The translations under genes and the position numbers were made by a program. DNA of 39,485 nucleotides from Candidatus Kapaibacterium sp. (GTDB lineage Bacteria > Bacteroidota > Ignavibacteria > Kapaibacteriales > UBA4661), in assembly GCA_025358765.1 (NCBI GenBank), contig JANYIG010000027.1:1-39485 (forward strand), given 5' to 3'. The first letter of the stretch is position 1; every line of letters starts with the position of its first letter. The notes under the pieces are model-generated. The model was not told the DNA's origin, searched no databases, and was given only the letters and a program-made list of their open reading frames with translations. Of this stretch, positions 1-39,485 are shown piece by piece.

Positions 1-1
1 A

Positions 2-676
2 CTCCGCGAATGCTATGCGCTTGAGCTTATCGTGAGTGACGGCGGCAGCACCGACCGTACTCTTGTTATTGCCGAACAATACGCCGATGTGATTGTGCGG
101 CACACAGACACTAAACGCCAAACCATCGCTGAGGGACGCAATGCTGGCGCTGCTGTGGCGCGGGGCGACGTGCTTATATTCCTCAACGGCGATACCGTTC
201 CTGCCAACCCTGCACGGTTTCTGGAAATCGTTAGCAGAATAATGAATAATGTTCAATCCTCGGAATCACCTCACATCCCCAATTATTTAGCTCTCGCTTG
301 TCCTGTTGAGATAGCACCGCACGAACGTCGGTTGTCCGACGTTCTTTTTCACAGCTTTTTTAATACCTATGTGCGGCTGTTAAACACCCTCGGCATGGGT
401 ATTGGGCGCGGCGAATGCCAGATAGTAAGGGCGGAAGCGTTTCGTGCCGTCGGTGGCTACAACAGCGCGATTGCAGCGGGTGAGGATTTTGACCTTTACC
501 AACGGTTACGAGCGCGTGGGCAAATCGGTTGGCACAAGGAAACACTGGTGCATGAGTCACCACGACGGTTTCGTCGTTTTGGCTACACGCGAATCTTGTG
601 GCTTTGGGCGGTGAATGCCGTGTCCGTCATCGTCCGCCACAAAGCAGTATCGGAGGAATGGGAAGCAATACGGTGA
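2..676 (+). CDS. Family 2 glycosyltransferase, 5' end cut by window edge
   Basis: The reading frame is already open at base 2, so the true start lies outside the window. The GTG at base 32 is only an internal valine codon. The visible part begins inside the nucleotide-binding region of a GT-A fold (LIVSDGGSTDRT). It then shows an acidic metal/sugar-nucleotide motif (IFLNGDT), a GGYN segment, and the acceptor-side ED motif (AGEDFDLYQRLR), all in the order expected for GT2 enzymes. These transfer a sugar from an NDP- or polyprenyl-sugar to glycans or lipids at the cytoplasmic face of the membrane. The end is weakly hydrophobic (ILWLWAVNAVSVIV), which may be a membrane-associated helix. The acceptor and sugar cannot be told. 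The family is clear; the specific role is unknown. Confidence 0.85.
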   Translation, partial: LRECYALELIVSDGGSTDRTLVIAEQYADVIVRHTDTKRQTIAEGRNAGAAVARGDVLIFLNGDTVPANPARFLEIVSRIMNNVQSSESPHIPNYLALACPVEIAPHERRLSDVLFHSFFNTYVRLLNTLGMGIGRGECQIVRAEAFRAVGGYNSAIAAGEDFDLYQRLRARGQIGWHKETLVHESPRRFRRFGYTRILWLWAVNAVSVIVRHKAVSEEWEAIR

Positions 677-700
677 CATTCGTATTTTGGAGATAACGAA

Positions 701-749
701 AAGCGGCTTATGCGGAGAAACCAAACTAACCCACAGAAGCCGCTTTTTT
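701..749. terminator. Bidirectional rho-independent terminator between convergent genes
   Basis: A perfect 9-bp stem (AAGCGGCTT at 701-709 with AAGCCGCTT at 737-745) encloses a 27-base loop. It is followed by a T run on the plus strand and by TTTT on the minus strand. It lies between the glycosyltransferase (plus) and the FadL-like gene (minus), so it probably ends both transcripts. Confidence 0.75.
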
Positions 750-785
750 ACGTTACTTAATCAATCAACATGGTATCGTATCGTT

Positions 786-2333
786 TTAGAACCGCACAAC
801 TACTTGCGCTGCCGCTTGCCCAATGGACTGCGTTCCCGTGTATGCAGCGTCAGAAGCGCTGTAAGCACTGGATTGATAATTGCGTTTGTAAAAGCGATAC
901 GTAGCATCAATCCGCACATTCGGAGCCACGTAGAAGCCTGCTCCCACGCCGATCACGTTCAACGCCGTTTGCAGGCTCGGAGTTAAATACGGCGAATCGG
1001 CATGAGAATAGCTTCCACGAACTACTAATGGAGCAATTGGAATTTCGTACTCCGCACCAACACCCCAGCGCGTTTGTGGAGTGAGAACGCTGCGAATGGT
1101 GGTGTTTACTTCATTCAACGTTCTTCCATCAACATGGTCATAATTTGAACCTAATAAAAACTCCATTGTCGAAGCGTCGGCGTATTCAATGCCCGACGTA
1201 AGCGTCAGCCCGTCTGTATGGAACGACACACCACCGCTTATCGTCCACGGTGTCGTAACGGCGTAGCTTCCAGTGGCATTGTCAGTAAAAAATTTCTGGT
1301 CGCCGTTGTCGAACAGAGATGAACCCGACCACGTGTTTGTCTCACGAATCTGGTAGTAACCGGGCGTGGTGATTGCCACTCCCACACGCATAAAATCGCC
1401 AATACGCCCTTGCGCCCCCAACACGGCTTTGATGCCGCCAATAGATTGCGAGAATCCTTCGTCAGCTGCAAGGCTGGTGTAATCTATATTCGTAAAAGTT
1501 TTCACGTCAAGCCGATTGTAGATATTGCGCGTGTCGTTTTCTTGAAACGAGCGCCGATACGTGTATCTGCCCCATGAGCCGATAAGCGAAGCACCGACTG
1601 AAAATGATGAGGATACATCAAACCCAATACCAGCGCTAACGTTTTGCATCCCGCCGCTTTGCTGCGTGAATGCGCTTTGCGTAAGCCCGCCGCGAATAGG
1701 TGTTTGAAGGTAGCCGTTCAATGTGTCCGCCAGATAGAGTTTGTAGCCTTTATTGTAAGTCAAATCCGTACCCCATTGATTCCGCACCCACGATTGTACG
1801 ATAGATGACGTAGGGTTCGTACCTGCTACATTCTCATTCTGATTAAAATCGTTCTCGCGGCTGTAGCCAAGTGCTATAGCAAACGAGCCGTGCCGTGAGT
1901 GAATAGGAATGACGATTCCCGCGTGGCTCAGAGCCGGCGTTGTAAGAGACGCAGCGCCGGACGAGCCGTAGTAATTCGTTGTGGTGCGATCGGTGAGGAG
2001 TTGAGCGCCGACGGTAAATTCCACACGCGGCACGAGCGTTAAGCCCGCAGGATTCACGTATAGCGCTGCAAAATCGTCGGCAAGCCCGTTATATGCCGTT
2101 CCAAACGCACCCGCACGGGCAGTAAGGATGCTGTTTTGCTGCCAAAGCCGTAAGCCATCTTCGAGATATTGCGCCTGCGCTGCCATGGGAATCACGAGAA
2201 ATATCACAAGGGCGATGATTGTTTCGTTCCAGCGCTCTGCCGTACAAAGAACCTGAATGACATGGCGAAGAGCGCTACGAAGTCGTTCTTGCATCACGCT
2301 AAGAAACGAGCGGAGTTCTGTGGTCGTATTCAT
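786..2333 (-). CDS. OmpP1/FadL/TodX-family outer-membrane beta-barrel
   Basis: This is a 515-residue predicted outer-membrane barrel of the FadL/TodX type, a family that moves hydrophobic compounds across the outer membrane. PorV, a T9SS subunit, is a distant relative. After a Sec signal (hydrophobic stretch about residues 39-53 ending AAQAQ) comes the family's N-terminal signature: ARAGAFGTAY, then DDFAALYVNPAGL. Alternating amphipathic strands follow, and the last residue is Phe (VVVRF), as usual for BAM-inserted barrels. The signal peptide is preceded by about 37 residues, which is long. The ATG is nevertheless supported by an AGGAGG 9 bases upstream and by a 4-base ATGA overlap with the preceding lipoprotein gene. 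The substrate is unknown. A PorV/PorQ-like role is possible but not shown. Confidence 0.8.
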   Translation of the reverse strand: MNTTTELRSFLSVMQERLRSALRHVIQVLCTAERWNETIIALVIFLVIPMAAQAQYLEDGLRLWQQNSILTARAGAFGTAYNGLADDFAALYVNPAGLTLVPRVEFTVGAQLLTDRTTTNYYGSSGAASLTTPALSHAGIVIPIHSRHGSFAIALGYSRENDFNQNENVAGTNPTSSIVQSWVRNQWGTDLTYNKGYKLYLADTLNGYLQTPIRGGLTQSAFTQQSGGMQNVSAGIGFDVSSSFSVGASLIGSWGRYTYRRSFQENDTRNIYNRLDVKTFTNIDYTSLAADEGFSQSIGGIKAVLGAQGRIGDFMRVGVAITTPGYYQIRETNTWSGSSLFDNGDQKFFTDNATGSYAVTTPWTISGGVSFHTDGLTLTSGIEYADASTMEFLLGSNYDHVDGRTLNEVNTTIRSVLTPQTRWGVGAEYEIPIAPLVVRGSYSHADSPYLTPSLQTALNVIGVGAGFYVAPNVRIDATYRFYKRNYQSSAYSASDAAYTGTQSIGQAAAQVVVRF

Positions 2334-3691
2334 CTGATTCTTCCTCCTGTGGACTGAGAATTAGAATTAGGATTAGACTGGGGTTGCGAATGCTCATTCG
2401 ATTGTTTTGGTGACGAAGAACCTGTTGCCGTGCCAAAACCACCACCGCGCATTTCCGATTGACGTTCCGGCTGACGCGTCTCTTGACGTGATTCTTGACG
2501 CTCTTGCTGACGAGAAGCACCGCCACCATTATTACCATTAAACCAGCCGCCTGCTTGCACCTGCCGCTCTTGTTGATGTTGCATCTGCTCTTGTTGACGA
2601 GCGAGTGCTTGTGATTGACGTTGTTGCTCTTGCTGCCGTGCGAGTGCTTGTACTTGGCGTTGCATATCTTGTTGGCGTTGTGCCTGCTCTTGGCGGTACA
2701 TATCTTGCTGAACCGAGCCGTTATTCACACCCATATTTGCACCAGCATTAGCATTACCATCGTGGCGATTACGAGCGCCGCCTGATGGATTGTAAGGATT
2801 CATCGGCTTGACGGGCATAATAGAAGATGCTCCATTACGAGCCTCCAGAATGCTGGCAGCATTATCTGGGGTCGTGTTATTGCCTTGCGGGAACGCTTGT
2901 TTGCGAGTGCCAGAGCCGAGTTGCGTTCCGACTGTATATGTCGGGATGCGGGATTGTCCTGATGGATTGGCACCCGTGGGCTGATTATTGATATTAACAA
3001 CATTCGGCGGCAATTGTGACGGGGCGTTACCGTTATTGTACGGGCGTTGCACACCGAAATCGCGGAAGCGTTGTTGTGGCGCAACGGCCTGTGTACCGCC
3101 ATTCGAGCCGTTATAATAATTGTTGTAATAATTATTATAGCTATTTACAACGGTGTTCCGTGGATATCCTGACCACGTGTCATAACGCGGAAATCCGTAG
3201 GCGTTTCCGAAAAATGGATTGTAACGGTACGAAGGGCAGGAATAGCCGCCGCCAAAGGACCATGATGGCGAATAATAATCCCAAGAATTCCATGATGAAC
3301 CCCACCCAAGTGACATCCCCCACGACGAACCACCAAATGATAGAAATGAACTTCTGCGGGGAGACCAATAAGCCCCCACGGCAGCGCTATAACTCACATC
3401 ATACCACGGCGTAATCACAGGAACATAGACGACGGGCGCACTTGGAACACCTTGCTGTGACTGTCCTGCAAGAGGGTTTTGCCATTGCGCGTTTTGTTGT
3501 GCGCTATCATTCGGCAACACGTTGACGTTTTGTTCATTCAATTGTTGAGCCGTCTGCGGAGCAGGCGCAGCAGCATACACGGGACGATAGCCAAAATATT
3601 CGCGGCGAGCGACATTGACGGAGCAACTTGACATCATGATTGCTGCGACGAGCGAGCATCCAACGAGCAGGGTAAGAAAGCGCGGTTTCAT
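2330..3691 (-). CDS. Low-complexity Q/N-rich putative lipoprotein, coupled to FadL-like gene
   Basis: This 453-residue protein is unrecognised. It starts with a basic N-terminus and hydrophobic core ending MMSSC. The cysteine at residue 23 is a plausible though imperfect lipobox, so it may be an envelope lipoprotein. Residues about 105-190 are rich in Gly, Ser, Trp, Tyr and Asn (SSWGMSLGWGSSW, SYNNYYNNYY). Residues about 325-385 are a Gln/Arg/Met heptad-like tract (QRQQDMQRQVQALARQQEQ) that may form a coiled coil, and the tail is Ser/Asn/Gln-rich. No enzymatic motif is visible. The stop overlaps the FadL-like ATG (ATGA), so the pair is probably co-translated. A structural role at the outer membrane is a guess only. 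Confidence 0.6.
   Translation of the reverse strand: MKPRFLTLLVGCSLVAAIMMSSCSVNVARREYFGYRPVYAAAPAPQTAQQLNEQNVNVLPNDSAQQNAQWQNPLAGQSQQGVPSAPVVYVPVITPWYDVSYSAAVGAYWSPRRSSFLSFGGSSWGMSLGWGSSWNSWDYYSPSWSFGGGYSCPSYRYNPFFGNAYGFPRYDTWSGYPRNTVVNSYNNYYNNYYNGSNGGTQAVAPQQRFRDFGVQRPYNNGNAPSQLPPNVVNINNQPTGANPSGQSRIPTYTVGTQLGSGTRKQAFPQGNNTTPDNAASILEARNGASSIMPVKPMNPYNPSGGARNRHDGNANAGANMGVNNGSVQQDMYRQEQAQRQQDMQRQVQALARQQEQQRQSQALARQQEQMQHQQERQVQAGGWFNGNNGGGASRQQERQESRQETRQPERQSEMRGGGFGTATGSSSPKQSNEHSQPQSNPNSNSQSTGGRIR
2343..2348 (-). promoter_or_regulatory. Strong Shine-Dalgarno AGGAGG deciding the FadL-like start
   Basis: On the minus strand AGGAGG sits 9 bases before the ATG at 2333, inside the last codons of the upstream lipoprotein gene. 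Together with the ATGA stop/start overlap it indicates translational coupling of the two genes. Confidence 0.65.
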
Positions 3692-3784
3692 GGGAGCCTC
3701 CGATAGAATAACGTGAAAAGGATTGTGTTCTGAATGATTCTACGGGCAATGTAGGCATTCAGTGACAGCCAACACACGGCATTT

Positions 3785-3841
3785 GAGCGAATGGTGGGAT
3801 TTTCTTAGCGGATGGTAGGATTTCTTGAGCGAATGGAATGG
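3785..3841. repeat. Three imperfect tandem repeats upstream of the lipoprotein gene
   Basis: Units at 3785-3806, 3807-3826 and 3827-3841 share the core GAGCGAATGG or AGCGGATGG followed by T(A/G)GGATTT(T)CTT; the third is truncated. The period of about 20-22 bases equals two helical turns. They lie about 95-150 bases upstream of the lipoprotein/FadL start and could be binding sites or simply slipped repeats. Confidence 0.5.
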
Positions 3842-3860
3842 AGCTTCCATCGGCACGAAC

Positions 3861-3895
3861 AATAAAAAAGGCACAGAATCAAAATTCTGTGCCTC
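3861..3895 (-). terminator. Rho-independent terminator of the aminotransferase gene
   Basis: A perfect 11-bp stem (3869-3879 with 3884-3894) has a 4-base loop. In minus-strand sense it is followed by TTTTTTATT. It begins about 30 bases past the stop codon of the aminotransferase. This is one of the clearest terminators in the window. Confidence 0.88.
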
Positions 3896-3923
3896 AATTA
3901 AGCTCGTTTTTTCAGCGGACGGT

Positions 3924-5153
3924 TTACGCTACCGCCACTAACATTTCTTCCATCACTACGCCCAAACGCTTGATGCCTTCACGAATAGTCGCTGCATCGG
4001 CGTTCGAGAAATTCAGGCGCATTGTGTTTTCGCCACCGCCACGGTAATCATCGGCTTCAACGTAAAACGGTTTGCCCGGCACGAATGCGACGTTTTGCTT
4101 GATTGCTTTGTCGAATAAATCCATAGAAACAACACCTTCCGGCAGCGTTGCCCACAAGAACATGCCGCCTTCCGGCTTAGTCACACGTACCTCGGACGGG
4201 AAAAACTCTTCAATGGCAGTAAGCATAGCATCACGCTGCTCACCATATGCCTTGCAAATTGTGGCGATATGAGCATCCACATCATTGTCAATCAAGTATT
4301 GGTGCATCACACGCTGTGCGAAGTAGTTCGAGTGTAAGTCAGCAGCTTGTTTGACGACGACAAGTTTTTCCATGATCGGCTTTGTTGCCACAATCCAGCC
4401 CAAACGCAAGCCCGGCGCAACGGTCTTCGAGAACGAACCCATCATCACCGCTTTTTCACCAAGATAGTGTTTAAGCGATGGCTGGCGTGTGCCGATAAAA
4501 CGCAAATCACCGTAAGGATCATCTTCGATAACGACGGTGTTATAGCTCTCCAACACGTCTGCAACGCGCTCACGGACTTCCGTGCTGTAGCTTGTGCCGG
4601 ACGGATTTTGAAAGTTCGGAATTGCCGAAAAGAGCTTAATGTCGCGGTGTTTGGCGTACAAATGCGCGAGTTGCTCTGTATCTACACCATCCTCATTCAA
4701 TCGTACACCACCGAAGTCCGGCTGATACGCACTAAATGACTGAATCGTTCCCAAATAGCCCGGAAGTTCAAGCAAAATTTTATTGCCTTTATCCACAAAA
4801 ATTTTACCAAGCAGGTCAATCGCTTGCTGCGAACCGTTGGTAATCAAAATTTCATCGGGGCTAATCGTCAAACCTTGCTTTTGTTTGTAGCGTGCCGCAA
4901 TATACTCCCGAAGCGGCTGGTAGCCTTCGGTGGTTGTGTATTGCAGCGTACCGCGCCCGTCCTGCGTAAGAACCTTGTCCGCAGCAGCTTTGATAGCATC
5001 CACCGGAAAAAACTTTGGATTCGGCAATCCCCCTGCAAACGAGATAATCTCAGGGCGAGCCGCCACTTTCAAGATTTCACGGATAAACGAGGTCGGAATA
5101 ATGCTCATGCGCTCGGCAAAGAGTGCTGCGGGCTGGAAGGTCTGGTTGCTCAT
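3924..5153 (-). CDS. PLP-dependent class I/II aminotransferase (LysN/MocR-catalytic type)
   Basis: This 409-residue fold-type I aminotransferase closely resembles the 2-aminoadipate/aromatic transaminase group. The Schiff-base lysine is K243 in SFSKTVAPGLRLGW. The PLP-contacting region shows NPSG (183-186) and EDDPYG (210-215), with the cofactor-binding aspartate and tyrosine. The N-terminal FAGGLPNPKFFP and the Y-T-T-T-E-GY motif (72-78) are typical of this subgroup, and there is no fused GntR domain. The protein is cytoplasmic and transfers an amino group from an amino acid to a 2-oxo acid. The exact substrate is undecided: lysine-pathway 2-aminoadipate, aromatic or branched-chain amino acids are all possible. 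It is a single-gene unit with its own terminator. Confidence 0.88.
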   Translation of the reverse strand: MSNQTFQPAALFAERMSIIPTSFIREILKVAARPEIISFAGGLPNPKFFPVDAIKAAADKVLTQDGRGTLQYTTTEGYQPLREYIAARYKQKQGLTISPDEILITNGSQQAIDLLGKIFVDKGNKILLELPGYLGTIQSFSAYQPDFGGVRLNEDGVDTEQLAHLYAKHRDIKLFSAIPNFQNPSGTSYSTEVRERVADVLESYNTVVIEDDPYGDLRFIGTRQPSLKHYLGEKAVMMGSFSKTVAPGLRLGWIVATKPIMEKLVVVKQAADLHSNYFAQRVMHQYLIDNDVDAHIATICKAYGEQRDAMLTAIEEFFPSEVRVTKPEGGMFLWATLPEGVVSMDLFDKAIKQNVAFVPGKPFYVEADDYRGGGENTMRLNFSNADAATIREGIKRLGVVMEEMLVAVA

Positions 5154-5228
5154 GGTTGTTCCGTATGGTAGAAAATGAAAATATTGAAGTGTTAGGACAT
5201 GAAAGTCAAAGGAGTCTTATCAACTTTA

Positions 5229-5258
5229 CAAAAATACGACACTTTCTTATGCCAGAAC
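5229..5258 (-). promoter_or_regulatory. Candidate promoter of the aminotransferase gene
   Basis: On the minus strand TATTTTTG (5229-5236) matches the Bacteroidota -7 box TAnnTTTG exactly, about 75 bases before the ATG. The -33 element is weak (TTC about 18 bases further upstream), so this is a candidate only. Confidence 0.35.
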
Positions 5259-5402
5259 AGATACAGTTTTACAAAATTGCAATCGGTACAGTTTTTCGTT
5301 AAGAACGCAGAAAATTCTTCGCAATTACCGTGCGATTTCGGAGAAATTCAGTATATTTCGTGCTTTATCGGCATTTCTCAAATGACCAACCCCTAATGAC
5401 CA

Positions 5403-6575
5403 ATGACAAACTCAATGACGAACACTTCAACCGCAGCCCGCCTTATCTCGTTAGATGCTTTTCGTGGCTTTACTATTGCTGGCATGATGCTTGTGAATAA
5501 TCCGGGCGATTGGAGCAGTGCATATCCGCAACTTTTCCACGCGCACTGGAACGGTTGGACGTTCACAGATTGGATTTTTCCGTTTTTCCTGTTTATCGGC
5601 GGCATTTCAATGACGCTCTCGCTTGGAAGACGGGCGGAAGCAGGCGCAAACAAACCTCAATTACTTTTGCAACTTACCCGCCGCGCCGCGATTATCTTTT
5701 TGATTGGCTTTGCGCTTAATTACATTCCCAATTTTAATCTCGCTACTGTTCGCATCCCCGGCGTGTTGCAGCGCATAGCGCTTTGCACAGTGCTTGCAGC
5801 GCCCATAGTGGTGTATTGCAATTGGAAGCAGCAATGTTACTGGATTTTGGGCTTGCTTGCACTCTACACGGGGCTTATGCTCTATGTGCCGGTTCCAGAC
5901 GGAAACGGCCTCTGGGGTGCTGGCGTGTTAGAACCCGGACGGGATTTTGGTTCGTTCGTAGATAGACTATTTCTGACCGGGCATATGTGGGTAAACTCCA
6001 AAACATGGGATCCTGAAGGTGTGACGAGTACTATTTCTGCGGTGTGTAGCCAGTTATTTGGCGTACTTGCTGGGCGATGGCTTGCTACTACCGCTTCCAA
6101 AGAGGTGAAGACCGTCTGGATGCTGCTTGCAGGATTAGCGTGTTTGTGGATTGGGGCAATTATTGACTCGACGTTTATGCCCATCAATAAAAGCCTGTGG
6201 ACGACTTCGTACTGCATTTTCATAACGGGCTGGGCGCTGATTATGTTTTCGGTGTTCTACTGGCTGTTGGATGCAAATGGCTCCGAATGGTTCCGAAACA
6301 AAGCGCAACGGCTATTAAAACCGTTCGTAATTTATGGCATGAACGCGCTTTTTGTCTTTGCGTTGTCAGGATTGATTGCCAAAATGCTTTCATACATCAA
6401 ATTCCCGCAGCCCGACGGACACACGCTCTCGCTCAAAGCCGTGTTATACGCACCGATTCAATCGTTGCCACTCGCGCCGTGGAATGCGTCGCTGCTGTTT
6501 GCGCTGTTGTTCAATGCGTTTATGTTCTTGATTGCGTGGTTTATGTGGCGGAAAAAGTGGTTCGTGAAGGTATGA
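5403..6575 (+). CDS. Multi-pass membrane acyltransferase, HGSNAT/DUF5009 (NagX-like) family
   Basis: This 390-residue polytopic membrane protein has about ten hydrophobic segments. The N-terminus carries the family hallmark SLDAFRGFTIAGMMLVNNPG and then FTDWIFPFFLFIGGISM, as in heparan-alpha-glucosaminide N-acetyltransferase homologues and bacterial NagX/DUF5009 proteins. The family moves acetyl groups across the membrane onto sugars. A conserved histidine that could be catalytic lies in LFHAHWNGW. A second ATG (MTNTSTAARL, base 5415) is an equally possible start. It stands alone, divergent from the aminotransferase and convergent with the TPR gene. The natural acceptor, perhaps an amino sugar from cell-wall recycling, is inferred from the family. 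Confidence 0.85.
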   Translation: MTNSMTNTSTAARLISLDAFRGFTIAGMMLVNNPGDWSSAYPQLFHAHWNGWTFTDWIFPFFLFIGGISMTLSLGRRAEAGANKPQLLLQLTRRAAIIFLIGFALNYIPNFNLATVRIPGVLQRIALCTVLAAPIVVYCNWKQQCYWILGLLALYTGLMLYVPVPDGNGLWGAGVLEPGRDFGSFVDRLFLTGHMWVNSKTWDPEGVTSTISAVCSQLFGVLAGRWLATTASKEVKTVWMLLAGLACLWIGAIIDSTFMPINKSLWTTSYCIFITGWALIMFSVFYWLLDANGSEWFRNKAQRLLKPFVIYGMNALFVFALSGLIAKMLSYIKFPQPDGHTLSLKAVLYAPIQSLPLAPWNASLLFALLFNAFMFLIAWFMWRKKWFVKV

Positions 6576-6611
6576 ACGTCCAACTCGACTTTTATCCTCC
6601 AAAAAGAAAAC

Positions 6612-6649
6612 AAAAAAGCAACTGAGCAATTAAGTTCAGTTGCTTTTTT
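6612..6649. terminator. Bidirectional rho-independent terminator
   Basis: GCAACTGA (6618-6625) pairs with TCAGTTGC (6636-6643), flanked by A6 before and T6 after, so it has a U-tract in both directions. It serves the acyltransferase (plus) and, more distantly, the TPR gene (minus). Confidence 0.82.
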
Positions 6650-6837
6650 ATTTATTAGAGTTAATGCCGATTACTGTTGTATGTCATTTCGGTCGCCAGC
6701 CTCCGTTGGCATGACAGCCATAGTTCATAGCCGCAATTTTTCTTTCCAAAAACTGGTTTTTCCAACTGAAACCAATGAGAACCTAATTTCTTTACTTCTT
6801 GGATTTTCCTTCAGGGACTTATCACAAGTCACGTAAA
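6650..6837. other. Convergent intergenic region with a possible degenerate repeat
   Basis: No gene is visible. Bases about 6683-6718 (GTCATTTCGG, then GGCATGACAGCC) resemble the degenerate GTCATTTCGA-type dispersed repeats often seen in Bacteroidota genomes, with short complementary ends GTCAT/ATGAC. No second good copy is visible in this window, so the assignment is weak. Confidence 0.3.
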
Positions 6838-8649
6838 TTACTTCCCTTTTTTCTTGCCACCTTTGGGGTCAGCAGCGGGCTTATTGTCGCAGCCTAACTG
6901 CTCAATCTGAATCTTTGCATCTTTGTTGTCTGGTGCCAATTTTAACACTTCTTTATAGTTTTTGCAGGCAAGCGCCGGGTCGGTTTGATAATAACTAATT
7001 GCCAAGTACAAAAATCCTCGGTAATCGGTCGGCTCATTCGTCGTCCACGTTTGTGCGTGTTTCTGAAGTTCACCAAAGTTTTTCCCTTTTAAGCTCATGG
7101 AACACAAGTTAGCGAAGGCGTTACCAACATCATTTTTCGCTTTTGGATTGCCTTTACCCAATTCTGTTACCTTTACAAATTCCTCTTTGGCAAGCTTGTC
7201 TTTCTTTAGCTCAACATACACTTGTGCAAGCAGATTACGCGAATACAGAGCGCTTGAATCAAGTTTAATCGCCTCGATGAGCGGCGCAACAGCAGAATCA
7301 GCCTTTTCTTTTTGCGAAAAATAGCTGCTGCCTATGTAGTGATATGCACGTGCGGTATTGGCATCCATTGGGCAATGGTTCGCCGTATCAACACGCTTGC
7401 GGAATATTTCGATTGCTCTGTCATACTGACGCAGATTATAGAGAATGTTGCCAACTGGCAAAGCATTTTGGCAAGCGCTCTTCGGGTATTTCTGGAATGT
7501 TTCAATGTAAAGCGTTACCGCCGTTGTTGTGTCACCACCATTGATGGCAGCTTTCGCATAATTATTCAAATCTGTTAGGTCAGGTAAACCTTTGCTTGCC
7601 TTGATTTCAGAATACTTTGCAGCAGCTTTTTTGAACTCTTTATTGAGCAACCATACTTCCGCAAGCATCAGATTTGCTTGGTCTTTCACGGAGTCAATAT
7701 TTTTGATGGAAGATTCAAGGTCAACAATGATTGCTGTGTCCAATGTTTTTTCCACACGCAAAATATAGAACAACGATTGCGCTTTGTACCAACGACCAAG
7801 CCAACCGTCTGGTTTAAGCTGTGCGTAACGCGTCAGTGTCGGCACGGCATCTTTGTATTGGCGAGCGCGATACTGAATTTTACCCTTCTCGAAAAACGCC
7901 TTTACGTTATTCGTGTCAGCACGGGTAACCTTGTCCCATTCTTGCACCGAAAGATTCACATACTTGATATTGTCTTCTTTACTTGTTCCGAGCAAGTTCC
8001 CCAAACGGAAATACGATTCTGCAAGTTTTGCGCGAGCGCTCACCAACGATGGGTCGCGCTTGAGACCTTCTTCATAGTTATCCTTTGCAAGTTCATACAC
8101 TTTGCGGGCAAAGTTAATATCGCCTAATGCTACAAAACCGTCAGGCAAATTGCTGTTGATTTTCTGCGCCTTGAACACTTCTGTTTGCGCCTTTTCAACG
8201 GCATTCACAAATTCCGGTAAATTCGACTCGCTACCACTCACATACACCTGACTAAGCGTCAAATAGCTGAATGGGTCGTTCTTTAGTTTTTTCGTAAACT
8301 GTTGCGCAATTTTTAAAGCATCTTGATGTTTGCCAACGGCGGAATACGCCAACGCAAGTTTTTTCAGCACTTCCGGCTTGTCGTCCTCACGGTCGTATGC
8401 TTTAAAATAATACGTCACTGCCGAATCTTGCTGGTCAACAGCATCATATACATCGCCCAAGAGCAAAAGCGCATCGTAGCTTTTGGGATTCTGTTGAACA
8501 GCTTGCACCGCCGGCGCAAGCGCGGATTGGTACTCTTTTGCTTTCAAAAGTTCCTGTGCTTTTTGCAGAGGACTTTGAGCAAACATCGTAGCGGCGCTGA
8601 CCATCAAAGCGCCCGCATATACAAAAAACGTTTTCTTCATAACCTTCAT
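6838..8649 (-). CDS. Secreted tetratricopeptide-repeat protein of the Ton cluster
   Basis: This 603-residue protein has an N-terminal Sec signal (MKKTFFVYAGALMVSAATMFAQ; a second Met at base 8640 is the likely real signal start). It is followed almost entirely by TPR helix pairs, for example YDALLLLGDVYDAVDQQDSAVTYY and ARAYHYIGSSYFSQKEKADSA. The C-terminus is a basic tail (DPKGGKKKGK). TPR arrays scaffold protein-protein contacts. With the signal it should act in the periplasm or at the membrane. It lies 68 bases downstream of the PstS-like lipoprotein gene and belongs to the common Bacteroidota order ExbB-ExbD-ExbD-TonB-PstS-TPR, which suggests a role linked to the energy-transducing complex. 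The partner is unknown. Confidence 0.82.
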   Translation of the reverse strand: MKVMKKTFFVYAGALMVSAATMFAQSPLQKAQELLKAKEYQSALAPAVQAVQQNPKSYDALLLLGDVYDAVDQQDSAVTYYFKAYDREDDKPEVLKKLALAYSAVGKHQDALKIAQQFTKKLKNDPFSYLTLSQVYVSGSESNLPEFVNAVEKAQTEVFKAQKINSNLPDGFVALGDINFARKVYELAKDNYEEGLKRDPSLVSARAKLAESYFRLGNLLGTSKEDNIKYVNLSVQEWDKVTRADTNNVKAFFEKGKIQYRARQYKDAVPTLTRYAQLKPDGWLGRWYKAQSLFYILRVEKTLDTAIIVDLESSIKNIDSVKDQANLMLAEVWLLNKEFKKAAAKYSEIKASKGLPDLTDLNNYAKAAINGGDTTTAVTLYIETFQKYPKSACQNALPVGNILYNLRQYDRAIEIFRKRVDTANHCPMDANTARAYHYIGSSYFSQKEKADSAVAPLIEAIKLDSSALYSRNLLAQVYVELKKDKLAKEEFVKVTELGKGNPKAKNDVGNAFANLCSMSLKGKNFGELQKHAQTWTTNEPTDYRGFLYLAISYYQTDPALACKNYKEVLKLAPDNKDAKIQIEQLGCDNKPAADPKGGKKKGK

Positions 8650-8717
8650 CGTTAGTTTGACTATAAAAGCAGTAATTGTCAGGAGTTTGTTACTTCCATT
8701 CGCTATGTTTGGAACAT

Positions 8718-9680
8718 TTAGAATTCGTCGTCGTTTTTCTCAATTAAGTTGTAAATGGCGCTGTCCGCCATAATTCCCATTTTTACATAATATTCTTTCG
8801 CTTTTGTATCGCTTCGCAGGAACGTAAAAAATCCCCATGGTAGTGTTGTCCTGCGATCTTCGAGCAATAATCCTTGAATTTTAACAATTAGCGGGTATCG
8901 TCCCATCACAATCGTGGATTGATGTACGCGCTTGGGTTTGATATACGTTCCGGTCGAGTCTTGGAAACCGATTCTGAGCAATTTGACATTTTTTACCGTT
9001 GCTTCGCCTGCCAACCGCGACAAATATCCAATGCCGATTGCATTTGGATTTTTCTCGACCTCCGCACGCACTTCTTCGCCTGTTTTACGAAACTGAAGTT
9101 TGTGCGGCGCAGCGCCATTGGTAAGCATCAGTAGAATATTTCCGTACTCAGACGATGCCGCTTCAGGACACACAAGCATCGGTTCCGCTTTCAACTGCGG
9201 GAATAGGCTTTTGAACGTCGTGGATTTGTCCGTGAGCAATTTTTTGAGCTGGTCAAGCGCAATCGTATCAAGTGGGAAACCCGGCTTTGTGTAGAGTACC
9301 AGACCATCTTGGGCAAACGTAATTGCCTGATGAGGAGCCACCTTGAATGCCTTCATAAGTGAATCCTCATCACGCAAATAGCTTCGTGCAATGATAACGC
9401 CTCGTGATTTCCCTGCGAATAACTGTGCCATTGCTTCCCGTGCCGACACAGGTTTGACTGTCACGGAGGCTTGCGAATATGCTGAATCGAAAAGCGGAAA
9501 TGTGGGTTGCATAAACGCATACAAACTCTCATCACAAAGCAATTCTGCTTTGCCCGTGATTTCTGTTTCTATCTGTTGTCCGCCCGATTTATCGGCATCA
9601 CCGCCGCACGATGTCGTATAAAGCATCATAGCAGCGCCAGCCGCACAAACCAGTACCAATGCACTCCGCAAAAATTTCAT
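8718..9680 (-). CDS. PstS-like periplasmic-binding-fold lipoprotein
   Basis: This 320-residue protein has a lipoprotein signal ending YTTSC (Cys25) followed by GG, then a Gly/Asp/Ser-rich linker. The body has the PstS/PBP-like-2 pattern: an early substrate loop (CDESLYAF), a central FAQDGLVLYTKPGFPLDTIALDQLKKLLT corresponding to the IALDVNPxxPVxxLTxxQL region, an SSEYGN stretch, and NAIGIGYLS, the usual PNAIGYV-type segment. Family members bind phosphate or other oxyanions for ABC uptake, but no PstCAB genes are nearby. In this context the protein is usually tied to the TonB system rather than to an ABC transporter. The ligand is unproven. It begins 9 bases after the small membrane gene and precedes the TPR gene. 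Confidence 0.78.
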   Translation of the reverse strand: MKFLRSALVLVCAAGAAMMLYTTSCGGDADKSGGQQIETEITGKAELLCDESLYAFMQPTFPLFDSAYSQASVTVKPVSAREAMAQLFAGKSRGVIIARSYLRDEDSLMKAFKVAPHQAITFAQDGLVLYTKPGFPLDTIALDQLKKLLTDKSTTFKSLFPQLKAEPMLVCPEAASSEYGNILLMLTNGAAPHKLQFRKTGEEVRAEVEKNPNAIGIGYLSRLAGEATVKNVKLLRIGFQDSTGTYIKPKRVHQSTIVMGRYPLIVKIQGLLLEDRRTTLPWGFFTFLRSDTKAKEYYVKMGIMADSAIYNLIEKNDDEF

Positions 9681-9689
9681 AGCTTTTCT

Positions 9690-9899
9690 TTATTCGTCAT
9701 CTTGATGACGTTTGTATTCCATTTGTTGCGTATAAAACGTCGCCACGCGGTAGAATCCGAACAAAATAAACACCACGCCGAACATCTTCAAATTCGTGTC
9801 ATAGTTGACGGCGGGGATAAGACCGCTCACCCACAAAATACCTACCAGAATGACCATTCCGCGTGCCGCGTAGTTAAGAATCAGGGCGAATCTACTCAT
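9690..9899 (-). CDS. Small two-helix membrane protein (69 aa)
   Basis: The likely start is the ATG at 9899 (MSRFALILNYAARG). An upstream extension to 10028 would run into the TonB terminator hairpin and is rejected. The protein has two hydrophobic segments (about residues 14-30 and 38-53), a short charged tail (QQMEYKRHQDDE) and no signal peptide. It lies between the TonB terminator and the PstS-like gene, 9 bases before the latter. Small membrane proteins occur at this place in related Ton clusters. The function is unknown. Confidence 0.65.
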   Translation of the reverse strand: MSRFALILNYAARGMVILVGILWVSGLIPAVNYDTNLKMFGVVFILFGFYRVATFYTQQMEYKRHQDDE

Positions 9900-9964
9900 T
9901 ATGAATCCTACAATCGCAGAAAGGTTTACAAAGGGCAAAAATACGAGACAATGCTTCTTACACA

Positions 9965-10012
9965 CAAAAAACATAGAGACGCGCTGAATTTTTGTCAAAC
10001 ACGTCTCTATGC
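9965..10012 (-). terminator. Rho-independent terminator after tonB
   Basis: CATAGAGACG (9972-9981) pairs perfectly with CGTCTCTATG (10002-10011) around a 20-base loop. In minus-strand sense the stem is followed by TTTTTTG. It lies about 30 bases past the tonB stop and separates the core Ton genes from the small membrane/PstS/TPR genes. Its arms resemble the GTAGAGACAAG repeat seen elsewhere in the window. Confidence 0.8.
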
Positions 10013-10042
10013 GTATTTTCAAGACCAATCTTCATCGCATCG

Positions 10043-10792
10043 TTATCGCAATTTGAAGACGATCGGAATACTTACCCAGCAATCAATCGGCTGATTGTTC
10101 TGGATAGCGGGCGTAAACACAGAACTCATAGTCGCTTTGATAGCGGCATCGTTCAGCAAATCCGAATCGCTTGACTCAATAATGTGCTTTTTCGGCACAC
10201 CATTTTTGCCAACAAGAACGCGAATATTGACTTTACCCTCAATACCTGCGCGTTTTGCAAGCTCAGGGTAAACGACTTTGCGCTGAAGGTCTTTAATGTC
10301 AATATACGGCTCTTTTTCCACCGGAATAAAGTCGTAAGCGTTTGGCTCTTCTTCACGTACTTCCACTTCCACGTCTTTTGCAAGTCCCAAGAATCCTTGG
10401 TCTTGACCGTCACCACCTGTTGTGCTGGCACGCGAAACTTCATCAATATTGGCAAAGTCTTTCATGTCTGGTGTCACAAGAGCATCTGGCACAGGAACTG
10501 GTGTTCCCGCACGAGCTGCCGGACCAGCCGCTGCGGGCGGCGGCGGCGGCGGCGGCGCTTCTGCCTCTTGCGTAGGCGGCGGCGGTAGCTGCGTCAGTTT
10601 CATCTTGTTAATCGGTGCTGTTCTTTTTGCTGCGGCTTCCGTTACTTTCATAAATACCGTATAAGCAATTAGCAATAATGCGAGCGACGAGACTGCTATA
10701 ATAAAACCGTTTCTCGTGGATTTCTGGATGTACGCTTTGAGCTCCACAGCACCATATTGCTGCGGCTCGATAGGTTCAGCAATTGTTGTCAT
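10043..10792 (-). CDS. tonB: Energy transducer TonB
   Basis: This 249-residue protein has a cytoplasmic N-terminus, a single membrane helix (about 29-47, FIIAVSSLALLLIAYTVFM), a proline-rich periplasmic spacer (LPPPPTQEAEAPPPPPPP) and a C-terminal TonB domain (about 160-249). The domain has the usual YPELAKRAGIEGKVNIRVLVGKxG core and ends FTPAIQNNQPIDCWVSIPIVFKLR. TonB carries proton-motive energy from ExbB/ExbD to outer-membrane receptors through their TonB box. The ATG overlaps the upstream exbD stop by 4 bases (ATGA), implying coupled translation. A strong terminator follows. No TonB-dependent receptor lies within the window. Confidence 0.93.
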   Translation of the reverse strand: MTTIAEPIEPQQYGAVELKAYIQKSTRNGFIIAVSSLALLLIAYTVFMKVTEAAAKRTAPINKMKLTQLPPPPTQEAEAPPPPPPPAAAGPAARAGTPVPVPDALVTPDMKDFANIDEVSRASTTGGDGQDQGFLGLAKDVEVEVREEEPNAYDFIPVEKEPYIDIKDLQRKVVYPELAKRAGIEGKVNIRVLVGKNGVPKKHIIESSDSDLLNDAAIKATMSSVFTPAIQNNQPIDCWVSIPIVFKLR

Positions 10793-11337
10793 AGCGTTTT
10801 CAGTTTTTCGATTTCTTCAGGAGTCATAGGCGTGAGCGCAAACTTGCGTTCACGTTTGATGTTCTCCGCACTGAGCTTTTGCGTGAGTTCACCTTCGGCG
10901 AGGTTCAACTCGTCCAAAACGTTCACCACAAAGCCGTACGGAACTTTTTTACCAAACTTGAGCGATGTAATCAGCTTATTCTTCACACGCATATTCTCGT
11001 TTATAGAAAGGCTGCGAAGCTCCTTTAAGTTTGCTACCGGCACTGGCTCATCGCCGCCCAAACTTTTGAAGATTTTGCTGTCATCGCGCACGTACACTAT
11101 AAGCAGTTCGGATTGCTTTACGTCAACGTTATCCGTATCCGGCGGAATGGACATTTCCATTGTCTGCGGCGTGTTCAACGTTGTCGAAAGCATGAAAAAT
11201 GTCAACAGTAGGAACGCAATATCCACGAGGGGCGTCATATCAAGGACGAATCCGACGCGCTTTTTCTTTTTGCGTTTGGTTGCAAACGAGCCACGTTTGA
11301 CTTTGGGTCCACGTTCTAAGGAACCACCACCAGCCAT
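10789..11337 (-). CDS. exbD: ExbD/TolR-family protein, second copy
   Basis: The start is set at the ATG at 11337 because AAGGAG lies 6 bases upstream; the frame is open further but has no comparable site. This gives 182 residues. There is a basic N-terminus (GPKVKRGSFATKRKKKKR), then the single membrane helix GFVLDMTPLVDIAFLLLTFFM, with the aspartate of PLVDI as the likely proton-carrying residue. A periplasmic domain follows. This copy is larger in the periplasmic part than the first ExbD and ends in a charged tail (TPEEIEKLKTL). ExbB and ExbD form the proton-driven motor that energises TonB. The stop overlaps the tonB ATG. Confidence 0.92.
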   Translation of the reverse strand: MAGGGSLERGPKVKRGSFATKRKKKKRVGFVLDMTPLVDIAFLLLTFFMLSTTLNTPQTMEMSIPPDTDNVDVKQSELLIVYVRDDSKIFKSLGGDEPVPVANLKELRSLSINENMRVKNKLITSLKFGKKVPYGFVVNVLDELNLAEGELTQKLSAENIKRERKFALTPMTPEEIEKLKTL

Positions 11338-11343
11338 ATCATT

Positions 11344-11349
11344 CTCCTT
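11344..11349 (-). promoter_or_regulatory. Shine-Dalgarno AAGGAG deciding the second exbD start
   Basis: AAGGAG on the minus strand, 6 bases before the ATG at 11337, favours that start over upstream in-frame codons. Confidence 0.6.
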
Positions 11350-11430
11350 GGTTAATGAGATATATTCAAAAGGTAAACAAATTGACAACCAACAGATGGG
11401 TGGATAACGACACTATCGGTCTGATGCTTC

Positions 11431-11449
11431 TCGCCAAAACTCTTGGCGA
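11431..11449 (-). other. Short hairpin between the two exbD genes
   Basis: TCGCCAA (11431-11437) and TTGGCGA (11443-11449) form a 7-bp stem with a 5-base loop inside the 124-base gap between the exbD copies. There is no T-run after it, so it is not a standard terminator. It could be an RNA-processing or stability element. Confidence 0.35.
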
Positions 11450-11461
11450 AAGCCAACTTTA

Positions 11462-11974
11462 TTATTGCTGTTTATCAGTAACAAAGTTGAAGACCGTCGC
11501 ATTGCTTTTCCGCATCACATCCATCATATCTTCAATCCATTTGTACTGGATTTTACGATCGGCATCTAACGCAAATCGCATCTTAATATTCGCAATACGT
11601 GTTTGTTTCACGAGTATTTCGAGTTGTTTTAAATCAACCTTTAACTGCACTCGTGACCGCATTTCTTCAGGAATATTGACCGAACTTGCGTAATACACAA
11701 TTTTACGGTCAACTTCGCTGTTGAGCGAATAATAATAGGATGTATCGTTCGACACCGTGTCAATCGCAATTTTAATCATTGCAAGGTTTTGGTCGGGCAG
11801 TTTAGATGTGTCTGCCGATGCCACTGGGCGCTTGATTTGGAATTTTTGGTCATTCTCGCTGTCCGACTTAAATTTTGCCGTAAACATGAAGAAGGTCAAA
11901 AGCAAAAAAGCAATATCCACAAGGGGCGTCATGTCCAGAACAAATCCGACCCGTTTTTTCTTAACTTTACCCAC
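11462..11974 (-). CDS. exbD: ExbD/TolR-family protein, first copy
   Basis: This 170-residue protein has a short basic N-terminus (MGKVKKKR) and the membrane helix with PLVDIAFLLLTFFM; the aspartate there is the expected proton-binding residue. A periplasmic domain ends in the typical IQYKWIEDMMDVMRKS helix. The first 25 residues around the helix are nearly identical to the second ExbD, while the periplasmic domains have diverged. Tandem ExbD pairs are usual in Bacteroidota and may form a heteromeric plug in the ExbB pentamer. It lies 28 bases after exbB. Confidence 0.93.
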   Translation of the reverse strand: MGKVKKKRVGFVLDMTPLVDIAFLLLTFFMFTAKFKSDSENDQKFQIKRPVASADTSKLPDQNLAMIKIAIDTVSNDTSYYYSLNSEVDRKIVYYASSVNIPEEMRSRVQLKVDLKQLEILVKQTRIANIKMRFALDADRKIQYKWIEDMMDVMRKSNATVFNFVTDKQQ

Positions 11975-12002
11975 AATAGTTCTCCGGGATAAGGATGGAC
12001 AA

Positions 12003-12785
12003 TTACTTCTTCACTTTTACCGTCAAAATTTCCGTTGTGCTAAGGATTGTCTCATCAATGATGTAGGTGAAGTTATCCACCTTCGTCGTGAAGAAATTGT
12101 AGAATACAATACAGATAACAGCACCGATAAGACCGCCCGCCGTGTTGTACAATGCCTCAGAGATACCGATGGAAAGCGATTGTGCCGATACCGTACCGCC
12201 CGCACCAAGAGCCGCAAACGCACGAATCATCCCAAGCGTCGTGCCAAGCAAACCCACCATCGTTGCGATGGATGCAATCGTGGAAAGCATAACAAGGTTT
12301 TTTTCGAGCAGTGGTGTTTCGAGGTTCGTTGCTTCGTCAATAGCTCGCTTGATTTCAAGCATTTTCTTTTCTGGGTCAAGACGGTCGTTGTCTTTCACGG
12401 TTTCATATTTCTCCAAGCCCGCACGAACAATGTTTGCAAGGCTACCACGTTGCTTATTGCAAGCATCAAGTGCACCAGAGATGTCGCCTGATTCAAGCAG
12501 GTTGTGAAGTTTTTTTATAAAAGCTGGCATTGCTTCTTTACCATTTGCCTTGGCAAGAGCCAAAAAGCGCTCAATCACGAACGTAATAGCAATAAGAATA
12601 AATGCCATCAACAATGCCACAAGCGGACCGCCTGTATGAATCGTACCTAAAATATTACCCGGAAGCGGTTCGTGGCGCATTGCACCGTCCTTAAAGTTTG
12701 CTGGAGCACCCATGACAAACCACCAAAAAGCAAACCCAACAATAACGGAAAGCGTGATTACAATGGTATTCATTGCATTTTTCAT
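12003..12785 (-). CDS. exbB: ExbB/TolQ/MotA proton-channel protein
   Basis: This 260-residue membrane protein has an extra N-terminal helix (about 7-25), then a helix around 52-72 (GPLVALLMAFILIAITFVIERF) and a cytoplasmic middle (about 75-155, LLESGDISGALDACNKQRGSLANIVRAGL). The paired core helices follow: ATMVGLLGTTLGMIRAFAALG and SIGISEALYNTAGGLIGAVICIVFYN. The GLLGT(T)xGM and EALxxTAxGL motifs line the proton path in this family. It forms the stator ring that powers TonB together with the two ExbD proteins encoded just downstream. It starts 32 bases after the STAS gene and is probably co-transcribed with it. Confidence 0.93.
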   Translation of the reverse strand: MKNAMNTIVITLSVIVGFAFWWFVMGAPANFKDGAMRHEPLPGNILGTIHTGGPLVALLMAFILIAITFVIERFLALAKANGKEAMPAFIKKLHNLLESGDISGALDACNKQRGSLANIVRAGLEKYETVKDNDRLDPEKKMLEIKRAIDEATNLETPLLEKNLVMLSTIASIATMVGLLGTTLGMIRAFAALGAGGTVSAQSLSIGISEALYNTAGGLIGAVICIVFYNFFTTKVDNFTYIIDETILSTTEILTVKVKK

Positions 12786-12817
12786 GAAAAAACTCCTCAG
12801 AAATGTGGTTAAACCGT

Positions 12818-13174
12818 TTATGAATTAGATTGAGAGAATTGATTGATTGCTTCTTCTACCGTTGGATGTATCTCGAAGACGAGCGTCAGTTTCGTAATAA
12901 CAAAAATATTTTCAATACTTTTATTGATGTTGCACAGTGCGACGCGACCACCTTTTTTCGAGAAATTTGCGTGCGCAGAGATAAGTACGCCAAGGGCTGT
13001 TGAATTTAGATAGGTAACACCCTCTAAATCCACCGTCACCAGCTTCAAATCACCAACTGTCAACCGCTTAAACTCCTCGCGTAAGGCATCCGTTTCGTCA
13101 CCACCGATAAATTGCCCCCGAAGTCGAATAATTCGTATCACGCCTTGTTCTTCAACGCTAATTTGCTCTAACAT
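12818..13174 (-). CDS. STAS-domain protein (anti-sigma factor antagonist, SpoIIAA-like)
   Basis: This 118-residue single-domain protein has the STAS fold. The signature DLEGVTYLNSTALGVLISAH (50-69) contains Ser58, which aligns with the serine phosphorylated by anti-sigma kinases in SpoIIAA/RsbV. The start VIRIIRLRGQFIGGDE and a C-terminal helix (TVEEAINQF) also fit. Such proteins release sigma factors or control partners when unphosphorylated. No anti-sigma kinase or PP2C phosphatase gene is adjacent. It is first in the apparent ExbB operon, only 32 bases ahead of exbB, which could link its expression to envelope energisation. A non-sigma role, such as lipid-transport-type STAS (MlaB), is less likely but possible. 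Confidence 0.85.
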   Translation of the reverse strand: MLEQISVEEQGVIRIIRLRGQFIGGDETDALREEFKRLTVGDLKLVTVDLEGVTYLNSTALGVLISAHANFSKKGGRVALCNINKSIENIFVITKLTLVFEIHPTVEEAINQFSQSNS

Positions 13175-13353
13175 TAAAACCTCACTTCGGTATAAGAAAA
13201 TTCTGCTTTAGGGGAATCTGCCTGAGAATACAGCATTCATAGAAGCATTTGCAGAACTATAGATGGCTAATTGCGGTTGTTTTGCTGGGCTATAGTCCCA
13301 AATTATGGGTCAATGAGATTTGCAGATGCACACACACGAATTTAGCACGGACG

Positions 13354-13384
13354 AAAATTTACATCAAAAAATCTACGTTGTCAA
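13354..13384 (-). promoter_or_regulatory. Candidate promoter of the STAS-exbB operon
   Basis: Minus strand: TTGACA at 13379-13384, then TAAATTTT at 13354-13361, with a 20-base spacer from TTG. This fits the Bacteroidota TTG-N(17-23)-TAnnTTTG pattern with one mismatch. It implies a leader of about 170 bases. Confidence 0.4.
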
Positions 13385-13437
13385 AAAATTTATGAAACAA
13401 ACTGAAGTTTTTTTCGTTTATATACTAATCCTACCCC

Positions 13438-14304
13438 TTACTCGCCTTTCACCGCCACACTCACCACCACACGCGGAATGGATGACATATCGTTCCGAAC
13501 TTCAACATCAAACCCTTGTACAGCAAAGAGTTCGCGCACCATTTCCGCTTGACCAAATCCAATTTCTATAAAAAAAGCACCGCTGTCATCAAGAATCTCC
13601 CGAAATACCTCGGCAAATCTTCGATAGAATCCATATCCATCACCCGCATCGGTCAACGCCTGTTGTGGCTCATGTTCGCGGATTTCTGGTTGCAATTCTG
13701 CCATTTCCTGCGCGGCAATATACGGCGGATTTGACACAATTACATCAAATTCTCCTGCGGGCAGGTCGCGCAAGATGTCACAATACGAAAACGTAACATT
13801 CGACACACCAAGCCGACGAGCATTTCCAGCAGCAGTTTGCAAAGCAGTTTCCGAGCTGTCAATACCCAAAATATGCGCCGCAGGTAAATGCTTGGCTAAT
13901 GCCAACGCAATACATCCCGAACCAGTGCCAATATCCAACACCCTCAACGCCTCACCTTGTCGTGATTTAAGCGCCTTCAAAGCATGTTCAACAAGCTCCT
14001 CCGTCTCGGGGCGCGGAATGAGTACAGAAGGGTTTACACCAATGGTCAGCCCGAAAAAATTTGTTTCGCCGAGGATGTATTGAAGCGGTTCGTGATTAAC
14101 ACGGCGTTTGACCATAGAACGAAGTATTTCTAATTCTTCTTTGGCAAGAGGCTTCTCAAAGCTCGTGTAAAGCTGCACACGCGACATTTCGACTACATGT
14201 CCGAGTATGAGTTCTATCGTCAAGCGTGGGCTATCTACGCCCCGTTCATCAAAATACTGCGTACCCCATTGAATTATCGAAAGCACTGTCCAAATTTTTT
14301 CCAT
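13438..14304 (-). CDS. prmC: Release-factor glutamine N5-methyltransferase PrmC
   Basis: This 288-residue protein methylates the GGQ glutamine of release factors RF1/RF2 using S-adenosylmethionine, aiding translation termination. It has the N-terminal helical substrate-binding domain (HEPLQYILGETNFFG, 71-85, and LIPRPETEELVE, 95-106), then a Rossmann domain with the SAM loop DIGTGSG (124-130). The catalytic NPPY is at 192-195 (VSNPPYI), which binds the target glutamine. The ATG at 14304 is chosen because it matches the family N-terminus (MEKIWTVLSI). The longer frame begins at a TTG inside pyrB. It starts 7 bases after the pyrB stop and is probably co-transcribed. Confidence 0.93.
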   Translation of the reverse strand: MEKIWTVLSIIQWGTQYFDERGVDSPRLTIELILGHVVEMSRVQLYTSFEKPLAKEELEILRSMVKRRVNHEPLQYILGETNFFGLTIGVNPSVLIPRPETEELVEHALKALKSRQGEALRVLDIGTGSGCIALALAKHLPAAHILGIDSSETALQTAAGNARRLGVSNVTFSYCDILRDLPAGEFDVIVSNPPYIAAQEMAELQPEIREHEPQQALTDAGDGYGFYRRFAEVFREILDDSGAFFIEIGFGQAEMVRELFAVQGFDVEVRNDMSSIPRVVVSVAVKGE

Positions 14305-14311
14305 ACTCCAT

Positions 14312-15289
14312 CTACTTTCTCGTACGGTTTTCCGCAATCAGCTTTAAGAGAGCCATCCGCACCGCTACACCGCGCTCAACCTGCGATAAAATCAATGACT
14401 GTGCAGCATCGGCAACGTCGGATTCTAACTCAATGCCTCGGTTAATGGGTCCTGGGTGCAAGATTGCCAATTGCGGCTTGTGCTGAAGATGTTTGCGTTT
14501 TACACCAAAACACGAAATATATTCCCGCAATGTTGGAATTAACCCCTGCTCCATCCGCTCGTGTTGGATGCGAAGGACGTTTAAAGCATCTGCCCATTCA
14601 ACAGCTTCGTCAATATGATTAAACAGCCGAACACCAAGTGCGTCTAAGTCAGGTGGCATCAATGTCCCGGGACCGCACACGGCAACCTCTGCGCCGAGTG
14701 CTTTGAAAAGTGGAATATTTGACCGTGCTACACGACTGTGACGGATGTCGCCGACAAGACAATACTTCAATCCTTTTAACCCATCGCTGTAGAAGCCATT
14801 GCCAGCAGCGCCAAATTTCTGATATATCGTGAACGCATCCAATAACCCCTGCGTGGGGTGTTCGTGTTGTCCGTCGCCAGCGTTGATAATACTACCCATT
14901 ACGCGACCGTTCGGATAGCCATGCCGTGTAGCCAGAAATTCATGCGCTCCCGAATATAAATGCCGCATAATTAAAATATCCACCTTCATTGCCTCAATAT
15001 TTAAAATCGTATCCAAAAGCGTCTCGCCTTTACTGACGCTGCTGGCGGCAGATTGAAAGCTCGTAACCTCAGCACCCAAGCGCTTTGCGGCTATCTCGAA
15101 GGAAACACGTGTCCGCGTTGAATTTTCAAAAAACGCCAATACGACCGACACACCGCTCAAATCATCCTTCTTGCGGTCCGACGAATGCAGAAAATCGAGG
15201 TATTCCGTTGCATGGCGGAACGTTAGCAACATATCTTCGCGGGAAAGCTGGTACGCGCTGATAAAGTGACGATGGGAGAACGTGTGCAT
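14312..15289 (-). CDS. pyrB: Aspartate carbamoyltransferase catalytic chain
   Basis: This 325-residue enzyme makes carbamoyl-aspartate from carbamoyl phosphate and aspartate, the first committed step of pyrimidine synthesis. It shows the carbamoyl-phosphate motif FFENSTRTR (53-61), the mobile loop SSVSKGET (83-90), HPTQ (144-147, in GDGQHEHPTQ) and the C-terminal LHPGPINRG. The length fits the family's stand-alone catalytic chain. There is no adjacent pyrI (regulatory chain), pyrC or PyrR attenuator, so regulation cannot be told. The gene precedes prmC closely and follows the HU terminator. Confidence 0.96.
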   Translation of the reverse strand: MHTFSHRHFISAYQLSREDMLLTFRHATEYLDFLHSSDRKKDDLSGVSVVLAFFENSTRTRVSFEIAAKRLGAEVTSFQSAASSVSKGETLLDTILNIEAMKVDILIMRHLYSGAHEFLATRHGYPNGRVMGSIINAGDGQHEHPTQGLLDAFTIYQKFGAAGNGFYSDGLKGLKYCLVGDIRHSRVARSNIPLFKALGAEVAVCGPGTLMPPDLDALGVRLFNHIDEAVEWADALNVLRIQHERMEQGLIPTLREYISCFGVKRKHLQHKPQLAILHPGPINRGIELESDVADAAQSLILSQVERGVAVRMALLKLIAENRTRK

Positions 15290-15360
15290 GGCTTTGGGAA
15301 GTTCGGCAGATGACGTAAAATAGCGTAACGATGACGTGAAGAGAGCATATAATCACAATG

Positions 15361-15402
15361 AGGCAAAAAAAACCGCCCTGTAAGCAATGTTAAAGGGCGG
15401 TT
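15361..15402 (-). terminator. Rho-independent terminator of the HU gene
   Basis: AACCGCCCT (15371-15379) pairs with AGGGCGGTT (15394-15402). In minus-strand sense it is followed by eight Ts. It sits about 28 bases after the HU stop codon. Confidence 0.9.
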
Positions 15403-15429
15403 CTGCTTTCAAAGAGCACAAGAAGCGCA

Positions 15430-15774
15430 TTACTTCTTCTTTGCTGCTGCTTTTTTTGCCGGAGCTGCTGCTGCTTTTTTCGCAGGAGCCGCTTTTTTCA
15501 CACCGTTGACGAGGTCTTTGAGACCTTTGCCAGGGGTGAATTTTGGCACTTTGCGAGCCGGAATCTTGATGGTAGCGCCCGTGCGCGGGTTTTTGCCGTT
15601 GCGAGCAGCGCGTTTTGCTACGGAGTACGTACCAAAACCGATAAGTGCAACGTTTTCGCCTTTGCCGAGCGACTCGGAAACGGCTTCAATGACGGCGTTC
15701 AAAGCTTTTTCAGCTTGAACTTTCGTCAAACCTGCGTGCGATGCAACTGCATCAATAAGCTGTCCTTTATTCAT
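15430..15774 (-). CDS. HU-family DNA-binding protein with lysine/alanine-rich tail
   Basis: This 114-residue protein has a full HU/IHF core at residues 1-90 (MNKGQLIDAVASHAGLTKVQAEKALNAV, ALIGFGTYSVAKRAARNGKNPRTG and VPKFTPGKGLKDLVN). The arm carries RxGxNPxTG, and it bends or compacts DNA in the nucleoid. The C-terminal tail (about residues 91-114, AAPAKKAAAAPAKKAAAKKK) is a PAKKA repeat like eukaryotic histone H1 and the actinobacterial HU/Hlp tails, and is uncommon in plain HU. AAGGTG precedes the ATG by about 6 bases. It has its own promoter candidate and terminator, so it is a single-gene unit. Confidence 0.95.
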   Translation of the reverse strand: MNKGQLIDAVASHAGLTKVQAEKALNAVIEAVSESLGKGENVALIGFGTYSVAKRAARNGKNPRTGATIKIPARKVPKFTPGKGLKDLVNGVKKAAPAKKAAAAPAKKAAAKKK

Positions 15775-15816
15775 ACAAGCACCTTGTAGTAAGGGTTAGA
15801 AGAAAATGAATTCGTG

Positions 15817-15847
15817 CGAAAATATGTGAATTCTTCAAGTGTTGCAA
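15817..15847 (-). promoter_or_regulatory. Candidate promoter of the HU gene
   Basis: Minus strand: TTGCAAC (15841-15847) and TATTTTCG (15817-15824) with 20 bases between TTG and TA. This has the same spacing as the STAS-exbB candidate and one mismatch to TAnnTTTG. It lies about 45 bases before the ATG. Confidence 0.4.
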
Positions 15848-16083
15848 GAAAAAAATGCGTAAGGAGTGTGGTTTTATGCGGTTTTTTGCATTTTTTTTTC
15901 CACACAAGCCCGACAATGCCTCAAAACCCATCAGAATTCATTATTTTTAATACCTTGCAAGCCAGTTTCTATCAGTAGTTGGAGGAATGCACCCCGCTTT
16001 TTTTGCAAAAACGTCGCCCAAGCTCGCAACCGCGAAAAAAAATGATATTTCAAGTGCGCTGTGCCTCAATTTCAAGGAGAATT

Positions 16084-16125
16084 CGACCGTAAATTCAGGT
16101 GTTTTTGCGGTCGTTTCTTTTTTTT
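16084..16125 (+). terminator. Terminator-like hairpin without an assigned gene
   Basis: CGACCG (16084-16089) pairs with CGGTCG (16108-16113), followed by TTTCTTTTTTTTT on the plus strand. No plus-strand gene precedes it. It could end a small RNA or be chance in an AT-rich gap. Confidence 0.3.
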
Positions 16126-16222
16126 ACTTCTGCACGGCATCAATTCTACCATTACCAACGTGCCTTTTTGTACATAAACAACAGCAATTATCGGTTTATT
16201 GTTGAGACGTATTCTTTTGCCC

Positions 16223-16693
16223 TTATTTCTTGCAGCCCTCTTTCCGTCGTGTGTCACAGATTTGGATAATCTTCCAGCCCGTTTCCATTCTCACAAGTTG
16301 AAATGCGTCCACGCCGCAGTGGTTAAATTTCTCGCTCACATAGAGTTCATACGGTGTCCACGCCGTTGCGAGATTATCATCAACACGGACTTCGTAGCTC
16401 AGAATTCGTTCATCGAGCACCACACCACGCTGCTTCGCACCTGCTACACTTTTCATCCAATCCGTAATAGAACCATTTTCGAGCATGGGTTTTCCATCTT
16501 TAATAAATGCCGTTTGCAATCGGCACGAAGCATCCAACACGGCACGAATGCTTGTTGTATCGCCCGATTTCATGCCATCAAACATTTGTTTGATAACAGC
16601 AATTACGTTCTTTTCTTCAGGCTGTTGTGCAAATGCAGAAATGCCTGTACAAAGCATCAATAGCGGTATCCAGAACAATCGTTTCATGAACAT
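16223..16693 (-). CDS. Secreted NTF2/SnoaL-like (DUF4440-type) protein
   Basis: This 156-residue protein has a Sec signal (MKRLFWIPLLMLCTGISAFAQQ) and a body patterned like NTF2-like folds. An N-terminal helix VIAVIKQMFDGMKSGDTTSIRAVLDASC is followed by strands (RLQTAFIKDGKPML, ATAWTPYELYVSEKFNHCGVDAFQLVRMETGWKIIQICD). NTF2-like domains bind small ligands or act as accessory subunits; no catalytic set is clear here. The second Met at 16687 has AGGA 8 bases upstream and may be the real start. It lies 52 bases downstream of the kinase gene and may be co-transcribed with it. The substrate is unknown. Confidence 0.72.
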   Translation of the reverse strand: MFMKRLFWIPLLMLCTGISAFAQQPEEKNVIAVIKQMFDGMKSGDTTSIRAVLDASCRLQTAFIKDGKPMLENGSITDWMKSVAGAKQRGVVLDERILSYEVRVDDNLATAWTPYELYVSEKFNHCGVDAFQLVRMETGWKIIQICDTRRKEGCKK

Positions 16694-16745
16694 ATTCCTA
16701 ACGGTAAAAAAATATTTGCGTTACGTAATCAACGCACTCCAAACG

Positions 16746-17711
16746 TTACAGTGTCTTTTGTTCTTCACTTGCCAACAGCGCCCGCGCAAGGCGTACAGCG
16801 CCTTCAAGCGGAAGCATTTTGGGTTTGACCACTTTCAACCCTGGGTGTTTCGATAAGCCTTCTTTGAACATCTGAGCAAGCATCGTGTCTGCCTCCATAA
16901 TACCGCCCACGCCAGCAATAGCGAGCTTCTTCTCGCCTTTGTAGTAGCGTTCGTAGAGCGTATCCACCATTTCGAGCAAGTGCATACACGAACGCTCAAT
17001 AATTTCAACGCATACTTCGTCGCCTTCCACCGCGCATTCCATCACAATCGGTGTGATTGCTTGATAATCAAATGCCCGTTCGTTGAAGGCGGCAACGAGC
17101 GTCCGTGGCTGTTCGGGGCGGATGGCGGGATAGAGATTCAGCATTACTTCCGAAAGTTTGGTGTGTTTGCCACGCCCGTCGAACGAACGCACCAATGCGC
17201 GTAAGCCCTCGCGCCCAATCCACGCACCACTTCCTTCGTCGCTTAACTCGACACCCCAGCCACCACAACGCACGATTTCGTCGCCTCGTTTGCCAATGGC
17301 AATTGTTCCCGTTCCCACAATAGTCACGATTCCGTCTGCGCCTTCAAACGCGCCTTCCAGCGCAATCGCCGCATCGCTAACCACGTGCAAACGGTCAATA
17401 TCAATCTTGCGTTCACGCCGTGCAAGCAGCGATAACAGTTGTTGTGACCGCAGTTGCTCCTCTTTCAGCCACGTGCCAGCAAGCCCGATGCACACGGCAT
17501 CAAGCTCTTTGGTAGGCAACTGCGCCATTTTGATGAGTTCGTCAATCAGATTCAGCAAGCGTTCGGCGGATTCCACCACGCCAACCGTTCCGACCCTTGC
17601 CGTACCTGTTTCCATCTGTGCGAGTTCCGTATCGCCTCGGTACAAAATGCCGCGCGTCCGCGACCCCCCGCCGTCAATGCCGATAATTGTCGGCTCATAT
17701 TGTTGTGCCAT
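16746..17711 (-). CDS. BadF/BadG/BcrA ATPase-family kinase (N-acetylglucosamine kinase-like)
   Basis: This 321-residue protein has the ASKHA (actin/hexokinase-like) fold. The phosphate-1 loop is GIDGGGSRTRGILY (11-24), the phosphate-2 region IVGTGTIAIGKRG, and the adenosine region GVGGIMEADTMLA. The motif RCGGWGVELSDEGSGAWIGREGLRALV is typical of the GlcNAc kinase branch. Family members phosphorylate amino sugars such as GlcNAc or MurNAc during cell-wall recycling. Related ATPases activate 2-hydroxyacyl-CoA dehydratases, but these carry cysteines for a 4Fe-4S cluster, which are not evident here. Sugar kinase is therefore the better reading. The exact sugar is unproven. Confidence 0.85.
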   Translation of the reverse strand: MAQQYEPTIIGIDGGGSRTRGILYRGDTELAQMETGTARVGTVGVVESAERLLNLIDELIKMAQLPTKELDAVCIGLAGTWLKEEQLRSQQLLSLLARRERKIDIDRLHVVSDAAIALEGAFEGADGIVTIVGTGTIAIGKRGDEIVRCGGWGVELSDEGSGAWIGREGLRALVRSFDGRGKHTKLSEVMLNLYPAIRPEQPRTLVAAFNERAFDYQAITPIVMECAVEGDEVCVEIIERSCMHLLEMVDTLYERYYKGEKKLAIAGVGGIMEADTMLAQMFKEGLSKHPGLKVVKPKMLPLEGAVRLARALLASEEQKTL

Positions 17712-17770
17712 AAAAACGCTTATGATAATGAATCACTTGGTAATTGAAATCCGTTTTGGGTCATTGCCAC

Positions 17771-17820
17771 AAAAAAAGAGGAGATAGTCGTTAGCAATTC
17801 GCTACTCTCACTATCTCCTA
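17771..17820 (-). terminator. Rho-independent terminator of the giant/OmpA/DUF3108 unit
   Basis: AGGAGATAGT (17779-17788) pairs perfectly with ACTATCTCCT (17810-17819) around a 21-base loop. In minus-strand sense CTTTTTTTG follows. It lies about 120 bases past the DUF3108 stop. Confidence 0.82.
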
Positions 17821-17940
17821 ATAAAGTACAAAATCTGTACCAAGTTCTTTCAAGCTCCAATATTCAGCGATAGCAGCCCATATTTTTTCACTTTTGTACT
17901 CAACTTTGTACTCAACGTGAAATTTATTGCTTGAACCTTG

Positions 17941-18732
17941 CTACTGCGGCGGATTCCAGCCTTTGCGTGTCCATTTTGTGAGTTCGATATTCACTTTGCC
18001 GACCAGAACCTTCATCTTGGCTTTGATCGGGATGCGGGCATTGTCGTCGCTGAACCAGCCTTCAAAGTTACCTTCCAGACCGTAAATGCCTTTCCATTTT
18101 GCCTCGCCTTTGAAAAAAATAGTTTTGACGGGTAATTTTACAGCATCAATCTCGATAGACTCTTTTTGAATATTTTTAAAATCAATCAGTGTCCGCGACG
18201 TGTCGCTCATAATTGCTGTTGGAATGCTGACGCTACGTCCGCTCAACAACATCTGCCGTGCCGCGTAAAAGAGGGAACAGCCGTCGTTCCATTTTTTATT
18301 GGACGGGGTAATAATATCCACCTCATTCTTTTTTACCTCTTTGATGCCGCTTGTAATATGGATTTTATTATCGGGATAGAGGAAATCGTAGCGATCGTAT
18401 TCCCAGCCCTCTTTCGATTTTGTACTTGCCAAAAATTGTTGCGAAAACAACACAGAATTGTCAATCCAACTTTCAAACACCGAATGGAACTCCACAAACG
18501 GGATGCCGGGCGCAGTGTCAATATATACTTTTGCTTTGGTCACAGCATTACCACGAACAACATCAGCCTGCTCGGTGGAGAGTTTTATATAGCCCAACGT
18601 GATTCCTATATACGACACACGGTACTCAAGCTGTTCGCCCGGTTCCAGCACTTGTGCTTGGGTGGAAAAAGGGTGTAATGCCGCAACGAGAGTCATACAC
18701 AGCGCTACACATAAAAACTTCAGTGTTTTCAT
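17941..18732 (-). CDS. DUF3108-domain secreted protein
   Basis: Starting at the ATG at 18732 gives 263 residues with a clean signal peptide (MKTLKFLCVALCMTLVAALHPFSTQAQ). The longer frame (from 18816) would bury it and is not used. The rest matches the DUF3108 pattern: GEQLEYRVSYIGITLGYIKL near the start, a long beta-rich body, and VKTIFFKGEAKWKGIYGLEGNFEGWFSDDNARIPIKAKMKVLVGKVNIELTKW at the end. DUF3108 proteins are periplasmic or outer-membrane-associated and poorly understood. It is the last gene after the double-OmpA gene (90-base gap) and before the terminator, so it is probably part of that operon. Confidence 0.8.
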   Translation of the reverse strand: MKTLKFLCVALCMTLVAALHPFSTQAQVLEPGEQLEYRVSYIGITLGYIKLSTEQADVVRGNAVTKAKVYIDTAPGIPFVEFHSVFESWIDNSVLFSQQFLASTKSKEGWEYDRYDFLYPDNKIHITSGIKEVKKNEVDIITPSNKKWNDGCSLFYAARQMLLSGRSVSIPTAIMSDTSRTLIDFKNIQKESIEIDAVKLPVKTIFFKGEAKWKGIYGLEGNFEGWFSDDNARIPIKAKMKVLVGKVNIELTKWTRKGWNPPQ

Positions 18733-18822
18733 AGAAAAAGGGTTGATTCTGGGAACGTAAGTTATTCGAGACAATAAACGATTAAATCCCCACAAAATTG
18801 AGTAGAATATATGCAATTACGC

Positions 18823-21051
18823 TTATTGAATCGGAGTTTCTATCGTAATCGTCACCGTGCGGCAGTAATAACGCCCTTCGGGAAATTCATTATCATACAA
18901 CAGATCGTCTTTGCCCACGCCGCGTACGGTCATGTTTCCGCGTGCAATCACAGCGGCAATCTGCTGGGCGCGTTGTTCGGCAAGTTTCCGATTGTAATCG
19001 GCAGAACCGGTGCGGTCGGTGTAGCCGATAATTTCCACGTCGGAGTTCGGTTTCACGCGCTCTTTCACAAATTCTGCCGTGCGCCTGTGAATCGGGCTGA
19101 GTTCCGCACGGTTGAAGTCGAACAGAATCAAACTAAAGTGTTCGTATTCTTTGTCTTTCCGCATTTCACGGCGTTTTTTCTGAATCGTGATTTGTCGCAC
19201 GGGCAGTTGCCCAGCCTCGCCTTCAAAGGTCTGTCCGTTGTTATCCGTGATATACGGCGTATAAATAAAGGGTTTTTCCGTGCGAATCGCATTCCGCGCG
19301 GCTTCACTGGCTTCCTTCATAAATTCCCAATCAATATTTTTTGGCGGGTCGCCCGCGCCACTAAACCCACGCACGAGTTGATTGTTCTGTTCCACAAGCA
19401 ATCTCCATTTTTGGACACCAGATTCCGCCTGCGCGTTTAATTTGAAGCGGGCAATCGGCGGTGACGCAAAACGCAGCGTGTCCGGCGTAACAATCCATTC
19501 GGTGATTTCCGGCAAATCGGAGGTGATTTCTACACGGCGATTTTCCTCGATTTTGTCTGCTTCGCTCACAGGAATAGATGGGTTTTCCGAAAGGTTCCGG
19601 GCGCGAATGATGATGCGGTTTGGGTCGAGCTTCCACGCTTTTACAAGGTATTCCCGCACGGCTTCGGCGCGGTTGAGCGAGAGCGGCAAAGCGGCTTTTT
19701 CAATACCGTTGTTCGAGTTGCAACCCGTAAGCGTCACCGTTGCCTTCGGGAAGGTTTTCATGCGTCGCCCGATGATGTTCAAAATCTGGCGGTAGGCAGC
19801 AAGCGGGTCGAAATTGAATAATTGCGAAATCGTAAATTTATTCGCCTCGCCGGACGAAAGTTGTGCATAGCGTTCCGGGATTTCCGCCGAATTTTCCTCG
19901 AAAAACACGTAATTTAACAACGGCAAATACCGCTGCCCCAAAAATTCTTCCACACGGATTTCCGCAACCGGCATTTCCGCGCCCTTTTCCGTGACACCCA
20001 CCGCCGTCACCGACCCCGTTACGGGCGGTTTGCGGACGATGAGCGTGTCCGTCCGATACATACGTTCCCGGATAGTTCGTGTGTTGGCGGCAAGCGTCGT
20101 GTCTCGCGTGAATACTGGTATGCCAATAAAAACGCTTTCCGGCTTGTTGATGGCAAGCGGACGTTGGACGCGAACAGTGTCAATAATGTCACGTTGGTCG
20201 CGGCGTTCACGTGGTTCGACGGGCTTGGGGAACGAGTATTTAAGCGCTACTCCGGCACGGAGTTGGTTCAGATTCCACACGCCGCCATTCTCCAAACCAC
20301 TCACCACGGGATTCAAACCCAGCATATAGAAGGCTTCCGGTGTGACAAAAAGCGTTCCTCCGGCGTTGTTTGCGCCCAAACCAAGGGGAATCTCGTAACC
20401 AACGCCACCAACGGCAGCAAACTGCAATGCTGAGGCTTGGGGAAGTGTGCCAGAATGCACATTCCGTTCGCGAGAACCATTTTCAAATGTAAATTTATTA
20501 GGAACAGAGCTTGGAATAGCTTCGCTTTGAATGAACGACTTTTGCAGCATATAACCACCTCGCAACCCAGCCTGTATCTGCAAACCGCCAAACGGATTAA
20601 ACATCAACAACGGCTCAAAACCAATACTGCCAAGGCTTGTAACAATGCTATATTCAGAAACAGCACCGTCCTCTTCAAAATAAAATGTCCCGTCCGGCGC
20701 ACCAAAGCTGGTTTTTTCGATCGCTTTGAGCGTGATATTATGCGTTGCGTACTCGGCACGGAGGGCGAGCCGGAGTTTTGTAGCAAGGGGTATTTCCACC
20801 AGAACACCAGCCGCAACGCTGCTTCCAGAAGCGTTGCCAAAGGGAAATGTATCATTCTCCCGTTTGATGATACCGGGCAGAGCAAGAAAATTTACTAAAT
20901 GTTGGTTAAGGTTATATGCTCCGAACACACCAAAGCGCACAGATGGGGCATTGTCGGCTGCTGCTGGTTGCTGTGCAAACAGCGTGGAAGTCGTTCTAAG
21001 ACAAACCCACAAGACCAGTAAAAAAGCACGTTGTATCGTTTTCATTGACAT
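18823..21051 (-). CDS. OmpA-family outer-membrane protein with two OmpA domains
   Basis: The likely start is the ATG at 21051 (742 residues, MSMKTIQR); the upstream in-frame codon at 21069 is TTG. A signal peptide is followed by an eight-strand-like barrel (about 36-276, SVRFGVFGAYNL through AGVALKYSF) and a linker. OmpA domain 1 is at about 380-511 (YVFFEENSAEIPERY, LNRAEAVREYL, ENRRVEI), an Ig-like middle at about 515-620, and OmpA domain 2 at about 638-742 (LFDFNRAELSPI, GYTDRTGSADYN, LAEQRAQQIAAVI). Domain 2 keeps the Asp and Arg that bind diaminopimelate in peptidoglycan. In domain 1 the GHTD motif is GCNS, so binding there is doubtful. It follows the second giant gene and shares its C-terminal plan with the protein at 36510-39194. 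Confidence 0.88.
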   Translation of the reverse strand: MSMKTIQRAFLLVLWVCLRTTSTLFAQQPAAADNAPSVRFGVFGAYNLNQHLVNFLALPGIIKRENDTFPFGNASGSSVAAGVLVEIPLATKLRLALRAEYATHNITLKAIEKTSFGAPDGTFYFEEDGAVSEYSIVTSLGSIGFEPLLMFNPFGGLQIQAGLRGGYMLQKSFIQSEAIPSSVPNKFTFENGSRERNVHSGTLPQASALQFAAVGGVGYEIPLGLGANNAGGTLFVTPEAFYMLGLNPVVSGLENGGVWNLNQLRAGVALKYSFPKPVEPRERRDQRDIIDTVRVQRPLAINKPESVFIGIPVFTRDTTLAANTRTIRERMYRTDTLIVRKPPVTGSVTAVGVTEKGAEMPVAEIRVEEFLGQRYLPLLNYVFFEENSAEIPERYAQLSSGEANKFTISQLFNFDPLAAYRQILNIIGRRMKTFPKATVTLTGCNSNNGIEKAALPLSLNRAEAVREYLVKAWKLDPNRIIIRARNLSENPSIPVSEADKIEENRRVEITSDLPEITEWIVTPDTLRFASPPIARFKLNAQAESGVQKWRLLVEQNNQLVRGFSGAGDPPKNIDWEFMKEASEAARNAIRTEKPFIYTPYITDNNGQTFEGEAGQLPVRQITIQKKRREMRKDKEYEHFSLILFDFNRAELSPIHRRTAEFVKERVKPNSDVEIIGYTDRTGSADYNRKLAEQRAQQIAAVIARGNMTVRGVGKDDLLYDNEFPEGRYYCRTVTITIETPIQ

Positions 21052-21093
21052 CGCTACAAAATAGAACAAAGGTGGTGGTTAGAAATCAAGATA

Positions 21094-21127
21094 GTAGAGA
21101 CAAGACAGTACCTTATCTCTGCGTTCT
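21094..21127. repeat. GTAGAGACAAG palindromic repeat, copy 1
   Basis: GTAGAGACAAG (21094-21104), a 7-base loop, then CTTATCTCTGC (21112-21122) and GTTCTACGCC. It lies between the stop of the second giant (21133) and the OmpA gene start. The arms differ by two bases from perfect complementarity. A near-perfect second copy is at 39191-39219. Confidence 0.75.
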
Positions 21128-21132
21128 ACGCC

Positions 21133-24100
21133 CTATCGAATAATGGTCAAGCGCTTTGAAACCGCTTGAAGCGGGCAGCGCAAATTTACAAAATAGATAC
21201 CCGTCGGCAAGCTGTCTGTCAAAAGGTCAACAGCATCCGCACCTTGTTTGGCGGCTTTGATGATTGTTTTTTCACGACTTAATCCAATTTCTTGCTCCAA
21301 TCCTAACGTATTCGTAAGCGTTATCCGCACTTCCACGGGTTGTTTTGTTTCGTAATTCACGGTCACTTTGCCGCTTGAAACAGGATTGGGTTGAAGGTTT
21401 GTGACGACAATAATATCTGCTCCGCTGTTGATAAGCCGCGTTCCATCTGTGTTGGAAATTCCTGTGAGCGTAAACACACTGTCGCTGCTTGCCCGCAAAG
21501 AATCAACACCGGCAATGCCTGTTGTGCCAACGGTTGACAATAGCGCAGCACGGTCGAGTGTAAGCGGTGTGAAGGTATTTGTTCCCAATGCAGCTCGGAA
21601 ACGCAGGGTGTCAAGCGGCAAAGCCTCGTTTGCAGAGCGAACGAGCGCTTTGAGCGGAATAAAACGTTCTCCAAGTGTGACGGAACCTTGTCGCGCAGAA
21701 TCAAGTGGTTTTAGCAATGACGCATAGTAGCGCAATCGTACGGAAACTGTATCGCCAATATTCACATTCTTGCGCTCGCGCAAATAGAGCCGTAGTGCAA
21801 CCGTATCGCTCGCACGAGCGCTCGCAGAGCCGATAAAAACTTGCCCTTCTGCTGGAAGTCGAACCGGCGGAAGCGGTTTTGCGCCAATCTGCGCTTGGAA
21901 CCGCACAGTGACGGGCTTGCACAGATTTGGCGTGGGTACAAGGCTGTATTGTGTGTCGAAGGTTTGCACCACCGAAGTCGCAGCGACGGCTGTAAAGCGC
22001 ACTGTGACAAGCGATGTCTGTGTGCCTGTTGTTGGCGTGATTTGCGGCACAATGCTTTGCACCGTGAATGCACCTACCACGACAGGCGCAGCAGCCCACG
22101 AAAGCGGCAAGCTCCCAGTATTGCGGATGCGGAACGTCAACGTGGAGTCGCGGTTTGGTGGTACGGTTCCGAAGTCCAAAATGTAGTCGCCCATCGGATT
22201 GGGCAAACCTTCGGGAATGATGATGGCGGTTTCGTTTTTGCCGAAGATGGAAAAAGTGACGGTTGTATCCTTCGAGACAATAGTAAGCGTCAGTTTTTTT
22301 GTAGTCGTAGTGCCAACTTGCGGCGCGAAGCGCACTGTAAACGATTTGGACGCGGTATCGAGCGTTGTATTGCGGTAACTCAACGCTGATTGATACTCGA
22401 AATCCAAAGTGTCGCCCGTTGCTGTGATATTAGTGATGGTCACGGGTGTGTGCGTTATTGCATTCATAGTGATAGATGCAAAAGCCTCTTTAGAACACGT
22501 CGTTCGCAGCATAACAGCTTGGTCTGGCGTAATTTTTATGCCTCCTTTTTCCGGCGGGAGAATGACCGTCGTTGGAAATTGAGCCACAATAGGAAGCGGC
22601 AGGGAAAAGCATTGATACATAAGTGGCAGCGTGGAAACTGTCCTTGTACCCGCCGCACCGCCGGGTATTGCAATAGTCAAGGTTGACGTTTGCCCTAAGC
22701 CCGTCACATCTGGTGTTACGGTAATAATTTTAATGCCGTTGCCCAGGTTTATGGGCAAAACATTCTTCCAGCCCAGTGTTGTCGCACCCGTGTTGATGAG
22801 CGTTACGGCAATGATTGTGTCCTTGCCGGGCGTGACAGAAAGCCGTAGGGTGTCAAACGCGGATGACACGCCAACAACGCGGAATCCGAGCGAATCCTTG
22901 CGAGCAGTAATGGGAATGCGAATTGGCAGCACGGTTGTGTCTTTTGCACGAATGGTCACGGTATCGCGTACGCCCGACACAAGAGCTGTCGAGGCAAACG
23001 TCACCACCAGCATCGTCGGGCTTGTTGGCGTGACACTTGTGCGCGTAAACGAAGCGCGGAACAGACTTGCGTTCTGGACTTCCGGCGGAGCAAGTTCTAC
23101 TGCTCCTGTGCTTTGGATGACGATGCTCTGCGTGGTAGCGGCATCACACGCGGGCTGCGCGAAATTCAGCCGTTGCGTAGCAGTGGTGATGCCAAGCGGC
23201 GGCGGCGGCTCGCACGATATCCCCTCACCGAAAAAGCGGATAATCGCAGGACTATCGCGTCCTTCGTAGAAAAACCCCATGCTGCCGCTAAATATTCCAA
23301 CGGATTCCGGTCTGAACCCAACGGCGAGTTTAACTTCTTGTTGTGGTGCTAATTCCAAGATATTCGATTGTGCATTAAGATTGCGAAATGATTTTGTATC
23401 CGGTCCGAGTGCGCTATTAAAGTCTGTGACCTTTATTATTGTTGTTCCGACATTTTTGAAGGCGACTATTGTCTGAGAACTCGCATCAGTATTCAGACAA
23501 ACCCTGCCAAAATCTATGGTTGCCGTGATAATTTTAATCTGTTGTTGAACACCTCTACCTTCAATCGTCGGAATTGCGCCGTTGGCAAGCCGGACAGTAT
23601 CGCCGCCGCTTGTCGTTATCAGCACTTGAAACGGACCGTACTTCACTGCGTCTGCTGGCGTGAAGCGGAATTCAATCGTCTGCGTTGCGCCCGGGACAAG
23701 CGTAAACGACTGCGGAGACAACACCTGAAACACCGTGCCTGCGGGCTGAATCTGGATGTTGCGAATCGTGACGGGTACACTGGATGTATTGCGAATATAT
23801 GCCACAACGGTCGAATCCCTCGCAATACCTACCGTTTGGTCGCCCATGTTTATGTTGCCCGCCACAACAGCTTTGGGTTGGATAATCGCCCAAAGATTGT
23901 CGGAAATAGCTTCTTGCACAACGGCTGGGGGCAGATTTGGGCTTTCGATGTAGGCACGTGTAGGAGGTTCTTTTTTGGTAACGACCAACAGCAAGCCACG
24001 ATCAGCACTGAGTTCTGCGCGTTTGACGGGAGCCGGATAGGGATACATAGTAGATTCTTTTGTATTCACATTCCAAATTCTCACTGTATTATCATCGCCC

Positions 24101-26484
24101 GCACTCACTAAATATGCGCCGTCGCTGCTAAATTGCAACGAATTAACAGCGCCGGAATGCCCGTCAAACGGAATGGATATATGCTTCGTTCCGCCCGTTG
24201 CATCAAGCGTCCAAAGCAAAATTTGACCGCTCGCATCGCCCGTTGCAATGAACCGACCCGTTGGATCATACACCGCCGTCTTGAACGCCTTGAGGAAAGG
24301 GTCAAGGTTGGGATTTGTAATAACGGTTTCTGGTAGGTCCAAATTTTTGACATTCCAGACTTTGACCAATCCATCATCGCCAGCCGTGATGAAGTGGCTT
24401 CCGTCAGGGCTGTAAAATGCAGTATTTACTTCGCCAACGTGCGGCGAATCTGTCTTTTTAAGGTCTGTTGTATTCGTCGCGTTCAGGATGGATGCTACGC
24501 CATTGGACTGTGCAACAAGGATGAATTTTTCATCAGCCGGATTAAATACTGCGGTGTTGATAGTGACGTTAAGACCCGATTTGATAGGGACAAAACCGTT
24601 TGGTGTACCATGATAGATATTGTCACCAGCAGCACCCGCCATGCGCGTCCCATCACCGTTGAACGAAATGTAATTAAATCCTGTATTGTTGCTAAACTGG
24701 GAACCGATTTGGTAGGTTGCATTCGTTACACCCCAAAAACCGGTCTGATTCCGTGCTGTAATGGCAACTCCTACAATGTTCTTGCTGTCCGGGGTGAATG
24801 CGGCAAACGTAACACTATTAACAGGTTGCAATGAACCATCAATAGCAATATCTTTCAAGACATCACGAGTACGATTGGTCGGGGTAGTTGGGTCATACTG
24901 CGTCACGCGCATCAGACAGCGGTAATCCGTTGTGTCGGGAATACCTTTCCATGGATATTGTGCGCCAGTAACGGTATTGGCAAGCAACTTCCACGTTTTG
25001 CCGCTGTCGAGGCTGTAATCAAGCCTCACGGTGGCATCGTCGGGTAAACCTGACCAGCGAACCGACGTGTCACCTTTTGCAATCAACTGCTCGCCGCCAT
25101 TCGGAAACACGAGCTTCAGCGCAGGACTATTCGCCTTAACGCCCGGATAACCTGCCGAGAGCGGCACGGATACCGTACAGCCGTCTTGCACAATCGTGAG
25201 TTTTGCATACACATACCCTTGGTCAATGCTTCCATTCGGCAGCTGCGTTGGTTTGTAGGTAATCGTCACGGGCAGAGAACCACCGCTCGGAACCAAACCC
25301 GACGAGGGAAACGCCGTAAATCGTGTGTCGCTTGCCTTGATACTGCTAATCGTGTAGCTCGCTCCTGCTGGTGCTTGCAGCGTGATAATCGTGTCTTTCT
25401 GCGTACCCACTGACACACCTTTCATGCTGACGTACAGACCCGGAGGCGAGACCCGAAGCGGCGGCTTGGTCGGCTTGAGCGCCACGTACTGCGTTGTGCC
25501 AACAGCAAACGTCGGTGGAAAAGTCAGCGAAATCTGTACGTCGCGTATTTCCGTTTCGCACGGGCGGTCGGTTTGCCAAACAAGTTCGCACGTGGTAGGC
25601 GACATAGCATAGAGCAAATCGCCATAGAGTTGGCGCGTGAATTTTTGTGCTGTGGCGGGGTCGAGGATGTTTTCATAGACGCTGCCGCCTGTTGCCGCTG
25701 CCAATGCACGGAACGACACGGCAATCTGTGCGCTTGAGTTTGCGGACGGACCAAACAGCATTGCAAAAAATTTAATGTTGTACTTTTTGCACGTGTCAAT
25801 GCACGCACGGAGATCCTCGGCGGAAAGCGGTGTCCAGATTGCATCCGACAATAATACCGCCACACGCTGCGACGTTGCCGTATCCAATCGCGAGTGCTTT
25901 GCAACGTTCAGCAGTCCCGTGTTTGGGTTCAGTAGGTGTTCATGGAAATCGTTGTTCCCACCTTTATTCACCGGAAACGCCGCAAGCACATTCGCCTTGT
26001 TCGTAGTGAAATCTTGCATGATGAGTGAGGCGTGGTCGCACCACTGCACGGCGACTTCTGACGTTGGGAATTGTACCAGATCGAGTAATCCAGCAGCAGA
26101 TGTTTTCGCCATGTCAATCGAACGATTATCCGTTGCGCCACCAGCAAACATTGAACTCGACACATCAAAACTCATTGCCATCGAGATATTTTTGAGCACA
26201 AGCGGCGTGGCATCACAGTTACGAACTTCGAGAACGGGTCGGGGCATGCTGCTAACCTGTTTACCGTCTTTGACGATGCTTTCGGTAACGGTAAATTTAT
26301 CCGCTGACAAGTTTCGGAGCGGTTTTCCGGCAGCATCCACCGCAAGAAACTGCACCTTTACGCTTGGTACGGGCATTTGTTGAAAACCCGTCGTATCCGG
26401 TTTCGAGACGGAGAGCGTTTGTGCGGAGAGCGAAAACGAAAATATTGCGGCAAGCAAAAGTGCGAATATTGCGAATGCCCTCAC
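21133..26484 (-). CDS. Giant surface protein: VWA, WD40 propeller, ASH repeats, T9SS tail (second of pair)
   Basis: I set the start at the GTG at 26484, giving 1783 residues, because it directly opens a normal signal peptide (RAFAIFALLLAAIFSFSLSA, cut before QT) and GGGAG lies 9 bases upstream. The frame is open back to 26673, but that would add 63 residues before the signal, encoded partly by palindromic repeats. Order from the GTG: VWA domain about 100-290 with MIDAS DVSSS; ASH-like segment about 350-440; NGGE Ig-like domain about 460-535; WD40 propeller about 555-865 (GDDGLVKVWNV, GDDNTVRIWNV); several choice-of-anchor/ASH domains to about 1570; cohesin-like sandwich; and a C-terminal T9SS type A tail (LQPNPVSSGKVTVNYE ... 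GIYFVNL ... LTIIR). Likely exported and surface-attached. Partner unknown; function may be adhesion or sensing. Confidence 0.85.
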   Translation of the reverse strand: MRAFAIFALLLAAIFSFSLSAQTLSVSKPDTTGFQQMPVPSVKVQFLAVDAAGKPLRNLSADKFTVTESIVKDGKQVSSMPRPVLEVRNCDATPLVLKNISMAMSFDVSSSMFAGGATDNRSIDMAKTSAAGLLDLVQFPTSEVAVQWCDHASLIMQDFTTNKANVLAAFPVNKGGNNDFHEHLLNPNTGLLNVAKHSRLDTATSQRVAVLLSDAIWTPLSAEDLRACIDTCKKYNIKFFAMLFGPSANSSAQIAVSFRALAAATGGSVYENILDPATAQKFTRQLYGDLLYAMSPTTCELVWQTDRPCETEIRDVQISLTFPPTFAVGTTQYVALKPTKPPLRVSPPGLYVSMKGVSVGTQKDTIITLQAPAGASYTISSIKASDTRFTAFPSSGLVPSGGSLPVTITYKPTQLPNGSIDQGYVYAKLTIVQDGCTVSVPLSAGYPGVKANSPALKLVFPNGGEQLIAKGDTSVRWSGLPDDATVRLDYSLDSGKTWKLLANTVTGAQYPWKGIPDTTDYRCLMRVTQYDPTTPTNRTRDVLKDIAIDGSLQPVNSVTFAAFTPDSKNIVGVAITARNQTGFWGVTNATYQIGSQFSNNTGFNYISFNGDGTRMAGAAGDNIYHGTPNGFVPIKSGLNVTINTAVFNPADEKFILVAQSNGVASILNATNTTDLKKTDSPHVGEVNTAFYSPDGSHFITAGDDGLVKVWNVKNLDLPETVITNPNLDPFLKAFKTAVYDPTGRFIATGDASGQILLWTLDATGGTKHISIPFDGHSGAVNSLQFSSDGAYLVSAGDDNTVRIWNVNTKESTMYPYPAPVKRAELSADRGLLLVVTKKEPPTRAYIESPNLPPAVVQEAISDNLWAIIQPKAVVAGNINMGDQTVGIARDSTVVAYIRNTSSVPVTIRNIQIQPAGTVFQVLSPQSFTLVPGATQTIEFRFTPADAVKYGPFQVLITTSGGDTVRLANGAIPTIEGRGVQQQIKIITATIDFGRVCLNTDASSQTIVAFKNVGTTIIKVTDFNSALGPDTKSFRNLNAQSNILELAPQQEVKLAVGFRPESVGIFSGSMGFFYEGRDSPAIIRFFGEGISCEPPPPLGITTATQRLNFAQPACDAATTQSIVIQSTGAVELAPPEVQNASLFRASFTRTSVTPTSPTMLVVTFASTALVSGVRDTVTIRAKDTTVLPIRIPITARKDSLGFRVVGVSSAFDTLRLSVTPGKDTIIAVTLINTGATTLGWKNVLPINLGNGIKIITVTPDVTGLGQTSTLTIAIPGGAAGTRTVSTLPLMYQCFSLPLPIVAQFPTTVILPPEKGGIKITPDQAVMLRTTCSKEAFASITMNAITHTPVTITNITATGDTLDFEYQSALSYRNTTLDTASKSFTVRFAPQVGTTTTKKLTLTIVSKDTTVTFSIFGKNETAIIIPEGLPNPMGDYILDFGTVPPNRDSTLTFRIRNTGSLPLSWAAAPVVVGAFTVQSIVPQITPTTGTQTSLVTVRFTAVAATSVVQTFDTQYSLVPTPNLCKPVTVRFQAQIGAKPLPPVRLPAEGQVFIGSASARASDTVALRLYLRERKNVNIGDTVSVRLRYYASLLKPLDSARQGSVTLGERFIPLKALVRSANEALPLDTLRFRAALGTNTFTPLTLDRAALLSTVGTTGIAGVDSLRASSDSVFTLTGISNTDGTRLINSGADIIVVTNLQPNPVSSGKVTVNYETKQPVEVRITLTNTLGLEQEIGLSREKTIIKAAKQGADAVDLLTDSLPTGIYFVNLRCPLQAVSKRLTIIR

Positions 26485-26491
26485 TCCAACT

Positions 26492-26520
26492 CTCTCCCTC
26501 ACGGAGACGTGGCGGGCGAG
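26492..26520. repeat. CACGGAGACGTG palindromic repeat, copy 1
   Basis: An imperfect hairpin with left arm 26492-26503 (CTCTCCCTCACG), loop GAGA and right arm 26508-26520 (CGTGGCGGGCGAG). It lies immediately upstream of the proposed GTG start and supplies the GGGAG that serves as its ribosome-binding site. It pairs in inverted orientation with copy 2. Confidence 0.65.
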
Positions 26521-26537
26521 GTCTTCAAAACTGGCTT

Positions 26538-26568
26538 CTTCTCCCCCACGGAGACGTGGTGGGAGAAG
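26538..26568. repeat. CACGGAGACGTG palindromic repeat, copy 2
   Basis: CTTCTCCCCCACG (26538-26550), loop GAGA, then CGTGGTGGGAGAAG (26555-26568). The stem is perfect apart from one bulged base. The loop and inner stem are the same as copy 1. Confidence 0.75.
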
Positions 26569-26676
26569 GTTAGGATGAAGTGACCAAATACGGCTCATAG
26601 AGCCAAAAAGGGATAAAATCATGCGAATCATAGCGTAAAAAAAACTGGTGGTGGAGAGAAATAATCCCATCAAAAA

Positions 26677-29600
26677 CTACCGAATGATGGTGAGTTTGCG
26701 GGTAAGCGCCTGAAGCGGCGACCGCAGATTGAGAAAATATACGCCCGGTGTGGTAATGCCGGACAGATTGAGCATAAACTGATTTCGAGTTGATGGAAGC
26801 GCCTTTTGCATAAGTTTCGCCTCGCCCGCAGCGCCAATCTTTTGCTCGCGTCCGAACAAATCCGTGAGCGTACATTCCACAGACATTTCTTGCTTCACGT
26901 CGTATTCCACCGTCGCGTCACTATTAGATGATGGATTCGGCTGAATACTGACGTTCGTAATCACCTCCGTCGCACCGTTAATCAGCCGCGTTCCGTCCGC
27001 GTTCGATAAATCTTTGAGCGCAAACATGCCGACCGTTGCGGTTGTCAAGAGAACCGTTGGCGACGTTACTTCCAGAAAAAGCGGCGTAGAAATATTATTT
27101 CCCAACGCAGCACGGAAACGCAACACCGCAACGGGTACACTCTCATCTGCTTGCGAAAGGGTGAGCGGAATTGGGATTGCACGAACACCGCTTTGGACGG
27201 TGCTTGCAGGCATGACGGATTGAACGCCGGATGCCACAATAAAGAGCGGTTTCAGCAATGAAGCGTTGTACGAAAGTGTTACCATGCCGATGTCAGCATT
27301 CATCAGCTCCGGCGTGATGTTCCGGCGGTTCCGCACGAAGAGTCGAATATTCACGGTGTCGCCCGCACGGGCGCTTGCGCTGTCGATTTCCACCGTTGCT
27401 GTGGGCGGCATTGCCACGAGTTGCAACCGTTTTGTGTGATCACATTCATCCGTAAAATCGTAAAAATCTCGAATCTCTTGTGGCGACGAACGCCCAAGAA
27501 ATTCGACCGTCACCGTCCCAGCCGCATCGCGGGGCAAGGGATTGGGTGCAAGACTAATAGTAAACATACCGCTTGACGACCGCGCTGGCAGATTTTTCCA
27601 TACAAGCGGCAGCGAACCGATATTCCGTATTGTCAGTGTCTGCGTTTTTGTAACAGTTGGCGCATTGATAAACGTCAGCGCCGATGCCGAAAGCGTAAAG
27701 TTACGATTGTCGCTGCGTCCCGAAAGCGGGATGCGAAGCGGTGCAGCAAGCGTGAGGTCGGCATTGTGGCTGTTTGAGTACAGAACAATCGTTGCGGCTT
27801 TCGAGCCAGTATCGCGCGGCACAAACTGTACCGTCAACGAAGCTCCCACAGCAGATGCAGAGCCGCCGGTGGGTGGAATTATGATTTTATCTTTGGGTTG
27901 TACGGTGAAATCACCCGCATTTGCGCCTTCGATGCGGACGGAATCAATCACTAATGCTTCATCCGTACCACGATTCTTCAGCAATAAGAAAAATTCTTGC
28001 TTTGCGAATATAAACTGATCCAAACACATAAGCGTGTCGCGCCAAGTATATGAACGGACATCCGTCACAATCACCGCATATGGCACAGCAATGGCAACAG
28101 TGAATGGAAGCGGTTTCTGAAGCCCACATTTGTCGGCGGTGAGCATAAACACATCACTCAGACGGTACTCGCTACCTTTGTCGCCACCCGTGAACCGCAC
28201 CCGCACTTGTACCGTATCGCCCGGCAGAAGCGGAGCGTTTGGAACCCCTTTTGTAAGCCGCGCAATCGTAAAACGACCCGCAGTAAGAGTGCTTGCGAGG
28301 TTTGCGAACACAAGCAGCACAGTTCCCGTGTTGCGAACCGCAAACACCGCATCACGCACGGCTCCGACTGGAACATCCGTAAATTCAACGTTTGCCGATG
28401 TGCCGCCTGTAGGAGATTGCACCGAAAAATCAGCCACGTCCTTCGTCGCACGGAGCGTAAACGTAAGCACAGACAGGTTGCCTGCGTTGGAACGCACGGT
28501 AAGCGTGGAAGTTTTCACGCCCGTGAATTTTGGCGCAACAAGGATGCGTACCGTATCGCTCGACAGCGCTTGAATGCTTGCGGGGCGCTTTACAAAACTG
28601 AAATCATCCGTATTGGAAAGCGTCGCGTCAATTTCGAGTGCCTGCGAGCCGAAGTTCGACAGAACAATATTTTTCACAAATGACGTTCTGCACAAGAGCG
28701 TATCCGCCGCAAGCCCCGTGCCATCTGTGCTGCCAGTCGTCGTAGCGGTCGTAATGGCGGGAAACGTAGGTTTTGTGGTTGCCGCAAGCGTGAACGAATT
28801 TCCGCAGAACTCTGGAAACGCAGCCGTTGCGCTAAAATTTTTGCCTAACGAATCGGCGATAATGCTCATGGTTACTTGCGCGACGGCTCCGGCTTCAATG
28901 CGCGACGGCAGTGTTTCGATGCGGAAATAGCGCCCAAACGCAAGAGGCGGTGCGAACGTAAGCGGCAGCGTACCAGTATTTCGCAGGGTGAGCTGTTTAC
29001 GAACTGGTTGCCCAAGCGTGGCAGTGCTTGTCGCCACAAGTCCAAATTGTACGGGGTTTTCCGACAACGTGAAATCATAAAACAGCCGTTGTACGCTCAC
29101 ACTTAAAAAAGTCCGTCCGTTTGCGTCAGCACTTACGTCTGCGTTTGCGCCGGTTGAGATGACGATGATGCTCCCACGTGTGCTGCTTGCAAGCGGCGAT
29201 GTAGTATTTATGTCCATCGAAAGACCGATAGAATCTTGTTTTCCAACGTCAATTGCCTTTGGAAAGCGAACGACGCTTACGCCAGCAATACTGGAAAGTA
29301 CGTTTGTGATTACAAGCGGCTTCGTACCGGTGTTTTGCACCACGAGTGTTGCAGTAATGCGGGTTTCGCAGCGCAAAATGGATTGCAGTTCGGTTGCTGT
29401 CAGGCGCGGCGCATTCAAAATGCCTGTGCCGTACAAAAAGCCATACACAGGGCTGCCAGCACCGCTTGGGGATTTGTAGTAGAACGCCACCCGCGCTGCC
29501 ACTTGACCAATCGCCTTCGGCTGGAACGCAAAGGAAAGCGACTGACTGCCATTTGTTGTAAAGCCTTTTGCGTTACCGTCCACTTGGCTAAATGGCGCGG

Positions 29601-32600
29601 TTCCGGCATCGTAAGGCGTTCCATCGGGGCGCAAAATCCGCACCGAATCTATCACGAGCGGCTTTCCCATAAAAGTGCTGGGAATATATTTTAATATAAA
29701 GCGGTCGGGAAGCGAAACGAGCGCATCCACTGTCACGCTGCCAAAGTTGAGCGAATCGCCTGCCACAGAGAAATCTATGCCAATGCCCGAAATCGTGGGA
29801 ATGGCTTTGGCGGCAGTGCGGAGCGTATCGCCGAGCGAACGAATAATCATTTGCGCCGTGCGAGTAATTACTGCGCTTGGACGAAAGCGAAACTCGACCT
29901 CAGCGCTGCCGCCTGCCGCAATGGTGAACGGCGGAAGATTACCCACAACGCTAAAATCCCCGCGTGCTATGCCGTCGAACGTGATCGCGTCAATCGGTAA
30001 AATTGTGGTTCCTGTGTTACGAATCACCGCAACAACCGAGCTGTCGCGATAACTCCTGAACGGCGGCATTGCAAACGGCTTATCTACCAACACCTCACCC
30101 ATCTGCACGTCCTTCGCAACCGACAACGGCTTAAGGATTGCCCACACGCTATCAGATATATCTTCTTGCAAAAACGGTTGGTTGTTGTAGCCTTTCCAGA
30201 TGATTGCTAAACCGTCGCTTCCGGCAGTCAAGACTTGCTGGTTATTTTTGGGATTAAAAAAGGCTGTATTCACCGCGCCTTTGTGACCAACGCTGTTGCG
30301 GAGCGTGGCAATGCCCGTACCCGTCTTGGCATCCCAGACGCGGGCAGTGCTGTCGTCGCTGGCAGTTACTATCAACGTACCATCGGCGCTGAACGCCGCA
30401 CAGTTCACGCGCTTGGTGTGTCCGCGTAAGACGGCGATTTGTGTTTGAGCGCTCCAATTCCATATCTCTGCCATGCCATCTTCGAGCGCAACGACCACGA
30501 GATTGGGCTTCGTGGGGTGGAACGAGGCGTAGTTGGCGCTGGTGCTGAATGGAAGCGTTTGTAGTTTTGTTCCATTAAAATCCCAAATGACAACAGTAGC
30601 ATCAGCGCTTGCAGTGGCAACATAGGAAGCACCGATGCCGCCAAAAACCGCAGATTTTACGATACCCTTGTGCCTGAGAATGAGGGACTTGGGTGAGGAT
30701 GCCTCCCCCATTTTAGTAAGGGGATTATAGGGGGTGCAATTATAAATACGAGCCGTGCTATCGTTGCTGGCAGTCACAAAGTATCGACCATAATCGTCAA
30801 AGCCGATTTTCGTAACAATGCTGTCGGGCTGGGGGCCGACATCGAAATTACACGACCGCGATTGACCAATGCTGGGACTGCCGGTTTCAAATTTCGATGC
30901 CACGACGCATTTCTCATTGGGTACGAACACGGCATCCAATGTTGGTCCCTTGCCGCTGCCTAAAAATTGGGATTGCTCTACCCCATTTGTATCATACATA
31001 CGATAATCACTGCCTTGCGGAGCAACAACAACCAGGCTTCCATCAGTATTATAGCGAGCAGAGTTCACGCGCCCGCTAGCGTCTATCTTCGTCTGCGTAT
31101 CGGTCTTACTCCGAACACTATTATCGCTGAGTTGTTGCACACGCATCAAACACAGTTCACTGGGCGTGTCGGGAATGCGCTTCCATATGTAGCTTAACCC
31201 TGTTGCGGTATCGGCGACGGTACGCCACGTTTTACCGTTGTCAGTACTGTAATCAAGTTTTACGCTGTCGCTCGGCAGAATCCCCTTCCACGTTATCACG
31301 GTGTCGCTGCCCACCAAAAAACGCTCGCCACCGTTGGGTTTTACGAGTGTGAGCATGGGGAGCTTTGGTTTGATAGTGGCATTGCCGCCGGAGAGCGGAA
31401 TAGATTTCGTACACACAGATGTGGTAATGACAATGCTGGCGTTTACATAGTCTTCGTCGGTAGGTTTGAAGGTCACGCCAAATTTTTGCTCAACGCCTTT
31501 TTGTAAACTTTTAATGGTTGCCGCTGTCGCGTCGAGTTTGAAAGGCGAGTCCACAGGAAGAATCTCAATTTTCACGGATCCCACGTCCTCGTTTGCCGAA
31601 AGAATACCCACAGAGGATGTTGGTGCCTTGCCGACTGACACGATGCCAAAGGAAAGCGGTGGTCCAGCGACAATCTGAACGCTCGCTCTGTCCGAAGAGT
31701 TGTAAGTCAAAGTAACCAAATCGGTACCCAGCGTGGGCGTAACAATGCCAATCTGTAACAGGCGCGAGCGGTTACTTTCGCACTGAGGTTTGCTTATCCA
31801 TGACAACTCACAAGGTTGTGTTACCTCGACTTGTAACACACTCGTAGCAAGCTGTTGGGTAATAATGTTTGCTTGTGCTTCGGTGAGTACATCTTCGAAC
31901 ACCTGCCCACCCGTTGCGTTTGCTATTGTTTTGAGCGAATTAGCAATAACACCACTACCGGTACGGTAATTCGACGGACCGAGTACAAAAGCGTAAAAAC
32001 GGATATGTTCTCGCTGGCAAAGCTGAATACACTGCTGCAAAGCAGCGTCGGGAAGCGCCGACCAGAAAGCATCCGTAAATAGCATTGCCACACGATTCTC
32101 GCGGTTTCGACCTCTCGCAGCCAATGGCAGCAATCCAGATTGAGGGTTTAAAAGCTGTTCAACAAAATCATTCCCGCCATTAGCTCCTCGCGGAAAGCTC
32201 TGTAGGACAGCAGCTTTGTCATTCGTAAAGTCAGATGCGATAAAGGCGTGATCGTTGCAAATTTGTGTCGCTACCTCCGTTATAGAAAAATCCAATCGTG
32301 TCAATAATGTTGCTGCTATAGCATTACTTAGTTGATAACGATGGCTACGATTGTTATCTACGGCTGCCCACATAGAGCCGGATATATCAAAACTCAGTGC
32401 CAGCGAGAGTGGTTGCGGCGTTGCCGATGGAGGAGGCGTTGGCGGACAAGTAATAGTGATGCTCGTGGAAGTAACAGGCGTACCGTTTTCGGTAATAACA
32501 AACTGGCTTGGTATAAGGTCTTTCAATTGCCTGCCCGTGGAACGATCGGTTACAAGAATATCTGCTTTAACACGATTGGACTGGTCGTATCCTGTCGTAT

Positions 32601-32763
32601 TAACATTGATGACAGTCAGGCGAACTTGACTGAGGGCAAGACTTGGGGTAAAACTCGAAAGCACTACGATGAAAGAACAAACCGACGCAAGCATCCTACG
32701 ATGGCTATACGGGCGGTTCGACCTTTCGTTGCCGTTTATTAGACGTGATACAAAACAGCGCAT
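26677..32763 (-). CDS. Giant surface protein: VWA, WD40 propeller, ASH repeats, T9SS tail (first of pair)
   Basis: This 2028-residue paralogue of the giant encoded just downstream has a signal peptide at about 24-45 (MLASVCSFIVVLSSFTPSLALSQ); an ATG at 32694 is a second possible start. Order: VWA about 115-315 with MIDAS DISGS (126-130); linker/ASH segment to about 460; NGGE Ig-like domain about 473-545; WD40 propeller about 562-875 (SNDSTARIYN, SADATVVIWD, SDDSTARVWD, GSDGLAIIW). A long series of choice-of-anchor/ASH Ig-like domains runs about 885-1770. A cohesin-like sandwich (VEIDSASARAGDTVNIRLFVRN) follows, then the T9SS tail (IQPNPSSNSDATVEYD ... GVYFLNL ... RKLTIIR). Residues about 677-693 look like an absorbed DNA repeat. 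The protein is probably T9SS-exported and surface-exposed; no enzyme domain is seen. Confidence 0.87.
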   Translation of the reverse strand: MRCFVSRLINGNERSNRPYSHRRMLASVCSFIVVLSSFTPSLALSQVRLTVINVNTTGYDQSNRVKADILVTDRSTGRQLKDLIPSQFVITENGTPVTSTSITITCPPTPPPSATPQPLSLALSFDISGSMWAAVDNNRSHRYQLSNAIAATLLTRLDFSITEVATQICNDHAFIASDFTNDKAAVLQSFPRGANGGNDFVEQLLNPQSGLLPLAARGRNRENRVAMLFTDAFWSALPDAALQQCIQLCQREHIRFYAFVLGPSNYRTGSGVIANSLKTIANATGGQVFEDVLTEAQANIITQQLATSVLQVEVTQPCELSWISKPQCESNRSRLLQIGIVTPTLGTDLVTLTYNSSDRASVQIVAGPPLSFGIVSVGKAPTSSVGILSANEDVGSVKIEILPVDSPFKLDATAATIKSLQKGVEQKFGVTFKPTDEDYVNASIVITTSVCTKSIPLSGGNATIKPKLPMLTLVKPNGGERFLVGSDTVITWKGILPSDSVKLDYSTDNGKTWRTVADTATGLSYIWKRIPDTPSELCLMRVQQLSDNSVRSKTDTQTKIDASGRVNSARYNTDGSLVVVAPQGSDYRMYDTNGVEQSQFLGSGKGPTLDAVFVPNEKCVVASKFETGSPSIGQSRSCNFDVGPQPDSIVTKIGFDDYGRYFVTASNDSTARIYNCTPYNPLTKMGEASSPKSLILRHKGIVKSAVFGGIGASYVATASADATVVIWDFNGTKLQTLPFSTSANYASFHPTKPNLVVVALEDGMAEIWNWSAQTQIAVLRGHTKRVNCAAFSADGTLIVTASDDSTARVWDAKTGTGIATLRNSVGHKGAVNTAFFNPKNNQQVLTAGSDGLAIIWKGYNNQPFLQEDISDSVWAILKPLSVAKDVQMGEVLVDKPFAMPPFRSYRDSSVVAVIRNTGTTILPIDAITFDGIARGDFSVVGNLPPFTIAAGGSAEVEFRFRPSAVITRTAQMIIRSLGDTLRTAAKAIPTISGIGIDFSVAGDSLNFGSVTVDALVSLPDRFILKYIPSTFMGKPLVIDSVRILRPDGTPYDAGTAPFSQVDGNAKGFTTNGSQSLSFAFQPKAIGQVAARVAFYYKSPSGAGSPVYGFLYGTGILNAPRLTATELQSILRCETRITATLVVQNTGTKPLVITNVLSSIAGVSVVRFPKAIDVGKQDSIGLSMDINTTSPLASSTRGSIIVISTGANADVSADANGRTFLSVSVQRLFYDFTLSENPVQFGLVATSTATLGQPVRKQLTLRNTGTLPLTFAPPLAFGRYFRIETLPSRIEAGAVAQVTMSIIADSLGKNFSATAAFPEFCGNSFTLAATTKPTFPAITTATTTGSTDGTGLAADTLLCRTSFVKNIVLSNFGSQALEIDATLSNTDDFSFVKRPASIQALSSDTVRILVAPKFTGVKTSTLTVRSNAGNLSVLTFTLRATKDVADFSVQSPTGGTSANVEFTDVPVGAVRDAVFAVRNTGTVLLVFANLASTLTAGRFTIARLTKGVPNAPLLPGDTVQVRVRFTGGDKGSEYRLSDVFMLTADKCGLQKPLPFTVAIAVPYAVIVTDVRSYTWRDTLMCLDQFIFAKQEFFLLLKNRGTDEALVIDSVRIEGANAGDFTVQPKDKIIIPPTGGSASAVGASLTVQFVPRDTGSKAATIVLYSNSHNADLTLAAPLRIPLSGRSDNRNFTLSASALTFINAPTVTKTQTLTIRNIGSLPLVWKNLPARSSSGMFTISLAPNPLPRDAAGTVTVEFLGRSSPQEIRDFYDFTDECDHTKRLQLVAMPPTATVEIDSASARAGDTVNIRLFVRNRRNITPELMNADIGMVTLSYNASLLKPLFIVASGVQSVMPASTVQSGVRAIPIPLTLSQADESVPVAVLRFRAALGNNISTPLFLEVTSPTVLLTTATVGMFALKDLSNADGTRLINGATEVITNVSIQPNPSSNSDATVEYDVKQEMSVECTLTDLFGREQKIGAAGEAKLMQKALPSTRNQFMLNLSGITTPGVYFLNLRSPLQALTRKLTIIR
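30685..30735. repeat. Repeat-like insertion inside the WD40 propeller
   Basis: CCCCC at 30705-30709 and GGGGG at 30730-30734 flank an AT-rich centre. The block resembles the CCCCCT...TAATCCCC repeats common in Bacteroidota intergenic DNA. It is translated in frame as about 17 extra residues (TPYNPLTKMGEASSPKS) in the loop between two WD40 blades. Confidence 0.5.
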
Positions 32764-33022
32764 GGGTAGTTGAGGCTTGAGAGATGGACAAAATACACAA
32801 CGAGTGTGGTGGTTATATATGTCATGGTAGTGCGTCGAGAGCAGAACGGTATTGGTGGCGTGGTTGATTGCATTGGTGGTGAATCAAACCGAAAGGGTTC
32901 TGCACGGTCTTTGTCATCTATAATTCTTCAATCGCTCCAAATATGCCATTTTGAAGCGTTTGCCGCAAGAAATTTTTCCGGCGGTGAATCGGCTTCGATT
33001 CCGTGTTGTTTTCTCCACGGTA
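32764..33022. other. 259-base gap between rsmB end and the first giant's start
   Basis: No gene is seen. A 6-bp tetraloop hairpin (GAATCG 32986-32991, CGATTC 32996-33001) lies just past rsmB but lacks a T-run. Bases about 32945-32980 (CCATTTTGAAGCGTTT, GCAAGAAATTTTTC) resemble degenerate Bacteroidota GTCATTTCGA...AGAAAT repeats. The promoter of the giant cluster should lie here; no clear box was found. Confidence 0.35.
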
Positions 33023-35083
33023 TTATTTCTTCCGCACAAACCGCGCCCCAAACGCGCCATCGGTCTGATGGACGTGGGGGAAGGTCTGCATCAATCCGTC
33101 TTTGCAGACTTCGGCGGGAAGATATTGCTCGGCAGCATCGAGCGTAAATTCAGGAAACTGCTCCAAAAACCACGCCGCTTGTTGCGTGTTTTCTTCTGGC
33201 TCAATCGTACATGTGCTATAAACAAGTGTTCCGCCCGGCTTAACGAGTGTTGCGGCGTTTGCCAAAATTTCGCGTTGCAGGCGCACAAGTGGTGAAATTT
33301 GTTCGATTTCAAGCTTCCAGCGAATATCCGGTTTTTTCGCTAATGTTCCAAGCCCTGAACACGGCGCATCCACAAGCACAATATCCGCACGTTCTTTTGC
33401 CTTGTATGACCGCGCATCGCCGGAAACCATTTCAATGCACGTCAGTTGTAGGCGTTTCATATTTTCCTGAATTACGTTCAGTTTACCTGTGTATTTATCC
33501 ACCGCAATGACCTTGCCCTTGTCCTGCATCAATTCCGCGCAGAAGGTTGTTTTGCCGCCCGGAGCCGCACACAGGTCAATCACGGTTTGACCCGCTTGTG
33601 GGTTCGCAAGTTTAACCACGAGTGCGGCACTGGCATCTTGCACCGAGAACCATCCACGCTGATACGGCTCCCACTCCCGCACCGATGCCAATGAGCCTAC
33701 CAACAACAGGCGTTCTTCGTAGAGTGAATCCCAATGTTTGATTTGCTGACCGTCGAGAAATTCCATCAATTCCTGACGATTACCCTGCAATGTGTTGATA
33801 CGAAGCATAATCTTCGGACGCTCATTGTTTGCCTTGAGCAGACTTTCAGTAGCTTCATCCCCGTATCGTGCTGCCCAACGTTTCACCATCCAAAACGGAT
33901 GCGAGTACATGATAGACATGTAGCGATGAGCGTCTTCCTCGCGGTGCGGGTAACGGATATTGGTGATATTGTGCAATATATTTCGCAAAATTGCATTCAC
34001 AAGATTCGCTGACCGTGCGCCCTTCAAGCGTTTTATGAGTTCAACGGATTCGTTGACGGCAGCAAACGGCGGGATTTTCGAGAGGAACATCACTTGATAC
34101 AGCGCAATCCGCATGGCATTTTTTACGGGCGTGATGCACTTCACAAATTCGCCATGATAAAATCCCGTTAGCACCCAATCGAGCTTGGATTGCCAGCGCA
34201 TCACGCCATGCACAAGCTCGGTGAGCAGTGCACGGTCGAGTGCATTCAAATCACTGCCCGCCAGTTCATTTTCAAGCACTTTATCCAAATAAGAGTCACT
34301 TTGCTCCACACGGCTCAAAACGCGGATAGCAGCCCCCCGTGCACCAGTGTACAAGGATTTTTCTGACGAAGGAAGGGCATTATATTCAGGATTTTTAGGC
34401 GACACGACCGGTGGAAAATTAAATTCTGGAGCGGGCGGCACTTTCCGAGCGGGCGGTGGTGCGGGCGGTATAAAATTGTCATGCGAAAACGACTCATCAG
34501 CGTCTTCATTTTGGTCATCACCATCGTTGCGGTACGACCGCACAATCGAATGCTGCGATTGCGGCTCGCTTCGTTGTTCGCGGCGCTGGTCTTGACGCTC
34601 ATATCGCGGCTCGCTTTGAGGATTGACGTTCGCAGGTCGTTGGTCGCGTTGTTGCGGGCGATCGCTACGACGTTGTTCGTGACGCGGTTCCTCTTGACGT
34701 GGTTGTTCATGCTGTCTCTGTCCGCCGCTTGATCCTTGTAATTGGGGTGCTCCTTGATGCCGCTCACGGCGTTGCTGTTGATCACGCTTATAGTCGTGAG
34801 TCTGCGGGCGACCGTGTTGTTGCCGTTGTTGCTCGTTTTGCGGGCGTGGTTCACGAGGCTTTTCATTGCGAATATCTTCTCCATGCGGACGTTCATCGCG
34901 GCGTTGCTGATTAGGTTGGGATTGATTTTTACCACGCTGGTCACGCGAGCGTTCTTCACGCGGCTGATTGCCTTGCTGACCTTGCGGGCGGGCATTGCGA
35001 TTGTGTTTCGATGAACGCTGATTCTGCGGCTGAGATTGCTGCGACTGCGGATTCTGCGAATTTGGTTGTTGCGGGTCTGCCAT
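33023..35083 (-). CDS. rsmB: 16S rRNA m5C967 methyltransferase RsmB with long disordered prefix
   Basis: This 686-residue protein methylates C5 of a cytosine in helix 31 of 16S rRNA with S-adenosylmethionine. The NusB-like RNA-binding domain (about 245-380, AAIRVLSRVEQSDSYLDKVL, NAILRNILHNI) is followed by the catalytic domain with the SAM loop DLCAAPGGKTTF, the assisting VDAPCSG (Cys575) and the nucleophile motif STCT (Cys625). Residues 1-240 are extraordinary: almost only Gln, Arg, Asn, Pro, Glu and Ser (QQRRDERPHGED, RRSDRPQQRDQRP), ending with a proline stretch. Typical RsmB is about 430-450 residues, so the prefix is an added disordered tail. An in-frame GTG at about codon 227 could give a shorter form, without a good ribosome-binding site. 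Confidence 0.9.
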   Translation of the reverse strand: MADPQQPNSQNPQSQQSQPQNQRSSKHNRNARPQGQQGNQPREERSRDQRGKNQSQPNQQRRDERPHGEDIRNEKPREPRPQNEQQRQQHGRPQTHDYKRDQQQRRERHQGAPQLQGSSGGQRQHEQPRQEEPRHEQRRSDRPQQRDQRPANVNPQSEPRYERQDQRREQRSEPQSQHSIVRSYRNDGDDQNEDADESFSHDNFIPPAPPPARKVPPAPEFNFPPVVSPKNPEYNALPSSEKSLYTGARGAAIRVLSRVEQSDSYLDKVLENELAGSDLNALDRALLTELVHGVMRWQSKLDWVLTGFYHGEFVKCITPVKNAMRIALYQVMFLSKIPPFAAVNESVELIKRLKGARSANLVNAILRNILHNITNIRYPHREEDAHRYMSIMYSHPFWMVKRWAARYGDEATESLLKANNERPKIMLRINTLQGNRQELMEFLDGQQIKHWDSLYEERLLLVGSLASVREWEPYQRGWFSVQDASAALVVKLANPQAGQTVIDLCAAPGGKTTFCAELMQDKGKVIAVDKYTGKLNVIQENMKRLQLTCIEMVSGDARSYKAKERADIVLVDAPCSGLGTLAKKPDIRWKLEIEQISPLVRLQREILANAATLVKPGGTLVYSTCTIEPEENTQQAAWFLEQFPEFTLDAAEQYLPAEVCKDGLMQTFPHVHQTDGAFGARFVRKK

Positions 35084-35214
35084 AATAAAAAGTGGAATAC
35101 TCCAGAAAATGAATCCAGAAATGTGCTTCGTTTCATAATTTCATCGTATCTTCGCCAACGGAGAATCGTTACGAAAAACAATGCTTCTGCAAAGTTAGCA
35201 TATTTTCTGCGGAA

Positions 35215-35250
35215 AACCGTCATTGCATGAATCTCCGTGAAATGACGGTT
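35215..35250. promoter_or_regulatory. 10-bp dyad between divergent rsmB and barrel gene
   Basis: AACCGTCATT (35215-35224) and AATGACGGTT (35241-35250) form a perfect inverted repeat with 16 bases between. It lies in the 290-base divergent spacer, about 125 bases before the plus-strand gene and 130 before rsmB. It is a possible operator; it lacks a T-run and is not a standard terminator. Confidence 0.4.
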
Positions 35251-35373
35251 GTAAAAAAGGAAATCGTTTCATATTTTTCGTAAACTCTTCGCAATGCTTG
35301 TCCCCGTTGAATGTAGTTGGCAAACCAGCATTATTCGTAATTTTCATCAGGTTTCATCGCTCACAGATATATT

Positions 35374-36249
35374 ATGACACACTCCATAACCATTACCACA
35401 CAGCGCACACAACGGTTATTGCTTGGATACGGAGCCGCATTTGTGGTACTCATCTTTGCAAACCTCACCACTGCTCACGCGCAGGATGACCGCATGGCAT
35501 CGCCGCTCGACCTTGGTCGCCAAGAAGTGCCGGAGTTATTAGGCGTGGTTGTGGGACCGAGTTTCCACAAACAACTTGGCTCCTATCAAAGCGGCTGCCC
35601 ATGCACCTTCGACAAAGGCGGCGCAAATAATTTTGTCTTTGGGTTGAGTTACGACAAAAACCTCGTCACTTACGGCTCCAACACGAAAGGTGGCTTGTGG
35701 TTTGGTCTGCGTGCTATGTACGAAACACGTAATGTAGCAGCGTTATTCACGGAGTACGAAAATGTCCGTGTGCGCTCGCTAACGACAAACGAACTCTTTA
35801 CCACGCCGATTCAGTTTCAGCAACAAGCCGATATTCGTTTTTCGATGATTACGTTGACTCCAACCATCACGTGGTATCCCTTCGGGCGCGTGTTTGTGCA
35901 AGGCGGATTCCAAGCGGGCTTAGTGATTTCCTCGCATTTCAAACAAACAAAAAAATTGCAGCAAAATACTGTCACACTCCCCACCGGCGAAACAGCTGTA
36001 GTGCAGTTCACGCAAACGGATGGCAATATATTAACGATTGAAGAGGGTGCGGTGCCTCAGACCAATGCATTGCAGCTTGGATTCACGATGGCTGCGGGCA
36101 TAGACATTCCCGTTGGTTCCAATGCAAAATTCCGCCTCACGCCGATGATTCAAAACGTGTTTCCGCTTACCAATTTGTCCAATAGTGGTGATGGTTTCCG
36201 TATCAACGCCGTGCAACTGCTGTTAGGCTTAAAAATGAATCTCAAGTGA
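35374..36249 (+). CDS. Outer-membrane beta-barrel protein, small
   Basis: This 291-residue protein has a signal peptide (LLLGYGAAFVVLIFANLTTAHAQ) and a body that matches porT/OmpA-like barrels: GVVVGPSFHKQLGSYQ near the start, alternating strands with aromatic girdles (ITLTPTITWYPFGRVFVQGGFQAGLVI) and a terminal strand VQLLLGLKMNL. It is similar in plan to the N-terminal barrel of the double-OmpA protein encoded at 18823-21051 (FEPLLMFNPFGGLQIQAGLRGGYML). CPC in SGCPCTF could form a disulfide. It precedes the PD40/double-OmpA gene on the same strand and may share its transcript. Function unknown; porin or structural. Confidence 0.75.
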   Translation: MTHSITITTQRTQRLLLGYGAAFVVLIFANLTTAHAQDDRMASPLDLGRQEVPELLGVVVGPSFHKQLGSYQSGCPCTFDKGGANNFVFGLSYDKNLVTYGSNTKGGLWFGLRAMYETRNVAALFTEYENVRVRSLTTNELFTTPIQFQQQADIRFSMITLTPTITWYPFGRVFVQGGFQAGLVISSHFKQTKKLQQNTVTLPTGETAVVQFTQTDGNILTIEEGAVPQTNALQLGFTMAAGIDIPVGSNAKFRLTPMIQNVFPLTNLSNSGDGFRINAVQLLLGLKMNLK

Positions 36250-36320
36250 TGACAAATGACACGCCAATGAATAAGTGTTGAGTCCTTCTGCGAAACAAAG
36301 AGTTACAGAAAAATCTATGT

Positions 36321-36441
36321 CACAGAAGCACGGAAACGAAAGACTTCATGATGAGTACTCATCAACCATTAACCCAATGGAACAACAATAAAAACACCAT
36401 GATATTCATGGTAGGAAGCTGTGTTCTTCCGTGTTTTTGTG
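36321..36441. repeat. Long-range inverted repeat ahead of the PD40/OmpA gene
   Basis: CACAGAAGCACGGA (36321-36334) can pair with TCCGTGTTTTTGTG (36428-36441), with two G-U pairs. It encloses about 90 bases and lies in the leader of the 36510 gene. Sequences of this TCCGTGTTTCTGTG type recur in Bacteroidota genomes as dispersed repeats. Confidence 0.45.
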
Positions 36442-36509
36442 GTTCTCCTCTCTTAGCAACTTTTACTTCGCTCAGTACCTTCCTTCACTCTCACACTCTA
36501 CCACCTACC

Positions 36510-39194
36510 ATGAAACGATATTTTCTGCTATCAATTGCTTTGCTACAATTATACACCGCCTCTGTTTGCGCCCAGACGGGCGATGTGTTCCAGCCAAAGG
36601 ATGTCCGTATTGTCAATCCAGGAGCCTCACTCAATCACGCGGGTTTGGATTACGCACCCGCCATCAGCGCTGACGGAAAAACGCTATTTTTTGTCTCGAA
36701 CCGCCCGGGCAGCAAACTCTCCAAAAGCGGAACCCCATCGCATGATTTTTGGGCAGCATTCAAACAAGAACGGCTTGATACTACCTTCCTTCCGCCATTT
36801 AATATTGACACGCTTGTCCTCAAAAATAACAACGGCTTGAACACGAGCTTTAACGAAGGTGTACCCGCCATTTCCGCAAACCGCCGCGTGATGTACTTCA
36901 CAGGCTGTGACCGCCCCGATGTGTTGAAAAAAAAGGTAAAAGTGGATGGATACGATAAGGAGTATGAATGCGATATCTACGTGGTAGAACTCAAAGAAAA
37001 CGGCGAGTGGGGTATTCCACGCAACCTCGGCACTGCGGTAAATTCTGACGATTGGGACGGACAGCCGAGTTTGAGTCCAAGCGGCGACAGGCTCTATTTT
37101 GCTTCCACACGCCCGGGCGGTTCCGGCGATGCGGATATTTGGTATTGCGATTACGACGCACAACGCCGCACGTGGCTGCCCGCTAAAAATGCTGGAAAGA
37201 CTGTCAACACAAGCGGTCGAGATTGGTCGCCGTTTATTGCTGCAAACAACCGCGAACTATTTTTCGCATCCGATGGTCACAGCCCGAATTATGGCGGTAC
37301 CGACTTCTACATTTCCGTACGTGATTTCAAAAACGGCAAAGAAATTTGGACAAAACCGCGTAATCTCGGAAAGCCTATCAATACTGATGCGAACGAAGCA
37401 TTTATCTCCACACCCGCACAGCGCGATGTGCTGTATTTTTCTTCGCAACGCAAGGATATTAGCGGTTTTCAGGGCGACTACGATGTTTTTATGGCGTTTG
37501 TTCCCAAAAGCGCCCTGACCATCGCCGTACCACTGACGGGAACCGTGTTCGACGGCTGCACCGGGCAGCCAACCTCTGCAACGATCATCGCGTACAACCC
37601 GCTTACCAAACGCATGTTCCGCGACACACTGGATACGCGCAAACACACAACGTTTGAGGCTATTATCAATGACTTCGATTTTGTGACAACCGTCGGTGGT
37701 GTCGAAAAACTTGTGGACACACTGAAAATTCAGATATTTGCAGAAAACAAGCAGCTTGGGCGGCTCTTTCAGGAAATTATTATCAAACGCCCCGTTATTT
37801 TGCCAAACGGAAAACTTGAAAGTATTGAGATTCCGCCTATCATGCTTCAATACGGCTCGAAACCGATGTTTAGCACCAAACTCGAACCACCTCCGGCGGC
37901 GTTTATACCGCGCGGGGCTATGGCAAAAGTTCTGTCATCTGGTTTTGGCGGATTAGTGTTGGAGGAGATTGTGAGCGTAAGCGTAAATCGCATTTTGAAT
38001 TATGTCTTTTTTGATGAAGGTTCCAGCACGATTCCAGCGCGATACACCACATTCAACAATGCGAAAGAAGCCGAGAACTTTGACGAAGAGCGGCTTCGCG
38101 GCGAGACGATTGACAAATATTATCACACGCTGAACGTGTTTGGTTTCCGCTTAAAACAATCGCCGAAATCGAGCATTACCATTGTGGGTTGCAACGACAA
38201 TGTAAGCGCAAAAGAAAAAACATTAGCCCTCTCGAAAGCCCGCGCCCAAACGGTGTTTAACTATCTGAAAACTGTTTGGGGTGTCAGCGAAAAGCGGATG
38301 AAAATTGTTGCGCGGGATTTGCCATCGGTTCCATCGAACCGCGAGGATTCACTCGGCATCATCGAAAACCGTCGCGTCGAGATTTTGTGCGACGATTGGG
38401 ATATTACAAAACCAACCGTTGACCGCACACCGATTATCTCACCTTCGTCGCCCGCATTGATGCTTGAGTTGGCGGCATCGGCACAATTGAGTACGCCCAA
38501 CACTACCGCCATTCCTACTGCTACACAAGCCAAGAGCGTGCCAACCGTGCCAGTACAAACTTCACAGTATAAGCGTCGCGTAATTATTTTGCAGGGCAAT
38601 AAAATTTGGCGCACGTTTGACGCTTCGACCACAGGAACGTTGGGGGGTATTGCATGGGATTGGAAAAACGACAAAGGTGAGTATCCAAGTGGCGACCAAC
38701 CGCTTGATATTTGCGTTTCTATCGTGGATCAAGTCGGGCGCAATTGTTTATCGCAAACCGTGAGCATTCCTGTCAAACGCATCACCGCAGACGAGAAAAA
38801 ACGGTCTGTCAATAACAACGTCACCGCCGACAAAACGCTTGAGCGCTATAATCTTATTATGTTTCCGTTCGATAAATCCGATGTTGGGACGCTTAATGCC
38901 CGTATTCTCCGCGAATACGTGTTGCCGCGTATGACGCAAAACTCGGAGGTGACGATTGTTGGTCATACGGATGTTATCGGCGAAACGCAGTATAACCAAA
39001 CGCTCTCGCAATCACGTGGCGGCAACGCAAAAGAAGAATTGGGAAGGCTCTCGAAGGGAAAATATCGCCTACTCGAATCGAAAGGCGTTGGCGAAATGGA
39101 GCCGTTGTTCGATAACATGCTGCCGGAAGGACGATTGTATAATCGAACGGTGCAAGTCATTATTGAAACGCCGCTTGGAGACGTGGAGCGGTAG
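36510..39194 (+). CDS. PD40-repeat protein with two OmpA domains
   Basis: The start is set at the ATG at 36510 (894 residues) because it opens a typical signal peptide (MKRYFLLSIALLQLYTASVCAQ). The 54 extra codons of the longer frame are not protein-like and overlap an inverted repeat. Five PD40-type beta-propeller repeats follow (about 35-340: PAISADGKTLFFVSNRPGS, PSLSPSGDRLYFASTRPGG), then a carboxypeptidase-regulatory-like segment (about 342-445). OmpA domain 1 is at about 490-630 (NYVFFDEGSSTIPARY, GCND in place of GHTD, ENRRVEI), followed by a middle domain and OmpA domain 2 at about 775-890 (GHTDVIGETQYN). Domain 2 has the canonical peptidoglycan-binding Asp/Arg. It resembles gliding/T9SS PorE-type outer-membrane lipoproteins in plan, but there is no lipobox. 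The stop codon lies inside a palindromic repeat. Confidence 0.88.
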   Translation: MKRYFLLSIALLQLYTASVCAQTGDVFQPKDVRIVNPGASLNHAGLDYAPAISADGKTLFFVSNRPGSKLSKSGTPSHDFWAAFKQERLDTTFLPPFNIDTLVLKNNNGLNTSFNEGVPAISANRRVMYFTGCDRPDVLKKKVKVDGYDKEYECDIYVVELKENGEWGIPRNLGTAVNSDDWDGQPSLSPSGDRLYFASTRPGGSGDADIWYCDYDAQRRTWLPAKNAGKTVNTSGRDWSPFIAANNRELFFASDGHSPNYGGTDFYISVRDFKNGKEIWTKPRNLGKPINTDANEAFISTPAQRDVLYFSSQRKDISGFQGDYDVFMAFVPKSALTIAVPLTGTVFDGCTGQPTSATIIAYNPLTKRMFRDTLDTRKHTTFEAIINDFDFVTTVGGVEKLVDTLKIQIFAENKQLGRLFQEIIIKRPVILPNGKLESIEIPPIMLQYGSKPMFSTKLEPPPAAFIPRGAMAKVLSSGFGGLVLEEIVSVSVNRILNYVFFDEGSSTIPARYTTFNNAKEAENFDEERLRGETIDKYYHTLNVFGFRLKQSPKSSITIVGCNDNVSAKEKTLALSKARAQTVFNYLKTVWGVSEKRMKIVARDLPSVPSNREDSLGIIENRRVEILCDDWDITKPTVDRTPIISPSSPALMLELAASAQLSTPNTTAIPTATQAKSVPTVPVQTSQYKRRVIILQGNKIWRTFDASTTGTLGGIAWDWKNDKGEYPSGDQPLDICVSIVDQVGRNCLSQTVSIPVKRITADEKKRSVNNNVTADKTLERYNLIMFPFDKSDVGTLNARILREYVLPRMTQNSEVTIVGHTDVIGETQYNQTLSQSRGGNAKEELGRLSKGKYRLLESKGVGEMEPLFDNMLPEGRLYNRTVQVIIETPLGDVER

Positions 39195-39240
39195 AGACAA
39201 GGCTGTATCTTGTCTCTACGTTGCGTTCTCCGTTCTACGC
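39191..39240. repeat. GTAGAGACAAG palindromic repeat, copy 2
   Basis: GTAGAGACAAG (39191-39201) and CTTGTCTCTAC (39209-39219) form a perfect 11-bp stem with a 7-base loop, followed by GTTGCGTTCTCCGTTCTACGC. The TAG stop of the PD40/OmpA gene (39192-39194) is the second to fourth base of the repeat. Copy 1 is at 21094-21127. Confidence 0.8.
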
Positions 39241-39485
39241 TCCACGACTGCCTCCGACTATCTTGCAATATTATAGAACATTGAAGTTTAGATAATCTTG
39301 ACCATCCTCGAGCGCATCACCCCTCTGCAAGCCGCCACGAAGACGTGTTGCGTCTTGCTTCTCCCCTTATAAGGGGAGATTGAGTGGGGTTCTTGCGCGT
39401 AAGGTTTGATGCGGTTTCCAGGAGTTTATCTAAAGTTCAAAGAACAACATCATGAACTTTTATACCACGACCCCATTATGAAATC
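39195..39485. other. Repeat-rich non-coding end of window
   Basis: After the GTAGAGACAAG repeat there are an AAGACG/CGTCTT hairpin (39340-39356) containing CACGAAGACGTG (39336-39347), and a perfect 20-base palindrome TCTCCCCT/AGGGGAGA (39360-39379). A possible start codon at 39478 (ATGAAATC) may begin the next gene, but too little is visible. Confidence 0.55.
39360..39379. repeat. 20-base perfect palindrome
   Basis: TCTCCCCTTA/TAAGGGGAGA. It lies 12 bases after a CACGAAGACGTG core that matches the palindromic cores in the second giant's leader, suggesting one composite repeat type. Confidence 0.6.

Follow-up and report, generated by a model that had tools for sequence, protein, structure and literature searches.

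The DNA analyzed here (the window, 39,485 nucleotides) corresponds to a single contig in a draft genome of 4.86 Mb from the order Kapabacteriales/Kapaibacteriales. Its minus strand carries four genes between positions 17941 and 32763, all at the coordinates given in the initial annotation: two genes for giant proteins, a gene for an outer-membrane partner protein with two OmpA domains (P0003) and a DUF3108 gene (Table 1). The description of the giants as same-strand tandem neighbors with a shared domain order was confirmed by domain searches, and the ends of the two proteins are 38-43% identical. The succession of OmpA gene and DUF3108 gene before the first terminator was also verified, as two OmpA domains were identified in P0003, the DUF3108 assignment of P0004 is clear (E 2e-16) and a hairpin of -20.4 kcal/mol (z -4.4 on folding) followed by a T run is located 3' of the DUF3108 gene. 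This hairpin was missed by the terminator scan, spotted by eye and then confirmed by folding. A palindromic-repeat-like element sits between the genes of giant 1 and giant 2, and because it separates them co-transcription is unproven. The promoter scan of the window yielded 15 promoter-like matches versus 14.9 expected, which corresponds to background. Three features had been absent from the initial annotation, namely the cohesin-like domain before each tail, the N-terminal 8-strand barrel of P0003 and the intergenic palindromic-repeat-like element. On the plus strand, at the opposite flank of the giants and past the next gene, lies a pair of genes in which P0006 precedes P0005.

Table 1. Genes, protein domains and other features of the window, with the evidence or remark for each.
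Feature	Position	Strand	Basis or remark
Giant 1 (P0001), 2028 aa	26677..32763	-	Domain searches, AlphaFold model
VWA domain, giant 1 residues about 114-311	31831..32424	-	Family profile, AlphaFold model
WD40 propeller, seven-bladed, giant 1 residues about 555-859	30187..31101	-	AlphaFold model, structure comparison
Cohesin-like domain, giant 1	26983..27390	-	Profile
T9SS type A sorting domain (TIGR04183), giant 1	26686..26943	-	24.1 bits
Giant 2 (P0002), ORF of 1846 aa	21133..26673	-	Same domain order as giant 1
VWA to small-Ig region, giant 2	24841..26367	-	Family alignment
Cohesin-like domain, giant 2	21433..21834	-	Profile
T9SS type A sorting domain, giant 2	21145..21390	-	25.4 bits
P0003, 748 aa, outer-membrane partner (barrel, OmpA, Ig-like, OmpA)	18823..21069	-	Directly downstream of giant 2
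Barrel of P0003, residues 45-279	20233..20937	-	Model; homologous to the gene at 35374-36249
First OmpA domain of P0003, residues about 371-517	19519..19959	-	Peptidoglycan-binding Asp not conserved
Second OmpA domain of P0003, residues about 620-747	18829..19212	-	Asp685/Arg700 peptidoglycan-binding pair
P0004, DUF3108 gene, 291 aa	17941..18816	-	Before the terminator, judged incidental to the unit
Intrinsic-terminator-like hairpin after DUF3108	17780..17840	-	Folding and T run
P0006, separate barrel gene	35374..36249	+	Homologous to the P0003 barrel
P0005, PorE-like (PD40 propeller and two OmpA domains)	36348..39194	+	With P0006, split P0003 counterpart (apparent)

Architecture and distribution of the giant proteins

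Both giants consist of a hydrophobic N-terminus, a VWA domain, an ASH domain, a small Ig-like domain, WD40 repeats, a series of ASH/choice-of-anchor-D repeats, a cohesin-like domain and a T9SS type A tail, in this order. The hydrophobic N-termini, read from the translations, end in SLALSQ and SLSAQ. Translation of giant 2 probably starts not at the first in-frame TTG but at a codon further downstream, near the hydrophobic N-terminal stretch, which would give a protein of about 1800 amino acids. WD40 repeats, choice-of-anchor-D/ASH repeats and the type A tail were detected in each of the two proteins, and in a search of the genome both tails exceed the TIGR04183 cut-off of 23, that of giant 1 with its neighbors in frame. 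An AlphaFold model of residues 50-990 of giant 1, built on an 83-row alignment, reached a mean pLDDT of 86, with confident VWA, ASH, Ig-like and propeller domains. All seven blades of the WD40 propeller are present, and the structure matches a designed 7-blade protein over 282 residues (Z 41.7, rmsd 1.6). The matches listed for this model by VIA-align and Foldseek were propellers only, so this comparison covers the propeller only.

The VWA domain is represented in the two giants themselves by a sub-threshold match only (TIGR03436), but it is clear in the family, where 18 of 20 members match VWA_2, and the corresponding region of giant 1 shows the expected alternating pattern of helices and strands in the AlphaFold model. 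The residues of the metal site (MIDAS) are well conserved across the family (D 98%, S 92%, S 94%, T 81%, D 98%). Giant 1 harbors the DxSxS motif and the Asp of the third motif, whereas the MIDAS Thr is replaced by Asn (GGND). Asn is found at this position in both giants of the window, which weakens their interpretation as metal-dependent adhesins.

Each of the 61 genomes of the order that were searched, which represent 27 genera, contained multiple relatives of giant 1. Among 120 VWA giants sampled by similarity to giant 1 alone, profiles detected WD40 repeats in 96, the cohesin-like domain in 76 and the tail in 88, and the sampled proteins keep the same order of domains along the chain. The initial annotation had regarded a VWA domain combined with WD40 repeats as unusual for T9SS cargo; with 96 of 120 sampled proteins carrying both, this does not hold for the order. 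When 296 genomes drawn from the whole phylum were searched with the VWA-to-Ig region, near-full-length matches occurred only in the order and in two genomes of other families of the same class, while the remaining class members mostly matched the small Ig-like domain only. A literature search retrieved VWA domain, WD40 and T9SS together only in a general review. Giant 1 and giant 2 share 37% identity in the VWA region and belong to a common, well-supported clade of 12 rows, five of which adjoin a double-OmpA gene. Given this identity and the long branches on which the two sit within the clade, a recent tandem duplication was rejected as the origin of the pair.

The barrel and double-OmpA protein P0003

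In the model of P0003 (mean pLDDT 90), an 8-strand barrel, which resembles OmpA/Ail-type barrels, is followed by two OmpA domains with an Ig-like domain between them. The residues equivalent to Asp685 and Arg700 of the second OmpA domain are conserved in 83 of 83 and 82 of 82 family members, respectively, and the best structural matches of this domain are OmpA domains, one of them in complex with a peptidoglycan peptide (3td5). The initial annotation had taken the OmpA domains for peptidoglycan binders, and the retention of the Asp/Arg pair supports this as the likely function of the C-terminal domain. The PorE model NF052230 gave 28.3 bits on P0003, against a cut-off of 600, and covered the OmpA part only.

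A twin-cysteine motif is present in the first barrel loop of 52 of 83 family members. It lies between the first two barrel strands and is probably extracellular; the cysteines of SprF are located in the C-tail. An analogy to the SprF/PorG-GldK disulfide was considered for this motif and dropped, given the different position and the absence of the motif from P0003.

The plus-strand genes resemble P0003 in two separate parts. The P0006 barrel matches the P0003 barrel with E 6e-48 and the OmpA domains of P0005 match those of P0003 with E 1e-117, while P0005 scored 141 bits with the PorE model (cut-off 600). Judged from these similarities, P0006 and P0005 together look like a split version of the P0003 design.

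Double-OmpA genes are paired with T9SS cargo

Double-OmpA genes were picked solely by their similarity to P0003, with their neighbors ignored, and only resolvable cases were counted. A T9SS-cargo gene was the same-strand neighbor, usually directly upstream, in 15 of 20 cases of a first set and in 55 of 86 cases from 77 loci of named MAGs; as the loci share descent and a few genomes are in both sets, these counts do not represent independent events. Cargo neighbors on the opposite strand were found once in the first set and twice in the named MAGs. The distance from the cargo stop to the OmpA start had a median of 2 bp (65 pairs). In the genome to which the window belongs, which contains about 140 places with T9SS tails, seven of eight P0003-like genes among the matches listed lie directly downstream of a gene for a T9SS-tail protein. 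The OmpA link is thus real and general across the order, and it is broader than the locus in the window. A literature search found no paper joining type IX secretion, OmpA and choice-of-anchor.

Starting from the giants, a double-OmpA gene was the immediate same-strand neighbor in 21 of 120 cases, and in none on the opposite strand. VWA giants therefore often stand alone. According to the initial annotation, giants regularly found without their OmpA and DUF3108 neighbors would argue against a dedicated unit. Seen from the giants this applies to most of the sample, yet the link from the OmpA gene to a cargo gene is strong. On the tree of the giants, the pairing label must change at least 11 times. 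Of the paired cargo proteins, 31 of 73 contain neither VWA nor WD40. This indicates that the pairing rule spans several cargo types and that the partner is not specific to VWA/WD40 giants. The genes flanking the best-conserved OmpA-giant-OmpA cluster (among them glycosyltransferases, endonuclease III, pseudouridine synthase and an IgGFc-binding protein) were considered as a functional clue and proved uninformative.

Pairing follows a cohesin-like domain

The cargo feature that pairing tracks is the cohesin-like domain before the tail. At loci chosen through the OmpA gene, 52 of 58 T9SS-tail proteins with this domain were paired, compared with three of 34 without it (p 3e-15). At loci chosen through the giants, the corresponding values were 20 of 67 and two of 39 (p 0.002). 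The Pfam family Cohesin (PF00963) matched eight of 28 family members at E up to 0.1, with a best value of 5e-6, and giant 1 itself was unmatched. Searched against the PDB, the profile of the domain found mostly cellulosomal scaffoldins at a best E of 5e-4, a weak similarity over about 50-80 residues. The distance matrices of the cargo C-terminal regions and of the partner barrels were correlated over 57 pairs (Mantel r 0.76, reached in 0 of 2000 permutations; r 0.49 when only distances above 0.5 were used), which indicates stable pairing rather than contact, since co-inheritance alone would give the same result.

T9SS components in the order

SprA (523 bits, neighbors in frame) and PorV (269 bits) were found in the genome of the window, and PorV was present in all 21 genomes tested. 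PorP/SprF (TIGR03519) exceeded the cut-off in none of 61 genomes of the order, whereas a phylum-wide positive control gave 17 of 80, and type B tails (TIGR04131) exceeded the cut-off in none of the 61.

Proposed function and alternative explanations

From the computed pairings and domain assignments we infer how the giants and P0003 might be exported, come into contact, be anchored and act in adhesion. Giants 1 and 2 would be exported by Sec and then cross the outer membrane via the SprA translocon with PorV, to be displayed on the cell surface as T9SS type A cargo. On the surface, the giants may present the VWA domain and the WD40 propeller as binding heads, carried by a stalk of Ig-like ASH/choice-of-anchor-D repeats; adhesion is the most likely purpose, and the giants are probably adhesins. 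P0003 would be the cognate partner of giant 2 and might serve giant 1 as well. Its barrel would reside in the outer membrane, with the C-terminal OmpA domain on peptidoglycan, and it would hold the cargo outside, probably via the C-terminal region of the cargo that comprises the cohesin-like domain and the tail. In this order, a single chain of the P0003 type could thereby combine the tasks that PorP/SprF and PorE share elsewhere in the handling of type B cargo. The chance that the barrel-OmpA protein is the cognate wall anchor of the T9SS giants appears to be about even; the small share of VWA giants with an adjacent OmpA gene, the paired cargo that lacks VWA and WD40 and the OmpA/Ail-like 8-strand barrel count against it. 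A further-reaching generalization is put forward tentatively and may well not hold: the T9SS of Kapabacteriales may possess a second, cargo-specific layer, in which one fused barrel-plus-OmpA protein per cargo, drawn from a large family, would recognize the cohesin-like module beside the type A tail and fix the giant to peptidoglycan, replacing separate PorP/SprF and PorE proteins.

The initial annotation had proposed that all four genes, including DUF3108, constitute one dedicated surface apparatus. In agreement with this, the genes lie on the same strand, separated by small gaps, and a strong terminator-like hairpin follows DUF3108; the giants and the OmpA gene do form a recurrent same-strand unit. 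The proposal fails for DUF3108. Strong orthologues with 39-63% identity were detected in 58 of 61 genomes, nearly always in single copy. Among the DUF3108 loci fetched from 11 relatives, which are short, the BadF ATPase gene of the window adjoins in five and a sixth shows a weak match, whereas none of the 11 contains a match to the double-OmpA protein. In genome G003, which carries DUF3108 and a giant on one contig, the two are some 70 kb apart. DUF3108 was therefore rejected as a functional part of the unit and is judged to be a bystander whose position beside the giants and the OmpA gene is incidental, because the BadF ATPase is its conserved neighbor elsewhere and genomes of the order have essentially one copy of it. 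As the palindromic-repeat-like element between the giants also speaks against a four-gene apparatus, this reading is considered highly improbable.

A simpler role for the double-OmpA protein would be that of a general envelope stabilizer that is co-transcribed with the giants under shared conditions and makes no contact with the cargo, which would be handled by PorV and the usual attachment. The OmpA domains are ordinary wall-binding modules, most VWA giants are encoded without an adjacent OmpA gene, and PorV, on which type A cargo is known to depend (PMC12618676), is present in all genomes tested. In P. gingivalis, type A cargo is attached to LPS in addition (PMC9143113, PMC12618676), so with such means available elsewhere an extra partner for type A cargo is not required. 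A general stabilizer would however not be expected to follow the cohesin-like domain of its neighbor as closely as it does at the OmpA-chosen loci. One or a few copies would suffice for this task, whereas many different paralogues each have their own partner and the two sides co-diverge. Stabilization is a possible explanation, though less probable than anchoring. Alternatively, the double-OmpA protein might act mainly as an export shuttle, a substitute for PorV or SprF that picks up cohesin-tail cargo at the translocon and binds the wall only as a secondary function. This would be in line with a gene order identical to that in F. johnsoniae and with the lack of PorP/SprF matches above the cut-off in the 61 genomes, but PorV is present and suffices for type A tails elsewhere, and a predicted 8-strand barrel alone does not suggest a PorV-like shuttle. 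A principal role in export is thus thought to be unlikely.

If the double-OmpA proteins are cognate wall anchors, this would add to the current picture, in which type A cargo is thought to use one general shuttle (PorV) and cargo-specific outer-membrane partners have been described for type B. Type A giants with their own wall-binding partners, in a lineage with no PorP/SprF or type B tail above cut-off, would represent a second solution for the surface retention of very large proteins, and for uncharacterized choice-of-anchor proteins there would be a partner to test and a candidate module for docking.

Comparison with known systems

In F. johnsoniae and P. gingivalis, the partners of type B cargo proteins are PorP/SprF barrels, and the OmpA domain of PorE has been proposed to link T9SS cargo or machinery to the wall (PMC9143113, PMC12618676). 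The locus resembles the pairs SprB-SprF of Flavobacterium johnsoniae and PG1035-PorP of Porphyromonas gingivalis in that the gene for a big surface cargo protein is followed by the gene for its barrel partner, and in that such cognate pairs occur several times per genome (PMC9143113, PMC12618676). It differs from these type B pairs in the type A tail (TIGR04183), in the 8-strand barrel and in the OmpA domains fused to it. With PorE (PG1058), P0003 shares a peptidoglycan-binding OmpA domain, and the window also contains a PorE-like gene (P0005); P0003 however carries a barrel where PorE has TPR and propeller, and two OmpA domains. With its eight strands, and since the models of both families failed, P0003 is assigned to neither PorP/SprF nor PorE, and the likeness concerns a similar role only. 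A VWA domain is likewise part of Mfa5, a fimbrial adhesin that carries a T9SS tail and is exported to the surface of P. gingivalis; the giant-family profile matches Mfa5 with E 1e-8. The description of Mfa5 consulted (PMC7835359) reports a complete MIDAS, whereas both giants of the window have Asn at the Thr position, and this description mentions neither a WD40 propeller nor a cohesin-like domain. To the cohesins of cellulosomal scaffoldins, finally, the likeness is weak, and the cohesin-like domain described here is located directly before a T9SS tail.

Conserved clusters of cargo and double-OmpA genes

In loci L263, L275, L278, L279, L285 and L290, a VWA/WD40 giant gene stands between two double-OmpA genes (encoding proteins like P0003) and the row is followed by a glycosyltransferase gene. 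This sandwich arrangement is widely conserved. At L275 it is also followed by the gene of an IgGFc-binding protein (by Pfam), which matches the cohesin-like profile. A second conserved cluster comprises a single cohesin-tail cargo gene and then two double-OmpA genes (L236, L239, L251, L252 and L268), and the same order occurs at L195 of the own genome. On contig G017:C69 (L078), a tandem row of several VWA giant genes, all of the same strand, ends at a double-OmpA gene; one of these giants seems broken in two (759 and 674 aa), which appears to be a frameshift or an assembly error. Full double-OmpA genes with T9SS-tail genes close by were also observed at L235 and L287, and the MAG labels of these loci (Armatimonadetes and Ectothiorhodospiraceae) are probably wrong.

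Features of the window

Coordinates and strands of features in the window
Feature	Position	Strand	Remark
Genes for PBP-like (periplasmic binding protein), TonB, two ExbD and one ExbB	8718-12785	-	cluster
Palindromic-repeat-like sequence (CACCACGTCTCCGTGGGGGAG ... CGCCACGTCTCCGTGAGGGAG)	26480-26580	-	between the two giant genes
Barrel gene, then PorE-like gene (PD40 propeller and two OmpA domains)	35374-39194	+	homology to parts of P0003

The longest ORF of giant 2 runs through the palindromic-repeat-like sequence, and the actual start of this giant probably lies just downstream of the element. At L194 the P0003 paralogue is preceded by SPQTSPKGRT, a peptide resembling the one read from this element.

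In the A4 alignment, a twin-cysteine motif (CC or CxC) occurs in 52 of 83 double-OmpA proteins, in the loop that joins the first barrel strand to the second, and is absent from P0003; the separate barrel protein P0006 harbors it as CPC. Parts of P0003 have homologues in both the barrel gene and the PorE-like gene. Judged by sequence homology, this pair is a putative split counterpart adjoining the fused form, P0003.
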